A stretch of DNA of 64,000 bases from an uncultured SAR86 cluster bacterium. Lineage in GTDB: Bacteria; Pseudomonadota; Gammaproteobacteria; Magnimaribacterales; AG-339-G14. Below, piece after piece: positions 1-64,000 of the stretch (the stretch's first letter is position 1; every line of letters starts with the position of its first letter). Made by a program: the position numbers and the translations under genes. The notes under the pieces are model-generated. The model ran no database searches, was not told the origin of the DNA, and saw only the letters and a list, made by a program, of their open reading frames with translations. The stretch spans positions 124,001 to 188,000 of the forward strand of contig CACILL010000001.1 in the NCBI GenBank assembly GCA_902587545.1, in the 5' to 3' direction.

Positions 1-185
1 TAAAACACCAACCCATCGTTAGATATTTTTTTTAAAAGAACCATTCTTGAGCTGGGTTGGTTCATTTGATCTACAGATGCAATATTCATAGCATTCCAAT
101 CAACAAGATTTGCAGATTCAGCCTCTTCAAGAGTTTTTAATATCTCAATGAATGGTTCTTGAGAAATTTTACCTTTCTCAATCAC
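1..185 (-). CDS. pdxH: Pyridoxamine 5'-phosphate oxidase, N-terminal part (cut by window edge)
   Basis: FMN enzyme that oxidises pyridoxine/pyridoxamine 5'-phosphate to pyridoxal 5'-phosphate. The 61 visible codons read EPFIEILKTLEEA, then WNAMNIASVD and PSSRMVLLK, matching the family's PxxxFxxWLxEA, PNAMxLATVD and SRxVLLK (FMN-contact) blocks. The start is GTG at 185-183, because an in-frame TAA lies immediately upstream; that TAA is the stop codon of the DoxX gene, so the two genes abut without a spacer. The N-terminal arm before the first motif is about 9 residues, much shorter than the E. coli protein. The 3' end lies outside the window. Confidence 0.82.
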   Translation of the reverse strand, partial: MIEKGKISQEPFIEILKTLEEAESANLVDWNAMNIASVDQMNQPSSRMVLLKKISNDGLVF

Positions 186-674
186 TTATTTTCTTCTTAC
201 CCAGTAATCCAAAGAAAGATAATTACCTCCTCCATAAATAAGAGGTATGGCAAGAATCACTATATAAGTAGCTGCCATTTCATATCCCCCCGCATCAGCA
301 TTCCATCCATTTGGAAAATGAAAATAAGCAGCAACAAACATTGCAAAGATGATGGGAACGCTAGCCCATCTTGTAAATAGGCCTAACAATAAAAGAATTG
401 CTCCTCCAGCTTCTGCAAGTATCACAAGCCAAGCAAAGAAAGTTGGGAAGATAAAATTTAAATTGTCAGACCCATCAGGGCCTAAAAATTCAGCAAATCT
501 TGGGTTTACACTTGGTAACCCGTCATCCCAAGAAAGTTTATTGGATGAAGTACCTGCTCCCCAAAAAATGAAAAAAAGATAAATCCTAACAATAAATAAG
601 ATTACAAAATCCAGAAAGACTAGACTTTTAAAAAAATCATCAATTTTAAGGAGAACGTTTTTTAATAAGTTCAT
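186..674 (-). CDS. DoxX family membrane protein
   Basis: Integral membrane protein of 162 residues with about four hydrophobic segments (near residues 20-38, 75-98, 105-120 and 133-150). The family hallmark is visible as LAEAGGAILLLLGLFTRWAS, followed by a short third helix. DoxX proteins are linked to respiratory or redox and sulfur stress functions, but the role of most members is unknown. It lies between pdxH (no gap) and the DjlA-like gene (18 nt upstream) on the same strand, so the three may be cotranscribed. Family call is firm; function is not. Confidence 0.85.
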   Translation of the reverse strand: MNLLKNVLLKIDDFFKSLVFLDFVILFIVRIYLFFIFWGAGTSSNKLSWDDGLPSVNPRFAEFLGPDGSDNLNFIFPTFFAWLVILAEAGGAILLLLGLFTRWASVPIIFAMFVAAYFHFPNGWNADAGGYEMAATYIVILAIPLIYGGGNYLSLDYWVRRK

Positions 675-692
675 AAAGCTAAATTATCACTT

Positions 693-1418
693 TTAGTATC
701 TTTTTTCTAACTCTTCGTAAGCCTCTTGTATTTCGATAAATTTTTCTTTTGCTTTTTCGATAAACTCTTCTGGAAGTCCCTTGCCAATAAGAGTATCAGG
801 ATGAAACTCTTTTCTTTTTTTTAAATAAGCTTTTTTTATTTCATTGAAAGAAGCATTTTCATTTACTCCTAAAGTTTTGAAGTAATCATTTGTTTTATCA
901 ACAAATTTTTCGTATAGAGACTTATAAACATTTTCATCAAATCTAAAAATTCTTGGGATTTTTTTTAAAAGGTCGTCTTCGTTGGGATGAAGGACACCAT
1001 CAGCAAGAGCCAGTTCAAAAAGCATTTCATAAAAAACCAATAGAGAATTTGGGCTTGAAGAGAGGATCTGATAAAGATTAGAAGCATAAGCTTCAAAACT
1101 TACGTTATCATCTTTTGCCTTTTGAAAAATGTTAATCGCAAAATGTCTATGCTCTTTATTAAGATTTAACTTGCTGGAAATGATTTCTTCTATTTTTTTT
1201 ATCTCAGCTTCATCAACTCTTCCATCAGCTTTGGCTATTTTTGCAAGACAAGCAAATAAAGCTGCAAAAAAGGCGACCTGTTGATCAAAATTATTAGGTC
1301 TTTTTCTTTTTGATCTTGAAGATATATTTGAGCCAATTACGCTTCCTACTAAGGCTCCAATTGGTCCCAAAACTACAAAACCAAGAAGACCGCCAGTGAT
1401 TCCGCCCCAAATACTCAT
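693..1418 (-). CDS. djlA: DjlA-like J-domain co-chaperone (TerB + DnaJ)
   Basis: Three parts are visible in 241 residues: a glycine-rich hydrophobic N-terminus (residues about 3-35) that resembles a glycine-zipper membrane anchor; a helical TerB-like middle with repeated acidic patches ([15 protein letters not shown] and [13 protein letters not shown]); and a C-terminal J domain with [20 protein letters not shown] and the essential HPD tripeptide (FHPDTL). This is the DjlA architecture, a membrane-bound partner that stimulates the DnaK ATPase. It is divergent from the DUF35 gene across a gap of about 65 nt. Confidence 0.88.
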
Positions 1419-1483
1419 AATTAAAGTGTTTAAATTTCTATTTTTTTTTGTTTCAATGTACTTTTAAAAAGGGAGATGAACAA
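1419..1483. promoter_or_regulatory. Divergent intergenic region (djlA-like / DUF35)
   Basis: The region separates two divergently oriented operons, so it should carry a promoter for each. It is very AT-rich and holds a run of ten Ts at 1440-1449. A clear Shine-Dalgarno (GGGAG, 1471-1475) stands about 8 nt before the GTG at 1484. No convincing -35/-10 pair could be fixed by eye. Confidence 0.35.
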
Positions 1484-1897
1484 GTGTCAGATAAAAGTTT
1501 ACCAGCAGTTAATTATTTAAAGATTCCTGATGATGGAAATCCTTATTTAGAAGGTCACAAATGTGGAAATTGTGGAGCAGTTTTTCTAGGTGAAAGATCA
1601 GTTTGTTCAAAATGTTTTTCTAGAGACAACATGTCAGCAATAAAACTTGAAGAGACAGGTGTTTTACATTCTTTTTCTGTGGTTTACAGATCTTTTCCGG
1701 GTATTGATGTTCCTTATATATCCGCAATTGTTGATTTAGATGGTGGCGGAACTGTAAAGGGAAACCTTATAAATATTGAGCCCGATCCAGAAAAAATTGA
1801 TTTTGGTATGAAAGTAAAATTGACATATCAGGACGCTTTAGGAAGAAAAGACAAAGAAGGGAACTCTTACTTGAGTTATTTCTTCGAACCAGCATAA
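1484..1897 (+). CDS. DUF35 OB-fold, zinc-ribbon acyl-CoA-associated protein
   Basis: Small partner of thiolase-fold enzymes. An N-terminal rubredoxin-like zinc ribbon (CGNCGAVF ... CSKCF, two CxxC pairs) is followed by an OB-fold (TGVLHSFSVVYRSFPGIDVPYI ending near GMKVKLTYQD). I place the start at GTG 1484: a strong GGGAG sits at the right distance, whereas the ATG at 1448 has no ribosome site and would add 12 unrelated residues. The gene is 23 nt upstream of a thiolase. In known systems DUF35 proteins deliver or hold acyl-CoA for a thiolase, HMG-CoA synthase or steroid side-chain aldolase; the substrate here is unknown. Confidence 0.88.
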   Translation: MSDKSLPAVNYLKIPDDGNPYLEGHKCGNCGAVFLGERSVCSKCFSRDNMSAIKLEETGVLHSFSVVYRSFPGIDVPYISAIVDLDGGGTVKGNLINIEPDPEKIDFGMKVKLTYQDALGRKDKEGNSYLSYFFEPA

Positions 1898-1920
1898 AAT
1901 ATACAAAAAAAGGAGAAATT

Positions 1921-3060
1921 ATGAGTGATGTATACGTTTTAGGAGTCGATATGATCAAATTTGGAAGATTTCCAGATAGAACTGTTCCAAATATTGGTGC
2001 TGAAGCAGCATTAATGGCTTTAGACGATGCCGGCTTAACAATTAAGGATATGCAAGCTATGTACTGTGGAAACCTTGGTCAGGCAAATGCTATGGTCGGG
2101 CAAAGAATTCTTCAAGAGATAGGTCAAACAGGTATTCCTGTAGTCAATTGTGCTAATGCATGTGCAACTGGTGCTACAGCTTTTAGAGAAGCTTGGATGT
2201 CAATTAAAGCTGGCATTTATGATGTAGTGCTTGCTGTAGGAGTTGAGCAAATGGGTAAAGGTCTTTTAGGTGGCGCAGGTGGCGGAGACGGTATTCCAAA
2301 AGAAGGTCTTTTAGGCTCAGGTACTATGCCTTGTGTTTTTGCAGAAGCAGGAATGGAACATTCAAAAGATCATGGAACTACCTTCGAACAATTTGCAAAG
2401 ATTTCTGTAAAAAATCATCATCATTCGACAATGAATCCTAAAGCAATGTATCAAATAGAAACTCCTTTGGATGTTGTAATGAATGCTGAAATGATTTCTT
2501 ACCCAAATACAAAACTTATGTGCTCAGTAAATGTTGATGGATCAGCTGCTGCAGTACTAGTTTCAGAAAAGAAAGCAAAAGAATTAGGGATGGGACGTGC
2601 TGTAAGAGTTAAAGCTTCTGCTCTTGCGAGTGATCCTTATACAGATAGAGATTTGGTCATGCCTGATGTAAATGCTTGTACAAGATTAGCTGCCGAACAG
2701 GCTTATGAAATGGCCGGTGTTGGACCAGAGGATATCAACCTTGTTGAATTACATGACTGTTTTGCTACTGCTGAAATGCTTCACTACGAAAATCTTGGCC
2801 TATGTAAAGATGGTGATGCTGGGAAAATGATAGACGAAGGTCATGTAGAGCTTGGGGGAAAAGTTCCTGTAAATGTTTCAGGAGGCTTGTTATCAAAAGG
2901 TCATCCTTTGGGGGCTACAGGCATCGCAAATATATATGAAGTTTGCACGCATCTGAGAGGTGAAGCTGGCGAAAGACAAGTTGAAGGAGCTAGATTGGGA
3001 ATGACACACGTCATTGGTCTTGGTACGGCTTGTGGCATACACATCTTAGAAAAAGTTTAA
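1921..3060 (+). CDS. Thiolase family protein (SCP-x / lipid-transfer type)
   Basis: Condenses or cleaves acyl-CoA substrates. At 379 residues it is a normal thiolase. The nucleophilic cysteine is probably C81 in NCANACATGAT; ELHDCFATAEML carries the HDCF block typical of SCP-x thiolases; SKGHPLGATG carries the catalytic histidine; GTACGIH near the C-terminus carries the second cysteine. AGGAG lies 7 nt before the ATG. It is cotranscribed with the DUF35 gene before it and a GTG-started phosphodiesterase after it. An acetyl-CoA acetyltransferase name would be too specific; a retro-aldolase of the Ltp type is also possible. Confidence 0.88.
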   Translation: MSDVYVLGVDMIKFGRFPDRTVPNIGAEAALMALDDAGLTIKDMQAMYCGNLGQANAMVGQRILQEIGQTGIPVVNCANACATGATAFREAWMSIKAGIYDVVLAVGVEQMGKGLLGGAGGGDGIPKEGLLGSGTMPCVFAEAGMEHSKDHGTTFEQFAKISVKNHHHSTMNPKAMYQIETPLDVVMNAEMISYPNTKLMCSVNVDGSAAAVLVSEKKAKELGMGRAVRVKASALASDPYTDRDLVMPDVNACTRLAAEQAYEMAGVGPEDINLVELHDCFATAEMLHYENLGLCKDGDAGKMIDEGHVELGGKVPVNVSGGLLSKGHPLGATGIANIYEVCTHLRGEAGERQVEGARLGMTHVIGLGTACGIHILEKV

Positions 3061-3064
3061 TCCT

Positions 3065-3553
3065 GTGATTGTTGGCGTAACTGGAGATACGCATAATAAT
3101 CTGAAAAACATAAAAGAAATCTGTTCTATTTTTAATGAAAATAGAACAGATTTAGTTTTTCATACAGGAGATATTTCTCTTCCAAAATCATTACTTGCTT
3201 TTAAAGATTTAAAATGTCCTTTGAAAGCTGTATTTGGTAACAACGATATTGGTGAAAAGGAGGGTCTTATAGAGGCATCAAAAAGTTTCGAGTGTGAGAT
3301 CGTCTCAGAGCCTTTTTATACGGAAATAAATCAAAAAAGGATTTCAGTTTTTCATCATCCTGATCTTATAAATGATGAAATCATTTCAAATAATGATCTT
3401 ATTTTACATGGGCATACTCATAGATTTAGATTAGAAAAAGTTGAAAGCTGTGTAATTTTCAATCCTGGAGAGTGTGCTGGAATGATGAAAGGAAAAAACC
3501 AGATAGGGCTCATAAATCTTGAAAGCTTAGAGCCTCATATTATTTCTTTTTAG
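3065..3553 (+). CDS. YfcE/MJ0936-type metallophosphoesterase
   Basis: Calcineurin-like phosphodiesterase of 162 residues, a usual length for the YfcE group. Metal-ligand motifs are in order: GDTHNN near residue 7, HTGDIS near 34, GNND near 58, HHPD near 98 and HGHTHR near 116. The start is GTG, 4 nt after the thiolase stop, which implies translational coupling. Such enzymes hydrolyse phosphodiesters in vitro; the natural substrate is unclear. The last 14 nt overlap the small membrane-protein gene on the opposite strand. Confidence 0.87.
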   Translation: MIVGVTGDTHNNLKNIKEICSIFNENRTDLVFHTGDISLPKSLLAFKDLKCPLKAVFGNNDIGEKEGLIEASKSFECEIVSEPFYTEINQKRISVFHHPDLINDEIISNNDLILHGHTHRFRLEKVESCVIFNPGECAGMMKGKNQIGLINLESLEPHIISF

Positions 3554-3839
3554 TTTTATATAAATAAAATCCAATAGAAATAATTATTCCTAAAAATATT
3601 GAAAAGATTAGTGGTCTGATCAGCCTCAAAAAACCATTACTCTCAACAATTGAAGACTCTAAAATTATAATGCTAAAGATTGGAGCCAATTCTGAGCTTC
3701 CAGGCTCAACAAACCAAAAAGAGGTAAAGATGCTTAAAATTAAAAAAAATACAAAAGATTTTAAAAGGTTATTTTTAACAAAAAAGGTTAATAAAAAAGA
3801 AATTAATAAGGTAAGTAAAATATAAATAAACCAAAACAC
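3540..3839 (-). CDS. Small hypothetical membrane protein
   Basis: I do not recognise this 99-residue protein. It has three strongly hydrophobic stretches (about residues 2-21, 27-43 and 72-92) and a Lys-rich end, consistent with an inner-membrane protein. The start would be GTG, 3 nt after the RNase D stop, and the 3' end overlaps the convergent phosphodiesterase by 14 nt. The spacing suits a real gene at the end of the RNase D operon, but no family motif supports it. Confidence 0.55.
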   Translation of the reverse strand: MFWFIYILLTLLISFLLTFFVKNNLLKSFVFFLILSIFTSFWFVEPGSSELAPIFSIIILESSIVESNGFLRLIRPLIFSIFLGIIISIGFYLYKTKKK

Positions 3840-3842
3840 AGC

Positions 3843-4706
3843 TTAATAAACAGACTTTATGTAGTCTTCTACAAGTCCGCTATCCCCCAAAACTTTAAAT
3901 ACTCTCTTTTCAAAATCCTGTTCTTCAGTTATCTTTGATAAATTAATCAAATCTTTAGAACTCATAATAAAACTAGGGGGAACATTTTTTTCTTTTGCTT
4001 TGTTTTCCCTCCATATAAAGATTTTTTTTTGGAAAAAATTAAGTTTTTTTGAGTTTCTTTTAAGTCTTGATGCCAAGAGATCTTCTTCTCCTTTCAAAGC
4101 TTCTTGTTGAGATTTTTTAAGTACTAATTTAAAAGCATTAATTTTAGTTAATATTTTTTTTTGAGCTGAGAAAATATCAAACATATATTTAACATCATCT
4201 GCTGCATAATTTATCTGTACTTCACTTAACGGTCTCTTAAGCCAGTTTGAATTAGTTTCACTTTTTTCTAGTGAGACTCCAGTATATTTATGCGTGATAT
4301 AACCATAATTTTTTATATCTTCGTTTTCACTTAAAACTTTTTCAGCAATTTGAATATCAAAGATATTTTTCATTTTAGTTTTCAATGAAGTGCTCAAAAT
4401 AGTTGCATCGCTTTTTACTGAATGAAAAATTTTTAAAATATCTTTATTATCGAGAATTTGCTTCAGAAAATTTGAGGGTTTTATTTTTAAAAAATCTATT
4501 AGAAAAATATTTTTTTTTGTTGAAATTTGAACTAGGGATAATTTAGGAAAATATGTTTTTCTCCAATCAAATTCTGTATCAATGCAAATCATATCTTGTT
4601 GACCCACTTCTTTATAAAAAAAATCTAAATCTTCCAATTTATCCAAATAAAAAATATCTATATTTTTTTTAAATAATTTATTTTTAAGTTTTGAGAAAAA
4701 ATCCAT
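3843..4706 (-). CDS. rnd: Ribonuclease D
   Basis: 3'-5' exonuclease that trims tRNA precursors. DEDDy motifs are visible: IDTEFDW (Exo I, near residue 43), IFHSVKSDATIL (Exo II, near 93) and NYAADDVKYMFDI (Exo III with the tyrosine, near 167). One HRDC-like helical domain follows (about residues 205-255). At 287 residues it is shorter than the E. coli enzyme (375), and the second HRDC domain appears to be missing. It borders the surface-glycan island, 11 nt after the rfbB stop in coordinates. Confidence 0.9.
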   Translation of the reverse strand: MDFFSKLKNKLFKKNIDIFYLDKLEDLDFFYKEVGQQDMICIDTEFDWRKTYFPKLSLVQISTKKNIFLIDFLKIKPSNFLKQILDNKDILKIFHSVKSDATILSTSLKTKMKNIFDIQIAEKVLSENEDIKNYGYITHKYTGVSLEKSETNSNWLKRPLSEVQINYAADDVKYMFDIFSAQKKILTKINAFKLVLKKSQQEALKGEEDLLASRLKRNSKKLNFFQKKIFIWRENKAKEKNVPPSFIMSSKDLINLSKITEEQDFEKRVFKVLGDSGLVEDYIKSVY

Positions 4707-4717
4707 TCTAAATTATT

Positions 4718-5725
4718 CTACTTCAATAACGGTTTCCACCATTTCTCATTATCTAAATACCAGTTAACTGTTTTTTCTAATCCCTTATCAAAGGACATAT
4801 TAGGGCTCCACATAAGCTCTTTCTTTAAGAAGGAAGAATCAATAGCGTAAGAGGTATCATGGCCTGGCCTATCTTGAACAAAAGAAATTAGATCTGAAAA
4901 ACTGTTTTCTTTTTTGATTTTTTTTGTTTTGTCAAGAATGTCGCATATTTTTTTCACAATAGATAAGTTGGTTAAATGATTTCCTCCTCCTATTAGATAT
5001 GTTTCCATTCTTTTACCTTTTTTTGCAATCAGTTCCAATGCGGTCACATGATCATTAACATGAAGCCAATCTCTTTTCTGAAGGCCATTTCCATAAATTG
5101 GTATGTTTTTATTAGAAATTGCAGAGATAATAATTGTGGGAATTAATTTTTCTGGATGTTGAAACTGACCGTAATTGTTGGAACAATTTGTAATTATATA
5201 TTCGAGATCAAAAGTTTTTGCCCATGCTCTTACAAGATGATCAGAGCTTGCTTTAGATGCTGAATATGGAGAACTTGGGCTATATCTGGTTTTCTCAGTA
5301 AATAATTTTTTAGATTTACCTAAATCGCCAAAAACTTCATCAGTTGAAACATGTAAAAATAAAAAATTATCTTTTATTTGCTTTAATTCTTTTGATGCCT
5401 CTAAAAGATTAAAAGTCCCTAGTATATTGGTTTCTATAAATCTTCTTGGTCCTTTTATTGATCTGTCGACATGCGTTTCTGCTGCAAGGTGCATCAAAAA
5501 GTCCGGCTTAACATCTAACAAAATCTTTTTGATTTTATTTTTTTGTAAAATAGAGCAATTTAAATGAGTTAGGTTTTTTCTTTTTTTAAGTTCTGGAAGA
5601 GATGTTTTACTTCCTGCATAAGACAAGTTATCGATTACGAAGATTTCATTTTTTTTATTTCTAGACAAATGTCTACATAAATTTGAGCCTATAAAACCCA
5701 GTCCACCAGTAACAAGATATTTCAT
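4718..5725 (-). CDS. rfbB: dTDP-glucose 4,6-dehydratase
   Basis: Converts dTDP-glucose to dTDP-4-keto-6-deoxyglucose, the branch point for deoxy and amino-deoxy sugars. It is an extended SDR of 335 residues: GGLGFIGSN NAD-binding loop at 7-15, catalytic T128-D129-E130 (STDEVFGD), and Y154xxxK158 in YSASK. It lies 58 nt downstream of rfbA on the same strand. No rfbC or rfbD (rhamnose) genes are in the window. The product more likely feeds the QdtA/QdtB/QdtC-like genes at 20.0-22.0 kb. Confidence 0.95.
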   Translation of the reverse strand: MKYLVTGGLGFIGSNLCRHLSRNKKNEIFVIDNLSYAGSKTSLPELKKRKNLTHLNCSILQKNKIKKILLDVKPDFLMHLAAETHVDRSIKGPRRFIETNILGTFNLLEASKELKQIKDNFLFLHVSTDEVFGDLGKSKKLFTEKTRYSPSSPYSASKASSDHLVRAWAKTFDLEYIITNCSNNYGQFQHPEKLIPTIIISAISNKNIPIYGNGLQKRDWLHVNDHVTALELIAKKGKRMETYLIGGGNHLTNLSIVKKICDILDKTKKIKKENSFSDLISFVQDRPGHDTSYAIDSSFLKKELMWSPNMSFDKGLEKTVNWYLDNEKWWKPLLK

Positions 5726-5783
5726 TTAAAATGTATTTTAGAGGCTTTTGTTTCTTATCATACAGAGAAAAGATTTTTTCTAG

Positions 5784-6653
5784 TTAATTTCCGATTAACT
5801 TCCTTAAATAGTCGCCGTACTCTGTTTTAGAGTACTTTTGAGCTTGTCTGGAAACATCATCCTCGTTTATCCAATTATTTTTAAAAGCTATTTCTTCAAG
5901 GCAACCTACTTTTAAACCTTGTCTTTTTTGAATAATTTCAATGAATTGACTTGCCTCAATAAGTGAATTATAAGTTCCAGTATCAAGCCAAGCATAACCT
6001 CTTCCTAGTTGCTCAACATTTAAATTTAACCTTTTAAGGTAGATATTATTTATTGAAGAAATCTCAAGTTCTCCCCTTTTGCTTGGTTTTACAGATTTTG
6101 CAATATCAACGACGTTTTCGTCATAAAAATACAATCCCGTAACAGCGAGATTAGTTTTTGGATTATTTGGTTTTTCTTCGATAGAAATTAAATTATTGTT
6201 TGAATCAATATTTGCAACTCCAAAATCTTGTGGATTAGAGACTTGATAAGTGAAAATTGTAGCCCCTGAGTTTTTACACGCATTCTTTAAATTCCCTGTG
6301 AGGTTTTGACCATAAAATATATTATCTCCAAGAATCAATGATATAGCTTTGTTTTCAATAAAACTCTCTCCAATGATGAAAGCTTCAGCAATTCCTTTTG
6401 GCTCTTTTTGAATGGCATATCTCAAATCTATTCCATATGAACTTCCATCCCCTAAAGTTCTTCTAAAGGATTCTTGATTAAATTCATCTGTGATGATTAA
6501 AATTTCTCTGATTCCTGCAAGCATTAAAACGGATAGAGGATAAAAAATCATAGGCTTATCAAAAATAGGTAATAGTTGCTTAGAAACGCCTGAAGTTATT
6601 GGAAAAAGTCTTGATCCCTTTCCTCCTGCTAAAATAATTCCCTTAGAAGTCAT
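5784..6653 (-). CDS. rfbA: Glucose-1-phosphate thymidylyltransferase
   Basis: Makes dTDP-glucose from glucose-1-phosphate and dTTP. The 289 residues open with the nucleotide-binding signature LAGGKGSRLFPIT and KQLLPIFDKPMI; LGDNIFYG carries the metal aspartate, and EEKPNNPKT and RGYAWLDTGT are also typical of RmlA. It is the first gene of the rfbA-rfbB pair, divergent from the glycosyltransferase at 6811. The promoter must lie in the 157-nt gap between them. Confidence 0.95.
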   Translation of the reverse strand: MTSKGIILAGGKGSRLFPITSGVSKQLLPIFDKPMIFYPLSVLMLAGIREILIITDEFNQESFRRTLGDGSSYGIDLRYAIQKEPKGIAEAFIIGESFIENKAISLILGDNIFYGQNLTGNLKNACKNSGATIFTYQVSNPQDFGVANIDSNNNLISIEEKPNNPKTNLAVTGLYFYDENVVDIAKSVKPSKRGELEISSINNIYLKRLNLNVEQLGRGYAWLDTGTYNSLIEASQFIEIIQKRQGLKVGCLEEIAFKNNWINEDDVSRQAQKYSKTEYGDYLRKLIGN

Positions 6654-6810
6654 AGTTAAAAAAATTTTCTCACAAGAATAACACCGTTTTTAAGAGCTTT
6701 TTGAATAATTAATATATTTATCCTATTAGACTAAGTTAAAGTTAAAATAATCAACGATGAAATCCACTAACCTCAAATGAAAATTATTTTTGATTCCAAA
6801 TTGATTAGAA
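6654..6810. promoter_or_regulatory. Divergent promoter region between rfbA and the DPM-like glycosyltransferase
   Basis: This is the largest gap in the island. For the plus strand a weak sigma-70-like pair can be drawn: TTGAAT at 6701-6706, a 17-nt spacer, and TATTAG at 6724-6729. The minus-strand promoter for rfbA could not be placed with confidence. No ops/JUMPstart element (GGCGGTAG) was seen. Confidence 0.35.
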
Positions 6811-7485
6811 ATGTTTGATGATATTTATATTTTGATTCCAGTCTTTAATGAGTCTGAAAAAATTGGAAACGTAGTCTCTGAATTAAAAAAATACTTTAAA
6901 AATATTATTGTTATTAATGATGGATCAAGTGATAACTCTTTAGAAATTCTAAAAAAATATGAAGTCAAGATTTTAAGCCATTCTCATAATCTAGGACAAG
7001 GGGCGGCGATATCCACTGGTTTACGGTACATAAAATCAAAGAAAAATGCTTTTGCAGCAGTTACCTTTGACGCTGACGGACAGCATCAAACAGAAGATGC
7101 CATAAATTTTGCTAAAGAAATTATTTCTTCAAAAGTCGACATAATATTTGGAAGTAGATTTTTAAAACATGAAAAAAATATTCCCTTTTTGAAAAGAAAA
7201 GTTTTAAAAATCGTTAATTTTTTTACTAGGAAGTTTTCTAAAATTAATCTCACAGACTCGCACAATGGTTTAAAGGCTATTAAAGTTTCTATAATTGATA
7301 AACTCAATTTTAAAAGTAATAGGTTTGCTTTTGAATCAGAAATAATTCATCTTATTTCGAAGCAAAAAATTCCCTATAAAGAGCTTCCGACAAATACTTT
7401 GTACACCTCATATTCAAAGAAAAAGGGACAAAAATTATCTAATGGTCTTCTAATACTAGAGGATTTGTTCAAGTCAGGTAGATAA
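6811..7485 (+). CDS. Family 2 glycosyltransferase, dolichyl-phosphate-mannose-synthase type
   Basis: GT-A fold transferase of 224 residues. IPVFNESEKIG at the start, VINDGSSDNS (near residue 35) and TFDADGQHQ (DxD metal motif, near residue 90) are the DPM/GT2 signatures. Such enzymes usually move a sugar from a nucleotide donor to polyprenyl phosphate. No C-terminal membrane anchor is visible; the adjacent DUF2304 protein, 2 nt downstream, may supply it. First gene of a three-gene plus-strand operon. Confidence 0.88.
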   Translation: MFDDIYILIPVFNESEKIGNVVSELKKYFKNIIVINDGSSDNSLEILKKYEVKILSHSHNLGQGAAISTGLRYIKSKKNAFAAVTFDADGQHQTEDAINFAKEIISSKVDIIFGSRFLKHEKNIPFLKRKVLKIVNFFTRKFSKINLTDSHNGLKAIKVSIIDKLNFKSNRFAFESEIIHLISKQKIPYKELPTNTLYTSYSKKKGQKLSNGLLILEDLFKSGR

Positions 7486-7487
7486 GT

Positions 7488-7835
7488 ATGGTTTTTAAAA
7501 TTTTATTCATCATCATTTTTATAATGTTATTGCTTTATAGCCTCATAAGACCCTTTAGCAGTAAAGTCTCGCGATTATTTTTATTTTTTGGATCTACATT
7601 GGGAATACTTAGCTTGCTTGGGATCGAGTACACACAAGTAATATCGGATTTTTTTGGAATCGGAAGAGCTGTTGACTTATATCTTTATCTTGGACTCGTC
7701 ACGATATTTCTTTTTATTACATATGCAATTAATAGATTTGAATCTTTAGAAAAGAGAAACTCATCCTTAATTCAAGAAATTGCAATTCTTGAATCTAAGC
7801 TGGATGACTTAAAAAAAGAAGACGGGACCGGTTAG
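7488..7835 (+). CDS. DUF2304 family membrane protein
   Basis: 115 residues with hydrophobic segments at about 3-18, 26-44 and 66-84, then a charged coiled-coil-like tail (about 85-112). The shape and the position directly after a DPM-like GT2 gene fit DUF2304, a family commonly found beside GT2 genes in polysaccharide clusters and presumed to anchor or assist the transferase. Its stop TAG overlaps the next GTG start by one base (TAGTG), so translation is coupled. Confidence 0.78.
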   Translation: MVFKILFIIIFIMLLLYSLIRPFSSKVSRLFLFFGSTLGILSLLGIEYTQVISDFFGIGRAVDLYLYLGLVTIFLFITYAINRFESLEKRNSSLIQEIAILESKLDDLKKEDGTG

Positions 7836-9307
7836 TGTCAAAAAAAATAGATTTAGGAGAATCTCTAGTTGTTCTTGGAAGTGGACTTAACGGTACTTTT
7901 ATATCGGAACGACTAATTAAAGCTGATAAAAAAGTTGTGATGATAGATTTTGGATTAGATAATAATTCAGAACTTTTAAATAGTTATGATTTTAATGATT
8001 CACCAAATTTAAACTTCTCTCCCAAATATAAAATCAAGGAAAAAGCCTTTTCTTATGCAGGCTTTAATAAATTAATGCAAATAAAAACAAAAAATTTTTT
8101 TTCTATAGGATCTTTGGCTAAAGGCGGGCTTTCTAATATTTGGGGAGGTGGATTGGAAATGATAGAACGGGAAGATTTTTCAAATTTTCCTTATTCAATA
8201 GAGGAAATAATGCCCTTCTTTGAAAAAGTGATAAAAAGAATCACCGGACAGGATTTAAATAAAATAATTGATCCTGAAGAAACTAAAGTAAAAGAAATTT
8301 TAGATAAGAATCGCTTTAGAGAATTAAAAGATAAAGTGGATCCTGATAATGATTTTAGAGAATTGATACCGATAATAGCTATAAATTTTTCAAAAAATTT
8401 ATCAAATCTGAAAAACTTCAAAAAAAATAATGAAATTTTCAACGCTAAGGATTCGCTTAATGACCTGATTAAATTAGATAATTTTGAATATTTAGAAAGT
8501 AACTTCATAGAAAAGATAATTAAAAAAGAAAACTCTTATGAAATCCATACAAATGATTTAAAAAATATAGAAAAAAGAATATACAAGGCTAGGTATATAT
8601 TTTCTTGCTTGGGTCCTTTATCAACAACAAAAATAGTTGCAGAAATGGAAAATTTCTCAGGTAAGTTAAAACTTTTAAATACCCCCTCTTTTAAGTTTTT
8701 TGGAATAACGAGAAACTCAGATTCAGAAAATAGGATATTCTTTGGACTGCCTTTTTTAAATTTTTTAATAAAAAACGAAAATAATAATTTTTCAGGTGGA
8801 ATTTTTAAATTAAACAGCCAAATTTTAAATTTGTTTCTGATAACTAAGTTCTTCCCAAAATTTTTTAAAAATATATTAGATAAGTATATTTTTAAATTTT
8901 TTTTTGTTGGCAACTTTTATTGTTCAAGTAATTTTAGTGATAATACTATTTCTATCAAAAACAAAAATTTTTTTATTGAAGGTAAGAAATTTAAAAGAAA
9001 TAAAAAACCGATACCCAAAGTTTTATCTTTATTAAAAAATTCTTTAAGGTCTAAAGGTTTTTATGTGATTAAATTTAAATCTTCAATTCCCGGATCAGAT
9101 GTTCATTACGGAGGTACAATTCCAATTTCTCAAGAGCCAAAATGCATGCAATGTGATTTGAATGGACGTTTAAAAAATCATAAAAATTTTTATATTACAG
9201 ATTCATCATCGCTTAATTTTCTTCCTGGAAAAGGTAATACAGCATTGTCCCTCTCCCAATCATTAATGATTGTTGAAAAATTTATTAAACGAGATTTAGC
9301 TGATTAG
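7835..9307 (+). CDS. GMC-like FAD-dependent oxidoreductase
   Basis: Flavoenzyme of 490 residues. The N-terminal FAD-binding Rossmann loop is GSGLNG, ending with an acidic residue (MIDF). LAKGGLSNIWGGG resembles the GMC N-terminal signature; VHYGGT and the C-terminal ITDSSSLNFLPGKGNTALSL block match the end of GMC enzymes (Asp-Ser ... catalytic His/Asn region). The middle is Lys/Phe/Asn-rich and poorly conserved. The start is GTG, overlapping the DUF2304 stop. In this neighbourhood the substrate may be a sugar, possibly lipid-linked, but that is inference. The 3' end overlaps the convergent SDR gene by 12 nt. Confidence 0.72.
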   Translation: MSKKIDLGESLVVLGSGLNGTFISERLIKADKKVVMIDFGLDNNSELLNSYDFNDSPNLNFSPKYKIKEKAFSYAGFNKLMQIKTKNFFSIGSLAKGGLSNIWGGGLEMIEREDFSNFPYSIEEIMPFFEKVIKRITGQDLNKIIDPEETKVKEILDKNRFRELKDKVDPDNDFRELIPIIAINFSKNLSNLKNFKKNNEIFNAKDSLNDLIKLDNFEYLESNFIEKIIKKENSYEIHTNDLKNIEKRIYKARYIFSCLGPLSTTKIVAEMENFSGKLKLLNTPSFKFFGITRNSDSENRIFFGLPFLNFLIKNENNNFSGGIFKLNSQILNLFLITKFFPKFFKNILDKYIFKFFFVGNFYCSSNFSDNTISIKNKNFFIEGKKFKRNKKPIPKVLSLLKNSLRSKGFYVIKFKSSIPGSDVHYGGTIPISQEPKCMQCDLNGRLKNHKNFYITDSSSLNFLPGKGNTALSLSQSLMIVEKFIKRDLAD

Positions 9308-10096
9308 AATTTTTTTTTCTTTTGTTTTTTTTAAATCTGGTAAATTCATCAATCCCTTTATCCTCTCCTTTATATAAAATGTGTGGTGACTGGGAATTAG
9401 GGAAAGAACTTTTGTTAAAAGTAGAAAAAAAAAGTTTGGAGCTTTAAGAGAATTCAAATTATAAAAATCTTTGAGGAATGCGGGGAATGAGAGATTTCTT
9501 TTGCCTAGTATCAAATACCTACCTTTAAGATTCAGTAAATTTTCCTCTTTAGTCAAGAACTCGCAAAAAGAAGAAAGATTTATTGGAGCAATATCATTCA
9601 CTTGTTTTGGTATTAAAATTGGTACTCTTAGCTTTTCAAGAAATTTAAGTATGGAGTTAGTTTTTCCTTTTTCAGAATAAATGAAACTAGGCATGAGAAT
9701 TAAATCATTTGTGGAAAACAGATTTTCTGTTGCTTTTTTTTCTGACTGATATATAGAATTCATTTTTGGGTTGTCTCCATGTGGAGTTGAAATAAAAATA
9801 AATCTTGTAGGAGATTGATTTGAAAAAAAAGTCAAAAGATTTTCTGTACCTGAGAAGTTAACGTTAGATTTATGTTGTTTAAAATCATGAGCCAGATGGA
9901 TCACAATAATTTCCTTACCGAAGAAATCAGGATTGAATTTTTTACTTAAATCAAAGAAAAAAAACTTCTCATTTTGATTGAGAAAAGGTTCTTTTCTTCC
10001 TAATAAAGTTATTCCAATGTTTTTTTTGAAAAAAACTTTTCTAAGTTTTGTTCCTATTTGCCCAGAAAATCCAGTTAAATAAATATCATTTTTCAT
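9296..10096 (-). CDS. NAD(P)-dependent SDR / nucleotide-sugar epimerase-like protein
   Basis: An N-terminal Rossmann fold is shown by LTGFSGQIG (TGxxGxxG) and VIHLAHD; ISTPHGDN and YQSEKKATE stand where extended SDRs have the catalytic Ser and YxxxK. About 266 residues from the chosen start. I use ATG 10096: its upstream extension has no conserved residues, and ATG 10096 overlaps the GtrA-like stop by 11 nt, a typical coupled junction. With the GMC-like enzyme converging on it, it could be the reductase half of a redox epimerisation. Confidence 0.72.
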   Translation of the reverse strand: MKNDIYLTGFSGQIGTKLRKVFFKKNIGITLLGRKEPFLNQNEKFFFFDLSKKFNPDFFGKEIIVIHLAHDFKQHKSNVNFSGTENLLTFFSNQSPTRFIFISTPHGDNPKMNSIYQSEKKATENLFSTNDLILMPSFIYSEKGKTNSILKFLEKLRVPILIPKQVNDIAPINLSSFCEFLTKEENLLNLKGRYLILGKRNLSFPAFLKDFYNLNSLKAPNFFFLLLTKVLSLIPSHHTFYIKERIKGLMNLPDLKKTKEKKILIS

Positions 10097-10436
10097 TTTT
10101 AAAATTTCTAGAAATAAAAAAGTATCCCAAGAGAGAAATGATAATATCAGCGGTAAACTTTGCAATTAATAAAGATAAGAAATCTTTAAAAATGCTTAAC
10201 AAGATAGTCGAAAAAAGAGGCACCGTTATCAGTGCAATAATATATTTTATTTCAAATTTAGAAATATGAGAAAAAAGAAAAAATTTATAAAAAACTCCTG
10301 CTAGTAAACTAAAAATAAAACGTAAAAGAAAATTTATTATTAGGATTTGATCAAAAAATATTAAAAAAAAATTCAGAACTAAAATCTCTAAAAAATAAAA
10401 TAGAATTGAGTAGAAGTAATATCTGAAAAAAATCAT
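10086..10436 (-). CDS. GtrA-like small membrane protein
   Basis: 116 residues in four hydrophobic helices (about 3-23, 29-50, 60-80 and 85-105) ending in a basic tail (FFISRNFKNEK) that resembles the FxxxRxWxF end of GtrA proteins. GtrA members are thought to help move polyprenyl-linked sugars across the inner membrane, and they commonly sit near GT2 genes. Overlaps the SDR start by 11 nt. The family call rests on topology and context, with little sequence identity visible. Confidence 0.6.
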   Translation of the reverse strand: MIFFRYYFYSILFYFLEILVLNFFLIFFDQILIINFLLRFIFSLLAGVFYKFFLFSHISKFEIKYIIALITVPLFSTILLSIFKDFLSLLIAKFTADIIISLLGYFFISRNFKNEK

Positions 10437-10481
10437 TTTCTTGGTAATTGAGAAATATCTTATAGTAAAATTGCAAAAAAA

Positions 10482-11333
10482 ATGAATTTTGATACTAAAG
10501 AGTTTGTTCTTGATGAAAAGACTTTAGAAAAGCAAGCAAATTTATTGTCAAAAGTTTTTAAAGACAAAAAAAAATTTAATAAGCTCTATCTTTATTGGCT
10601 TTACAAAAAGAATCCTCTTGGAGAAGCGATAGGATTTGATGCCTACGACAGTAATGGAAACATAGTTGCACACTACGCTGCAATTCCAATTGAATTCGAA
10701 ATTAATAAAGAAAAGAAAAAAGGTGTTCTTGCTTTAAATACTGCAACTTTAAAAAAGGCTGAAGGAAATGGTCTTTTTAAAAAGTTAGCAAATTTAACTT
10801 ACAAAAAAGCCGCTGATCTTGGTTATGATGGGGTTTTTTTAGTAGCAAATAATAATAGTGAAAGAGCATTTTTGAAGTATCTTGGATTTGAAAAGATTTG
10901 TAACCTAGAGGCTAGAATTTCTTTTTTTCCTCCCAACTATAATAATAGTTTTCAAAAATTAGATTTCACAATCAAAAATAAAGATTTCCTTAAATGGAGA
11001 ATGAGTAATCCGAACAAAAATTATAAAGAAATTTATGATTCAAAAAATTCGTTTACCTTTGTAAATGTTATGAACTTTATTAGAAGTATTATCTTTTTTG
11101 AGAAAAGTACAAAATTAAATGAAACTTTTTTAAATAAAAAAAGTTATCTTCCAAGAATTTATCTTTGGATAGGTATTTCAAAAAAGATTAGCTATAAAAA
11201 TGTAATAAGTTTCAATATTCCAGTATTCCTTCGACCTTCGCCCTTAAGTTTATGCTTCAAAGATTTAAAGCATTCAAGAAAATTTTCAAAAAAAGATGTA
11301 CACTTTGAGAGTGTAAATTTTGATGCTTATTAG
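10482..11333 (+). CDS. GNAT-family N-acyltransferase
   Basis: About 283 residues. The N-terminal half has a GNAT pattern: beta-strand VAHYAAIPIEFE, then a loop in LKKAEGNGLFKKLANL standing for the RxxGxG/A acyl-CoA pyrophosphate site, and GFEKICNLEAR after NNSERAFLKYLGF (the usual N-x-x-x-xxxYxxxGF end). The C-terminal half is Lys/Phe-rich and unrecognised. Single plus-strand gene converging on the PIG-L gene with 6 nt between stops. It may acylate an amino sugar; the acceptor is unknown. Confidence 0.72.
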   Translation: MNFDTKEFVLDEKTLEKQANLLSKVFKDKKKFNKLYLYWLYKKNPLGEAIGFDAYDSNGNIVAHYAAIPIEFEINKEKKKGVLALNTATLKKAEGNGLFKKLANLTYKKAADLGYDGVFLVANNNSERAFLKYLGFEKICNLEARISFFPPNYNNSFQKLDFTIKNKDFLKWRMSNPNKNYKEIYDSKNSFTFVNVMNFIRSIIFFEKSTKLNETFLNKKSYLPRIYLWIGISKKISYKNVISFNIPVFLRPSPLSLCFKDLKHSRKFSKKDVHFESVNFDAY

Positions 11334-11339
11334 AATAAA

Positions 11340-12092
11340 TTAGTTCAAATTTATTATATTTTCTTTCTTCTCTTTGTATCTTGTAACGGTTAAACTTTTT
11401 TCCCAATCTATTGAGGAAATATCAATATCCCTTGTGTAAAAAATCGTTCTAGAAAATAAAGTTTTAATCAAAATAAAAGGGAATATTTTCAACATTGCTA
11501 GGAATTCAGAAGGATAAAAAAATACTACTTTTAAAGAGTTAAACCAACAAAATCTATTTAAAGTTTCTTCTTGGAAGCTTTTTTTATTAATTTTTAAAGG
11601 CTTAAGAAAGTTGATCGGCAATAAAATATTTTCTGAGTAGGTATATGATGGAAAATAATAAGATTCTATAGAAAATTTTTTACTTATTTTGTTTATCAAG
11701 ATTGATAAAGCGTCATGGTCAGGATGCCCTCCTTCAAGGGCTAAAGAAAATATATTACCTATCTCATTTTCAAGAATGTATTTTTCAATAAAGGCTAAAA
11801 TATTTTTAGAGCTTTTGTATAACTTTAAATCTTCTACTGAGAAAAAATCGTTCAAGTAAGTCACTTTATTTTTTTCTATGCCTAAATGTTTTAGGTAAGC
11901 AAGATTCTCAGATCTCCTTTTAAACTTCTTTTTATCATTTCTCTCTGCGCAATATATGAAAGATAAATTATCTTTGTTTTGCTTTACCAGTAGATCTATA
12001 ACAGGAATCAAAGCAAATTCATCATCTAGATGAGGCAATACAATCAAATTATTTTTCAAGGAATTAGAAAGAAATTTTCCTAAAATTTTCAT
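11340..12092 (-). CDS. PIG-L (LmbE) family deacetylase
   Basis: Zn-dependent N-deacetylase family that acts on GlcNAc-type groups. Residues 20-25 are PHLDDE, the zinc-binding PHxDDE motif, and EGGHPDHDAL (near residue 117) carries the second HPDHD motif. 250 residues, the normal size. It is the last gene of the long minus-strand glycan operon, 1 nt after the membrane protein's stop. A deacetylase beside acyltransferases suggests an N-acetyl group is removed and replaced. Confidence 0.85.
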   Translation of the reverse strand: MKILGKFLSNSLKNNLIVLPHLDDEFALIPVIDLLVKQNKDNLSFIYCAERNDKKKFKRRSENLAYLKHLGIEKNKVTYLNDFFSVEDLKLYKSSKNILAFIEKYILENEIGNIFSLALEGGHPDHDALSILINKISKKFSIESYYFPSYTYSENILLPINFLKPLKINKKSFQEETLNRFCWFNSLKVVFFYPSEFLAMLKIFPFILIKTLFSRTIFYTRDIDISSIDWEKSLTVTRYKEKKENIINLN

Positions 12093-12093
12093 T

Positions 12094-13566
12094 TTAGTTT
12101 TCTAAGGAAAGTTTATATATTTTATCTTTGGATGAAGCATCGTTTTCCCAAAGAATTTCAAATTCTTTAAAAAAGTAATTTTCTCTTACAAGGCTTAGTT
12201 CTTTTTCAGTACCCAAATAAAAAATATACTTCTTATAAACAGCTTTAAAAGTTTCTGAAGAGTAATCGTTTGGAATATTTATCAAATGCATACATGCTTT
12301 TTTGACATGCCAATAGTAAAACCTCGGCTTGGAACAGGCTAATAGTTCATTTTCATAATTTTCTTCAAAAAAATCTATTGCTTCATAATAGCCTGAAAAG
12401 TCTGTTCTAAGTTTTGAAGTTTCAAAAGATTTATCATCAATTTGATTTATGAAAAAATAAATAAAACTAAAAAAAATAATAAATAAAAACATTGCTAAAG
12501 ATTTTATTGGATTGTAATCCCAATACGTCAATAAAGTTAAAACAAAGAAAAAATATGGGATAAGGAAGAATCTTTGAGAATTTATCCCCAAAAGGGAAAT
12601 GAAAAACAAACTTCCTAAAATTGTAAGAATACTCAAGATTAATAAATCTTTATTTGATTTTAGAATAAATCTAAAGTTGTAAGCTATTAGAAAAGCAAAA
12701 ATTGAAAAAATTATGACTTTGAATATCAAAAACGAATCTACAGAGAAATATTTTTCATGAAAAAAAGGAAAAGAAAAAAGATTTACAGCATTGAAATATA
12801 TATTTTGAAAAAAATTATCAAATAACAAAGTATTTTGAAGGACATCATCTAAAATCTTTTTTTGTAAGAAAAAAATATAGGCGCAAAAACTTACTATAGG
12901 AGCAGAAATTAGGGCCAGAAATAGATTTAAATCTTCCTTATTATATTTTCGCCTAATAAGAATAAGTATTAAAAAAGCCAGAATAAGTGCAATAACCTGA
13001 ATTCTAAAAAAAATCAGAAATAGACCCAAAAAAAATACGGAAAATAAAGATAAATTACTTAATTTGCTTGAAAGGCCTTTCCATACAATGCAAAAATAAA
13101 TTAGCATCAATGGGAAGAAAAATCCTTCTCCGTTAAAATTAGTCATATTTCGATAAAATATAGGCAATATAAATACCGAACCTATTAATAAGGCAAAAGA
13201 CAATAATTCGTTTTTCTTTATTAGGCCGCTTTCTCGAAAAAATCTATATGCAATAAAAAATGTATTTATTTGTAAAAAGAAATATAAGAAAAACCAATAT
13301 TTCCCTGATAATAGTTTTGTGGATGCGATTACAAATATTTGCGAGACTTGAGGAGAAATCAGTTTTCTAACAGGATCATAAACTGCATCTTTTAGATCCA
13401 TATTTTTAAGAAAATAATCTGCAGAAGCTATATAAGCCACCCCATCATTAGGAAAAAGTATTTTTAAATAAATTAAAAAATATCCTAAAGAAAGTCCTAT
13501 GGACGAAGCAATAATGATTATAAGATATTCTTGAAAAAAATTTTTGCTTGATAAAAAATCTTTCAT
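12094..13566 (-). CDS. Polytopic membrane protein, possible lipid-sugar-dependent glycosyltransferase
   Basis: 490 residues with about ten to eleven hydrophobic helices up to residue 370, then a soluble C-terminal domain of about 110 residues (SACSKPRFYYWHVKK region). The long helical bundle with a periplasmic tail is the layout of GT-C enzymes such as GT39/ArnT, but I see no diagnostic motif apart from acidic residues in the first periplasmic loop (FPNDGVAYIASADY). A Wzy-like polymerase is another possibility. Transcribed between the GNAT-like and PIG-L genes. Confidence 0.6.
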   Translation of the reverse strand: MKDFLSSKNFFQEYLIIIIASSIGLSLGYFLIYLKILFPNDGVAYIASADYFLKNMDLKDAVYDPVRKLISPQVSQIFVIASTKLLSGKYWFFLYFFLQINTFFIAYRFFRESGLIKKNELLSFALLIGSVFILPIFYRNMTNFNGEGFFFPLMLIYFCIVWKGLSSKLSNLSLFSVFFLGLFLIFFRIQVIALILAFLILILIRRKYNKEDLNLFLALISAPIVSFCAYIFFLQKKILDDVLQNTLLFDNFFQNIYFNAVNLFSFPFFHEKYFSVDSFLIFKVIIFSIFAFLIAYNFRFILKSNKDLLILSILTILGSLFFISLLGINSQRFFLIPYFFFVLTLLTYWDYNPIKSLAMFLFIIFFSFIYFFINQIDDKSFETSKLRTDFSGYYEAIDFFEENYENELLACSKPRFYYWHVKKACMHLINIPNDYSSETFKAVYKKYIFYLGTEKELSLVRENYFFKEFEILWENDASSKDKIYKLSLEN

Positions 13567-13603
13567 AGAAAGTTTAATTTGATATGAATATTTTTTTTAA
13601 CAT

Positions 13604-14401
13604 CTACAATATCTCAGTAACTTCTGATCCCAAAATCGAAAATATTTGTGAATTACTCTCGAAGTTACCAAACATTCTAAATTTATTTTTGATTATCTTT
13701 GGCGTGTAAAAATTGTCCAAAAAATCTGGAAAAATTAATAAAGAGAAATAGAATCTATGATTTATTTTTGATATGAGACTTGCGATCTTAATTTTATCTC
13801 CTCCAGAGAAGTAAACAAGAATTTTTAAAGGAATACCAAACAATGAGGTACTTTTAAAGCAAAAGTAATATTTTTCTTTTTGATGAATAATTTGAAACCA
13901 GTTTAAATCTGCCCTTAAAAAATAAGTTTCAGGAACTTTGCCTAGAGAAGAATGGTCAATACTTTTTGTTTTATTTTTTCTAAAAGATAAAAGGTTAAAA
14001 AATCCAATTTTAAAGCAGCTTCCGTAAGAATGTTTTTTATATTTTAAAGCCTGCAGAATTTTTAACATCTTCTCATTAGGAGTAATATTAAGTATGTAAT
14101 TTGAAACCATTTGCTGACCTTTCATGAGAAAAGTTAAGCTCAAATTCCTGTGTTTTGAAGAAACAAAAAAATAAGAAGGTGCATAAATTTCCTTATCGCA
14201 ACCTGCCACCTTGAAAAGAATCATGGCGCCTTCTATCTTTTGCTCTACATAAAGCAAACAAACTTTTGTTGATTCATGATCAATAACTTCCAAAAGGTCT
14301 AAAAAAAATTTTTCAGATCTATTTGGAAATTCCCTTTGAAATTTTTTACTGAGTTCTTGCTGATTAAAATCAGATGAAATTTCTATTTTCCAATTTTTCA
14401 A
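13604..14401 (-). CDS. GNAT-like acyltransferase of the ACP/FkbH module
   Basis: 265 residues. The first half looks like a GNAT domain (VCLLYVEQKIEGAMILFKVAG, then a long helix at SLTFLMKGQQMVSNYIL and ALKYKKHSYGSCF); the second half is unrecognised. It directly follows a discrete ACP gene, so it is a candidate for transfer of an ACP-bound acyl group to a sugar. The only in-frame start before an upstream stop is TTG at 14401, lying inside a tandem octamer repeat, and no ribosome site is visible. The family call is tentative. Confidence 0.55.
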   Translation of the reverse strand: MKNWKIEISSDFNQQELSKKFQREFPNRSEKFFLDLLEVIDHESTKVCLLYVEQKIEGAMILFKVAGCDKEIYAPSYFFVSSKHRNLSLTFLMKGQQMVSNYILNITPNEKMLKILQALKYKKHSYGSCFKIGFFNLLSFRKNKTKSIDHSSLGKVPETYFLRADLNWFQIIHQKEKYYFCFKSTSLFGIPLKILVYFSGGDKIKIASLISKINHRFYFSLLIFPDFLDNFYTPKIIKNKFRMFGNFESNSQIFSILGSEVTEIL

Positions 14402-14421
14402 TTTTTCAATTTTTCAATTTT
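14391..14421. repeat. Tandem 8-bp repeat (CAATTTTT, about 3.9 copies)
   Basis: Cytosines recur at 14391, 14399, 14407 and 14415, giving nearly four perfect copies of CAATTTTT (AAAAATTG on the coding strand). The array fills the short gap between the ACP stop codon and the next gene and contains that gene's TTG start. An octamer is not a multiple of three, so gain or loss of a copy shifts the frame upstream of the gene. Confidence 0.85.
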
Positions 14422-14423
14422 CT

Positions 14424-14654
14424 TTATTTTTTTCTTTCTTCAATTAAACCAACTATAGCTTCAAGAGAGTTCATTATTTCAAAGTCTTCGGGTTCAATGG
14501 ATATATGAAAATCACTTTCTATCATCACGGAAATGTGAATTAAGGCAAAAGAATCAAAATTTTCAAATTCATTCAGAGAACTTGAGTTCATTATGTCATC
14601 AGAGTCGACTTCCAAAATTTCTCCAATTTTTATTGCTAATTCAGAAATGATCAT
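14424..14654 (-). CDS. Discrete acyl carrier protein
   Basis: 76 residues, four-helix ACP size. The phosphopantetheine attachment site is Ser35 in FENFDSFALIH, in place of the usual DSL. Acidic overall, as ACPs are. It overlaps the end of its upstream neighbour, the FkbH-like gene, in the sense that FkbH comes second: the ACP stop lies at 14424 and its ATG overlaps the FkbH stop by 4 nt (ATGA). It is not near fatty-acid genes, so it probably carries a dedicated acyl group made by this module. Confidence 0.86.
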   Translation of the reverse strand: MIISELAIKIGEILEVDSDDIMNSSSLNEFENFDSFALIHISVMIESDFHISIEPEDFEIMNSLEAIVGLIEERKK

Positions 14655-16258
14655 GAGGTTTTTGAAATTTTTATAAATTTTTCATCAATTTTTTTATCAG
14701 ATAAATTTTTCAAGTTTAGTTCAAAAATTGTTGTATTTTCATTAATTTCAATATTCTTGAAGGTTTTTCCAAAAATTTTAAAATTTTTTAAGAAATCTCC
14801 TGCTAATTTATTTTTCTTAGTGGAAACAAACTTTCCAGACATCATCTCAAAACCCATTTTTTTTAAATCAAAAATACACCATTCCAAGAAACTTTGCTCA
14901 ATATCTCTACCTAAAATTCGACAACTCATTAAAAAATTGATTACTTCAGCTTCCTTTTCATTTTTTTTTGAAACTAAGATGAGACCAGTAATTCCATGAT
15001 CGCCATAGATATCCTTAACTTGGAGAGGATAGATAATTTCATCTTTAGAAATAAGTTCAAAGATATCTTTCTCATTAAATCTTTTTGTAGTGAAATTAAA
15101 TTGATTTGTCTTTAATGTCATTTGAGAAAGGCGAGGAATTATTGAATCTGAAGGAGCTAGGATTTTTCCTTCCAGCATAAGACTTTTAAGAAATTCTTCT
15201 TTGGATGAAAATTTAGACTTGGCCTTTTCTGCTTTATCTCTGATTTCATATTGAAATTTTTTCGAGGAATCTTCATCTATAACTTTTTCAGTTGAAAAAA
15301 AGTGGTGAAAGTTCTTTTCTAAAAAACTAGGAATTTCATAGATTTTTTCTGGAAAATCTGGAACAAGAACATTTGGCAAGTTATTTCTTACTAAGTCTCT
15401 TTCAAGAGGGTTATCATCTAAAAAAACGCAAGCATCCTCTCCGATATTTATTTGTGAGATTATTTCTTTAATATTTTCACTTTTCTCGTTCCAATTAGCT
15501 TTTACAACTGAAAAATCTTTTAAAGAAATATTCAGATATTTATTTTCATTAAATGCTTCCTCAACATCTGAATAATTATTCTTGCTACAAATTGCAAGAA
15601 GAACTCCATTAGACGATAACTCTTTCAATTTATTTTGAAAATAACTGAAAACATTTCCAGGATATGAAGAGCTATCTGTCTTGATACCATTTGGTCCGTC
15701 TTCGCCGAGTATTCCTCCCCAGAGGGTGTTATCTAGATCAACAATCAGAAGTTTTTTTCTAGTTGAAAAAACAGTTCTTTCAAAGAAATTCAACCATATA
15801 TAGAAATTATTTATTTCCAATGGTGAAATTACAGAACCAATAGAAAAAAAATATTTCGAGGAAAAAAATTTTGAACCTAAAACTTTCTTGAAAGTTTCAG
15901 GATTAAGGTAAAAAATATTTGGGTGATCTTTCGATAATTGGATTACATACTGATTAAATTTATAAATTTCCTCTTCAACATCATCTTTCTCGGTAAGAGA
16001 CAAATAGATTTCAGGAGTGAATAGTCCCAAGATTGACATCTTTTTATCATGAATTGTATTTAAAGATACATCTAAGTTTTTTCTTAATTTACTTATTTCT
16101 TTTAATAAGTCTTTCTTTGAGGGTTGAGGAGTTAGAAAGTTCATCCAAAGATAATTTTCATAAGTCTCATCAGACAGAGGTGAATCATACTCACTGAAAA
16201 CATACTTTTCTTTGGGAAAAAAGTTTTCCAATGTGCTGTTTCTGAAGACAAATATCAT
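14651..16258 (-). CDS. FkbH-like HAD-superfamily protein
   Basis: 535 residues. The HAD motif IVDLDNTLWGGILGEDG (D174 and D176) and ILSKNN-type second motif (AICSKNNYSDVEEAF) are the FkbH signature, as is the C-terminal GNAT-like region with LKTNQFNFTTKRF. Known FkbH proteins load a glyceryl group from 1,3-bisphosphoglycerate onto an ACP, and some load other three-carbon units. Its stop overlaps the ACP start (ATGA), a strong sign that the ACP is its partner. Transcribed before the ACP. Confidence 0.9.
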   Translation of the reverse strand: MIFVFRNSTLENFFPKEKYVFSEYDSPLSDETYENYLWMNFLTPQPSKKDLLKEISKLRKNLDVSLNTIHDKKMSILGLFTPEIYLSLTEKDDVEEEIYKFNQYVIQLSKDHPNIFYLNPETFKKVLGSKFFSSKYFFSIGSVISPLEINNFYIWLNFFERTVFSTRKKLLIVDLDNTLWGGILGEDGPNGIKTDSSSYPGNVFSYFQNKLKELSSNGVLLAICSKNNYSDVEEAFNENKYLNISLKDFSVVKANWNEKSENIKEIISQINIGEDACVFLDDNPLERDLVRNNLPNVLVPDFPEKIYEIPSFLEKNFHHFFSTEKVIDEDSSKKFQYEIRDKAEKAKSKFSSKEEFLKSLMLEGKILAPSDSIIPRLSQMTLKTNQFNFTTKRFNEKDIFELISKDEIIYPLQVKDIYGDHGITGLILVSKKNEKEAEVINFLMSCRILGRDIEQSFLEWCIFDLKKMGFEMMSGKFVSTKKNKLAGDFLKNFKIFGKTFKNIEINENTTIFELNLKNLSDKKIDEKFIKISKTS

Positions 16259-16267
16259 TTCTTTTAA

Positions 16268-16672
16268 TTATTTCTCAAGTAATTCTATTAAACCTAAACT
16301 TTTACTAAAAAAGAATGAAATCAAATTATTATCGAATGCAATTGCACGTGTCGGTTTTAAGACACATATGAATCCTCTTTTCTTTAAATCTGGTTCTTTT
16401 TCTTGAATTGACGAAACTTCAAAGCATAGATGATATGGTCCGGCTCCATTTTTTTTTAATAGACCTAATATCTTTGAATTTTTTGTAGGCTTCACAAGCT
16501 CAATAAGAAGATTCTTATCATTTACTCCAAAAGACAAATCTACTTCTTGCACAGGATCAAATATGTCTTTATTGAAATAGAAACCTAGGTTGCTTAATTC
16601 TTTTTTACTTTGTTCAATGTTGTTAGTAAGAACTCCAATATGGTGAAACTTGTAATCTTGATCATTAGTCAT
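16268..16672 (-). CDS. VOC-superfamily (glyoxalase/epimerase-like) protein
   Basis: 134 residues with a paired beta-alpha-beta-beta-beta fold. FHHIGVLTNNIEQSKKELSNLG gives the first metal histidine, NLLIELVKP a metal glutamate, and GPYHLCFEV the second histidine, similar to methylmalonyl-CoA epimerase. It sits between the sugar transferase (4-nt overlap) and FkbH (9-nt gap). In this place it might epimerise or process the acyl precursor; this is inference. Confidence 0.8.
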   Translation of the reverse strand: MTNDQDYKFHHIGVLTNNIEQSKKELSNLGFYFNKDIFDPVQEVDLSFGVNDKNLLIELVKPTKNSKILGLLKKNGAGPYHLCFEVSSIQEKEPDLKKRGFICVLKPTRAIAFDNNLISFFFSKSLGLIELLEK

Positions 16673-17331
16673 AATTTTTCTTCTAGAAATTTTGAAGGCT
16701 TAGGAAGAGATTTAAATATTTTATATTGGATCTTTGTTTTTTTGTTTAAAACTACATAAATCGTCAGAAACATAAGAAAAAAATACATTTGCAAAGAAGC
16801 GTTATTCGCAAACCATTCTTCAAGTTTTTGTTTGTATGGAGCGATATGTTCTGAATAAAAAACCTCTCTATCTTCTCCTGATAATATCTCTTCTTCATTT
16901 CTAAAAATAATAGAACCTATTCCTGAAAGTCCCGGCTTTTTCGAAAAAATTATTTTTTTTGATTCATTCTCATAAAAAGCTAAGGTTTCAGCTGTACAAG
17001 GTCTTGGGCCTATAAAAGACATATCTCCCAAAAAAATATTAAAAATCTGGGGTAACTCATTTATTTTGGAAGTTCTTAAAAAATGACCCAATGGGAGAAT
17101 TCTTGGATCATTTTCTACCGTAATCGTACCGCCAGTCATATTTGGACTATCTTTTTTCATCGTTGCGAATTTAAAAATACTGAAAGTTTTTAAATCCTTT
17201 CCAATTCTTTTTTGACTGTAAAAAACTTCTCCTTCTCCAGTAAATTTAAGCAAAGGAATTATTAACAAAAAAATTGGAAGTAAGAAAATAAGAGAAATAA
17301 GGCTAAAGAGGAGATCAAAAACTCTAATCAT
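16669..17331 (-). CDS. Bacterial sugar transferase (polyprenyl-phosphate phosphoglycosyltransferase)
   Basis: Starts glycan assembly by moving a sugar-phosphate to undecaprenyl phosphate. 220 residues: a hydrophobic N-terminal reentrant helix (about 5-28), then KRIGKDLKTFSIFKFATM, LRTSKINELPQIFN and GDMSFIGPRP, and KPGLSGIGSI. There is no WbaP-type N-terminal membrane domain, so it is of the small monotopic (PglC-like) kind. The usual Asp-Glu dyad (SLDELPQ) reads Asn-Glu here. It is the only initiating transferase seen in the island. Confidence 0.9.
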   Translation of the reverse strand: MIRVFDLLFSLISLIFLLPIFLLIIPLLKFTGEGEVFYSQKRIGKDLKTFSIFKFATMKKDSPNMTGGTITVENDPRILPLGHFLRTSKINELPQIFNIFLGDMSFIGPRPCTAETLAFYENESKKIIFSKKPGLSGIGSIIFRNEEEILSGEDREVFYSEHIAPYKQKLEEWFANNASLQMYFFLMFLTIYVVLNKKTKIQYKIFKSLPKPSKFLEEKL

Positions 17332-17338
17332 AAGAAAT

Positions 17339-18022
17339 TTATCTTGTAAGTCTTTTTCTTAAACTTCTCATAATTCCTCCAATGCCCTTTTCACCATCAG
17401 GATCGAAATAATGAAGAAGTAAAGTTGTTCTGGTTTGAAAAGGCTTCATTTTTAAAAGGTAGTTTCCATGTAATGTTTGTCTACCCAAAAATAAAATGGG
17501 TCTGTGGTCTTTGAAATCTGATATTTCGTATAATTTTATTTTTAATAAAAAATAAAAGAAAAACCTTATTGAAAAAATTTTTGTATAAACCTTGCCTAAT
17601 ATATTTAGCAAAATATTTTTAGGCTCTTTTCTGATTTTAGGAAAAGTGATTAATTCTCCAGAAAATTTATATTCCCCATTAGGTATTTCTATCGGAACAA
17701 CTACAGTAAACCTATGCGAATCAAAGTGCATCCGAAGGGCCTCTGATGATTGGCCGTCTTTAACAATTCTTAAAACTGAATAAAAGTTTTTCTCTTTAAC
17801 TTTTTCAAAAAAAATACTTTCGTGTAATTTTTCTAATTCAATTTTTGATAATTGAAGCATATTGGCAATTTTTTCTCCGTCTTGAAAATCTCCGTAGTAG
17901 GTATTATCTGAACAAGAATTGGATATTAACTTTAGAATTTCGTCACGTTGTAATTTTTCAATAGGTTCTAAGTACGTAAAACCTTTAGTTTTTAGATCTT
18001 CCACATTTTGAGAATTAATCAT
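17339..18022 (-). CDS. Probable 2-oxoglutarate/Fe(II)-dependent oxygenase fold protein
   Basis: 227 residues, no family I can name. A plausible facial triad is present: H99-x-D101 in RMHFDSHRF, H185 in TLHGN, and R198 in QTRTTLLLHYF, 13 residues after the last histidine, where 2OG enzymes hold the Arg that binds 2-oxoglutarate. Beta-strand-rich segments (FTVVVPIEI, LITFPK, RPILFLG) agree with a cupin-type barrel. Overlaps the aminotransferase stop by 4 nt. It might hydroxylate a sugar or its acyl group. Confidence 0.55.
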   Translation of the reverse strand: MINSQNVEDLKTKGFTYLEPIEKLQRDEILKLISNSCSDNTYYGDFQDGEKIANMLQLSKIELEKLHESIFFEKVKEKNFYSVLRIVKDGQSSEALRMHFDSHRFTVVVPIEIPNGEYKFSGELITFPKIRKEPKNILLNILGKVYTKIFSIRFFFYFLLKIKLYEISDFKDHRPILFLGRQTLHGNYLLKMKPFQTRTTLLLHYFDPDGEKGIGGIMRSLRKRLTR

Positions 18023-19158
18023 GAAATTGCCTTTTTTAATTCAATACATACCTTTTCAGCATCTTTTTGGGTCATTAAGGTGTGGAGAGGAAGAGTTATT
18101 TCTCTATCAATAATCTCAGTTGAGAAAGGAGTTTTAGATTTAGAAAAATCATTTTTATAAGCACTGAAACTCCATGGAGCTGGGTAATGCATGGTTGTTT
18201 GAATATTTTTTATTTTTAACTTCTCTACAATTTTATTTCTTTCTATCCCGTGCGGAAGTAGAACAGGCATTATGTGATCTACCGATAATAAATCCTTATT
18301 TTCAAGTGCTGCTTTATGAGGAGTAAGGACATTTACAGGTAAATTTTCTAAATAAGTCAAAAGAATTTTTCTTCTCAATTTATTTTTATTTTTTATTTTT
18401 TTAATCTGTTCAATTCCTAAAGCTGCTCTAATCTCGTCAATTCTATAATTTAGTCCAATTTCTGAAACGTCATAAGAAAAAACTCTACCCTTCTCTCTAT
18501 CCAAAGTAGATGAAGTCATGCCATGAGATCTTATCCTCTTAAGTAAATCTTTTTTATTCTTAGAACTTACAGCTCCACCTTCTCCTGTAGAAATATTTTT
18601 ATTGCTATAGAAAGAAAAAGTACCGAAGTCCCCAATGCTCCCGCAACTTTGTTTGTGTATTTTTGCCCCAGGGGCATGAGCAACATCCTCTATCAAAACA
18701 ATTTTTTTCGATTTGCAAAATTTCTTTATTTTAAAAATATCTTTGCAAGGTATACCTGCGAAATGAACCAAAATGCAAGCTTTTGTTTTTTTTGTTGTTA
18801 CTCTTTTTACATCCTCAAGAGAAGGTGACCATTCTGTTAGAGAGGAAACATCACATAAAATAGGATTTGCACCCAATGCTTTTACGACATTAAAATCTGA
18901 TACGAAAGTCAATGCAGGAACTATCACTTCATCACCTCTTTCGATCTTAGAGGCAATCAAAGCCAGATGCAGAGCTGCTGTACATGAACTTACTGCTACA
19001 GCTTCAGCTTCATCATTTAAAAGATTTCTATTGATCTTTTCTTCGAAGCTTTCAGTCACAGCTCCATTTGTAAGCCATCCTGATTTGACAACCTTTGCTA
19101 CTGCCTTAAGTTCTTTTTGATCGAAATCACTCTCGAAAATTTTGATATTTTTTTTCAT
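18019..19158 (-). CDS. DegT/DnrJ/EryC1/StrS-type sugar aminotransferase (first copy)
   Basis: PLP enzyme that installs an amino group on a keto-sugar nucleotide. 379 residues: SCTAALHLAL phosphate-binding region near 58-67, IEDVAHAPGA near 156-165, and the PLP lysine K187 in FSFYSNKNISTGEGG. The start is ATG, 1 nt after the upstream FkbM stop. It differs clearly from the second DegT protein at 20038-21135, so two amino sugars, or two positions on one sugar, may be made. It could supply the amine for the perosamine-like or 4-amino series. Confidence 0.9.
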   Translation of the reverse strand: MKKNIKIFESDFDQKELKAVAKVVKSGWLTNGAVTESFEEKINRNLLNDEAEAVAVSSCTAALHLALIASKIERGDEVIVPALTFVSDFNVVKALGANPILCDVSSLTEWSPSLEDVKRVTTKKTKACILVHFAGIPCKDIFKIKKFCKSKKIVLIEDVAHAPGAKIHKQSCGSIGDFGTFSFYSNKNISTGEGGAVSSKNKKDLLKRIRSHGMTSSTLDREKGRVFSYDVSEIGLNYRIDEIRAALGIEQIKKIKNKNKLRRKILLTYLENLPVNVLTPHKAALENKDLLSVDHIMPVLLPHGIERNKIVEKLKIKNIQTTMHYPAPWSFSAYKNDFSKSKTPFSTEIIDREITLPLHTLMTQKDAEKVCIELKKAIS

Positions 19159-19159
19159 T

Positions 19160-20020
19160 TCAACTTACATCGTCAAGATTTAAATTTGGATCTTTAAAAA
19201 GGAAATTATGAATGGTAAATATACTTTTTTCTGAAGTCATAATAGATTCTATAATTTCTCGAGTAACTTTTTTTGGATTGTCTTCAATTGTATAGGCTTC
19301 ATATCCCTCAGAGAAAAAAAGATCAAAAGTCTTTAAAAGGTTCGGATTAATAATTATTTTACCAGGTTGGTGGGCCTCGGTTTGAATTTCAACTATCCAG
19401 ATAGATTTTTGTTTAGATTGTAAAAAACTTTTTGCTCCTTTGAGAACTTCATATTCAAATCCTTCCACATCAATGATTATGGCCTTTAACTCATCTGAAA
19501 ACCTTTTGTGTAAAATCAAATCCATTGTTGAGACAGGAATAAATGTTTTATATTGATTCGATACTCCAGCCCAGCCTTCTACCAAAGAAGCTCCAGTTCC
19601 TGACCCGTAGAGTTCTGCAATAGATATTTTATCTCCTAAGGCAATTGGGTAAATCTCAACAAGATCCGACCAGTTATTTTCTTTTACATTTCTTAGTAAG
19701 AACTTTACGTTTTGAGGCAAGGGTTCAAAAGCTACTACTCTTTTTCCGCTATGAGCTGCAATGCATACATAGTATCCAATGTTAGCTCCAACATTAATTA
19801 GTATATCTATCCTTTTTAAAATCTTTAGTAAAAGTTCTGTTTCTAAAGGTTCAAAGTTACCTTTTTCCATGACTTTATCGCCATTGAACTTGAAGCCCAT
19901 CGGAGTAATTTTTGGTTCAAAATAGTCATATCTCTCTGATTTTAAGAATCTATATGCCCTTGCTCCAAAAGGGAAATATTTGTCAATGAATGCTTTAAGC
20001 AGTAAAAATATTTTTTTCAA
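19160..20020 (-). CDS. FkbM-family SAM-dependent methyltransferase
   Basis: 286 residues. INVGANIGYY is the SAM-binding glycine loop and VVAFEPLPQNVKFL the acidic ribose-contact strand; AIIIDVEGFEYEVLKGA is the FkbM hallmark IDVEGxExxVLxGA. These proteins O-methylate sugars, often at the glycan end. Sits between the two DegT aminotransferases. One of four FkbM-type proteins in the island. Confidence 0.88.
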   Translation of the reverse strand: MKKIFLLLKAFIDKYFPFGARAYRFLKSERYDYFEPKITPMGFKFNGDKVMEKGNFEPLETELLLKILKRIDILINVGANIGYYVCIAAHSGKRVVAFEPLPQNVKFLLRNVKENNWSDLVEIYPIALGDKISIAELYGSGTGASLVEGWAGVSNQYKTFIPVSTMDLILHKRFSDELKAIIIDVEGFEYEVLKGAKSFLQSKQKSIWIVEIQTEAHQPGKIIINPNLLKTFDLFFSEGYEAYTIEDNPKKVTREIIESIMTSEKSIFTIHNFLFKDPNLNLDDVS

Positions 20021-20037
20021 AATCTTAAAAAACTCAA

Positions 20038-21135
20038 TTATAGAGAAGAATTTAAATTCTTAACAACATAATGAACTTGATCCATTGTGAGGTTTGGGTT
20101 AAGAGGGAGACTGAATACTGTTTTGGATATGTTTTCCGTAACGGGGAAAGAATTTTTTTTGAAATTTAATCCTTCAAAGGCCTTTTGTAAATGAGGCGGA
20201 ATAGGATAGTGAATGATTGATTCAATACTTTTACTTTTTAGGTAATCAAGAATTTTATTTCTTTTTTTATGCCTTACGCAAAATAGATGCCAAGCGTGTT
20301 CGGAGCTATCATTTGAAACAGGAAGAATAAATTTAGAATTATCTAGCTCATTTAAATAAATTTCTGCTATTTTTTTTCTTTTAAGATTTTCTGATTTTAA
20401 ATTTTTTATTTTTAAACTTAATACAGAAGCTTGAAGAGGGTCCATTCTAGAATTGAAACCAGGAATTTCATTTTCATATTTCTTGAGAGATCCATAAGAA
20501 CTTAATGACTTTATCTTTCGATAAAGCCTTTTCGAATTAGTGGTTATGGCTCCAGCATCCCCGAAAGCACCTAAATTTTTTGCTGGATAAAAGCTCCAAG
20601 CAGTTAGGTCTCCTATTGATCCTACAGGGTTACCTCTATATGAGGCCCCGTGAGCTTGGGCAGCATCTTCAATAATCTTTAAATTATTTTGTTTTGCAAT
20701 TTTTTTTATTTTCCTCATTTCACATGGTTGGCCATACATATGAACAGGCATAATTGCTTTGGTTTTTTTTGTTATTTTATTTTCAATTTTCTCAACATCA
20801 ATATTGAAAGAATCGTATTCAGAATCAATTGGTACAATTTTTGCACCTGTTCTGAAGATGGCTAACCAAGAGGCGATAAAGGTATGAGATGACACAATGA
20901 CCTCATCACCCTTTCCAATTTCAAGTGATTTTAGTCCTAAAAAAAGGGCATCAAGTCCATTACCGGTAGAAACACAATAATTAGATCTACAAAACTTGGA
21001 AAATTTATTTTCGAACTGTTCAACTTCTTCTCCGCCAATATATCTTCCAGATTTTACTGAAGATAATATTTTCTCTTCTACCTTACTTTCAATTTCTAAG
21101 TAAGATTTTTTTAGATCTAGAAAAGGAACCTTCAT
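20038..21135 (-). CDS. DegT-family dTDP-3-keto-6-deoxyhexose 3-aminotransferase (QdtB/FdtB-like)
   Basis: 365 residues. STGNGLDALFLGL (near 57), IIEDAAQAHGA (near 154) and PLP lysine K186 in SFYPAKNLGAFGDAG are typical of the VioA/FdtB/QdtB branch. It overlaps the QdtA-like ketoisomerase stop by 4 nt (ATGA) and lies two genes after a hexapeptide acetyltransferase, the exact QdtA-QdtB-QdtC set. Expected product: dTDP-3-amino-3,6-dideoxyhexose. Whether the sugar is Fuc3N or Qui3N cannot be read from sequence by eye. Confidence 0.9.
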   Translation of the reverse strand: MKVPFLDLKKSYLEIESKVEEKILSSVKSGRYIGGEEVEQFENKFSKFCRSNYCVSTGNGLDALFLGLKSLEIGKGDEVIVSSHTFIASWLAIFRTGAKIVPIDSEYDSFNIDVEKIENKITKKTKAIMPVHMYGQPCEMRKIKKIAKQNNLKIIEDAAQAHGASYRGNPVGSIGDLTAWSFYPAKNLGAFGDAGAITTNSKRLYRKIKSLSSYGSLKKYENEIPGFNSRMDPLQASVLSLKIKNLKSENLKRKKIAEIYLNELDNSKFILPVSNDSSEHAWHLFCVRHKKRNKILDYLKSKSIESIIHYPIPPHLQKAFEGLNFKKNSFPVTENISKTVFSLPLNPNLTMDQVHYVVKNLNSSL

Positions 21136-21545
21136 TTTTTATTTAAAGAAATTAAGAAATCATCATAATCTCGATAGTAGTCTTTTTCCTTATAGAGATC
21201 AGAAGCCAGAACTAAGCAAACTGCATCAGAAGAAAAATTACTTAACTCTCTCCATATCATTGGGCAGATGAATAAACCTTCCTTTTCTGAATTTAAGTTA
21301 AAATTTTTCTTATTATTTCCATCATCAAGCAAAATATCAAAACTTCCTTTTATTGCAATAATTAGTTGCTTTAATTCCTTGTGAGCATGACTACCCCTTA
21401 TGGTGTCTTTTAAATTTTTGTAAAGATAATAAATCCTTTTTATTTCGAAAGGAATTTCTTTATTATTTTCAATGGCGCACAAACTACCCCTATTGTCGGA
21501 GAATTCCGGAAGTTTTATCAATTTACAATCTTCAATAGTCATCAA
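21132..21545 (-). CDS. dTDP-4-keto-6-deoxyglucose 3,4-ketoisomerase, cupin type (FdtA/QdtA-like)
   Basis: 137 residues, a single cupin. R50-G51-S-H53-A-H55-K (RGSHAHKEL) is the FdtA/QdtA/WxcM catalytic block, followed by [16 protein letters not shown] and WRELSNFS. The enzyme moves the keto group from C4 to C3 of the RmlB product. Overlaps the acetyltransferase before it by 14 nt and the aminotransferase after it by 4 nt, so the three are translationally coupled. Confidence 0.9.
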
Positions 21546-22002
21546 CTTTTCCGATTACCTTTGCAGGATTTCCTATAACAATATCTCCAGGTTTTACATT
21601 CTTTGTGACTACTGAGCCTGCTCCGACCATAGATTTTTTACCAATTTCAATACCAGGTAATATTGTTGATCCCGCTCCGAGTGACGCTCCTGTCTTTATG
21701 ACAGTTTTTGGATACTTTTCAATGTAGGATTTACTCCTAGGAAATGAATCATTAGTAAATGAAACATTTGGGCCAATAAAAACATCATCTTCTATGATAA
21801 TTCCATCCCAAAGTTGTACGCCTGATTTTATAGTTACATTGTTACCAACTATTACTTCATTCTCTATAAATACGTGAGAACAAATATTGCAGTTTTTACC
21901 TAATTGAGCTTTTTCTAAAATTACGCAGTATTGCCAAATCTTAGTTTCTTCCCCAATTGAGGAAGTCAGAACTTCGGAAGAAGGATGTTTAAAAAATTTC
22001 AC
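21532..22002 (-). CDS. Left-handed beta-helix sugar N-acetyltransferase (FdtC/QdtC/WbpD-like)
   Basis: 156 residues built of hexapeptide repeats ([LIV]Gxxxx[43 protein letters not shown]), ending in [14 protein letters not shown], the typical end of nucleotide-sugar acetyltransferases. It would use acetyl-CoA to acetylate the 3-amino group made by the adjacent aminotransferase. Fourth-step partner of rfbA/rfbB. WbpD-like action on a UDP-2,3-diaminosugar is an alternative. Confidence 0.88.
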
Positions 22003-22019
22003 TTTTATAACTTTTAAAA

Positions 22020-23237
22020 TTATCCATTTATGATTAAATTTGATAATACTTCGACTTGATCAATCCTATTATAATTTTTCTCTACAAAGTTTCTTCCATT
22101 TTTACCCATAATATTCATTTGGGTTTTTGAAAATTTACTCAAATCTAATATTTTTGATGAAAAATCTTTGTAGTCTTCTGCATCTACTATAAACCCAGCT
22201 TTTGCCCGTAAAACTAAGTCAGCTGACTCTCCATATCCAGAGACTAAAATTGGTCGAGAAGCAGCCAAGTAATCAAACAGTTTATTCGGTAGATTGCCTT
22301 CAAAAAAAGTTCCACGTCTGTTAGGTAGTAAAAAAATATCCGCAGTTGATAATATTCCGATTGCTTCCTCTCTCTTAACAGGATCAAAGAATTTAACATT
22401 TTTTAGATTATTTTTTGAAGCAAAATCTTGAAGCTTTGATTTTTCATCCCCATCGCCAACCAATATAAAATTTATACCTTGTTCATGAGAAATTTCATTT
22501 GCTGCTAATAAAATTGTCATGAGAGAGTTGTAAAGGCCATGAGCACCTATGTAAAGACAATTAAAACTCTTTTCCAATTTGTATTTAACTCTAAAAATAT
22601 TCATCTCCTTTTCGGTCAAATTTGGAAATAACTTAAGGTCAACTCCATTTGTAATTAGTATTATTTTTGAGATAGCTACCCCTTTTTTTTGAATATTCTT
22701 TTTTATTCCTTCTGTTAGACAAATTACTTTTTGTGACTGTTTATAAATAATTTGCTCCATTGCTTTTGAAATTCTGATGATGAATCCATTTTTAATCACT
22801 CCCGTTTGTATAGCAGCATCTGGCCAGACGTCTGTAACTTCAAAAAAAAGTGGCACTTTTTTTATGAAACTAAAAATAGATCCTAAAAAACCATTACTCA
22901 ATGGAGTCGAAACAGCATATATTAGATTGATATCTTTTAACCTTAGAATTTCAAAAAAAGAAAAAATAAAAAAACTTACAAAAAATAATATTCTTTTTAA
23001 AAAACTTCCCCTGAATTTAGTATATGCAGGGACATAAGTAACATTAATACCCTCAATTTCTTTTCTATAAAAAAAACTTTTTTTAAAACGTCTTTCAGCT
23101 TTTTTATAATCTACATTCGAAGTAATTACATTTACTTTATGCCCTTTTTTTGCAAGCTCTTTTGCAAAGAAAAAATGTCGATCTGAACCAGTATCTGAAT
23201 GAGATTCAAAAATTTGAACAATAATAAGAATATTCAT
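22020..23237 (-). CDS. GT4-type glycosyltransferase
   Basis: 405 residues, GT-B fold. N-terminal Rossmann half starts [31 protein letters not shown]-like (short form: [14 protein letters not shown]); the C-terminal half has [17 protein letters not shown] and the [19 protein letters not shown] motif (EX7E-type donor site). A hydrophobic patch near residues 83-98 suggests membrane attachment. Lies 1 nt after the wecB stop, so it may use UDP-ManNAcA or a related donor; that link is positional only. Confidence 0.88.
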
Positions 23238-23238
23238 T

Positions 23239-24423
23239 TTATTTCCTAAGATTGTTTAAAAAGTTATAAATTTTTGAACTGGCTGTTCCGTCTCCATATG
23301 GATTTTTTGAGGAAATCATTTCCTTATAAAATTTCTTATCATTTAATAAAGTATTTACTTCTTTGATAATTTTGTTTGGTTTAGTACCTACTTTCTTTAC
23401 TGTTCCAGCTTTTATGGCTTCGGGCCTTTCTGTCGTCTCTCGCATTAATAAGACTGGTTTTTTTAGACTTGGAGCTTCTTCTTGAATTCCTCCACTATCT
23501 GTTAAAACCAAATAACTCATTCTCATTAATTGGATGAAAGATAAATAGTTTACAGGCTCTATGAAAATCAAATTTTTTTTATCATTATTTTTATCAAAAG
23601 AGTTTTTTCCAAAAAAATTTCTGATACTTTTTCTAATATTTGGATTCAAATGCACGGGATAGACAAAATCTACATTGGTATTAATTTCACTTAGTTTTTT
23701 TAATGCTTCACAAATATTTTTAAATCCCTCTCCAAAATTTTCTCTTCTATGTCCTGTTATCAAAACCATCTTTCTCTGTCCAGAATTCCATGTATCTTGC
23801 TTATGTATTCTCAAGCCGGCTGAATGTAAGTCTTTTGATACTGAAGCAGTCAATTTTTTTGATTTATCTATCATTTTTGAAGCTTGAAGAAGAGAGTCGA
23901 CAACAGTATTGCCAGTGACAATTATATTTTCTTTCTTAATGCCCTCTGATAGAAGGTTTTTTTTTGAAATTTCAGTGGGAGCAAAGTGATAGCTACATAG
24001 ATTCGATATGGATCGTCTGTTAAATTCTTCTGGCCAAGGATCATTAAAAACAAAACTTCTCAGTCCTGCTTCAATGTGAGCAACTTTTATGTTGCTGTAA
24101 AAAGCTGACAAAGCAGCAGCAAAAGATGTTGTTGTATCACCGTGTACTAGCACGATGTCGGGTTTAAATTTTTTTATTACTCGCGAAACTCCAGACAAAA
24201 CATTAATGGTTAAATTTCCAAGTATTTGATTTTTTTCCATTAACTTTAAGTCAAAGTCTACTTTTATTTTGTAAATTTGAAGCACTTGATCTAATAGTTC
24301 TTTATGTTGGCCAGTTGAGCATATTTTTAAGGTTATATTTGACTTATGCTTCAAAAGCTCAGAGACTACAGGAGCCATTTTGATTGCTTCAGGTCTTGTT
24401 CCAAATACACATAAGATTTTCAT
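23239..24423 (-). CDS. wecB: UDP-N-acetylglucosamine 2-epimerase (non-hydrolysing)
   Basis: Interconverts UDP-GlcNAc and UDP-ManNAc. FGTRPEAIKMAPVV at the N-terminus, VLVHGDTTTSFAAAL, IEAGLRSF, ITGHRRENFG and LTDSGGIQEEAP with RETTERPEA are all present. I use ATG 24423 because it overlaps the wecC stop as ATGA; the longer form begins with TTG and adds five residues. Works with wecC to make UDP-ManNAcA. A WbpI-type enzyme acting on UDP-GlcNAc3NAcA is closely related and possible given the amidotransferase genes nearby. Confidence 0.9.
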   Translation of the reverse strand: MKILCVFGTRPEAIKMAPVVSELLKHKSNITLKICSTGQHKELLDQVLQIYKIKVDFDLKLMEKNQILGNLTINVLSGVSRVIKKFKPDIVLVHGDTTTSFAAALSAFYSNIKVAHIEAGLRSFVFNDPWPEEFNRRSISNLCSYHFAPTEISKKNLLSEGIKKENIIVTGNTVVDSLLQASKMIDKSKKLTASVSKDLHSAGLRIHKQDTWNSGQRKMVLITGHRRENFGEGFKNICEALKKLSEINTNVDFVYPVHLNPNIRKSIRNFFGKNSFDKNNDKKNLIFIEPVNYLSFIQLMRMSYLVLTDSGGIQEEAPSLKKPVLLMRETTERPEAIKAGTVKKVGTKPNKIIKEVNTLLNDKKFYKEMISSKNPYGDGTASSKIYNFLNNLRK

Positions 24424-25625
24424 TGTCTTATTCCGCAAAAATCTAACTCATTTTTTTCCGGATCAATTTTGATTTTTTTAAAATCATCATGAGGCACTAG
24501 CCAGATAATTAAATCTGATTTTTCATAAGATTTCTCAGGATCTGAAGTTTCTAGATTGTCTATATTTTTCGTATTTGGTTCTACAAAGAAAATATCTGCA
24601 ACATCTTCTTTTATGAGTTGCTTCCCAATGAATAAAGCAGGTGATTCTCTAAAATCGCTCACATTTTGCTTGTAGGATAATCCCATAAGAGAAATAGATA
24701 TTCTCTTCTTTTTCTTTTTTTTTGAAATGAACTTAATTTCATCTTTTATTTTTTTTAAGCACCATTTTGTTTTATAAAGATTTTGCTCTCTTGCAGTTCT
24801 AATTATCTTTGATTCAGCTTTGTTTGCAGATATTAGAAACCAAGGATCTACTGCTATGCAGTGTCCACCCACACCTACTCCTGGATTAAGAATGTTCACT
24901 CTGGGGTGTTTATTTGTAAATTTAATCAAATCCCAAATATTCACACCCTGTTCGTCAGCAATTATTGATAGCTCATTAGCAAAAGAGATTTGTAAATCTC
25001 TAAAAGAGTTTTCAGCTAATTTACATAATTCAGCAGTTTTTGAGTCAGTTTCCAAAATCTCGCCTTCTACAAATTTTTCATAAAAAGCACGAGATAAAAT
25101 TGCAGATTCTTCATCAATTCCTCCTATAATTCTATTATTATTTTTTAATTCAAAAAGAATATTTCCAGGTAAGACGCGTTCAGGACAATAGGCAACCTTA
25201 ATTTTGCCAATTAAATCTTTCCTTTTTGTTAAAATAATATTTGTTATCTCCTCCGTAGTCCCAACAGGACAAGTAGATTCTATAATTAACAAGTTATCTT
25301 CTCGTAGAAAAGGGATTACTGAGTCAACGGCTTTTAATAAATTTTCTAAATTTGGTTCCATTTCTTTATTGAAAGGAGTTGGCACAACAATAATGAAAAC
25401 ATCTGCATAATCTGGTTTTGAAGATGTTGTTAAATTTTTTTTTGCTAACTGTTCTAAAACAATATTTTTTAAACCTGGTTCTTTTTCATCAATTTCACCA
25501 CTTGTTATTTTGGCAAGATGATCTTGGTCAGTATCAACACCAAGGACAGAAAAACCTGACTTTGCAGCAAGTGCAGCACTAGGAAGTCCGATATATCCAA
25601 GGCCTATAAATTCAACTTTTTTCAT
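24420..25625 (-). CDS. wecC: UDP-N-acetyl-D-mannosamine dehydrogenase
   Basis: Oxidises C6 of UDP-ManNAc (or UDP-GlcNAc) to the uronic acid with NAD+. 401 residues: FIGLGYIGLPSAALAA NAD loop, ESTCPVGTTE, LAENSFRDLQISFANEL, GVGVGGHCIAVDPWFL with the catalytic cysteine, and LMGLSYKQNVSDFRESPA. Overlaps wecB by 4 nt. The C-terminal linker has a Lys-rich run. WbpA-type specificity for UDP-GlcNAc cannot be excluded by reading. Confidence 0.9.
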   Translation of the reverse strand: MKKVEFIGLGYIGLPSAALAAKSGFSVLGVDTDQDHLAKITSGEIDEKEPGLKNIVLEQLAKKNLTTSSKPDYADVFIIVVPTPFNKEMEPNLENLLKAVDSVIPFLREDNLLIIESTCPVGTTEEITNIILTKRKDLIGKIKVAYCPERVLPGNILFELKNNNRIIGGIDEESAILSRAFYEKFVEGEILETDSKTAELCKLAENSFRDLQISFANELSIIADEQGVNIWDLIKFTNKHPRVNILNPGVGVGGHCIAVDPWFLISANKAESKIIRTAREQNLYKTKWCLKKIKDEIKFISKKKKKKRISISLMGLSYKQNVSDFRESPALFIGKQLIKEDVADIFFVEPNTKNIDNLETSDPEKSYEKSDLIIWLVPHDDFKKIKIDPEKNELDFCGIRQ

Positions 25626-25653
25626 GGAAAATAGATTTTAGCAAATAAGAATA

Positions 25654-26775
25654 CTAAAAATTTAAGATTGTATTGAAAAGAGCATTGTATTTCTCTTGTT
25701 GAGAAACCCAATTATATTTATTTTTAACTGCAGATCTTCCATTTTGACCCATTCTGAAAGCCTCTTCTTTGTTATCAATCAAAAATTTTAGTGCCTTTTC
25801 CAATTCTTTTGTATCGTTAGGTTTTATACAAATTCCACAATTTTCTTCTTCGATTAACTTTTTCCACATTTCAAAGTCTGTACAAATTACAGGTAACCCA
25901 GCCTCCATGTATTCGAATAACTTATTTGTTGCAAAGGAGCCTAAATTACCCCCAAGATTTTTTCTGTAATCATAAATGGATAATCCAATAGTTGAAGTAT
26001 TTAAAAACTCTTTGAGTTCTTCTTTTTCTATTCTCCCCAAATAGGAAACATCTTTTGTGGAAGCTCTTTGATTAAGTTTTTTCTTAAAACTTTGATCTAT
26101 ATGTCCAGCTACTTTATATTTAAGGCCTTCAATTTTTTTAACAACGTCTATGGTGTTTTCTTGGTTACTATAGTTATAAACTGTTCCTGCATAACAAGCT
26201 GTGTTATCTCTCAGAAGATAGTCTTCAAAGTTCAATTCACCTCTTATATTGATTAAGGGAAAATTTGATATTTCGACAGAAGTTTTGTTGATTTTTTTTA
26301 TTTTCTTAATTACATGATTATGCGGACTAATGATTCCGTCTAGTTTAGGAAAAACAAAGTAAAAATAAAACGAAGCAGTCAAAGAAATAATTCTTCTTAA
26401 GATCCAGGGAATCCATTCTTTTTCTAAGATGTGATTTGGTAAGTCCTCATGAGCATCATAAACAATTTTTTTCTTTAACTTTTTAAGATACCAAATAAGA
26501 TTTAGTAGTTCAGGTGAATGAAGCTGGTAAATATCGGCATCTATTTCTTTTATCTCCTCAAAAAATTGCCATCTAGCTAATAAAAGAGTTTTTATTCTAT
26601 TTTTCCAAAATCTTTTACATACAATTATCTTTATTTCCTTTTGTAGGTCATTTTTAAGTCCATCATTAGTTAAAATAGAAACTTCATGACCTGCTTTGAC
26701 GAGGCTTTGACACTGGCGATTGATTCTCGCATCATCTCTTAGATAACCACTTAATACATGACATATCTTAGCCAT
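25654..26775 (-). CDS. GT4-type glycosyltransferase
   Basis: 373 residues. Start KICHVLSGYLRDDARIN, then VYDAHEDLPNH (EDLP block), YAGTVYNYSNQENTIDVV, YLGRIEKEELKEFL and KLFEYMEAGLPVICTDF with the donor-binding Glu residues: a GT-B retaining transferase. Sits between the WbpG-like amidotransferase and wecC, similar to the place of WbpH in Pseudomonas O-antigen clusters, so it may transfer the acidic amidino sugar (inference from order). Confidence 0.87.
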   Translation of the reverse strand: MAKICHVLSGYLRDDARINRQCQSLVKAGHEVSILTNDGLKNDLQKEIKIIVCKRFWKNRIKTLLLARWQFFEEIKEIDADIYQLHSPELLNLIWYLKKLKKKIVYDAHEDLPNHILEKEWIPWILRRIISLTASFYFYFVFPKLDGIISPHNHVIKKIKKINKTSVEISNFPLINIRGELNFEDYLLRDNTACYAGTVYNYSNQENTIDVVKKIEGLKYKVAGHIDQSFKKKLNQRASTKDVSYLGRIEKEELKEFLNTSTIGLSIYDYRKNLGGNLGSFATNKLFEYMEAGLPVICTDFEMWKKLIEEENCGICIKPNDTKELEKALKFLIDNKEEAFRMGQNGRSAVKNKYNWVSQQEKYNALFNTILNF

Positions 26776-26791
26776 AATAATCTATCTGCTT

Positions 26792-27946
26792 TCAAACCCT
26801 GGTAATATAAGTTCTTAATTTATTTACTAATTTAGAAAACCTTCTCCAAAGAAAATTGCTATTGGGATAATCTGAAAAATCTCTCGCAGGCTTTTTTAAC
26901 ATCTCTTCAAATTCATCGTCTGAAAAATCAAGTTTCTTTTTAACATATTCTACATCTTGAAGAAGTTGATTTTTTTCAGATGGAGGTTTTTTTAGTTCTT
27001 CCAGTGCCTCTTCTCTAGTGATTTGATTTGAACAAATCAGTGCCGAAAGATAAGATTTTCTTAAATCATAACCAAACTTTTCTGGTAAGTAATAAGCATG
27101 AAAAAATCTAGTAAATATTGATTCGTAATGTTTTCCTCCATAATCTCTCCAGCCATAAGTATTAATTAACATTTTTTTTGCATCCTCTTTAACATAGTTG
27201 AAATAATTGAGTACAGGAACCCATCTAATTCCGCGAACTATGAAAAGATAAAAATAGTCAAACAAAGTAAGTCTTGGATAGGTCTTCATATCAACATTTT
27301 CAAACTTTTTATTTATATTTTTAATAAGTCTGAAATCTTTTGAATGATATAGCCATTTCTCTGGCATTATGGATTCAGTCACTACATTATTTCCTGCAAA
27401 AATATATTTTATCTTTTCTTTTTTAGCTATTTTCGCAAGAGTTGCCCATATAGCGTGATCTGTAGGAATTTCTATGTTTGCAATTGAAGAGAGCATAAAT
27501 GATTTTTGAATCTTTTTAAATTCGTTCCAATTAAGAACTTCTGTGTAAAGATCTATACCTAAGTCGTTTACTAATTTTTCTACATTTGCAATAGCTAATT
27601 CAGTATTCCAACCATTATCTAAGTGGACAGCTAATGGATTTAGCCCAAACTGTTTTACTAAGTGAGCAACATAAGAACTATCAACACCTCCACTAATACC
27701 TATTAAGCAATGGTAATCTCCTTTACGAGATTTTTTTACCTCTTGGATAAGCTCTTTAAACCTTTTTTTTCCATCTTCATCTATGTGTATTTCTTTTGAT
27801 AGATTGTCATCATAATTTTTACAAAGACTACATCTGCCATCTTTATAAAAGACAATGTTTTGAACTGTTTGATCCATAACACATCTTTGACAAATCAAAT
27901 TTGAGTTTTCTTTTTTCAAAATATTAGGCCTTTGCTGAAAGCTCAT
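26792..27946 (-). CDS. N-acetyl sugar amidotransferase (WbpG/PseA-like)
   Basis: 384 residues. ATP-pyrophosphatase loop GISGGVDSSYVAHL (SGGVDS) near residue 103, with zinc-type cysteines before it (CQRCVMD and CSLCKNYDD). With HisH and HisF partners, WbpG converts a sugar acetamido group to acetamidino, using ammonia made from glutamine. Overlaps HisF2 by 23 nt. The gene trio order hisH2-hisF2-wbpG is that of Pseudomonas aeruginosa O5-type loci. Confidence 0.92.
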   Translation of the reverse strand: MSFQQRPNILKKENSNLICQRCVMDQTVQNIVFYKDGRCSLCKNYDDNLSKEIHIDEDGKKRFKELIQEVKKSRKGDYHCLIGISGGVDSSYVAHLVKQFGLNPLAVHLDNGWNTELAIANVEKLVNDLGIDLYTEVLNWNEFKKIQKSFMLSSIANIEIPTDHAIWATLAKIAKKEKIKYIFAGNNVVTESIMPEKWLYHSKDFRLIKNINKKFENVDMKTYPRLTLFDYFYLFIVRGIRWVPVLNYFNYVKEDAKKMLINTYGWRDYGGKHYESIFTRFFHAYYLPEKFGYDLRKSYLSALICSNQITREEALEELKKPPSEKNQLLQDVEYVKKKLDFSDDEFEEMLKKPARDFSDYPNSNFLWRRFSKLVNKLRTYITRV

Positions 27947-28688
27947 AAATTTCTTTCTCGCTAGGATAACTAATTAATATGGCTTTTCTTTTACCCTGAT
28001 AAATAAAAAAAGAACCCGCTCCTACTGCTGAGGACCCTGCTTGAATAGATTCTTTGAAATGATTTAAAGATCCTGCTCCTCCCATTGATACAACAGGTAT
28101 TCTTAAATTTTTGCAAAAATATTTCAACGCTTTGAGATCATAGCCTTTCATACAACCATCATTATTGACACTATTGATAATACACTCTCCACAATCAAGA
28201 TCTTTTAAAAGTTCAATCATTTCTTCAAAGGTTTTTTTTTGTTTTTTTTGTCCACAGTGAGAAACAACTCTATATTTTCCGAATATATCTTTCTTTAAAT
28301 CAATGCTTGCGACGATACTTTGTGAACCATACAGATTAGCTGCATCGTATACAACACTTGGATTATCGAATAAGCAAGAATTTACTGAAACTTTTTCAAC
28401 TCCTAAGTTAAACAAACTTTCAAAGTGTTCTAAAGAAGACACTCCGCCTCCGTAAGTTATAGGCATAAATGCCTCAGAAACGATTTCCTCAATTTTTTTA
28501 TAATTTGGTTGCTTTCCTTGTTTGGTTGCATTTATATCTAAAAGGCATAGCTCATCAGCTTCTTTTTCGTTAAAAATTTTTACCGCATTTATCGGATCGC
28601 CAATATATCTTCTATCTTTGAATTTAGTGGTTTTAACAAGGCCCTCATCAGCTAAAAGAAGCACTGGTATTACTCTTACTAAATTCAT
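27924..28688 (-). CDS. hisF2: HisF-like ammonia-channel subunit of sugar amidotransferase (HisF2)
   Basis: 254-residue TIM barrel. RVIPVLLLADEGLVKT and YIGDPINAVKIFNEKEADEL are the features that set the LPS-type HisF2 apart from histidine-pathway HisF, which begins RIIPCLDVxxGRVVKG. It passes ammonia from HisH2 to WbpG. A Lys-rich stretch is encoded by A8 and A9 runs (28232-28249) separated by one C. Lies 4 nt after HisH2. Confidence 0.9.
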   Translation of the reverse strand: MNLVRVIPVLLLADEGLVKTTKFKDRRYIGDPINAVKIFNEKEADELCLLDINATKQGKQPNYKKIEEIVSEAFMPITYGGGVSSLEHFESLFNLGVEKVSVNSCLFDNPSVVYDAANLYGSQSIVASIDLKKDIFGKYRVVSHCGQKKQKKTFEEMIELLKDLDCGECIINSVNNDGCMKGYDLKALKYFCKNLRIPVVSMGGAGSLNHFKESIQAGSSAVGAGSFFIYQGKRKAILISYPSEKEIYELSAKA

Positions 28689-28692
28689 TAAA

Positions 28693-29307
28693 CTAATTTT
28701 CTAAGAAATCTTTAAAAAATTCTTTCCCGTATTTATGGCTTTTTTCAGGATGAAACTGAACTCCAACGTTATTGTTATTTTTTAAGCCTGAAACAAAGTC
28801 TATGCCATATTCAGTTTTAAAAAGCACTTCATTGTCTTTATTACTTTCTACAAAAAAAGAGTGAACAAAATAAAATCTTGCGTTATCTATACTATTGAGT
28901 AGTTGAGAATTTTGAGTTTTATAAATAAAGTTCCAACCCATATGAGGGACCTTTAGAGATTTAGAGATATTTTTTCGAAAACTTTTTACTTCTGCATCAA
29001 AAATACCTAGTCCTTCTAAATTTCCTTCCTCACTGTTTAAACACATTAATTGCATTCCCAGACAAATACCCAAAATATGAATGTTTTGGTCTTTTGAAAG
29101 ATCTTGTAACAAATTAAAAATATCTCTATCTTTTAAATTATTAATGGCAGCATCAAATTTCCCAACTCCAGGAAGAATCAAATATTCTGAATTTTTAATA
29201 GTATCTTTTTCAGAAGAAATAATAGGCTCATGTCCCAAAAATTTAACCATATTCGATATTGAACCTAGATTGCCCATTCCATAATCAATTATGACTACTT
29301 TTTTCAT
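28693..29307 (-). CDS. hisH2: HisH-like glutamine amidotransferase (HisH2)
   Basis: Class I glutaminase of 204 residues: DYGMGNLGSISNM at the N-terminus, LPGVGKFD oxyanion strand, nucleophile C82 in LGICLGMQLM, and GVQFHPEKSH with the catalytic His and Glu. Supplies ammonia for the WbpG-type amidotransferase. It is not part of a histidine operon: no hisA, hisB, hisI or hisG is nearby, and the partner HisF is the LPS type. Confidence 0.92.
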   Translation of the reverse strand: MKKVVIIDYGMGNLGSISNMVKFLGHEPIISSEKDTIKNSEYLILPGVGKFDAAINNLKDRDIFNLLQDLSKDQNIHILGICLGMQLMCLNSEEGNLEGLGIFDAEVKSFRKNISKSLKVPHMGWNFIYKTQNSQLLNSIDNARFYFVHSFFVESNKDNEVLFKTEYGIDFVSGLKNNNNVGVQFHPEKSHKYGKEFFKDFLEN

Positions 29308-29330
29308 CTATTAAGTTTCACTCTTCAAAT

Positions 29331-30089
29331 TCAAAAAATTTTATTCTTAAGAAGAACGTTTGAAGTAAATAATTTTTTTATTTCAAAGTTCGGAAGTAAA
29401 GCCAGAATTTCTTTCAGGGTAGGCTGGTTCTCATAGAGCTCGTTATCAGAGAATTCGGTATAGAAATATCTTGTAATATTATTTAAAGAATTAATCCCTC
29501 CCTTAATTATTAGGTCTTCTGCGCCTTGAACATCAGCCCATATGAAGTCAATCAATTGGATATCATTTTCTTCTACCCACTCATCAAGCGAAATAGTTTC
29601 AACTTTGACTTTTTCTTCAAATAAAATTGTTGAAAAAATTTCACCAACGTTTTTTGGTTTTTTTAAAGAGGAAGAGCCTTGACCATCTCTATTGCCATAT
29701 ATATCTTCACTCAAAAAAAAGTCTGCAAAGCCTTTTCCATCTGATATTGCCAGATTAAAAATCTTTATATTATTTAAACCCTTGACACGTTGGGAAAGTC
29801 TTTCAAAATTTCTTGGATCGGGCTCAAAAGAATATATTTTTGGAGATGACAAAAATTTATCAAAATTTACCGTATCTGTTCCAATTTCAGCGCCTATTTC
29901 TATTATCGTAGAATTTTTTTTATTTATAATTTTTTTTAAGTATTTGATGCTTATATCTCTTTGTATCAAACCAGTAAGCTCTATTAGTTTTACAAAGATG
30001 ATCGAGAATTTAGATTGTCTAAACTTTTGATAAAATTTATTTTTAAGAATTTTTTGAAAATAAAGTCTTAAATTATTTATTAGGCTCAT
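29331..30089 (-). CDS. FkbM-family methyltransferase
   Basis: 252 residues. TIIEIGAEIGTDTVNF (SAM loop), IYSFEPDPRNFERL (acidic strand) and DFIWADVQGAEDLIIKGG, the FkbM D-V-x-G-x-E block with Gln. Overlaps the upstream Wzy/WaaL-like gene by 4 nt and precedes hisH2 by 23 nt. Probably methylates a glycan hydroxyl; the acceptor is unknown. Confidence 0.85.
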   Translation of the reverse strand: MSLINNLRLYFQKILKNKFYQKFRQSKFSIIFVKLIELTGLIQRDISIKYLKKIINKKNSTIIEIGAEIGTDTVNFDKFLSSPKIYSFEPDPRNFERLSQRVKGLNNIKIFNLAISDGKGFADFFLSEDIYGNRDGQGSSSLKKPKNVGEIFSTILFEEKVKVETISLDEWVEENDIQLIDFIWADVQGAEDLIIKGGINSLNNITRYFYTEFSDNELYENQPTLKEILALLPNFEIKKLFTSNVLLKNKIF

Positions 30090-31399
30090 TGATTTAGGGG
30101 CTTAAGTTTTTCTGCTAGAGGATTTTCTTCAATTTCGTTAAATTTAGATGGATAGGCAAAAACATATGCAATCATAAACCAAAAAAAAGGTTCCTGAAGA
30201 TAAGTTCCTGAAAACATGAGTTGGACAAAAGAATACAAAAAAGGAGCAAGAAGAATAGTTTGGGCTTTATTTCTCCTTATTATTTTGTAAAGCTTTAACG
30301 CAAAAAAAGATAAAACGATAATCCAAAATAGCAAATAAATTAGTCCACCTTGAATAAGCACTTCAAGAAAAAAGTTATGAGGATAAAAAAAACCTGGCCT
30401 TCCGAAAAAGACCGAAGGACTTTCATCTATTCGATCGAAAAGGCCATGACCTAGAATAGGTTTTTCTAAAAAGTATTCAAAAGATTGCTTATAGAAAATT
30501 TCTCTATTAGAAGTTTGAGAAAAGTCTATACCTCCACTGTCAATATACGAAATTAATCTTCCTGCGCTTACCGTTGTTCTCGATTGAACCTCGCCGGTAT
30601 TAACGTCAGTATCAGTAAAGCCAAAATCATAATTTAAAAAGTAATTTAAACCCACAAATAAAACAGTTCCTAAAAAAAATACAAAAGGTAGAAATCCCTT
30701 TCTCCTAAAGTTTGTATAAAAAAGGATAATTGCTCCCGCAACAATAACGACTAAGCCTCCTCTTCCCCCAGATAAAATTATTGTGATGATTTGACTGAAA
30801 ATTAAAATCAGAAAAAATAAAGTTTTCACTATACTATTTTTCGAAGTGTAAAAGGACCACTTAATCACGGTGATTAAAAAAGCAAAAGCTGCAAAATAAG
30901 ATAAAGCTTGATAATGACCGCCTGCAAAAGTTTCTGCTAGTTCTAGCACGGGAGTAGACATTACAGCGGGAATTGTAAGAGATATTCCTAGAGTAATAAT
31001 TAGAGAAACCATGAAAAAAAAATTAACATAAGCATCAATGTTTCCATTTTTTCCAAGTTCCAAGCCAATAAAAATAGCAGGGAAAGAAAATAAAAGAAAA
31101 AGCATGATTGTTTGTAAAGCTAAATCTTGATAATTACCAGAATAGATAAAAAGCAAAGTAACAATAATTGGTACAAAGAAAAATCCTAATTCCAAGTAAG
31201 AAATTTTTTTTGATTTGATGATTGTAAAAAATAAGATAAAAAGACTTAGTAGAGAAGAAATGAGAGCGACTATCCAGTAAGTTAAGCTTTGTTCCTCTCC
31301 TAAATGTTTTAATCCAAAAATGGCATATACAGAAAAGAAAATAAAAGGGATTGTTAAAGCATTTGTATAAATTAATTTCTTTACAATGTCAGAAAGCAT
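30086..31399 (-). CDS. O-antigen polymerase/ligase family membrane protein (Wzy/WaaL-like)
   Basis: 437 residues with about eleven to twelve hydrophobic helices. SGGRGGLVVIVAGAII and the large periplasmic loop ending PILGHGLFDR ... FYPHNFFLEVLIQGGLIY match the Wzy_C/O-antigen-ligase family, including the invariant HN(x)nE-type region. Polymerases and ligases of this family are not separable by eye; position within a wzz/wzx cluster favours polymerase. Overlaps neighbours at both ends by 1-4 nt. Confidence 0.85.
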   Translation of the reverse strand: MLSDIVKKLIYTNALTIPFIFFSVYAIFGLKHLGEEQSLTYWIVALISSLLSLFILFFTIIKSKKISYLELGFFFVPIIVTLLFIYSGNYQDLALQTIMLFLLFSFPAIFIGLELGKNGNIDAYVNFFFMVSLIITLGISLTIPAVMSTPVLELAETFAGGHYQALSYFAAFAFLITVIKWSFYTSKNSIVKTLFFLILIFSQIITIILSGGRGGLVVIVAGAIILFYTNFRRKGFLPFVFFLGTVLFVGLNYFLNYDFGFTDTDVNTGEVQSRTTVSAGRLISYIDSGGIDFSQTSNREIFYKQSFEYFLEKPILGHGLFDRIDESPSVFFGRPGFFYPHNFFLEVLIQGGLIYLLFWIIVLSFFALKLYKIIRRNKAQTILLAPFLYSFVQLMFSGTYLQEPFFWFMIAYVFAYPSKFNEIEENPLAEKLKPLNQ

Positions 31400-32343
31400 T
31401 ATTTTAAATGGAAATTTAGAGATTTGAGGGTTTCTTTAGAATTTGAAAGAGCAATTTGTTTTCTGCCAAGAGGCTTAAAAGAAGAAGAAAATACTTTGGA
31501 GACCTTTGGTGATGAGGCTAAAACGAACCCATCTGTACTTGTCGTGTGTTCGTGAAAATTAGAAGATACTTCAATATCATAATCTTCATTAGATAGAAAA
31601 TTTAAAGTTCTTGAATGAATTTCTTCGTCGTGTGTTGAAATAAAAATATAATGAATTTTTTTATGTTTGATACTATGGATAGCGCCATTAAGCATCTCCA
31701 ATTCATATCCTTGAATATCAGAATGCAGAACGTCTAAATATTCTATTTTTTTGTCTTTGAAAAATTTGTCTACTGTAAAGTTTTTATTTGAAACGAATTC
31801 ATTAATAAATTCTCCTTTAAATCCATTAAGCTTAAAATTATACTCACCACATCTTAGTGATTTTAAATTAGGTTCTACCATATAACATTTTGCATCTGGA
31901 AATACTTTTTGTATCCACATTGAATAATGTGCCCAATAAGAACCTAACTCTAAAGAAATTGGTCTTTTAGAAAATAAACTTAGCATCTCTTGGAAGCAAA
32001 ATTCTTCGAGTGGCTCATGTACTCCTCTATTTATAATCAAAATTTCTGAAAAATCATCGTAATAAGAATATCTTCCGTTTATTTTTACTTTATTCCCGTT
32101 ATGGAGAAACACCATGTCATTCTCAACGAAGCCAGCTTCAGGAACTCTTTCAATTAAATTATTCAAAGGATCGGATATTATTTCTCTAAACCTTTCAATA
32201 AACCTCGTTCCTTTACCCAAGCTTTTATGATCTGCCCATGGAGAATCGAATTTTTTTAAATTCAAAATTAGAAATCTTATTGTTTTTGATAAGAAGCTTT
32301 GAACCCAATAAACAATCAATTTAAATTTATATACAATGTTCAT
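31399..32343 (-). CDS. FkbM-like class I methyltransferase
   Basis: 314 residues. ISLELGSYWAHYSMWI stands for the SAM glycine loop, CYMVEPNLKSL for the acidic strand, and LDVLHSDIQGYELEMLNGA is an FkbM-type D-I-Q-G-x-E-xxML block. The glycine loop has only one of the usual glycines (ELGSYWAH), so cofactor binding should be viewed with care. It shares one base with the Wzy/WaaL-like start. Confidence 0.76.
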   Translation of the reverse strand: MNIVYKFKLIVYWVQSFLSKTIRFLILNLKKFDSPWADHKSLGKGTRFIERFREIISDPLNNLIERVPEAGFVENDMVFLHNGNKVKINGRYSYYDDFSEILIINRGVHEPLEEFCFQEMLSLFSKRPISLELGSYWAHYSMWIQKVFPDAKCYMVEPNLKSLRCGEYNFKLNGFKGEFINEFVSNKNFTVDKFFKDKKIEYLDVLHSDIQGYELEMLNGAIHSIKHKKIHYIFISTHDEEIHSRTLNFLSNEDYDIEVSSNFHEHTTSTDGFVLASSPKVSKVFSSSFKPLGRKQIALSNSKETLKSLNFHLK

Positions 32344-32351
32344 TTTTTAAA

Positions 32352-33119
32352 CTATTTCCAATAAATCCCTAGTCTTTTATAGAGATTTAGATAAAAATTA
32401 TAAAGTTTGGCATAAACAAAAGAAAAAAAAGTTTCGAATCTTCTATTAGATAATATCTCTTGAAGTCCCTCAAACTTTAAAAATACCTTACTTTGCCAAG
32501 CCCACTTTCCCCTAATTAAAACGTTTATGTATTTTATAGGTGGGGTTTTGGAACTGTTTTTGTTTAAAGCAAAGAATGATTCCTCAAGAGAATCCGAGAT
32601 CCTGCTCTTGTCTAATTCCCAAGCTGAAGCTCCCTTTATAAGAAGTTTATTTAAAGTGGTTTTTTTATAAAGAGTTGCTCCAATAGCGGATCTATATCTA
32701 ATTCCTTTTGGCAGATAGCCTATTTCAAGACCTTTTTTATTTTCGTATGAGATAGGCATGTCGGGAGCAACATTCAAATAGCCGCCGTTCATTTTTATAA
32801 AATCATTTATTATTTTATTTATTCTTTGGTCATCAACTTTTTCGCATATAAAAAGATCTTCTAGCCACAAAAATATCCACTTTTCTGAGATTTTTTCTAA
32901 AGCTTTAATTAAATTATCAGAATAGGATACGTCTTCTCCTATCTTTAACAAATTAACTTCATTCCAAGAAAAATTTTTAAAATTACTTAAAAGATAAACT
33001 TTAAAACTAATATCAGGCCAGTATTTATTTAAAAGAATAAAAAAGGGTTCCCATAAATCAGAGTATTTATCGCAACTGACTACTAAAAAGGCAATTTCAG
33101 AGCTTTTATGTTGTTTCAT
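32352..33119 (-). CDS. Conserved hypothetical protein, possible GT-A glycosyltransferase
   Basis: 255 residues; I do not recognise a named family. The opening EIAFLVVSCDKYSDLWEPFF looks like the first strand and helix of a GT-A nucleotide-sugar domain, and WIFLWLEDLFICEKVD may be the metal-binding acidic motif (E-D in place of DxD). The C-terminal part (KGASAWELDKSR, SDSLEESFFALNKN) also resembles capsular glycosyltransferase ends. Set between an FkbM-like gene and gmd, so a fucosyltransferase role is conceivable. Confidence 0.5.
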   Translation of the reverse strand: MKQHKSSEIAFLVVSCDKYSDLWEPFFILLNKYWPDISFKVYLLSNFKNFSWNEVNLLKIGEDVSYSDNLIKALEKISEKWIFLWLEDLFICEKVDDQRINKIINDFIKMNGGYLNVAPDMPISYENKKGLEIGYLPKGIRYRSAIGATLYKKTTLNKLLIKGASAWELDKSRISDSLEESFFALNKNSSKTPPIKYINVLIRGKWAWQSKVFLKFEGLQEILSNRRFETFFSFVYAKLYNFYLNLYKRLGIYWK

Positions 33120-33131
33120 AAAATAGAAAAA

Positions 33132-34202
33132 TTAATCGATTCCTCTTTCAATAATAACTTTCTCTTTTAATGCTTCTTTAAGATCTTTTTCGACCATTTC
33201 TTTTGCAAGATCTTGGATGGAAGTTTTTGCTTTCCATCCTAGCTTTTTTTGTGCTTTTGAAGCGTCGCCAATCAGACTCTCAACTTCTGCGGGCCTGTAA
33301 TATCTCGGGTCAATTTCAATAATTTTTTTCCCATTATATATACCAACTTCCTTTTCTCCCTTTCCCCTCCATGAGATATTCATATTTAAATGATTTGCAG
33401 ACATTTCTACAAAATCTCTCACGCTGTGTTGAATTCCAGATGCAATAACAAAATCTTCTGGTTCTTTTTGTTGAAGCATTAGCCACTGCATTTCAACATA
33501 ATCTTTTGCGTGTCCCCAATCTCTTGATGCATTTAAATTTCCAAGAAAAAGCTTATTTTGTAAGCCTAGTTTTATTCTAGAAAGTCCTCTGGTAATTTTT
33601 CTAGTAACGAAGGTTTCCCCTCTTACAGGAGATTCATGATTGAATAAAATACCGTTGCAAGCATAGATGCCATAGGCTTCTCGGTAGTTCACAGTAATCC
33701 AATACGCATATAATTTTGCTACTCCATAAGGACTTCTTGGGTAGAAAGGTGTAGTTTCCTTTTGAGGGATTTCTTGAACCAATCCATACATTTCAGAAGT
33801 GCTAGCCTGGTAAAATCTTGTTTTTTTTTCAAGTCCTAAAATCCTTATTGCCTCGAGAACTCTTAAAGTTCCTAAAGCATCCGAATTAGCAGTATATTCT
33901 GGTTCTTCAAAAGATACAGCTACATGAGATTGAGCTGCTAAATTGTAAATCTCAGATGGTTGAAGTTTCTGAACTAAATGAACTAAACTTGAGCTATCAG
34001 TCATGTCGCCATGATGTAAGAAAAAATTTAAATCTTTTTCATGAACGTCTTGATAAAGATGCTCGATTCTTGCCGTGTTAAACAAACTTGTTCTTCTTTT
34101 CAATCCGTGCACTTCATAACCTTTTTCTAAAAGAAATTCAGCTAAATAGGATCCATCTTGGCCAGTAACTCCAGTAATTAAAGCAACTTTATTTTTTTTC
34201 AT
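33132..34202 (-). CDS. gmd: GDP-mannose 4,6-dehydratase
   Basis: First step from GDP-mannose to GDP-L-fucose. 356 residues: [19 protein letters not shown](P) loop, STSEMYG with the catalytic Ser/Thr-Glu, [10 protein letters not shown] (YxxxK), [16 protein letters not shown] and [13 protein letters not shown], all typical of GMD. Overlaps the upstream glycosyltransferase by 4 nt. fcl is two genes upstream in the same direction. No GDP-mannose-making ManC/ManB is in the window. Confidence 0.96.
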
Positions 34203-35425
34203 TTTTTAAAATTTAATCTTTCTATTTCTTGAAATTTACTATCTATAGTATCAAAAATAATTTTTATGTGACTTTCCAAGGAATTTTCTGAAGCAATCTT
34301 CTTTAAATTTTTAATAAAACTAAAATAGTTTTCTTCCTTGAAAATTTTTTCTATCGAGGAAACTATCTCTTTCTTAGAATTAATGTCGAAAGTTAGTCCA
34401 ATATTGTTTTTAACTACGAACTTTCCAATCAATCCATTATCGCTTGATAAAATAGGTTTATCAGCATCAAGAGACTGATACAAAACTCCACTAGATCCAA
34501 AAAAATCCTTATATCCCAACCAGACAACATCTGTAGCACTGAAAACAACAGACTCTTCATAAGAATCATGGTGATAGAGACGCTCAATGACAACATCTTT
34601 CAATTCGCTATTTTCTTGATATTTCTTTTTTAGTTCTTCAAGGAATAAGTCTTCAGGTTTACCAGCAAATATAATTCTTAATTTTTTTTTATTTTTAAAG
34701 CTTTTTACCGAATCTAAGATTTCAAGGATACCTTTTCTTTTTGAGATTGATCCATAAACCAAAACTAATTTATCATCCAAAGAAACTCCTAAAATGTTTC
34801 TGGCCTTCTCTTTATCAATTTTTTGTTCAATAGAATTGAAATCTGGAACGTAAATAATTTTATTTTTATTTTTTAATTTAATTTTTTTTAAAAAGTCATA
34901 AAAAAAGTTGTCAATGACGAATAAATTTAAAAGTTTTGAGTTATTTACTAATTTTTGAAATAAAAATCTATAAATAAAGTCAACTAGATAATTTCTTTTT
35001 AATTCTTTTCTTAAATGTAACTTTGGAGAAATCTCTAATCCATATAATGGTACGCTACCAAAAGGACTTCCCAACAAAGATAATGCCTTTGCAAAAAAAT
35101 CAATTGAAGGAATAAAAATTATATCCGGTCTATCGAAATCACTTAAACTTTTATAAGCTTTCCTGACGTTAAACCACCAAAGAAAGTTTTTAAAAATTGC
35201 TTCTAAAGTTCCTAATTTTTTTCTAAATTTAACTCCGTTTAAGAGAAATACTCTTAAATACCCTGCATTTTCAGTGGCTAATTTAAAGCCTTCGCTATCT
35301 AAAGCCTCTTGTGTAGTTAATAGAGAAATTGAGAAATTTCTTTTTTTTGCTTCTAAAAGATAATTTTTAAGATAATGAGACATATGATGACCTGATCCTA
35401 CTGGCTCAACAATTAGAATTTTCAA
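34199..35425 (-). CDS. GT4-like glycosyltransferase
   Basis: 408 residues, GT-B fold. Begins [20 protein letters not shown]; the C-terminal half has [27 protein letters not shown] and a donor-site region [22 protein letters not shown]. Lies between gmd and fcl (overlap 4 nt, gap 3 nt), so a fucosyltransferase role is plausible from position. Confidence 0.8.
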
Positions 35426-35428
35426 TTT

Positions 35429-36403
35429 TTAAAGTCTCTTATTTGTATTTTTTAAAAATTCCGAATAAGTTTGGATAATACCCTCTTTAAGAGAGTATTT
35501 AGGTTGCCAATTTGTTTTATTTATTTTTGAAATATCTAAAACCTTTCGCATTGTGCCATCAGGCATACTTTTATCGAAAACAATATCGCCATTAAAGCCA
35601 ACTACATTAGATATTGTTTGAGCTAATTCGGAAATAGATATCTCCTTTCCAGAGCCAACATTTATCAAACCTTCAGGAGAAATAATTTCTTTAAATTTCT
35701 TCTTTGATAATTTTCTTATTTTCATACATGCATCCGCAAGATCATAAACATGAAGAAATTCTCTTTTGGGCTTTCCAGTTCCCCAAACTTTAACGAATTT
35801 TTTATTATTACTTTTAGCCAAATGAAATTTTCTTATTAAAGCAGGAATTACGTGGGACTCCTCTAAGTCATAATTATCTCCAGGTCCATAAAGATTGCAT
35901 GGCATTATGCATCTAAAATCAACATTAAATTGCTTATTAAAACTATTGCATAATTTTATGCCCGCAATTTTTGCAATTGCATACGCTTCATTGGTTTTTT
36001 CTAGCGGTCCTGAAAGAAGAAATTCTTCTTTTATTGGCTGACTTGCTTCTTTAGGATAAATACAACTAGAACCTAAAAAAATCAAACTTTTTACTCCTGA
36101 ATGAAAAGAGAAATTAATAAGATTGGTTTCTATCATTAAATTTTCGTATAAAAAATCAACTGGATTTGAATTATTTGCGTTGATTCCACCTACTTTTGCC
36201 GAAGCAATAATGACTTCATCAGGTTTTTCTTTTTTTAAAAAGTTCTCTACTTTTTTTTGGTCAATTAAATTGAGTTGTTTTCTTGTTCTGGTAATGATTT
36301 CATAATTTTTTGATTCTTTTTGAAGAGAAAGATATTTTAATAGCGCAGAACCTACCATCCCTTTATGGCCAGAAAGAAATATCTTTTTTTTAGGCTTTTT
36401 CAT
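35429..36403 (-). CDS. fcl: GDP-L-fucose synthase
   Basis: Epimerase/reductase finishing GDP-L-fucose. 324 residues: LSGHKGMVGSALLKYL NADP loop, IIASAKVGGINANN, GSSCIYP with the catalytic serine, YAIAKIAGIKLC (YxxxK), NLYGPGDNYDLEESHVIP and WGTGKPKREFLHVYDLA. The set is diagnostic of Fcl/WcaG. Overlaps the flippase stop by 14 nt. Confidence 0.95.
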   Translation of the reverse strand: MKKPKKKIFLSGHKGMVGSALLKYLSLQKESKNYEIITRTRKQLNLIDQKKVENFLKKEKPDEVIIASAKVGGINANNSNPVDFLYENLMIETNLINFSFHSGVKSLIFLGSSCIYPKEASQPIKEEFLLSGPLEKTNEAYAIAKIAGIKLCNSFNKQFNVDFRCIMPCNLYGPGDNYDLEESHVIPALIRKFHLAKSNNKKFVKVWGTGKPKREFLHVYDLADACMKIRKLSKKKFKEIISPEGLINVGSGKEISISELAQTISNVVGFNGDIVFDKSMPDGTMRKVLDISKINKTNWQPKYSLKEGIIQTYSEFLKNTNKRL

Positions 36404-37886
36404 TAAAAAATTTTAAATTTTTAAAAATATTTCTTACTTCCATATTGGCAGGATTAATCCAAGTAACCATAAGAAGTATTATAGGACTAAATAAATTTAA
36501 AAATATCGTGATACTAAAACCTTCTCCAAAAACAAGAGGATAAAACCAAGCAATGGAAATAAAAATAAAACTTAGTATTAGTAAAATAAAATCTCTTGAT
36601 TTTAAGAAAAATATCTCATTATTTTTTAATTCAAAAGTAAAAATCATCCATAAGCTTGAAAATACAAGCGATAATGTATAGCCTAAAACAACTCCTTTCC
36701 AATCAAAGAATGATCCTAGAAAAACTGCTAAAATTGGATTTAACACAGCAACAATAGAATAAAACTGTGTATTTTTAATAATTCTTCCATCTCCCATATA
36801 AAGGTAATAAGCAGGAGCCGCTAAAAGATTGAAACCCCAACCAATACTTAATATATAAATCATCGTAATAAGTTGGTGTTCATAAAACCCAACTACAACC
36901 CTAGAAAGAGCTCCAGAAAGAATCATCAAAGAAGAAAACACAAAAATTCCCCAAATAAAAATGAGATGAAGATTCTTTAAATATAATGAATCTGTATCTT
37001 GATTTTGGCTATTAGATATTCTTGCGATTGTAGGAACCACAGCATAATTTATTTGAACTATGAAGCCTCTCGCTCTATAGATAGCCTGATGAGCTACTTC
37101 ATACATTCCCGCTATAGAAGCTCCTCCAAAATAAGCCATTAAGCTTTTAGTTACAGGATCTTGAAGTAACTGAAGAAGGTTTATAAATTGAATGTTTAGT
37201 CCATAACTGAACATTTCCTTTAATGTTTCTAAGCTAAATTTCATTCGTAAAGAACGATAGCCGGAGAAAATATAAGCTAAAAAAAACCTACTAGATAGTA
37301 AAAGAAATGCTGACTGAAATACTTGCGCAAAAACTAAACCTCTAAGATCAAACAGAGGAACTAAAATAAAAACCATTATTATGAATAGCATTTGCCCGGC
37401 AATATTTATAGAAGCAGTGAAATCCATTCTTTCAAATCCATCCATTGCACATTGGTAGCAAGATGCCAAAGCATTTAAAAAAAGAGTTACCAAAGCATAA
37501 GGAAGAATCTCGTAAGCTAGAGACAAGTAATTATCTTGAAAAATATTACTCAAAATAAATTTAAAAATAGGAAAAAGAAATGGCAATAAGCAAATAAGAA
37601 CAAAAAATATCAACATCGATGTGCTGTCGATAATTTTTTTTATTTTTAAATTATCCTGACTAGCTCTGCTTGCTGCAACAAACTTAGTGACTGCTACACT
37701 AAATCCAATGTCTATAATTCTAGACCCAGCAGTAATTGCCATGACAACTGACCAAACTCCAAGCTTATCTAGGCCTAAAATTCTATTTATGTATAAATAG
37801 AGAAAAAATAAGATAAATGTAGATGCAAAAGCTTGAAAAAACATTGCAATAGCATTGCCTGTAATGGTTCCGGTCAACTTAGACAT
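36390..37886 (-). CDS. Polysaccharide flippase, Wzx/MATE-like
   Basis: 498 residues with about fourteen hydrophobic segments over the whole length, the topology of Wzx. The N-terminal segment (GTITGNAIAMFFQAFASTFILF) and the GVWSVVMAITAGSRIIDIGFSVAVTKFVA stretch resemble the polysaccharide_synt family (read in parts: IDIGFSVAVTKFVA). It would move undecaprenyl-linked repeat units across the inner membrane. Lies between an FkbM gene and fcl. Confidence 0.85.
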   Translation of the reverse strand: MSKLTGTITGNAIAMFFQAFASTFILFFLYLYINRILGLDKLGVWSVVMAITAGSRIIDIGFSVAVTKFVAASRASQDNLKIKKIIDSTSMLIFFVLICLLPFLFPIFKFILSNIFQDNYLSLAYEILPYALVTLFLNALASCYQCAMDGFERMDFTASINIAGQMLFIIMVFILVPLFDLRGLVFAQVFQSAFLLLSSRFFLAYIFSGYRSLRMKFSLETLKEMFSYGLNIQFINLLQLLQDPVTKSLMAYFGGASIAGMYEVAHQAIYRARGFIVQINYAVVPTIARISNSQNQDTDSLYLKNLHLIFIWGIFVFSSLMILSGALSRVVVGFYEHQLITMIYILSIGWGFNLLAAPAYYLYMGDGRIIKNTQFYSIVAVLNPILAVFLGSFFDWKGVVLGYTLSLVFSSLWMIFTFELKNNEIFFLKSRDFILLILSFIFISIAWFYPLVFGEGFSITIFLNLFSPIILLMVTWINPANMEVRNIFKNLKFFNEKA

Positions 37887-37898
37887 ACTCTTTAAAGA

Positions 37899-38666
37899 CT
37901 AATCACTATAAAAAAAGAAATCATGTTTTGTTTGGCCTTCCCAGGCTATTTTAAAACCTGATTCAATTAAAATAGTTTTTATAGCATTTTTATCTTCTTT
38001 TCGATAATTGTGCTCAATACATCCAGATTTAAATTTATAGTCCTCTAATTTAATGATTTGTTTTAAAACATCTAATTCTCCCCCTTCGACATCAATGGAA
38101 ATGAAATCGATTACTTTTGGAGCCTGAAAAGCTTCAAGAATAGAGATCAGCCTTTTTCCTTGAACTTCTATAGATTGTTTACCTTTAATTTGATGAGGGT
38201 TTGAATTATCTAGTGTTTTCTCTAAACCTCCATATAATCCAGCATCTCTAAATTTGAAAATTTCATCTTCATCCGATATGGCAGCAATAACTGCCTTTGC
38301 TTTTCTATTTTTTAAATTTTCTGAATAAGCAGGATTTGCTTCAATTAAGATGCCCTCCCAGTCATAATGTTTTTCAAGGTAATAGGTATTGGATAAATTA
38401 AATCCATCATTTGCACCGATTTCAATAAAAAAACCTGGCTTAAAATCATTCATTAAAAGAGCAAAAAAATCCTGATTAATTTGAGATGAAAAAGTTGATT
38501 TTGGCAGAAAGAAGATATTTTTAAGTTCTTGACTATCTAGGTGAGTCAAAATTGTAGGTAGCAATCTCTTTTTTATAATATAAGAAACAGAAAGCTTGTC
38601 TACATAAGGGATATTAAAAAAAACTAATTTAGCAAAGGCTTTAAAAATATACCTCAGAAAAGACAA
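37899..38666 (-). CDS. FkbM-family methyltransferase
   Basis: 255 residues. SQINQDFFALLM leads into FFIEIGANDGFNLSNTYYLE (SAM loop), WEGILIEANPAY (acidic strand) and IDFISIDVEGGELDVLK, the FkbM hallmark. This is the SQ-x-x-QD-x-F subgroup of FkbM proteins, distinct in form from the other three here. 3 nt upstream of the wzz stop in coordinates, 12 nt after the flippase start. Confidence 0.9.
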   Translation of the reverse strand: MSFLRYIFKAFAKLVFFNIPYVDKLSVSYIIKKRLLPTILTHLDSQELKNIFFLPKSTFSSQINQDFFALLMNDFKPGFFIEIGANDGFNLSNTYYLEKHYDWEGILIEANPAYSENLKNRKAKAVIAAISDEDEIFKFRDAGLYGGLEKTLDNSNPHQIKGKQSIEVQGKRLISILEAFQAPKVIDFISIDVEGGELDVLKQIIKLEDYKFKSGCIEHNYRKEDKNAIKTILIESGFKIAWEGQTKHDFFFYSD

Positions 38667-38669
38667 TTT

Positions 38670-39605
38670 TTAGCCTCTAATTTTTTTAAACAACGGAATA
38701 AAAAAGAATACAAGATAAGAGGCAATGAAACTTATAATTAATGAAACGGTTAAAATGATGCCTCTCTTAGGCATTGATTTAAGCTCAGGTACTCTTGGTT
38801 TTGATATTACTTTTAAGAAATATTCAGGAGATACATTTGTTAAAGCAATCTCTTCTATTTTTCTTTGAATAAGAGAATTAATTCCAATTTTTACATTTAA
38901 TATCTTAGTTTTTTCTAGCTCTTTTTCTAAAAATTCTATTGTTTTCTCAGCTGCCTCCCTATCTATGACTCTCTTATATTCATTTATTTCGTATATCACA
39001 TTTTCTAAAAGCTCTTTTGCTACATAAGGTGAATAATGCTCAAAAAATATATATATTATTCCCGTAACTTTATCTCTACTAATGGAAAACTTTTTCATAA
39101 ATTTTCTATGAGAACTTTGTAAAGAGGGTTTACCTTCAAAAGAAAAATTTCCAGAATAGACCCACTTATTGGATTCAGGGATATAAAAATCTCTATTTAC
39201 TTTTAGAGAATTATCTTTGCTATTCCATCCATTAACTGCAAAAAGCTTAAAGAAAAGGTCATTTTTAGAGATAATTTTTTCAAAAAAATCCAAAGACTTT
39301 ATTATTTCCATACCTTGAAAAACATCATCAATATCTGAGCCTCCTAGTTCCAAACCAACTAAGTTCGCGATGCCAGAATACTGTCCAGCTAACTGGGATA
39401 AATCTGAGGTTCCCTTAGATGGGGCTAATATAGCGCTGCTTGTATATTGATTAGGAAAAAAATACGAGCCAAGTGTTATTAAGAAAGACAAAATAATTGA
39501 AGACGAAATTATTTTAATTTTGTTTTTCCAAAAGATATCAAAAAGTTCTTTTAAATCAAAAGTAGTATCTAAAGGTTTTGAATTTTCAGCATCCATCTCA
39601 CTCAT
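38670..39605 (-). CDS. wzz: Chain-length determinant (Wzz) protein
   Basis: 311 residues with a transmembrane helix near residues 33-51, a periplasmic coiled-coil domain, the Pro-rich SKPRVPELKSMPKRG before the second helix, and that helix at about 285-305: the standard Wzz layout. Sets glycan chain length with the Wzy polymerase. Its ATG stands only 10 nt from the 3' CCA of tRNA-Leu, with no Shine-Dalgarno between; a second in-frame ATG is at 39596. First gene of the long minus-strand glycan operon. Confidence 0.9.
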   Translation of the reverse strand: MSEMDAENSKPLDTTFDLKELFDIFWKNKIKIISSSIILSFLITLGSYFFPNQYTSSAILAPSKGTSDLSQLAGQYSGIANLVGLELGGSDIDDVFQGMEIIKSLDFFEKIISKNDLFFKLFAVNGWNSKDNSLKVNRDFYIPESNKWVYSGNFSFEGKPSLQSSHRKFMKKFSISRDKVTGIIYIFFEHYSPYVAKELLENVIYEINEYKRVIDREAAEKTIEFLEKELEKTKILNVKIGINSLIQRKIEEIALTNVSPEYFLKVISKPRVPELKSMPKRGIILTVSLIISFIASYLVFFFIPLFKKIRG

Positions 39606-39615
39606 ATTTATTTTT

Positions 39616-39702
39616 TGGTACCCAGGGCCGGACTTGAACCGGCACGAAGTCGCCTTCGAGGGATTTTAAGTCCCTTGTGTCTACCAATTCCACCACCTGG
39701 GC
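39616..39702 (-). tRNA. leuZ: tRNA-Leu (anticodon UAA)
   Basis: Read on the minus strand it starts GCCCAGG, has a long variable arm, anticodon TAA in GACTTAAAATC, the T-loop GGTTCAAGTCC, and ends CCTGGGT-A-CCA with encoded CCA. The acceptor stem is seven pairs with G1-U72 wobble, as in E. coli tRNA-Leu(UAA). 87 nt. Its first base is also the last base of the galU stop codon. Confidence 0.97.
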
Positions 39703-40592
39703 TATCTTCTCAAAATCTCCTTAATGTATTTTAGTATTTCTTTATCACTTAATGCCAAGGCTATATTAGCACCAATAAAACCTTTTTTTGTTCCGCAGTC
39801 ATAGATATCTGATTTAGATAAAAAGGCTTCAAGATTTGTCTGTTCTTCTACAATATGATTAAGAGCATCAGTTAATTGTATTTCTCCATCTTTTCCAGAA
39901 GATGTTTTGTTTATGTAATTAAACACCTCATGTGGCAATATGTATCTTCCAATAATTCTGTAATTTGAAGGAGCAGACTTCGCTAAAGGCTTTTCTACGA
40001 ATCCAGTTATTTTTAAATTTTCTTTCTTACCAAATTTTTTATTATCTAAATTAACAATGCCATATTTTGAAGTTTCATTATTTTTAATCTTTTCAACTAG
40101 AATCTGACCTTTACCTTCTTTTTTAAAGCAATTGATCATTCTAAGAAAATCATTTTTTGAATCATTATTTAGGACGAATTCATCGGGAAGAAGGATAGCA
40201 AATGGCTCTCCTTTATCAATCAAATGAGAAGCACATAAAATTGCATGGCCTAACCCTAAAGCTCTATCTTGTTTTACAGATGAAATTTTTATATCTTTAG
40301 GAATTACATTTTTAATAGATTTCAAAATCTTTTTTTTGCCTTTTCTTTCCAGTAAATATTCCAATTCAAAATTAACATCAAAATGATTTTCTATAGCTTC
40401 TTTACCTGATCTTGTAACCAAAATGATTTCTTTTATACCAGCTGAGATTGCTTCTTCGACTACATATTGAATAAGAGGTTTATCTAAAATTGGCAATAAC
40501 TCTTTAGGAATAGCTTTGGTTGCAGGCAACATTCTTGTACCTAACCCAGCTACAGGAATAATAGCTTTTTTAATTTGTCTTATTTTTTTCAT
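39702..40592 (-). CDS. galU: UTP-glucose-1-phosphate uridylyltransferase
   Basis: Makes UDP-glucose. 296 residues: IPVAGLGTRMLPATKAIPKE at the N-terminus (nucleotide site), LLPILDKPLIQYVVEEA, LLPDEFVLN, GFVEKPLAKSAPSN and GRYILPHEVF are all GalU features. The ATG overlaps the galE end by 23 nt. Its TAG stop ends on 39702, the first nucleotide of tRNA-Leu, so gene and tRNA are physically fused and probably cotranscribed. Confidence 0.95.
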   Translation of the reverse strand: MKKIRQIKKAIIPVAGLGTRMLPATKAIPKELLPILDKPLIQYVVEEAISAGIKEIILVTRSGKEAIENHFDVNFELEYLLERKGKKKILKSIKNVIPKDIKISSVKQDRALGLGHAILCASHLIDKGEPFAILLPDEFVLNNDSKNDFLRMINCFKKEGKGQILVEKIKNNETSKYGIVNLDNKKFGKKENLKITGFVEKPLAKSAPSNYRIIGRYILPHEVFNYINKTSSGKDGEIQLTDALNHIVEEQTNLEAFLSKSDIYDCGTKKGFIGANIALALSDKEILKYIKEILRR

Positions 40593-41580
40593 AGAGCCAT
40601 GTGCTTTTCAACATTTGATCTAAACTTTTTTTTGTCTCCCAATTTAAAAAAGAATTTGCTTTAGACACATTGGCGTAATTTATAGCTATGTCTCCTTTTC
40701 TTTTAGGAAAAAACTTATATGGAATCTCAACTTTATTGACTTTTTCAAAATTCTTAACTATTTCTAAAACTGAGTGCCCTCTTCCTGTACCTAGGTTAAA
40801 AACGTCATAGACGTTTTTTCTTTTTTTTGCGAGATATTTCAAGGCTGATAAGTGTCCATTGGCAAGATCTTCAACATGGATATAGTCTCTAATCGCTGTG
40901 CCATCAAAAGTCGGATAATCCGATCCAAAAATTAGTAATTCTTTCTCTTTGCCCTTTGCAACTTTGTTTATTGCTGGAAGCAAATTTTCTGGCTTTCCTT
41001 TCGGATTGTCTCCAATTAATCCAGATGGATGGGAGCCAATTGGATTGAAATATCTCAAAGATATAATTTTCCAATTACCCTTTGCAGCTTTTTTCTTTAA
41101 AAATATTTCTACCCCCTTTTTGGTTTTGCCATAGATATTTGTAGGCTGTTCTTTATGAGTTTCTTTGCATGGAAGTAACTTGGGATTTCCATAGATCGTT
41201 GCGCTACTACTGAAAATGAATATTTTTTTTCCAGCTCTTCCTTTTTCGAAGGCACGAAGGAGTGACTTACTACCGTTGACATTAACGTCAAAGTAATCTT
41301 GAGGATAATTTTCCGAATTTTTTACTGATTTTAGTCCTGCAAAGTGAAAAATTGCCTCAATATTTTTTTTTTCTATGATTTTTTTTATACTGGATTCTTG
41401 TCTAACATCCAACTTATAAAAGTCTGTTTTTTTTCCAGAAATTTTTTCAATTTTTTTAAGATTGCTAATTTTTGAGTTAGCCAAATTATCTAATAAAGTT
41501 AAATTATGATTTTCCTTTAGAATTTTAACTGCAACATGGCTCCCTATATAACCTAAAGCTCCCGTAATTAAAATATTCAC
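40570..41580 (-). CDS. galE: UDP-glucose 4-epimerase
   Basis: Interconverts UDP-glucose and UDP-galactose (or GlcNAc forms). 336 residues: TGALGYIGSHVAVKIL NAD loop, HFAGLKSVKNSENYP, SSSATIYG, YGKTKKGVE (YxxxK), RYFNPIGSHPSGLIG and FDGTAIRDYIHVEDLA are the GalE signatures. Lies between the fusion protein (12 nt) and galU (overlap 23 nt). Confidence 0.95.
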   Translation of the reverse strand: MNILITGALGYIGSHVAVKILKENHNLTLLDNLANSKISNLKKIEKISGKKTDFYKLDVRQESSIKKIIEKKNIEAIFHFAGLKSVKNSENYPQDYFDVNVNGSKSLLRAFEKGRAGKKIFIFSSSATIYGNPKLLPCKETHKEQPTNIYGKTKKGVEIFLKKKAAKGNWKIISLRYFNPIGSHPSGLIGDNPKGKPENLLPAINKVAKGKEKELLIFGSDYPTFDGTAIRDYIHVEDLANGHLSALKYLAKKRKNVYDVFNLGTGRGHSVLEIVKNFEKVNKVEIPYKFFPKRKGDIAINYANVSKANSFLNWETKKSLDQMLKSTWLYEKNKTN

Positions 41581-41592
41581 CTTTCAAAGAAA

Positions 41593-42354
41593 TTAATTTC
41601 TATTGTATTTATCTTCTATTCTGACAATGTCCTCTTCAGAGAGCTTAGCTCCCATTTGAACTTCTATTATTATTAAGTTTTCTGAACCTGTATTTTCAAT
41701 ACGATGTTTTTGTTTCTTTTCTATAAAGAAACTTGATCCTGGTTTACATTTAATTTCATTATTGTCTAATGTGATTAGTCCTCTGCCTTTCACTACAACC
41801 CAATATTCGGATCTTTTATTATGATATTGAAGACTGAGTTTTTGGTTTGGCTTTACAGTTAATTTTTTTACCAAAAAGTTTTTTTCCTCATCTAGATTTT
41901 CAAAGTTTCCCCAAGGTCTATTTTCTTTATAATTTAAAAAAGGGTAAACAAGATTCGAACTTGATTGAATTTTACCGCCACCTATATCAAAAACCATTTC
42001 AATGTCATGTCTTTTGCAAATTTCGTATTCCGGAATATCTTTGATATTTTTTCTGTCTCCACCGTTAGCAAAAATGTCAATTGCATCTTCTTCAGCAAGC
42101 TTTTCTATACTTTTAATAACTGTATGATCAGTATCAATAGATTGTAAAACCTTATCAACAGCAGAAAATCCCATAAGTATCTCTTTTCTCTCTTCAAAAG
42201 GCATGAAGAGAAATCCTTTTTTTTTCATTAAGAAATTGTCACTATTTAAAATCACCGTCAAATGATCGCCCAATTTTTTTGCTTGGATAAACAATCTAAG
42301 GTGTCCTATGTGAACTGGATCAAATCCTCCGCTCACTACAACTTTTTTCACCAA
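41593..42354 (-). CDS. Nucleotidyltransferase-cupin fusion protein
   Basis: 253 residues, two domains. Residues 1-140 are a cytidylyltransferase-like fold of the TagD/HldE kind: SGGFDPVHIGHLRLF (HxGH), then MPFEERKEIL and a closing GGKIQSSSNLV. Residues 145-253 are a cupin like the C-terminal phosphomannose-isomerase domain of ManC: NRPWGNFENL, QKLSLQYHNKRSEYWVVVKG, FFIEKKQKHRIEN and EEDIVRIEDKY. The ManC GDP-mannose pyrophosphorylase domain is absent. Possible role: sugar isomerisation plus nucleotide activation. It precedes galE. Confidence 0.75.
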   Translation of the reverse strand: MVKKVVVSGGFDPVHIGHLRLFIQAKKLGDHLTVILNSDNFLMKKKGFLFMPFEERKEILMGFSAVDKVLQSIDTDHTVIKSIEKLAEEDAIDIFANGGDRKNIKDIPEYEICKRHDIEMVFDIGGGKIQSSSNLVYPFLNYKENRPWGNFENLDEEKNFLVKKLTVKPNQKLSLQYHNKRSEYWVVVKGRGLITLDNNEIKCKPGSSFFIEKKQKHRIENTGSENLIIIEVQMGAKLSEEDIVRIEDKYNRN

Positions 42355-42406
42355 ATTCCTCTTTTTTTCATTATACAGACGGATAAGATCTTATTTTCTA
42401 TTATAT

Positions 42407-42480
42407 TGGAGGCTGAGGTCGGAATCGAACCGGCGTAGACGGATTTGCAATCCGCTGCATGACCACTCTGCCACTCAGCC
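42407..42480 (-). tRNA. cysT: tRNA-Cys (anticodon GCA)
   Basis: On the minus strand it starts GGCTGAG, pairs with CTCAGCC at the 3' end, has anticodon GCA in GGATTGCAAATCC, T-loop GGTTCGATTCC, discriminator U and encoded CCA. 74 nt. It lies 24 nt downstream of pgsA, the place it holds in E. coli (pgsA-glyW-cysT-leuZ). No tRNA-Gly is present between them. Confidence 0.97.
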
Positions 42481-42504
42481 GCAAAACTATTGTATATATC
42501 TAAT

Positions 42505-43032
42505 TTAAACAATCCATTCATTAAAATATTTTATAAGAGAAAACCAAGAAATTAGAGCGCTAAAGATGATTAATGCGATACTTAAATCAAAAATGAAATT
42601 TGGTGTTATTGGGGTTATTAAAAATAATCCTAGTCCTGTCATTTGGATTGCAGTTTTATATTTTCCTAATAAGTCAGATTTAACTTCGCTTATATGTTTC
42701 GATTTAGAAATAATGAATAATCTCAAGTAACTTACAGAAATTTCTCTAGAAACAATAAGAATAGACGAAACTAAAATTAGCATACTATCTAAATTAAATG
42801 TCATCCAAATCAATAAGATAGAAACAAATAATTTGTCTGCTAACTGATCTAGAAGCGCGCCAAAATCAGAGGTTTGATTTGTCAGGCGAGCAAAGTAGCC
42901 ATCTAAGTAGTCTGTTATAGAGGCAGCTATATAAATGATTAGTGATTGCAGGAAAAATTCGTTTTCAAAAAGAAAAATAATTGGAATCAGGAGTAATATC
43001 CTCGAAACAGATAAGGTATTAGGAATACTCAT
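42505..43032 (-). CDS. pgsA: CDP-diacylglycerol-glycerol-3-phosphate 3-phosphatidyltransferase
   Basis: Makes phosphatidylglycerol phosphate at the inner membrane. 175 residues with about five helices; the CDP-alcohol phosphotransferase motif is complete: D41-xx-D44-G45-xx-A48-R49 ... G58-xxx-D62-xxx-D66. Starts 1 nt after the uvrC stop, the usual uvrC-pgsA order in gammaproteobacteria. Confidence 0.93.
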   Translation of the reverse strand: MSIPNTLSVSRILLLIPIIFLFENEFFLQSLIIYIAASITDYLDGYFARLTNQTSDFGALLDQLADKLFVSILLIWMTFNLDSMLILVSSILIVSREISVSYLRLFIISKSKHISEVKSDLLGKYKTAIQMTGLGLFLITPITPNFIFDLSIALIIFSALISWFSLIKYFNEWIV

Positions 43033-43033
43033 T

Positions 43034-44866
43034 TTATTTGTTATTGATGTAAGAATGAATTTTTTTAGCTTTGCTTTCCCCTATACCAGGTACAGACTTT
43101 AAGTCATCTAATGAAGCCTCAGACAATTTATCGATACCGCCAAAATATCTTATCAAAGATAGTTTTAGCTTAGGGCCTAGACCATCTATTCTATCTAAAC
43201 TGGAAGAAAAGAAATCGTTAGATCTTCTCTTTCTGTGATGGTTGATTGCAAATCTATGAGATTCATTTCTCACTAACTGTAGAAGCTTAGATATATTACT
43301 TGAATTTTTTAATTCATGGCTATTTTTACTATCATGAAGAATGTCATATTTTTCATTTCTATTAGGTCCTTTAGAGACAGAAATGAATTTTATTTTTTCT
43401 AAAAATTTATCATCAAGATATTTTTTGACTGTATTTAGTTGACCCCTACCTCCATCAACTAATATAACTTCGGGAAGATCAAGTTCGTTTTTTTGTAAAT
43501 TTTTACATCTTCTATTAATGGCTTCGCTTAAAGCTAAGTAATCATTGTTAGAATCTTTTTTAATATTCATGATTCTGTAATTTTTTTTGACTGGACCTTG
43601 TTTGGTAATAGATACACAGGAAGCTGAAACATTTTTTCCTGAAGTATGACTTATATCAAAACCTTCTATCTTATTTATATTTTCTATTTGCAAAAAATTA
43701 GCTAGCGAATCTAAACAACCTTGAACCCAGGAAAAATTATTATTTCTTGATAATGCATCTGCGGCTTGTGAAGAGCAAATATCAATCAAATTCTTATTCT
43801 GCTTATTTGACTTATGGATAATTATTTTGGGAGATAATAAATTAATTAAAAAATCTTTTGTTTCCTGAAAGATTTCTCCTGAAAAAAGTAAATTTATTAT
43901 TTTCCTTTCTTTATTTTCTGTGACGTAACTTTCTAAAAAGATTGATAAAAGCTCTTCGTCAGATATATTATCTTTTGAATCTGGATAGAAATTTTGAGAA
44001 CTTGTGATCCAGCCTTCCTCAATTTTTAATACACTTATACAACAATTGAATTTGTTTCTTTTTATTACAAAAACATCTAAATCATCAAATCTTGTTAAAA
44101 CATTTTGTTTTTTTTGGGTATCTCTTATAGCCTGGACTTTATCTCTGTAAATGGCAGCTCTCTCATAATCTTTTATTCTCGAATATGAGTCCATCTTTTT
44201 TTGGAGATTAGATATTATGTTTTTTGTATCTCCTGAAAGAAAATTTATTGTATTTTTTACATCAAAAGCATAGTCTTCTTTAGAGATGTTTCCTACGCAA
44301 GGAGCTGAACATCTGTTCATTTGATACTCAATACAAGGACGTGATCTATTTTTAAAATTAATATCCTTACAATTCCTTATCTTAAATACAGACCTTATCA
44401 AGCTAACATTAAGCCTCATAGCCCCAACATTTGCGAAAGGACCAAAAATTGTACTTTTTGAGTCCTTTTGTCTAGAAACATAAATTGCTGGAAAATCTTT
44501 AGAGGTAGATAAATGTATCGCTGGATAAGATTTATCATCTCTAAATTGAATATTAAATTGAGGTCTTTTTTTAGAAATTAGACCTTGTTCTAGAATCAAA
44601 GCATCAGACTCTGTTTTGGTGATTATAGTTTCAATATATTTAATTGAAGATTTAAGTTTAGCTATCCTTTTACCCTCAGATTTTCTAACATTTAGATAGC
44701 TTTTAACTCTTTTTTTTATATTTTTTGCTTTCCCTATGTAAATGATTTCATGTTCCGAGTTAAAGAATTTATAGACGCCAGGTAATTCTGGAAAATCTAC
44801 ATTTTTTTCAAACAAAATTTTTTTATTTGTAAACTGTGCTTGCTTTACCATCTGGTCTTCTTTCAT
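43034..44866 (-). CDS. uvrC: Excinuclease ABC subunit C
   Basis: Dual-incision nuclease of nucleotide excision repair. 610 residues: GIY-YIG domain (PELPGVYKFF, EIIYIGKAKN), a Cys-rich CIEYQMNRCSAPCVG stretch, a UVR motif region (MDSYSRIKDYERAAIYRDKVQAI in parts), the RNase-H-like endonuclease half (EGFDISHTSG, ILVDGGRGQL, NESHRFAI) and C-terminal helix-hairpin-helix motifs (LKSVPGIGESKAKKI). ATG 44866 overlaps ggt by 44 nt; ATG 44851 is an alternative start. Confidence 0.95.
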   Translation of the reverse strand: MKEDQMVKQAQFTNKKILFEKNVDFPELPGVYKFFNSEHEIIYIGKAKNIKKRVKSYLNVRKSEGKRIAKLKSSIKYIETIITKTESDALILEQGLISKKRPQFNIQFRDDKSYPAIHLSTSKDFPAIYVSRQKDSKSTIFGPFANVGAMRLNVSLIRSVFKIRNCKDINFKNRSRPCIEYQMNRCSAPCVGNISKEDYAFDVKNTINFLSGDTKNIISNLQKKMDSYSRIKDYERAAIYRDKVQAIRDTQKKQNVLTRFDDLDVFVIKRNKFNCCISVLKIEEGWITSSQNFYPDSKDNISDEELLSIFLESYVTENKERKIINLLFSGEIFQETKDFLINLLSPKIIIHKSNKQNKNLIDICSSQAADALSRNNNFSWVQGCLDSLANFLQIENINKIEGFDISHTSGKNVSASCVSITKQGPVKKNYRIMNIKKDSNNDYLALSEAINRRCKNLQKNELDLPEVILVDGGRGQLNTVKKYLDDKFLEKIKFISVSKGPNRNEKYDILHDSKNSHELKNSSNISKLLQLVRNESHRFAINHHRKRRSNDFFSSSLDRIDGLGPKLKLSLIRYFGGIDKLSEASLDDLKSVPGIGESKAKKIHSYINNK

Positions 44867-46517
44867 CAGAAAAGGCTTCTATGCCATCCTCTTTTAATAA
44901 AATAGAATGAATTTCACCTAACTTTCTATTAACTAATCTTTTTTCTTTTTTTAAGGATTCTACAAGACTATCATCAAACTGCTCATGAAATAATATATTT
45001 GGTAAGTGTTGAAAATGTATTCGTTTTTTTCTGGAAGACTCTTCAAGAGACATCTTAAAATCTAATATGTTTAAAATCTCTTGCAATACACTTGTAATGA
45101 TTGTTGAACCGCCAGGAGAACCAGTTATTAAATAGGGCTTTCCATCACGAAATACTATTACTGGAGACATAGAGGAAAGAGGAGTTTTTCTAGGTTCAAT
45201 TTTATTTGCTTCTGATCCTATTAAACCATATGCATTTGGATACCCTGGTTTTGATGAGAAATCATCCATTTCATTGTTCATGAGAATTCCAGTTCCAGTG
45301 GGAATTATGCCTGATCCATATGCAGTATTTAATGTATAAGTGTTACTTACTGCATTTCCCCATTTGTCTACAATGGAAAAATGTGTTGTTTCCTCGCCCT
45401 CCGTGATATTTACGTTTATTTTTGAAGGTGTTTTCTTCTTTTGTATAAGCTGATAAATGTCTTCTGCATATTTTTTTGATGTAAGTAATTCTTGTGGTAC
45501 AAATGTAAAATCTGCATCCCCTAAATACTCTGCTCTGTCTTTGTATGCATAATCCATAGCAGCAATTAAGATTTTTAGATATTTTTCCGAATTATGTTCA
45601 AGTTTATTCAAGTCAATATTTTCAAGAATATTTAAAATCTGAATTAAGGCAATTCCTCCAGAACTTGGAGGGGCCATAGAACAAATTTTATAAAGCCTAT
45701 AACTTCCACAAACTGGGTCGAGTACTCTAAGTTTATATTGATTCAAATCTTCGATACTTAAAATACCTCCATTCTCTTTGAAGAAATTTGAAATTCTTTT
45801 TGCTGTCTCTCCAGAGTAAAATTCTTCTTTTCCGTTTTTAGCAATTCTCTCCAAAGTCACAGCAAGATTTGTTTGAACTAAAATATCCCCTTGGAAGAAT
45901 TCATTAGGCCTTGTAAAAATTTCTTTTGCTTCTTTATTTTTGGAAAACTTTTCTTTATATCTGTTAAGGTTTTTTGCTTGAAAATCAGATAGCGCGAAAC
46001 CTTTTTTTGCCAGTTCAATCGACGGCTTAATTAAATTTTTGATTTCTATTGTTCCATAACGTTCTGATGCAAAAAACATACCCGATACTGTGCCTGGTAC
46101 TCCTGAAGCTAAAATAGAATTTAAACTTAATCCTTTGATGACTTTTCCAGATTTATCTTGAAACATTTTTTCATAAGATTTGATTGGAGCTCTTTCTCTA
46201 TAATCAATAGAAATTGTTTCATTTGTTTCGGCTAAGTGTAATAGCATAAATCCGCCACCACCAAGATTACCAGCAGATGGATTTACTACAGCTAGAGCAA
46301 ATGCTACGGCTATGGCTGCATCAATTGCATTGCCCCCATCTTCTAAAATTTTCATGCCAATATTTGTAGCAAGATGATGCCTTGTTGCAACAGCGTAAGA
46401 CTCTGCCTTTATTAAGGAAGAAGAAAAGAATAATAAAGTCAGGAAAGACGCTATTACTGAATATTTTGAGATATAGATTTTACTAACTTGGCTTATCTTC
46501 AGTATGCCTTTCACCAT
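44823..46517 (-). CDS. ggt: Gamma-glutamyltranspeptidase
   Basis: Periplasmic N-terminal-nucleophile enzyme that cleaves glutathione and other gamma-glutamyl compounds. A signal segment (SVIASFLTLLFFSSSLIKA) precedes AVATRHHLATNIG. The autocleavage/nucleophile threonine is in EETTHFSIVD (first Thr, about residue 377), and PLSSMSPVIV and GSPGGSTIITS build the active site. I prefer ATG 46517 to the TTG start five codons earlier; it overlaps the cupin gene by 35 nt. Confidence 0.93.
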   Translation of the reverse strand: MVKGILKISQVSKIYISKYSVIASFLTLLFFSSSLIKAESYAVATRHHLATNIGMKILEDGGNAIDAAIAVAFALAVVNPSAGNLGGGGFMLLHLAETNETISIDYRERAPIKSYEKMFQDKSGKVIKGLSLNSILASGVPGTVSGMFFASERYGTIEIKNLIKPSIELAKKGFALSDFQAKNLNRYKEKFSKNKEAKEIFTRPNEFFQGDILVQTNLAVTLERIAKNGKEEFYSGETAKRISNFFKENGGILSIEDLNQYKLRVLDPVCGSYRLYKICSMAPPSSGGIALIQILNILENIDLNKLEHNSEKYLKILIAAMDYAYKDRAEYLGDADFTFVPQELLTSKKYAEDIYQLIQKKKTPSKINVNITEGEETTHFSIVDKWGNAVSNTYTLNTAYGSGIIPTGTGILMNNEMDDFSSKPGYPNAYGLIGSEANKIEPRKTPLSSMSPVIVFRDGKPYLITGSPGGSTIITSVLQEILNILDFKMSLEESSRKKRIHFQHLPNILFHEQFDDSLVESLKKEKRLVNRKLGEIHSILLKEDGIEAFSDERRPDGKASTVYK

Positions 46518-46812
46518 TAAATATCGCAGCAAATTCTAAAATCTCACTAGACTCGTTGAAGACTCTGTGAAAAGCTCCATCTGGAACTGGTATTACATCT
46601 CCTTGCTTAACTTCAAATTTTGAATCATCAATTTGCATTATTCCTGTACCTTTATAAAACACATAAACCTCTTCTTGGCCTTCATGTTTATGGCCAGATG
46701 TACTTTTGTTTGGATTTAATTTAGTAATGCTTGGAACGAGTTTTGACAAAGAGCTATTGTCAAGAACTACATATCTATCATCCTCTTTAACTACGTGCCA
46801 ATTATTATCCAT
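46483..46812 (-). CDS. Small cupin-domain protein
   Basis: 109 residues, one cupin barrel. GHKHEGQEEVYVFYKGTG is cupin motif 1 (H-x-H-x-E), and VIPVPDGAFHRVFN is motif 2 with the third histidine, so metal binding is likely. Function unknown; fits small mannose-6-phosphate-isomerase-like or quercetinase-like cupins. Lies 3 nt after pyrF and overlaps ggt, so it is part of the pyrF-ggt-uvrC-pgsA minus-strand run. Confidence 0.85.
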   Translation of the reverse strand: MDNNWHVVKEDDRYVVLDNSSLSKLVPSITKLNPNKSTSGHKHEGQEEVYVFYKGTGIMQIDDSKFEVKQGDVIPVPDGAFHRVFNESSEILEFAAIFNGERHTEDKPS

Positions 46813-46815
46813 ATC

Positions 46816-47514
46816 TTAGATTATATATGATTCAACTTTTTTTAACATTTTAGAAATATTTTCTGAGGCAGTTATTTCTCTTCCTAAAACAATATAATCA
46901 CTACCATTTTTTGTAGCTTCCTCTAAAGTTGCTACTCTAGATTGATCATCATTTTTCTGCTGTACTCTAATTCCTGGAGTTACTGTAATAAAATCTTCAC
47001 CAAAATTTCTTTTAATTTCAGATACTTCTTTGACTGAACATACTACACCATCAATTTTGTTTTGCTTAGCGGTCATAGATAGATTTTTAACTAATTCAGG
47101 AATTTGCATATCGAAACCTATATTTTTTATATTTTTTTCACTTAGACTAGTAAGAACTGATACTCCGATTAAAAGAGATTCGCTTTTTATACTTTCTCTG
47201 GCTTCTCTGGCAGCCTGTATCATTTCTTCTCCTCCAAGCAAATGGATATTTGTCATCCAAATCTCGTATTTAAGTAAGTTTTTCAATGCCTTGTAAACTG
47301 TATTGGGAATATCGTGAAGCTTTAAGTCTAAAAAGATATCAAAACCTTGTTTATTGAAATTTTCTATAATTTTAGGTCCTTCAGCAGTAAATAATTGTTT
47401 TCCAATCTTTAATCTATAAATTTCTGGATCTAAAAGTTTCGCAGTTGAGTTTGCTTCTTTAAGGGAATCATAATCTAGAGCTACAATAATTTGCTTTCGA
47501 TTAAGGATTTTCAT
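46816..47514 (-). CDS. pyrF: Orotidine 5'-phosphate decarboxylase
   Basis: Last step of UMP synthesis. 232 residues, TIM barrel: IIVALDYDS at the N-terminus, KIGKQLF substrate lysine, FLDLKLHDIPNTV (the D-K-D catalytic array), TVTPGIRV phosphate loop and IVLGREITAS. Overlaps lapA by 14 nt. The order lapA-pyrF is conserved in gammaproteobacteria. Confidence 0.95.
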   Translation of the reverse strand: MKILNRKQIIVALDYDSLKEANSTAKLLDPEIYRLKIGKQLFTAEGPKIIENFNKQGFDIFLDLKLHDIPNTVYKALKNLLKYEIWMTNIHLLGGEEMIQAAREARESIKSESLLIGVSVLTSLSEKNIKNIGFDMQIPELVKNLSMTAKQNKIDGVVCSVKEVSEIKRNFGEDFITVTPGIRVQQKNDDQSRVATLEEATKNGSDYIVLGREITASENISKMLKKVESYII

Positions 47515-47743
47515 CTTCTTTGACGTTGAGTGCTTTTGTATTTCGTCTAAGTAACCTAGGCAACTGAAGAATTAAGGAAATAATAGCACCAATAAGAACA
47601 GCAAAAATCATGGAAAATCCAACTGATATCCCTTCAATTTTCATAAAGAATAAATCCAACGTAATTATGTCTGGATTAATATTCGAAAATATAAAAAGGA
47701 ATGTAATAAGAAGGATTAAAAGGATGAAATAAAAATATTTCAT
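47501..47743 (-). CDS. lapA: Lipopolysaccharide assembly protein A (DUF1049)
   Basis: 80 residues with helices at about 3-21 and 39-60 separated by the short NPDIITLDLFF segment, as in LapA (N-x-x-x-V-x-L-x-L). LapA acts with LapB in control of LPS synthesis. Placed between ihfB and pyrF as in many gammaproteobacteria. LapB is not in the window. Confidence 0.88.
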   Translation of the reverse strand: MKYFYFILLILLITFLFIFSNINPDIITLDLFFMKIEGISVGFSMIFAVLIGAIISLILQLPRLLRRNTKALNVKEDENP

Positions 47744-47762
47744 ATTATTATTTTAACACAAC

Positions 47763-48038
47763 CTAGTTGACTCTTTGTTTCAATAACTTTGAAGCTCTGA
47801 AGAAGGGTATGGATCTTTTTGGTAATTCTATAGACTCACCTGATTTAGGATTTCTGGCTCTTATAGACTTTCTATCTCTTACACAAAATGATCCAAAACC
47901 TCTAATTTCAATTCTATTTCTCTTTTTTAAGGATTCGATAATCGCCTTTTGGATCAGATCAGCTGAAAGACTTACATCAATATCGCTGTAATCTTTGAGG
48001 TTCTTAGAAAGTAAATATATGAAATCAGATTTCTTCAT
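47763..48038 (-). CDS. ihfB: Integration host factor subunit beta
   Basis: DNA-bending protein that pairs with IhfA. 91 residues, HU/IHF fold: KSDFIYLLSKN, IEIRGFGSFCVRDRKSIRARNPKSGE with the GFGSF and arm RNPKSG motifs. Directly after rpsA (stop and start abut), the classic rpsA-ihfB pair, which separates it from HU and IhfA. Confidence 0.94.
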   Translation of the reverse strand: MKKSDFIYLLSKNLKDYSDIDVSLSADLIQKAIIESLKKRNRIEIRGFGSFCVRDRKSIRARNPKSGESIELPKRSIPFFRASKLLKQRVN

Positions 48039-49712
48039 TTAATCTTTAGAAGAATCACTTAATTCTTCTTGGATAAGATCGCCTATTGAAGTTTTAGTTT
48101 CTGATTCAATTTGTTTGTTTTTGGAAATATTTTCTTTTATCAATTCTTTTTCTTGAGATTTTTCCAAAGCAAAAACAGATAAGTTAACTTGTCTATTTTT
48201 TCTATCAATTGAAGTTACAAGAGAAGTTATATTATCTCCTTCAGAAGGAAGGTTATCTTTAAATTCTTTGCTCTTTATTTTTCCAACAACTTCTTCAGCC
48301 AAGCTTATGAAAATCAAATCTTCTCCAATTGAGCTTACTGGGCCAGATAATTCAGTTCCTTTTGGATTATTTTTAGCAAATGTATCAAAAACATCTTCAG
48401 ATAATTGCTTTATTCCCAAGGATATCCTTTCTTTATGAGGATCTATTCCAAGAATAACAGCCTCAACTTCCTGGCCTTTGGCAAAGGATTTTACTGCTTC
48501 TTCTTCAGATTGATTCCAAGAAAGATCTGATAAATGAACAAGTCCATCAATATTCCCATCCAGACCTATAAACATACCAAAATCTGTAATTGATCTTACC
48601 TCGCCTTTAACAGTGTCTCCGAGGCTATTATTTTCAGAGAAAATTAACCAAGGATTTTCTTGACACTGTTTCATTCCAAGAGAAACTCTTCTTTTTTCTA
48701 CGTCTATCTCCAAAATCATCACATCAACTTCATCACCTAAAGAAACTACTTTGGATGGATGAATGCTTTTGTTTGTCCAATCAATTTCGGAGATATGCAC
48801 TAAACCTTCTGTATTCGTATCTAATTCTGCAAAAAAGCCATATTCAGCAATACTAGAAACTTTAGCTTTATGGATAGAATTAATCGGAAAAGTATCTTTT
48901 ATGTTTTCCCAAGGATCACTTGTAAGTTGTTTTAATCCAAGAGAAATTCTTAACTTTTCCTTATCAAAGTTAGTTACTTTAAAATCAAGCTTGTCTCCGA
49001 CATTAAGAACTTCCGAAGGATGATTAATTCTTTTCCAGGTTATGTCTGTTATGTGTAAAAGCCCATCAACCCCACCTAGGTCAACGAAAGCCCCATAATC
49101 AGTTAAATTTTTCACCATTCCGGAAATCAATGAGCCTTCTTGAATGGTAGCAAAAATCTTTTCCCTTTCTTCTGAATTTAAGTCTTCTTGAACTGCCTTT
49201 CTGGAGAGAACAACATTGCTTTTCTCTTTATCTAATTTAATTACTTTGAAATCTTGGAAAGTCTTTTCTAAATCATCAAAACTATCCAAAGGTCTTGAAT
49301 CTACTAAAGATCCTGGAAGAAAAGCTCTCACGCCTGCGACATCAACTGTCATACCGCCTCGAACTTTTCCAGAAATATAACCCTTGATTAATGCACCAGT
49401 TTCTAAAGCTTCCTCTAGGTTCTTCCAGCTTTCATCATGCATGGCTCTTATTCTAGATACTCTTGTAGAACCGTGACCATCTTCAACAGCTTCGAGAGAT
49501 ACTTTCACCTCATCACCTATTGACAGTTCTCCGTCTGCTTCATCTGCTAAAAATTCTGTTCTTGGAATAAGAGATTCTGATTTCAAACCAACATGCACAG
49601 TGACCCAATCAGAAGTTAAATCTACTATCACACCAGAAATCAATGCTCCTTGTTCAAATTTCAAAGTTGTGAGACTTTCGTCTAAAAGTTTTTCAAATGC
49701 CGTTTCTGTCAT
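48039..49712 (-). CDS. rpsA: 30S ribosomal protein S1
   Basis: Binds mRNA on the small subunit. 557 residues with six S1 repeats (starting near residues 18, 103, 188, 275, 362 and 449); repeats 3-5 hold the RNA-binding F-G-x-F-x-x-L and GLVHxS signatures (YGAFVDLGG, YGFFAEL, FGMFIGL). Length equals that of E. coli S1. Overlaps cmk by 4 nt (ATGA). Confidence 0.96.
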   Translation of the reverse strand: MTETAFEKLLDESLTTLKFEQGALISGVIVDLTSDWVTVHVGLKSESLIPRTEFLADEADGELSIGDEVKVSLEAVEDGHGSTRVSRIRAMHDESWKNLEEALETGALIKGYISGKVRGGMTVDVAGVRAFLPGSLVDSRPLDSFDDLEKTFQDFKVIKLDKEKSNVVLSRKAVQEDLNSEEREKIFATIQEGSLISGMVKNLTDYGAFVDLGGVDGLLHITDITWKRINHPSEVLNVGDKLDFKVTNFDKEKLRISLGLKQLTSDPWENIKDTFPINSIHKAKVSSIAEYGFFAELDTNTEGLVHISEIDWTNKSIHPSKVVSLGDEVDVMILEIDVEKRRVSLGMKQCQENPWLIFSENNSLGDTVKGEVRSITDFGMFIGLDGNIDGLVHLSDLSWNQSEEEAVKSFAKGQEVEAVILGIDPHKERISLGIKQLSEDVFDTFAKNNPKGTELSGPVSSIGEDLIFISLAEEVVGKIKSKEFKDNLPSEGDNITSLVTSIDRKNRQVNLSVFALEKSQEKELIKENISKNKQIESETKTSIGDLIQEELSDSSKD

Positions 49713-50383
49713 AATTTTTTAAAATTCTTCATTACCCTTTCTTCTACTTCCTTAATACTTAAATTACTTGTATCAATCACTAGAGAGTCATCAGCTGGTT
49801 TTAAAGGAGATATCTTTCTATTTGTGTCTTCTTCATCCCTTTGCTGAATTTGCTCCAAAAGGTCGTGCATGATAACGCTCATGCCCTTTTCTTTCAACTG
49901 ATTAGCTCTTCTTTCTGCTCTAACTTTTGGAGATGCTTGAAGAAAAACTTTCAAGGCTGCTTCAGGAAAAATAATTGTTCCCATATCTCTTCCATCAGCA
50001 ATAAGACCTATTTTAGAATCATAAGCATCCCTTTGAATCTTGATTATCGAATTTCTAATTTCTTCTTCTTTAGCAAGTTCTGCTGCTCTAGATGCTATAT
50101 TTTCATTTCTAAGCTCTTTTCCTAGGACTTTTTCGTTTAACTCTATTTCACAAATACCCTCATTAAAATTAGAAATAGGTTTAATTTTTGATTTATTTAG
50201 AAATAGGACGATTTCTTTTGATGTCTCTAATCCTTCCTTAAAGCTCAAATACCCAACGAGTCTATAAAGAAGACCACTATCAAGAACATTCCACCCCAGT
50301 CTTTCAGCTAACGAAAATGCAAGAGTCCCTTTTCCTACGCCACTAGGTCCATCAATAGTTATTATGTTTTTAACTAATTTCAA
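49709..50383 (-). CDS. cmk: Cytidylate kinase
   Basis: Phosphorylates CMP and dCMP. P-loop IDGPSGVGKGTLA, LDSGLLYRLVG, ADGRDMGTIIFP and RAERRANQL match Cmk. No ATG precedes the conserved core: candidates are TTG 50395 and TTG 50383. I choose 50383 because it leaves seven residues before ITIDGP, as in E. coli. Overlaps aroA by 14 nt. Confidence 0.92.
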   Translation of the reverse strand: MKLVKNIITIDGPSGVGKGTLAFSLAERLGWNVLDSGLLYRLVGYLSFKEGLETSKEIVLFLNKSKIKPISNFNEGICEIELNEKVLGKELRNENIASRAAELAKEEEIRNSIIKIQRDAYDSKIGLIADGRDMGTIIFPEAALKVFLQASPKVRAERRANQLKEKGMSVIMHDLLEQIQQRDEEDTNRKISPLKPADDSLVIDTSNLSIKEVEERVMKNFKKL

Positions 50384-51677
50384 AATTACATCCAAGCTTT
50401 ATACCCAGTTCTATAAACTCTGGAAAAGACGTATTAATACTTTCAGGCGAAGCGATTTCTATAGAAGAGTTACTATTCAAGCCAGCTATAGCAAAAGACA
50501 TGGCAATTCTATGATCATAGTAAGTCTCAGCTAAAAAATTTGGTATTTTGTAACCTGTGCCCATTCCTTCAATACAAAAAACATTACCATCCACAAAATG
50601 TTTAATTTTCATTTTGTCTAAGCCGTTTTGCATAGCTTTTAGCCTATCGCTTTCTTTATGCTTTAATTCTTCTATCTCGTTGAAACTTGAAATACCATCT
50701 GCAAAACAACTCGCAATAAACAATATAGGAAGTTCATCAATTAAATTCGGTACGTCATCCGATGTAACTTCACAAGAGTTTAGAGAAGAACTTTTTACAT
50801 TAACGTCTGCAACGGGCTCTTTCCCAAATGAAGAGTGATTAAATACCTTGATATCTCCACCCATTTGAATCAATTTTTTCAAAAGAGCGATTCGAGAGGG
50901 ATTCATCCCAACTTCTTTAAGGGTAATATCAGAATTTTTTGAAATCAAAGCTGCGACAATAAAGAAAGCAGAAGAAGAAAAATCTCCTGGTATTTCTATA
51001 TTTTGAGAAGTAAATGTATCAGTTTCTCTTAAAGTTGTTTCTTTTTCAGAATAGGTAATGCTTGCTCCAAAATATTCAAACATTCTTTCAGTATGATCTC
51101 TCGATATGGATTTTTCTATAATTTTCGTATCGCCATTTGCGCCTAGACTAGCAAATAAAATTGCAGATTTTACTTGGGCACTTGCAACCGGCATTTTGTA
51201 ATTTATTCCATTTATTTTCTTAGAAGGAGTTATTTGCAAAGGAAGAGTATCTTCGTTTGTGCCAGATATGTTCGCTCCCATCTTTGATAAAGGCTCAATT
51301 ATTCTTTTCATTGGTCTTTTAGAGAGAGATTCATCTCCTGTAAGACTTGAAGAAAAATTCTGTATTGATAATAATCCAGACATCAGTCTAATTCCTGTTC
51401 CAGAATTTCCAAAATAAAGTCGGTTTTCTGATTCTTTTAATCCTCTGAATCCTTTGCCTTCTATATAATACGACTCATTTTCTTTAACGATACTTATACC
51501 AAGTTGTTTGAGGGATTTAAGAGTATTAATTACATCTTCACTCTCTTGAAGATTTGAAATTTTAGAAGTACCTTCTGAAATTGCAGCGCAAATCAATGCT
51601 CTGTGAGATATAGACTTATCGCCTGGAATTTTTATCTCTCCATGAAGTCCTTCGGAAGATTTAGAAATAAGTTTCAT
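50370..51677 (-). CDS. aroA: 3-phosphoshikimate 1-carboxyvinyltransferase (EPSP synthase)
   Basis: Sixth step of the shikimate pathway. 435 residues: IPGDKSISHRALICAAIS, LYFGNSGTGIRLM, LTGDESLSKRPM, KSAILFASLGANG and ELPILFIASCFADG with KESDRLKAM. The GNSGTG block (G in place of Ala is normal here) is class-typical. Overlaps tyrA by 4 nt (ATGA). Confidence 0.96.
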   Translation of the reverse strand: MKLISKSSEGLHGEIKIPGDKSISHRALICAAISEGTSKISNLQESEDVINTLKSLKQLGISIVKENESYYIEGKGFRGLKESENRLYFGNSGTGIRLMSGLLSIQNFSSSLTGDESLSKRPMKRIIEPLSKMGANISGTNEDTLPLQITPSKKINGINYKMPVASAQVKSAILFASLGANGDTKIIEKSISRDHTERMFEYFGASITYSEKETTLRETDTFTSQNIEIPGDFSSSAFFIVAALISKNSDITLKEVGMNPSRIALLKKLIQMGGDIKVFNHSSFGKEPVADVNVKSSSLNSCEVTSDDVPNLIDELPILFIASCFADGISSFNEIEELKHKESDRLKAMQNGLDKMKIKHFVDGNVFCIEGMGTGYKIPNFLAETYYDHRIAMSFAIAGLNSNSSIEIASPESINTSFPEFIELGIKLGCNFEIS

Positions 51678-52537
51678 CTGTTAAAAGATTCTTTAGTCTT
51701 TTTAATTTTTTTTAAGTGCTTTTCTAATTTATCTCCGTTGTCTTGAAGAATGAATGTTTTTATTTTATTAATTTCTTTTTCAATTTCACTTATATCTTTC
51801 AATAAGTTAATTTTATTCAGGGAAAATATATTTTCCCACATCGCTGGATCACTTTCTGCAATTCTAGTGAAGTCTTTTAAACCTCCTCCGATAAATTTTT
51901 TATATTCAGATGTTTTTCTTTTAGAGAATAAAGAAATCAAGCTAAAAGCCACGACGTGAGGAAGATGACTTGTCAAAGAAAATATCTTGTCATGTAATTT
52001 TGGATCTAGATTATGAGTTTTTGATCCTAACTCAAACCAAAATTCTTTGCATTTTTGTAAAGTAGAAATTGCTAAGCCCTTATGCTTAGAAATTATCGAA
52101 ATTTTGTCTTTAAACAGGTCTTCATTTGAATTTAAAAATCCGCTTTTTTCAGATCCTGCAATGGGATGAGATAAAATGAATTTTGATTCAAGTTTGTTCT
52201 TTACAATTTTATTCAACAAAGAACCTTTTACGCTTGTGCAGTCAGTAATAAACTCAGCTTTATGAAAAAAATCCAGATATTTGTCAAAGTTACTAAAAAG
52301 AATCTTAGGTGGTAAAGCAATAATTACAAAAAGTTTTTTTGCACTATCAGTTTTTTCTGAACTACCAACTATAATTTTTGATTTTTTTGCATATTTTAAA
52401 TGGGACTTATTCTTATCAATTGCTAAAACCTCGAACCCATTTTTTGAAAGTCTTTTTGCTACTGAGCCCCCTATTAAACCAAGACCAATAATTAAAAACT
52501 GGATGTTTTTTTTATTTTTTAGAAAGGTCTTTTTCAT
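51674..52537 (-). CDS. tyrA: Prephenate dehydrogenase
   Basis: Makes 4-hydroxyphenylpyruvate for tyrosine. 287 residues: IIGLGLIGGSVAKRLSKNG NAD loop, ITDCTSVKGSLL, FILSHPIAGSEKSG with the catalytic His, and FSLTSHLPHVVAFSLI. A stand-alone enzyme with no chorismate mutase domain. The P-protein (pheA) carries the mutase. Overlaps hisC by 26 nt. Confidence 0.93.
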   Translation of the reverse strand: MKKTFLKNKKNIQFLIIGLGLIGGSVAKRLSKNGFEVLAIDKNKSHLKYAKKSKIIVGSSEKTDSAKKLFVIIALPPKILFSNFDKYLDFFHKAEFITDCTSVKGSLLNKIVKNKLESKFILSHPIAGSEKSGFLNSNEDLFKDKISIISKHKGLAISTLQKCKEFWFELGSKTHNLDPKLHDKIFSLTSHLPHVVAFSLISLFSKRKTSEYKKFIGGGLKDFTRIAESDPAMWENIFSLNKINLLKDISEIEKEINKIKTFILQDNGDKLEKHLKKIKKTKESFNR

Positions 52538-53639
52538 AGTCTTCTAATACTTGAAGAAAAAAATCCATCTCTTCTTCTGTCCCAATGGAAACTCTCAAGT
52601 GCTGAGGCATTTCATATACTTTTAACGATCGGAGGATAACTCCCTTTTCTAAAAAGTATTGAAAAGCAACATCAGAGTCTTGCTTAGCATCAAAAGAAAT
52701 AAAATTTCCCCAAGATTCGATGAAGTTGTAATCAAGATTAGCGAAAGCTTTTTTTACTCGTTCCATACCGGAAAAATTAATTTTTACTGATTTGCTAATG
52801 TGTTCTTGATCAGAAAGAGCAACTTTCCCTAAATCTAAGGCAAGTGAGTTTGCATTAAAAGGCTGTCTGACTCTATTAAGATAGTCAGACAACTCAGGAT
52901 TTGAAACGCAAAAGCCCAATCTTAATGCTGCCAATCCATGAGCTTTAGAAAAGCTTCGTGAAATGACTAAGTTAGGATGATCATCAATTAATGAAAAAGG
53001 AATATCAAACTCTGAGCCTTCTACATACTCATAATAAGCTTGATCAAGAAAGACCAAGATATCGTCCTTCAAATTATTCAAAAAAATTTCAATTTCTTTG
53101 AGAGTTTTTGCTGTTCCAGTTGGATTATTTGGGGATGCTATAAAAATTACTTTTGTCTTATCATCTGTTAAATCGGACATTAATTCCAAATCATGACCCC
53201 AATTTTTTGCTTTTGATTTCACTGGGAGAGCTCCTGTTGCTTTTATAGCTAGTGGGTAGATGGCAAAACCATGTTGTGAATAAATTGCTTTTTTTCCTTT
53301 CCCTAAAAAACACCTTGAAACGAACTCAATTAAATCATTAGAGCCATTACCTATTGTTATTTGCTTTGGATCCACTTTGTATTTTTTTGATATTGCCTTC
53401 TTTAATTCATGTGCGTTTCCGTCAGGGTATCTGTTTAATTCTGATGAAAAGCTGTTGATTTTCCCTTGAAGCAAATCTAAGGCCTTGGGGCTAGGTCCTA
53501 AAGGATTTTCGTTGCTAGCTAGTTTGATCATTTTTTCTAAGCCTAATTTCTTTTGAGTATGCTCTAGCGGCAATCCTGGTTCATAGGGTTTCAGTCCAAG
53601 AACACCTTGATTTAGATTTTCTAAGAATGAATTTTTCAT
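52512..53639 (-). CDS. hisC: Histidinol-phosphate / aromatic aminotransferase
   Basis: PLP enzyme, fold type I, 375 residues. LASNENPLGPSPKAL, ITIGNGSNDLIEFV, FIASPNNPTGTAKT, and the PLP lysine in SRSFSKAHGLAALRLGF. Located between pheA and tyrA, so it probably serves phenylalanine and tyrosine transamination as well as, or instead of, histidine synthesis. This is the hisC2-type position known from pseudomonads. Confidence 0.92.
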   Translation of the reverse strand: MKNSFLENLNQGVLGLKPYEPGLPLEHTQKKLGLEKMIKLASNENPLGPSPKALDLLQGKINSFSSELNRYPDGNAHELKKAISKKYKVDPKQITIGNGSNDLIEFVSRCFLGKGKKAIYSQHGFAIYPLAIKATGALPVKSKAKNWGHDLELMSDLTDDKTKVIFIASPNNPTGTAKTLKEIEIFLNNLKDDILVFLDQAYYEYVEGSEFDIPFSLIDDHPNLVISRSFSKAHGLAALRLGFCVSNPELSDYLNRVRQPFNANSLALDLGKVALSDQEHISKSVKINFSGMERVKKAFANLDYNFIESWGNFISFDAKQDSDVAFQYFLEKGVILRSLKVYEMPQHLRVSIGTEEEMDFFLQVLEDYEKDLSKK

Positions 53640-53642
53640 GGA

Positions 53643-54731
53643 TTAGTATGCTGCCGGATAGGATCCTAAGACTTTTAGGTCATAACTGACTTTTTGAAGT
53701 TCTTTGAATAATTTTAAAACATTCTTATCTGAGGCATGCCCTGAGAATTCTAAAAAGAAAGAATATTGCCACTTATTTTTCTTAACTGGCCTAGATAAGA
53801 TATTTGTAAGATTTATTTTGTTCTTATTTACTATCTGCAGAACTTTTAACAAGGCTCCTTGCTCATTTTTTAAACTTAAACTTATTGAAGTTTTATCATC
53901 AGATGTTTTTCCTGGAAATTCGTTTCCTATTACTAAAAACCTGGTTGTGTTGGTTATTTGATCTTGAATTTTTTCTTTCAATAAATTTAACGAATAAATC
54001 TCAGATATTTGTTTTGGTCCTATGGAGCCTTTGCCTGATTTATTCATAATCACCTGGGCTGCCTTAGCGGAACTCTCAGTTTCGATAATTTTAGCTCTAG
54101 GAAGATTTTTACTTAGCCATTTACGACATTGCGCAAGAGCTTGAGGATGTCCATAAATAGTATTAAGTTTATTTATATTTTTTTCAGATGAAATAAGAGA
54201 GTGCTCTACAGGTAATTCCAATTCTGAACAAATTTTTAAATTGCTTTCTATGAGATTATCTAAAGATTGATTCACCATGCCTTCTATTGAATTTTCAAAA
54301 GGTAACATACCGTAGGAATTTTTATTTTTGGCTACTTCTTTAAAAATATCTCCTATATTTTCTGTTTCTACCTTTTCAACAGAACTGCCAAAATGTGTTG
54401 TTGTTGCAATTTCTGAAAAAGTACCTTTAGGACCCAAATAATAAACTTTTATTTTTTTCTCAAGGGTAAAGCATGCTGAAATAATTTCTTTGAAAATAAA
54501 TTTAATATTTTCAGCGGGAATAGAACTTTTGTTTTTCTTTTGTAGCGTCTTAATTAAACTTGCTTCTCTGTCCGGCCTGTAAAATGTTTTATCGCCTGAT
54601 TTCTTTTTTATTTTTCCAGCATTTATAACAAGCTTGGATCTTTCGTGTATAAGGTTTAGAAGTTTTTGGTCAATTTGATCAATTTCTTTTCTATTGTCAG
54701 TTAGATCTTCTGGTAGATTTTTTTTAGCCAT
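53643..54731 (-). CDS. pheA: Bifunctional chorismate mutase / prephenate dehydratase
   Basis: P-protein of phenylalanine synthesis. N-terminal AroQ mutase (RKEIDQIDQKLLNLIHERSK), dehydratase domain (YLGPKGTFSEIA, LPFENSIEGMV, TTRFLVIG) and C-terminal ACT domain (QGALLKVLQIVNKN, NLTNILSRP), which senses phenylalanine. I use ATG 54731, which overlaps serC by 8 nt; the longer form begins with TTG. Confidence 0.95.
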   Translation of the reverse strand: MAKKNLPEDLTDNRKEIDQIDQKLLNLIHERSKLVINAGKIKKKSGDKTFYRPDREASLIKTLQKKNKSSIPAENIKFIFKEIISACFTLEKKIKVYYLGPKGTFSEIATTTHFGSSVEKVETENIGDIFKEVAKNKNSYGMLPFENSIEGMVNQSLDNLIESNLKICSELELPVEHSLISSEKNINKLNTIYGHPQALAQCRKWLSKNLPRAKIIETESSAKAAQVIMNKSGKGSIGPKQISEIYSLNLLKEKIQDQITNTTRFLVIGNEFPGKTSDDKTSISLSLKNEQGALLKVLQIVNKNKINLTNILSRPVKKNKWQYSFFLEFSGHASDKNVLKLFKELQKVSYDLKVLGSYPAAY

Positions 54732-55806
54732 TACTTTTTTCAAATTCTTTCATAAAATCTATTAAAGCATCTACTCCCTCTTCCGGAACTCCATTGTAAA
54801 TACTTGCCCTCATACCGCCAACAGACCTATGACCAGCAAGATTCAATAATCCATTACCTTCAGACTCTTCTAAGAATTTATCGTTTAAAGAATCATCTCC
54901 CAAAAGAAATGGAACATTCATTATGGATCTAGATTCTTTATCAACATCATTTTTATAAAAATCGCTTTGGTCGATGTAAGAGTAAAGTTTGTTAGCTTTT
55001 GACTCGTTAACATTCTTTTGGTTCGAAAGACCCCCATTCTTTTTTAACCATTTGAAAACCATGCCCGATAAATACCAGGCAAATGTAGGCGGGGTGTTAT
55101 ACATTGAGTCAGAATCAGCATAAGTCTTGTATTGCATCATGGCTGGAAGACTATCTTTATCCTCAAGAAGGTCTTTTTTTATAACAATAATAGCCAATCC
55201 AGAAGGGCCTATGTTTTTTTGAGCCCCCGCATAAAGCATACTGAATTTTGTTACATCAAGAGGTTCAGAAAGAATACAAGAAGAGCAATCTGCAACAAGA
55301 CTTTTCTTTGGAAGATCATCTAAGTTCCTGAGACAAACTCCATCGATTGTTTCGTTCAATACAAGATGAGTGAATATAGAATCAGGATGGATTTTCCAAG
55401 TATCAGGTTTAGGGTATTTTTTATAAGATAAATCTGCTGAAGATGCAGAAATTTCTACTTGTCCAAATTTCTTGGCTTCCTTAATTGCTTTCTTAGACCA
55501 CTGCCCAACATCGAGGTAACTGCATAAAGCTTTATTATTTTCTAAAAAATTCATTGGAATCATTGAAAATTGCAGGGAAGCACCTCCCTGTATAAAAAGA
55601 ACGTCGTAATCATCATTTATATCCAATAAATCAATGAAATCTTGTTTTGCAGTTTCAGCGATCTCCACAAACTCTTTACTTCTATGGCTCATTTCCATGA
55701 CGGATAAACCTTTCCCTTGCCAATCGGGTATTTCCGCTTTTAATTGATCCAAAACTTCATTTGGAAGTGCTGCAGGTCCAGCACAAAAATTGTAATTTCT
55801 AGACAT
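54724..55806 (-). CDS. serC: Phosphoserine aminotransferase
   Basis: PLP enzyme for serine and pyridoxal phosphate synthesis. 360 residues: NFCAGPAALPNEVL, SVMEMSHRSKEF, FIQGGASLQFSMIPMN, the PLP lysine in YAGAQKNIGPSG, and GHRSVGGMRASIYN at the end. Lies 11 nt after gyrA, the usual gyrA-serC order. Near-complete agreement with the family. Confidence 0.96.
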   Translation of the reverse strand: MSRNYNFCAGPAALPNEVLDQLKAEIPDWQGKGLSVMEMSHRSKEFVEIAETAKQDFIDLLDINDDYDVLFIQGGASLQFSMIPMNFLENNKALCSYLDVGQWSKKAIKEAKKFGQVEISASSADLSYKKYPKPDTWKIHPDSIFTHLVLNETIDGVCLRNLDDLPKKSLVADCSSCILSEPLDVTKFSMLYAGAQKNIGPSGLAIIVIKKDLLEDKDSLPAMMQYKTYADSDSMYNTPPTFAWYLSGMVFKWLKKNGGLSNQKNVNESKANKLYSYIDQSDFYKNDVDKESRSIMNVPFLLGDDSLNDKFLEESEGNGLLNLAGHRSVGGMRASIYNGVPEEGVDALIDFMKEFEKSNG

Positions 55807-55817
55807 AATTAAATTAT

Positions 55818-58340
55818 TTACGAATCAATAGCTAATGCAAGTCCGTTAAGAGCCTCATCCTCTTTGAGCTTAATAACCCTAACCCCTTGAGTATTTCTAC
55901 CGATCAAACTAATTTCTGATACTTTCGTTCTTACAAGCATTCCCTTGTTAGTGATAAGAATAACTTCATCCATTTCGCTAACTTCTTTAGCAGAAATTAA
56001 GCCTCCATTTCTTTCAGAAGTCTGCATGGCTATGACACCTTTAGCTCCTCTTTTGGTTTTTCTAAAATCTTTAACTTTTGATCTTTTCCCATACCCTTTT
56101 TCCGAGACGGTTAATATCTCGGATTCTTTAGAAGGTTTTAATAAAGAGATTACTTTTTGATCTCCGTCTAGAGTAATACCCTTAACTCCTCGAGTGTCTC
56201 TACCCATAGATCTGGCATCTACCTCATTGAAAAATACTGCTTTTCCTGCATTTGAAACAACCATTAAATCAGCGCTGCCATCGGTCAAAAGAGTACCGAC
56301 AAGCTCATCATTATCATCAAGTTTTATTGCTCGTTTGCCATTCTTTCTAGGTTTCCTAAATTCCGACAGGTGAGTTTTTTTAACTATCCCATTTTGCGTA
56401 GCCATGAATACATAGGCTTCACCTTCAAAAGACTCTACATCTAAAAGGCTAGTGACTCTTTCTGTTTCATCCAAATCAATTAAATTTACAAGTGGCCTAC
56501 CTTTTGCTGTTCTAGAGGCTTGAGGAATTTCATAAACTTTAAGCCAGTAAACCTTTCCTAAGTTTGAAAAACACAAAAGAGTTCGATGAGTATTGGCAAC
56601 AATTAATTGTTCAACAAAATCCTCATCTTTAACTGATGCAGCTGTTTTACCCATGCCGCCTCTTCTTTGGGATTGATATACCTCTAGAGGTTGAGTTTTT
56701 GCGTAACCCATGTTTGAAATGGTAACAACCATATCCTCAGGTTTGATTAAATCTTCAGTGGAAAGATCTAGTTTGTCTTCAATGGGAGTTTTTCTTTCGT
56801 CACCAAATTCTTCCTTAACAGATAATAGCTCTTCTTCAATTACTTCTTGTAATCTTTCAGGATTTTCTAGAATTTCATTTAAGGCAGCTATATCTTGAAG
56901 AACTTCTTCGTACTCTTTAATTAAATTATCTTGCTCTAAACCTGTAAGTCTTTGTAGCCTTAAATCAAGAATAGCTTGAGCTTGTTTTGAAGAAAGTTTG
57001 TAGCTGGAACCAGCAAGACCAAATTCTTCAAATATATCCTCAGGACGAGTATCAATTGATCCTGCTTTTTTTAATAAATTGTTTATCAAAGTGGATTTCC
57101 ATTTTTTTGCTAGTAGTTTGCGTTTAGCTTCATTAGGATCTTTGGATTTTTTTATTAAATCAATGATTGGATCAATGTTTGATAGAGCAATTGTTAAACC
57201 TTCTAGAATGTGACCTCTATCTTTTGACTTTGCTAAGTCAAAAGCTGTTCTCCTTGAGACAACAGACCTTCTGTGACTTAAGAATATTTCAAGAAGCTCC
57301 TTTAAATTTAAAACTTTTGGAACACGGTCAACGATTGCAACATTATTTATACCGAAAGAGGTTTCTAACTGAGACTGAGCATACAAATTATTTAAAATAA
57401 CTTCAGGATTTTGACCTGCTTTGAGATCTACAACTATTCTGACTCCTTCCCTATCTGATTCATCTCGAATTTCAGATATGCCGTCAATTTTTTTGTCTTT
57501 TGAAAGGTCTGCAATTTTCTCTACCAGGTTGGCCTTATTTACCTGATAAGGAATTTCAGAAATGATTAATCTACTTTTTTCATTTTTCTCATTTTCAATT
57601 TCTACTTTGGCCCTGAGAACTACTTTTCCTCTTCCAGTCTTAGCAGCTTCAATAGCGCCCGCTTTTCCATTTACAATACCTCCTGTTGGAAAGTCAGGCC
57701 CAGGAATTATAGTTACCAATTCATCAATGGATATTTCTGGATTTTTTAAAATTGCCAATGCCCCATCAATTGTTTCGCTCAAATTATGGGGAAGGATATT
57801 GGTGGCTAATCCCACAGCTATACCAGAAGATCCATTAACCAATAAATTAGGATATGATGCTGGAAGAACTTCTGGAATTAGTTCCGTGCCATCGTAATTC
57901 TCAACATAATCGACAGTTTCTTTGTTTATATCGTTCAGAAGAGCATTGCTGATTTTTGCCATTCGAGCTTCGGTGTATCTCATGGCTGCTGCACCATCGC
58001 CGTCCATAGAACCAAAATTTCCCTGACCGTCGACTAGGGGGTAACGTAGGCTAAATTCTTGAGCCATTCTGACCACTGTTTGATAGATTGCCGAATCTCC
58101 ATGAGGGTGATATTTACCCATCACCTCACCGACAATTCTTGCAGATTTCAAATGAGGTCTATTCCATTCATTATTGAGTCTGAACATGGCGTAAAGAGTT
58201 CTTCTGTGAACAGGTTTTAAACCGTCCCTGGCATCAGGCAAAGCTCTTCCTACAATTACACTCATTGCGTAATCCATATAGGAACTCTTCAATTCGTCCG
58301 TAATATTAACGGGAATTACATCTTCTGTTATGTCATCCAT
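55818..58340 (-). CDS. gyrA: DNA gyrase subunit A
   Basis: Type II topoisomerase subunit, 840 residues (E. coli 875). Catalytic Y122 in MRYTEARM; the quinolone-determining region reads H-P-H-G81-D82-S83-A-I-Y-Q87; the GyrA box is QRRGGMGK. Six beta-pinwheel blades follow, with little of the acidic C-terminal tail. E. coli numbering fits without gaps up to residue 122. Position 87 is Gln where E. coli has Asp. Likely the first gene of a run down to pgsA. Confidence 0.97.
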
Positions 58341-58447
58341 AGAGAAAAATTAATGAAAAACTAATGAAATTTATAGTAAAAATAGTGGCTCATTTAATGC
58401 CATTATTTTAACATTTTATGGGTGTTTTAGCTCTTAAAAATAGGGCT
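58341..58447 (-). promoter_or_regulatory. gyrA upstream region
   Basis: 107 nt between the pntB stop and the gyrA ATG, long for this genome, so it should hold the gyrA promoter. A TATAAA-like -10 (ACTATAAATT on the minus strand, around 58370-58380) is present, but no good -35 sits at the right distance. No strong terminator for pntB was seen. Confidence 0.35.
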
Positions 58448-59851
58448 TTAAGTCTTGAATTCAGAGACTAAAGTTGAAATGGATTCTTTAGCATCGCCAA
58501 ACAACATTCTTGAATTTTCTTTGAGAAAAAGAGGGTTATCTATGCCTGCAAACCCTGCAGCCATACTTCTTTTCAAAATAAATACCGTCTTTGCTCTATC
58601 GACTTCAATAACCGGCATTCCATATATAGGACTACCCTCGTTTTCTCTTGCATCAGGATTTACAACATCATTTGCCCCTATGACAATGCAGACATCAACG
58701 GTATCCATTAAAGGGTTAACATCATCTGGTTCAGCTAAAACATCATAAGAAACATTAGCCTCTGCAAGCAGAACGTTCATATGTCCAGGCATTCTGCCAG
58801 CCACAGGATGAATAGCGTATTTGACCTCGCAGCCATTATCTTCTAATAGTTCGCCTAATTCCCTTACAACATGTTGTGCTTGAGATACTGCCATGCCATA
58901 ACCGGGAACCACTAAAACAGAATTTGCAGCTTCTAAAATAAGATAAGCATCCTCCGCTGTAATTGGTTTAACCTCTCCTTGAATTTGTCCGCTTTTTTCT
59001 GAAGAAGAAGTTGCTGCTCCAAAGCCGCCAAACAGAACATTCGATAATGACCTATTCATTGCCTTACACATGATATTCGTAAGAATAAGCCCACTTGCTC
59101 CAACTAAAGCACCGGCAACAATAAGCACGTTGTTATTAATTACGAAACCTGCTGAAGAGGCTGCAAGACCGGAGTAACTATTTAACAAGGCAATGACTAC
59201 TGGCATGTCGGCTCCCCCAATTGGTGCAGTTAGAAGCACCCCTAAAATGAAAGTCACGCCAATTAGAACAAAGAGAATAGTTTGAGAGGAAATATTTAAT
59301 AAGCCCGTTGATATGATTAGTTCTAGAACCAAGAGCAAGGCAATTAATATTAAAGCTGATAAAACAAATCTTTGGCCAAATAGGATAAGAGGTTTGCCTG
59401 AAATAATTTCGGATAATTTTCCAAAAGCTACAAGACTTCCTGAAAATGTAATTCCGCCTATTAAAACAGTAAAAGAAATTGCAATTATCTGAATAAGAGT
59501 CGAGCTGGATGGATTAATGAATTCAGCAACTCCGACCAACAGACTAGCAATTCCTCCAAAACCATTGAACAAAGCGACTAATTCCGGCATTGAAGTCATT
59601 TTTACGAGAGAAGCAGCCAAAACTCCAACGAACAAACCTCCAATAAGAGCAACTAATAGATACTCATAAGCAATAATTTCGTTTTGAGCCAGAGTAACTA
59701 GGATTGCAATCAACATTCCTGATGCAGAAACAAGGTTTCCCCTTTGAGCTGTCTCCGGTGAGCTCAGCATTTTCAAACCGAAAATAAATAGAATAGAGGC
59801 AAATATGTAAGCTAGATTTACGAAAATTGAGGATTGAAAAAAAGCGATCAT
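58448..59851 (-). CDS. pntB: NAD(P) transhydrogenase subunit beta
   Basis: 467 residues: nine or so helices (dII) over residues 5-265, then the NADP(H)-binding dIII with VVPGYGMAVSQAQHVV, HPVAGRMPGHMNVLLAEA, VIGANDVVNPDA and VIEVDRAKTVFILKRSM. Uses the proton gradient to make NADPH from NADH. Overlaps pntAB by 4 nt. Confidence 0.96.
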   Translation of the reverse strand: MIAFFQSSIFVNLAYIFASILFIFGLKMLSSPETAQRGNLVSASGMLIAILVTLAQNEIIAYEYLLVALIGGLFVGVLAASLVKMTSMPELVALFNGFGGIASLLVGVAEFINPSSSTLIQIIAISFTVLIGGITFSGSLVAFGKLSEIISGKPLILFGQRFVLSALILIALLLVLELIISTGLLNISSQTILFVLIGVTFILGVLLTAPIGGADMPVVIALLNSYSGLAASSAGFVINNNVLIVAGALVGASGLILTNIMCKAMNRSLSNVLFGGFGAATSSSEKSGQIQGEVKPITAEDAYLILEAANSVLVVPGYGMAVSQAQHVVRELGELLEDNGCEVKYAIHPVAGRMPGHMNVLLAEANVSYDVLAEPDDVNPLMDTVDVCIVIGANDVVNPDARENEGSPIYGMPVIEVDRAKTVFILKRSMAAGFAGIDNPLFLKENSRMLFGDAKESISTLVSEFKT

Positions 59852-60135
59852 TTTTTCTTAAACATTTTTAACATTCTATTCGTTACCAAATAACCCCCAA
59901 CTACGTTTATAGAGGCAAAGAAAACCGCAAAAGTACCTACTAATATCGATGAAAAAGTACCCTCTCCTCCTGAAGCTAAAAGAGCTCCAACAATAGTAAT
60001 TCCTGATATAGCGTTAGCACCTGACATCAAAGGCGTATGTAATGTTGATGGCACTTTATTAATTAGTTCAAAACCCAAGAATATTGAGAGTACTAGAACG
60101 AATAAAAGCAAAACTAGTAAAGCTTGGGATTCCAT
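59848..60135 (-). CDS. pntAB: NAD(P) transhydrogenase subunit alpha part 2 (membrane)
   Basis: 95 residues with three helices (about 3-22, 34-52 and 60-80). FLGFELINKVPSTLHTPLMSGANAISGI is the segment that in E. coli forms the C-terminal membrane part of PntA (key blocks: VPSTLHTPLMSG, NAISGI). Here it is a separate gene, 1 nt after pntAA stop and overlapping pntB by 4 nt. Confidence 0.95.
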   Translation of the reverse strand: MESQALLVLLLFVLVLSIFLGFELINKVPSTLHTPLMSGANAISGITIVGALLASGGEGTFSSILVGTFAVFFASINVVGGYLVTNRMLKMFKKK

Positions 60136-61263
60136 TTAATTCATTATCTCCTTTATAGTTTTATTTATGTATTCTTTTTCATGAGATACAAGACAAATTG
60201 ATAAAATTTCGTCTGTAATATCAAGAATTAATTTTTTCTCTTCTTCATTCCAAAACTCGTCTATCAAATTAAATATATTGGATGAGTAAACTTGGCTTGA
60301 ATGATAGGGAAGTTCACCGGGGAGGTTGGTATTACCAACTATTTTCACGCCATTTAGATCAATGGTTTCATTTGGAACAGATCCTTCAACATTACCTCCT
60401 GTTCCTACTGCCATATCAACAATTACAGAACCTTGACTCATAGCGGAAACCATTTCACTTGTGACAAGTGTGGGAGCCGGTCTTCCAAAGACCTGTGCTG
60501 TAGTGATTACAATGTCAGAGGAAGCGCAAACTTTTTTCATCCCTTCTCTTTGGATTTCTATTTGTTCTGGGGTTAATTCTTTTGCATATCCTTGTTCAGT
60601 TTCTCCTGTTTCTCCAATGTCAATCTTTACGAAACGAGCTCCCAAAGACTTAACTTGTTCTTCTACAACGGGTCGAGTGTCAAAAGCTTCTACCTTTGCG
60701 CCTAATCTTTTTGCCGTTGCTATGGCTTGAAGTCCAGCAACTCCTACACCAATGACAAACACTTTTGAAGGAGAGATCGTTCCTGCAGCAGTCATCATCA
60801 TAGGTAATGCTTTCTGTAATTCTTGAGAGGCAATTATCACTGCAGAGTATCCAGCCAAATTTGCTTGTGAGCTTAAGGCGTCCATCTTTTGAGCTCTGGT
60901 GATTCTTGGAACAAGTTCCATACTGATAGCTGATATATTTTTTTCTCTTATTTTTTTAACAAGAGATTTTTCATTAAAGGGGTCAAGAAAACTTACCAGC
61001 AAGGTGTTCTCATTAATTTTATCCAATTCATTTTCAGTAAGATTTCTAACATTGCAAACTATTTTAGCTAAAGCAAAACCTTCATCGCGGTTTAATGTTT
61101 TCACTCCAAGATCTTCAAATTCTTTATCACTGCTTCCCAGGTGCTCAGCAAAAGATTTTTCGATTGAAATATTTAAGCCTTTATCCAAGAATTTCTTAGC
61201 AGATTCCAAGGTCAAAGAAACTCTGGTTTCATATTCAGGTTCTTTAGGGAAAAAAATATTCAT
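60136..61263 (-). CDS. pntAA: NAD(P) transhydrogenase subunit alpha part 1 (soluble, NAD-binding)
   Basis: 375 residues: FFPKEPEYETRVSLT, ELVPRITRAQKMDALSSQ, VFVIGVGVAGLQAIATAKRLGA (NAD loop), KELTPEQIE and ITTAQVFGRPAPTLV, all dI of transhydrogenase, homologous to alanine dehydrogenase. The alpha chain is split in two genes, as in Rhodospirillum, and not fused as in E. coli. Divergent from ubiG across 58 nt. Confidence 0.96.
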   Translation of the reverse strand: MNIFFPKEPEYETRVSLTLESAKKFLDKGLNISIEKSFAEHLGSSDKEFEDLGVKTLNRDEGFALAKIVCNVRNLTENELDKINENTLLVSFLDPFNEKSLVKKIREKNISAISMELVPRITRAQKMDALSSQANLAGYSAVIIASQELQKALPMMMTAAGTISPSKVFVIGVGVAGLQAIATAKRLGAKVEAFDTRPVVEEQVKSLGARFVKIDIGETGETEQGYAKELTPEQIEIQREGMKKVCASSDIVITTAQVFGRPAPTLVTSEMVSAMSQGSVIVDMAVGTGGNVEGSVPNETIDLNGVKIVGNTNLPGELPYHSSQVYSSNIFNLIDEFWNEEEKKLILDITDEILSICLVSHEKEYINKTIKEIMN

Positions 61264-61284
61264 ATAAGATTCTTAGACTTTAAT

Positions 61285-61312
61285 TTGAAAAGAAGTATAA
61301 ATCTAACATAAT
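61285..61312 (+). promoter_or_regulatory. Candidate sigma-70 promoter for ubiG-gph
   Basis: TTGAAA at 61285-61290 (five of six consensus), a 16-nt spacer, and CATAAT at 61307-61312 (five of six). The ubiG ATG at 61322 is only 9 nt after the -10, so the transcript would have a leader of a few bases or none. No Shine-Dalgarno is visible, which agrees with a near-leaderless message. Confidence 0.45.
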
Positions 61313-61321
61313 GATAGATAA

Positions 61322-62014
61322 ATGAATATCGACCCAAAAGAAAAAGAAAAATTCAATAAAATAGCTGAAGAATGGTGGGATCCGTCTGGGAAATTTGCTC
61401 CTTTACACAAAATCAATCCTCTCAGAGCTAATTATATTGCTGAAAGAACTGAGCTAAAAAATAAGCAAATTCTTGATGTTGCCTGCGGTGGTGGTTTGTT
61501 AGCAGAAGCATTGTCACTTAAAGGAGGCAATCTATCTGGAGTTGATATATCGGATGTTGCTATTCATACCGCTCAAAATCATGCCAATAAAGAGAATATT
61601 GACATCAACTATATTTTGGGAGAAGCAGAAAATTTACTTCCTGAGAAAAATGAATATTTTGATGTTGTAACCTGTCTCGAAGCTATTGAACATGTTCCTG
61701 ATCCTAATCAACTGGTAAAAACATGTTCCGATCTTTGTAAAAAAAATGGTGATATTTTCTTTTCAACCATAAATAGAAATCCAAAGTCTTTTCTTTTTGC
61801 GATTGTTGGGGCTGAATATATTTTGAATTTATTACCTAAAGGAACTCATGAATATGAAAAATTTATAAAGCCATCTGAGCTCATACAAATGATGGAAAAT
61901 AATGGCCTTACAATCAAAGAACTAACTGGTATGAGTTACAACCCCCTGACTAAAAAATATTGGCTAGGCAAAAATGTAGACGTTAATTATCTGATTCATG
62001 CAAAAAAAATATAA
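61322..62014 (+). CDS. ubiG: Ubiquinone biosynthesis O-methyltransferase
   Basis: Carries out both O-methylations of ubiquinone synthesis. 230 residues: EKFNKIAEEWWDPSGKFAPLHKINPLR in parts (WWDPxGxFxPLHxxNPxR is the UbiG signature), LDVACGGGLLAEAL SAM loop, SGVDISDVAI, CLEAIEHVPDP and INRNPKSF. Overlaps gph by 17 nt, the common ubiG-gph pair. Confidence 0.95.
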   Translation: MNIDPKEKEKFNKIAEEWWDPSGKFAPLHKINPLRANYIAERTELKNKQILDVACGGGLLAEALSLKGGNLSGVDISDVAIHTAQNHANKENIDINYILGEAENLLPEKNEYFDVVTCLEAIEHVPDPNQLVKTCSDLCKKNGDIFFSTINRNPKSFLFAIVGAEYILNLLPKGTHEYEKFIKPSELIQMMENNGLTIKELTGMSYNPLTKKYWLGKNVDVNYLIHAKKI

Positions 62015-62651
62015 ATGCTTTCTATTTGACCTAGATGGCACTCTTTTAGATACAGCACCAGAGTTCTTAACTTGTCTAAACAAATTATTAAAAAAAAATA
62101 AAAAGGAGTCAGTTTCTTATGATTTTGTCAGAAACAGAGTTTCTGATGGTGTAGGAAGATTGATTCAAGATAGCTTCATTATTGATGAAAATCATTCTGA
62201 ATTTGAAGGATTAAGAAATGATCTGTTGGCTGAATATCAAAAGAACTATCTTCTTTCTAAAACTTTTCCTGGCGTAGACGAATTTCTTTATAAATTATCC
62301 AAAAATAAGATTGATTGGATGATCGTAACTAATAAGCCAAAAAGGTTCTTTGAAGAAATTTGTCAAAAATTTGAATGGCATAAATACGCAATGGCTATGG
62401 TTTCCCCAGAAGATGTAAATGGTAGAAGAAAACCTGATCCTGCAAGCTTAGATGCAGCTTTGGCAAAAACATCTATAAAAAAAGAGCAATCTATTTACAT
62501 TGGAGATAATTGGCGAGATATAGAAGCAGCAAATAATTCTGGAATAGACTCTGCACTTGCCTTATACGGTTACATAGATAAAAAAGGCGCTGCTCTTTTA
62601 AAACCAACCTCTAAAATAAATCAAATAAAAGATTTAATTAATTATATTTAA
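61998..62651 (+). CDS. gph: Phosphoglycolate phosphatase (HAD)
   Basis: 217 residues. D11-x-D13-G-T in LFDLDGTLLDTAPEFL, cap domain, MIVTNKPKRFF (motif II), GRRKPDPASL lysine motif and YIGDNWRDIEAA (motif IV). Follows ubiG with overlap, and the UbiG-Gph order supports the name. The 3' end overlaps convergent rluB by 4 nt. MupP-type MurNAc-6-phosphate phosphatase is a close relative also found beside ubiG and remains possible. Confidence 0.86.
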   Translation: MQKKYKCFLFDLDGTLLDTAPEFLTCLNKLLKKNKKESVSYDFVRNRVSDGVGRLIQDSFIIDENHSEFEGLRNDLLAEYQKNYLLSKTFPGVDEFLYKLSKNKIDWMIVTNKPKRFFEEICQKFEWHKYAMAMVSPEDVNGRRKPDPASLDAALAKTSIKKEQSIYIGDNWRDIEAANNSGIDSALALYGYIDKKGAALLKPTSKINQIKDLINYI

Positions 62652-63352
62652 CCTAATATTTCATCAGGGCTAATTCTTTTGAACTTTCCTTCCTTGAGAT
62701 CTTTTGGTAAAAATAATTTTCCTAGTCTTACTCTTTTTAGTCTAGATACCTCGTGGCCTATTGAATCCCATAACTTTCTTACAGATCTATTTTTGCCAGA
62801 CATGATGACTAGAGCGAACCAAGTATGAGATGAAGTTTGCTTGCCTTTTACCAAGTCAGTAAAAAATACTTTTTCTTTGTCAACTTTAATGCCTGACATT
62901 AACTTTTTGAGATTTGAATCAGAGGGCTTGCCTCGAATTCTGGCAATGTATTCTCTTTCAATTTCATTAGATGGATGAATTATGTCATTTGCTAATTTTC
63001 CATCATTTGTGATTAACAGTAGTCCGCTGGTATTAATATCCAACCTCCCTATGGATATCCATTTTCCTGATTTTGGTTTAGGTAAATTCTCAAATATGGT
63101 TCTCTTTAACGAAGCATGTGAGCATTCTTCTCCAACTGGTTTGTTATACATTAATAGTTCGGATGAAATTCTCTCCAGAATGTTTATTGCTTTGCCATCG
63201 ATATAAACTTTATCTTCACTAGAGATTTTATCTCCCAATTTGGCCGGTATATCATTGATAAATACCCTACCCTCCTTAATTAGACTTTCAACTTTTCTTC
63301 TTGATGAGTATCCGTTTTGAGCTAATATTTTTTGAATCCTTTCTTTAGACAA
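62648..63352 (-). CDS. rluB: 23S rRNA pseudouridine synthase RluB-type
   Basis: 234 residues. S4 RNA-binding domain at the N-terminus (RIQKILAQNGYSSRRKVE, LIKEGRVFIND) and the RsuA/RluB catalytic block GRLDINTSGLLLITNDG with the essential Asp; GKNRSVRKLWDSIGHEVSRLKRVRLG in parts (VRKLWDSIGHEV) closes the domain. Follows scpB by 5 nt, the typical scpA-scpB-rluB order. Confidence 0.92.
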   Translation of the reverse strand: MSKERIQKILAQNGYSSRRKVESLIKEGRVFINDIPAKLGDKISSEDKVYIDGKAINILERISSELLMYNKPVGEECSHASLKRTIFENLPKPKSGKWISIGRLDINTSGLLLITNDGKLANDIIHPSNEIEREYIARIRGKPSDSNLKKLMSGIKVDKEKVFFTDLVKGKQTSSHTWFALVIMSGKNRSVRKLWDSIGHEVSRLKRVRLGKLFLPKDLKEGKFKRISPDEILG

Positions 63353-63357
63353 CGCTT

Positions 63358-63933
63358 CTATTCTGAATTGCTTGGAGGAGGTTCATTCAAAAGGGAAATT
63401 TGGGCTTCCTCAGGAATATTTTGAATTTCAGGTAACTCTGGTAAATCTGAAAGTTTAGAAAGATTTAAATCATCTAAAAAATCTTTTGTTGTTGAGAATA
63501 ATGCTGGTCTTCCAGGTACATCTCTATGTCCTACAACTTTGATCCAAGATCTATCCAAAAGAGTTCTGATGATTTGACTGCTTACAGAAACTCCTCTTAC
63601 CTCTTCAATCTCTCCCCTGGTAATAGGTTGTCTATAGGCGATCAAAGCTAAAGTTTCCAAAAGAGCTCGAGAATATTTTTGAGGTTTAGCTTCCCATAAT
63701 TTTGCCACCCAAGGAGAATACTCTTGTCTTATTCTAAGACGATAGCCACTAGCAACTTTTACTAATTCAATTGAATTTTCTGAATATTTTTCTTCAATGG
63801 ATTTCAGAGCTTCCTTTATTTCATTTGATGTTGGAGGGCTTCTTAAGTCAAAAGCAGACAATATTTCTTTTTCGTTCAAAGGTCTTGAAGAAGAAAAAAG
63901 TAAGGCTTCAATGATTAAAGATAAGTTGTCCAT
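63358..63933 (-). CDS. scpB: Segregation and condensation protein B
   Basis: Kleisin-associated winged-helix subunit of the SMC complex. LIIEALLFSSSRPLNEKEIL at the start, VKVASGYRLRIR, YSRALLETLALIAYRQPITRGEIEEVRGV in parts (ALLETLALIAYRQPITR), and GRPALFSTTKDFLD. I use ATG 63933 (191 residues) because the extra 15 upstream residues are unrelated and would overlap scpA. Tail is Pro/Glu-rich. Confidence 0.93.
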   Translation of the reverse strand: MDNLSLIIEALLFSSSRPLNEKEILSAFDLRSPPTSNEIKEALKSIEEKYSENSIELVKVASGYRLRIRQEYSPWVAKLWEAKPQKYSRALLETLALIAYRQPITRGEIEEVRGVSVSSQIIRTLLDRSWIKVVGHRDVPGRPALFSTTKDFLDDLNLSKLSDLPELPEIQNIPEEAQISLLNEPPPSNSE

Positions 63934-63937
63934 ACTC

Positions 63938-64000
63938 TTAATGCACCTTATCCTTCGCTTTGACGTGTATTGGACCAAAAGAATCAGATTGAACTAATTG
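63938..64000 (-). CDS. scpA: Segregation and condensation protein A, C-terminal end (cut by window edge)
   Basis: The last 20 codons before the TAA at 63940-63938 read QLVQSDSFGPIHVKAKDKVH. ScpA proteins end in a winged helix with LVxQxxxFGPIxV/L, so this fits, and the place 4 nt before scpB is the expected one. The identification rests on this short stretch and on gene order. Confidence 0.7.
   Translation of the reverse strand, partial: QLVQSDSFGPIHVKAKDKVH

Follow-up and report, generated by a model that had tools for sequence, protein, structure and literature searches.

The window, a 64,000-nucleotide stretch of a contig from an uncultured SAR86 cluster bacterium, contains a single operon in which a discrete acyl carrier protein (ACP) and an FkbH-type protein are embedded among genes for glycan synthesis. 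The genes are all intact and on the minus strand and are listed here in the order of transcription:

18019..19158, minus strand: DegT sugar aminotransferase (PF01041, 295 bits; closest solved structure ArnB 1MDO, E 1e-46); sugar side
17339..18022, minus strand: putative Fe(II)/2OG oxygenase, 227 aa (H99, D101, H185 and R198 invariant); sugar side
16669..17331, minus strand: PF02397 phosphoglycosyl transferase, 220 aa (PF02397, 153.4 bits, cut-off 27; closest solved structure PglC 8E37, E 2e-23); sugar side
16268..16672, minus strand: VOC metalloprotein, 134 aa (PF13669, 61.4 bits, cut-off 27; nearest solved chain 3HDP/2QH0, E 2e-20)
14651..16258, minus strand: FkbH-type HAD protein, 535 aa (TIGR01686, 248 bits, cut-off 146.65; 3SLR (BF1531), E 5e-39)
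14424..14654, minus strand: discrete ACP, 76 aa, with Ser35 (PF00550, 30.7 bits, cut-off 20.8)
13604..14401, minus strand: GNAT-like acyltransferase, 265 aa, TTG start (GNAT fold over residues 1-102 of the model)
12094..13566, minus strand: 490-aa multi-pass membrane protein, possibly polymerase- or transferase-like to judge from its place in the operon
11340..12092, minus strand: PIG-L type de-N-acetylase (PF02585, 32.8 bits, cut-off 28.2); accessory

Four-nucleotide ATGA overlaps are found at the junctions of ACP and FkbH, of oxygenase and DegT, and of VOC and transferase. The coordinates agree with the first-pass annotation, which described an ACP overlapping FkbH with a GNAT-like gene downstream and the transferase, VOC and oxygenase genes upstream. 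Profile searches gave no family match for the 490-aa membrane protein, and scans of the operon for repeats, promoters and terminators revealed nothing above chance bearing on function.

The ACP scores above the PF00550 cut-off and carries a modifiable serine, Ser35, within the carrier motif; serine occupies this column in 57 of 58 related ACPs, and an AcpS-type transferase is encoded in the same genome (PF01648, 42 bits). The concern raised earlier that Ser35 might not be open to phosphopantetheinylation was thus not borne out. The FkbH protein belongs to the TIGR01686 family by its score over the curated cut-off, its HAD catalytic aspartates and the family-invariant residues: D174, D176, K259, D281, D282 and C446 are all present, with 97 to 98 of 98 relatives in agreement, and its active-site residues are intact. 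In polyketide pathways, FkbH and ACP have been assigned to the formation of glyceryl-ACP from 1,3-bisphosphoglycerate (PMC7489565), and by analogy we propose that the FkbH protein of the window is a glyceryl-ACP synthase.

The metal ligand positions of the VOC protein (H11, E58, H81 and E130) are invariant in 36/36 sequences and form a glyoxalase-like H/E/H/E set. In human methylmalonyl-CoA epimerase, whose C-terminal end fell outside the alignment, the first three of these positions hold H, E and H. Despite the retained ligands, the protein is neither a true methylmalonyl-CoA epimerase (TIGR03081, 40.2 bits, cut-off 114.95) nor a glyoxalase I (TIGR00068, 15 bits, cut-off 120). Its nearest solved relatives, 3HDP and 2QH0, were deposited as glyoxalase I/lactoylglutathione lyase, and we take them to be CA_C2192 of C. 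acetobutylicum. We propose, again by analogy, that the VOC protein acts on an ACP-bound 2-hydroxyacyl group; our leading guess for the reaction is epimerization of a glyceryl thioester, comparable to that of methylmalonyl-CoA epimerase.

The GNAT-like protein has no Pfam match, and the proteins at the same position in three other FkbH loci (L117, L037 and L042) match PF00583. In the structure prediction, residues 1-102 match structures of GNATs, with a Foldseek E of 7e-5 and, by VIA, a Z of 8.8 at an rmsd of 3.1 over 95, and residues 118-265 are below pLDDT 50, only the N-terminal half being modeled with any confidence. A search of 274 genomes of the class found the protein itself alone; compared with individual loci, it did not match the GNAT of L007 and aligned with the same-position GNAT of L117/L091 at 26% over 97 aa (E 3e-4). 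Its kinship to other FkbH-linked GNATs thus appears weak and rests on L117 and on position. Deacetylases were found near FkbH alongside long GNATs in five loci (L007, L030, L039, L040 and L042), and among loci with full flanks, the two co-occurred in 5/7 compared with 2/55 cases (p 6e-5, a post hoc comparison). The PIG-L de-N-acetylase is a possible source of the acceptor amine, and DegT is another.

The first-pass annotation had taken the genes from oxygenase to GNAT as one module of six, and this did not hold. In a family-mate (L138), the oxygenase and the PF02397 transferase are found beside DegT without FkbH, and in another gammaproteobacterium (G403/L117), VOC-FkbH-ACP-GNAT are found without them, in identical order, standing alone and outside any obvious sugar locus. 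This separate travel rules out a single six-gene module: the core cassette is VOC-FkbH-ACP-GNAT at 13604-16672, and the oxygenase and the transferase belong with DegT to the sugar side. The oxygenase had no family match in profile searches, and its H99-x-D101...H185...R198 pattern, consisting of a His-x-Asp...His triad and a 2OG-binding Arg, is invariant in six sequences. Its model has pLDDT 60 and a best VIA Z of 5.4, with all top rows being 2OG enzymes, and its Foldseek E is at best 0.1, which is not significant.

The linkage within the cassette is recurrent, and the earlier suggestion that the pairing might be confined to this genome can be set aside: FkbH, ACP, VOC and GNAT are found together in other genomes. 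One locus (L007), from a member of the same taxonomic order, has the arrangement FkbH-ACP-VOC-GNAT beside a deacetylase, its ACP giving no BLASTP alignment with that of the window, and VOC-FkbH-ACP recurs in Bacteroidota, Acidobacteriota, Planctomycetota, Bacillota and others. Among the fetched FkbH loci, 29 of the 32 VOC occurrences shared the strand of FkbH and were no more than 1.3 kb away from it. Compared with uniform placement over the fetched flanks, this adjacency has p ~7e-23, a value that is indicative only, as the loci are not independent. The FkbH of the window falls inside a clade of 22 (SH-aLRT 99), 17 of which have a VOC gene. When freestanding FkbHs were sampled by domain in Pseudomonadota (n=42), an ACP was nearby in 35/42 and a VOC in 3/42, and VOC is therefore dispensable for loading. 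DegT, PF02397, glycosyltransferase or nonulosonate genes surround most of the VOC-FkbH-ACP loci.

We consider it probable that the four-gene cassette serves to build a small 2-hydroxyacyl group on a carrier of its own and to attach this group to an amino sugar within a surface glycan, the hydroxy acid most likely being glyceric acid. In such a pathway, AcpS would arm the ACP at Ser35. The substrate of FkbH would be an acyl phosphate of three carbons, most likely 1,3-bisphosphoglycerate, from which the enzyme would strip the phosphate at its HAD site to give glyceryl-S-ACP. The VOC metalloenzyme would then work on the carbon adjoining the thioester, the alpha carbon, in an epimerase-like manner. 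The GNAT would move the acyl group from the ACP to a sugar amine, presumably in amide linkage; either the DegT aminotransferase would provide this amine or the PIG-L deacetylase would expose it. The transferase, the oxygenase and the other operon genes would build and modify the glycan proper. The best reading is still in line with the first-pass annotation: FkbH and ACP would make a small acyl group bound to the carrier, and the GNAT would move it to a sugar. Ser35, the AcpS-type transferase and the conserved pairing do not speak against it.

The loci of Bacteroidota, where the VOC-FkbH-ACP genes adjoin KAS III, a second ACP, an SDR and PglD, raise the prospect of a longer, polyketide-like acyl group. 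The presence of KAS III and a reductase means that the group may be elongated there and is not necessarily glyceryl everywhere. If the same applied to the window, FkbH, VOC and ACP would provide a starter or extender unit, and housekeeping fatty-acid enzymes would do the rest. For the 3,5-dihydroxyhexanoyl group of F. psychrophilum, KAS enzymes and a reductase are indeed held responsible (PMC6519341). We regard this as unlikely for the window, however, since neither its cassette nor the stand-alone one of L117 has a KAS or ketoreductase gene in it or nearby. A different group would also result if the VOC protein were a glyoxalase-type loader or editor, with the thiol of holo-ACP and methylglyoxal forming a hemithioacetal that is turned into lactoyl-ACP; the group would then be lactoyl or a mixture, and FkbH would act on another acyl phosphate. 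The glyoxalase-like ligands and the deposited names of 3HDP and 2QH0 would fit this, and (R)-lactic acid has been reported in polysaccharides of marine Pseudoalteromonas (PMC3210612). Nevertheless, FkbH already supplies the loading step, the score of the VOC protein is far below the glyoxalase I cut-off and VOC is absent beside most FkbH-ACP pairs, making such a role rather improbable.

It is more doubtful still that the acyl group is destined for a lipid, a protein or a small molecule and that the cassette is in a sugar locus by chance. What is known of FkbH comes mainly from natural-product pathways, and the L117 copy of the four genes lies outside any obvious sugar locus, but the sugar genes around most VOC-FkbH-ACP loci, and the place of the window copy within a long operon for glycan synthesis that contains ATGA overlaps, argue for a glycan as the destination.

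The first-pass annotation knew of no described pathway with this gene set, and that claim is weakened by two precedents, which also make our own idea of glyceroylation not wholly new. In C. jejuni, fkbH is cj1302 in the flagellar glycan locus, and 11168 puts dimethylglyceric acid on pseudaminic acid; the acid is absent in 12664, where cj1302 is a pseudogene, and in 12661, where cj1301, annotated as an epimerase, is missing (PMC3068675, PMC7099621). Strain 12661 lacks several further genes besides cj1301. As in the window, the fkbH of 11168 lies among sugar genes, and as proposed for the window, a group derived from glycerate is carried on an amino sugar, but the product of 11168 is methylated, ends on flagellin and needs Cj1295, and Cj1301 is known as an "epimerase" by annotation. 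In the ORF lists of the window, we noticed no NeuB-like ORF. The second precedent is the C. acetobutylicum surface carbohydrate locus CA_C2186-CA_C2199, which lists a glyoxalase-like VOC, an ACP, an N-acetyltransferase + HAD phosphatase protein and a sugar N-acetyltransferase (PMC4000134, Table 2). We read the third of these as FkbH-like, and the locus would then have the same kinds of protein among sugar genes as the window, its VOC being the closest solved relative; unlike in the window, the VOC gene is several genes away from the FkbH-like gene, and the paper leaves these genes without a specific role (PMC4000134).

Individual parts of the proposed pathway have further parallels. Tetronate and methoxymalonyl polyketide pathways (tetromadurin Mad7/Mad8 and Mad14/Mad12) share the FkbH and discrete ACP with an expected glyceryl-S-ACP from 1,3-bisphosphoglycerate, but the tetromadurin product enters a polyketide instead of a sugar amide, and neither a VOC nor a GNAT is described as a partner there (PMC7489565). 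The accessible parts of two other studies concern small hydroxyacyl groups amide-linked to O-antigen amino sugars: tetronate on perosamine in V. cholerae O1 (PMC3441752) and, for the O-polysaccharide of F. psychrophilum (wfpC-wfpG), a proposed transfer of an ACP-borne acyl to the amino sugar by an O-antigen-specific ACP and acyltransferase (PMC6519341). In contrast to the window, these parts name no FkbH or VOC for either group, and F. psychrophilum is thought to use the KAS enzymes and reductase. Our literature searches found no paper combining FkbH, O-antigen and ACP and nothing relevant for FkbH and lipopolysaccharide. A VOC step in an FkbH/ACP setting is undescribed in the searchable literature.

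We tentatively suggest, as a possibility that we would not yet call probable, that the FkbH-linked VOCs are a new enzyme family (glyceryl-ACP epimerase/isomerase) acting on ACP-bound 2-hydroxyacyl groups, that they make up, together with FkbH, ACP and an acyltransferase, a widespread transferable cassette glyceroylating surface sugars, and that the crystallized C. acetobutylicum "glyoxalase I" is a misnamed member. In many surface glycans, antigenicity and phage sensitivity are determined by small acyl decorations, and for the hydroxyacyl ones among these, the route of synthesis is, to our knowledge, mostly not understood. If our reading is true, FkbH, known from polyketides, would be tied to glycan decoration in many phyla, and the naming of a solved structure (3HDP/2QH0) as "glyoxalase I" would be in question. 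A VOC family that is annotated but has no role would gain a testable substrate, acyl-ACP, and glyceroyl-type decorations would become predictable from sequence.

The genes and operon described in the first-pass annotation were borne out. The VOC, FkbH, ACP and GNAT genes (the cassette, 13604-16672, minus strand) and their neighbours are a stretch of a long minus-strand glycan operon, in which several gene junctions are ATGA overlaps. The window sits on a 680-kb contig of a 1.13-Mb source genome that is 85% complete. A SAR86-like marine gammaproteobacterium is suggested as the source by the genes present and by the small size and AT-richness of the genome.

Genes of the operon stretch (window coordinates; cut-offs are those of Pfam or NCBIfam)
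19158-18019, minus: DegT aminotransferase, over cut-off
18022-17339, minus: 227-aa protein, putative 2OG oxygenase
17331-16669, minus: PF02397 sugar-phosphate transferase, over cut-off
16672-16268, minus: VOC protein (Glyoxalase_4), over cut-off
16258-14651, minus: FkbH, over cut-off
14654-14424, minus: ACP, over cut-off
14401-13604, minus: 265-aa protein with a GNAT fold in its N-terminal part, TTG start
13566-12094, minus: 490-aa membrane protein
12092-11340, minus: PIG-L deacetylase, end of the operon, over cut-off

Positions 14386-14430, between the ACP and GNAT genes, hold about four tandem copies of an 8-base unit (TTGAAAAA on the minus strand); the array extends into the TTG start of the GNAT gene, where slippage could alter initiation. 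Just past the PIG-L gene, 10482-11333 (plus strand) encodes a second protein of 283 aa that by eye looks like a GNAT and has no NCBIfam match.

The oxygenase, transferase, VOC, FkbH, ACP and GNAT genes had been read as one module placing an acyl group on a sugar; the outline of this reading stands, but its boundary has to be redrawn and the VOC protein was understated. With the oxygenase as query, 121 relatives yielded six matches. At locus L138 of a genome of the same family (G022), the oxygenase occurs with DegT and PF02397 genes while FkbH and VOC are absent from the neighbouring genes, and both oxygenase and transferase thus belong to the sugar-building side. The order VOC-FkbH-ACP-GNAT recurs outside any obvious sugar locus in the gammaproteobacterium G403 (L117, 5160-8653), with identities to the window of 34% over 128 aa for VOC, 36% over 495 for FkbH, 22% over 67 for ACP and 26% over 97 for GNAT (E 3e-4). 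The L117 GNAT matches Pfam GNAT (PF00583), and its relatives directly adjoin FkbH at three loci (L037, L040, L042) and lie two genes away at L122. In a genome of the same order (G056, L007), the arrangement is FkbH-ACP-VOC-GNAT, with a polysaccharide deacetylase gene next in line. FkbH is confined to 3 of 101 relatives, a patchy distribution that makes acquisition of the cassette probable.

A scan of named genomes yielded 80 FkbH loci. Among the fetched loci, an ACP almost always adjoins FkbH and a VOC of one family often does too, for example in Bacteroidales (L010, L014, L016, L017, L019, L023), Chryseobacterium jejuense (L025), Bergeyella (L027), Terriglobia (L030), a planctomycete (L055), Bacillota (L033, L044, L059) and Nitrosospira multiformis (L071). 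With the window excluded, 29 of 32 VOC occurrences were no more than 1.3 kb from FkbH, and all 29 shared its strand. Compared with a uniform spread across the ±10 kb flanks this gives p ~7e-23, a value that is no more than indicative, since the loci are related to one another and some of them are short. In the FkbH protein tree the window falls in a 22-member clade (support 99), 17 members of which have a VOC neighbour, its exact position being unsure owing to a long branch. The VOC-neighbour label requires at least 16 changes on this tree, so the partnership was gained or lost many times. In a less query-biased sample, 42 freestanding FkbHs picked from Gammaproteobacteria and Pseudomonadota on their domain scores, an ACP was close by in 35 and a VOC in only 3 among the best-scoring matches listed; VOC is therefore a subfamily partner rather than a general requirement. 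FkbH-ACP pairs also occur in Nitrososphaerota and Asgard archaea (L028, L034, L038, L052, L056, L084), some near DegT genes. Six Bacteroidota clusters (L010, L016, L017, L023, L025, L027) combine two ACPs, KAS III, SDR, PglD, VOC, FkbH, DegT and PF02397; their product is probably a bacillosamine-type sugar bearing a longer hydroxyacyl group.

On the sugar side, the DegT protein is closest to ArnB, a second DegT (20038-21135) to QdtB and the PF02397 transferase to PglC. Four further genes suggest a dTDP-3-amino sugar besides a 4-amino sugar:
5784-6653: RmlA
4718-5725: RmlB
21132-21545: QdtA-like protein, from its sequence
21532-22002: hexapeptide acetyltransferase

A WbuX-type sugar amidotransferase (26792-29307; TIGR03573, 278 bits) with HisF- and HisH-like genes makes an acetamidino sugar likely in the same glycan. 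Elsewhere in the window (41593-42354), a single ORF combines a domain resembling cytidylyltransferases (TIGR00125, 53 bits) with a cupin like that of phosphomannose isomerase, which scores 114 bits, below cut-off, for the GMP_PMI C-terminus.

Judged by conserved residues, the active sites are intact wherever they could be checked. FkbH retains D174, D176, K259, D281, D282 and C446, each identical in 97-98 of 98 relatives; the ACP retains Ser35 (Ser in 57 of 58), and AcpS is encoded in the genome. H11, E58, H81 and E130 of the VOC protein are unchanged in 36 of 36 FkbH-linked VOCs and the clostridial CA_C2192. The nearest solved relative of the window VOC is a clostridial "glyoxalase I", which we take to be CA_C2192. 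The 265-aa protein had no match in a Pfam search, but the N-terminal 100 residues adopt a GNAT fold in its model (Foldseek E 7e-5; VIA Z 8.8), the remainder of which is unreliable. The 227-aa protein has a His-x-Asp...His...Arg pattern, invariant among relatives, as in Fe(II)/2OG oxygenases; its model is poor (pLDDT 60) and the resemblance to 2OG enzymes weak. The cassette ACP is the sole PF00550 match found in the source assembly at a threshold of E 0.01; the fatty-acid ACP is either missing, perhaps lying in the absent 15%, or too divergent.

A metal-bound VOC akin to methylmalonyl-CoA epimerase would be well suited to reactions at the alpha carbon of a thioester, and we propose from family, ligands and linkage that it would epimerise, or otherwise isomerise, glyceryl-ACP. 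The GNAT would then form an amide on an amino sugar supplied by DegT or PIG-L. Polysaccharide deacetylases (PF01522) flank FkbH/GNAT genes at L007, L039, L040 and L042, and among loci with full flanks a deacetylase lies within 3 kb in 5 of 7 with a long GNAT versus 2 of 55 without (p 6e-5, post hoc). This association hints at an acyl swap, the acetyl group being removed and the ACP-borne group added.

Precedents exist for the principle of acyl groups on surface amino sugars. Flagellar pseudaminic acid of Campylobacter jejuni 11168 carries dimethylglyceric acid, for which Cj1295 is required (PMC3068675). Strains 12661 and 12664 are without it; cj1302 (fkbH) is a pseudogene in 12664, and cj1301, "annotated as an epimerase", is missing with other genes in 12661 (PMC7099621). 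The link between these gene losses and the missing acid is ours and was not drawn by those authors. A Clostridium acetobutylicum locus with glyoxalase CA_C2192, ACP CA_C2198, CA_C2199 (one protein listed as N-acetyltransferase + HAD phosphatase) and, in addition, a sugar N-acetyltransferase was interpreted as synthesising a modified surface carbohydrate (PMC4000134). Transfer of an ACP-borne acyl group onto bacillosamine has been proposed in Flavobacterium psychrophilum (PMC6519341), and tetronate has been described on the perosamine of Vibrio cholerae O1 (PMC3441752). Neither a defined VOC-FkbH-ACP(-GNAT) cassette nor a role for its VOC was found in the literature searched, which took in few subscription journals. 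The VOC protein is the part of the cassette most worth testing, and the genes standing alone in G403 (L117, 5160-8653) offer the simplest copy for biochemistry.
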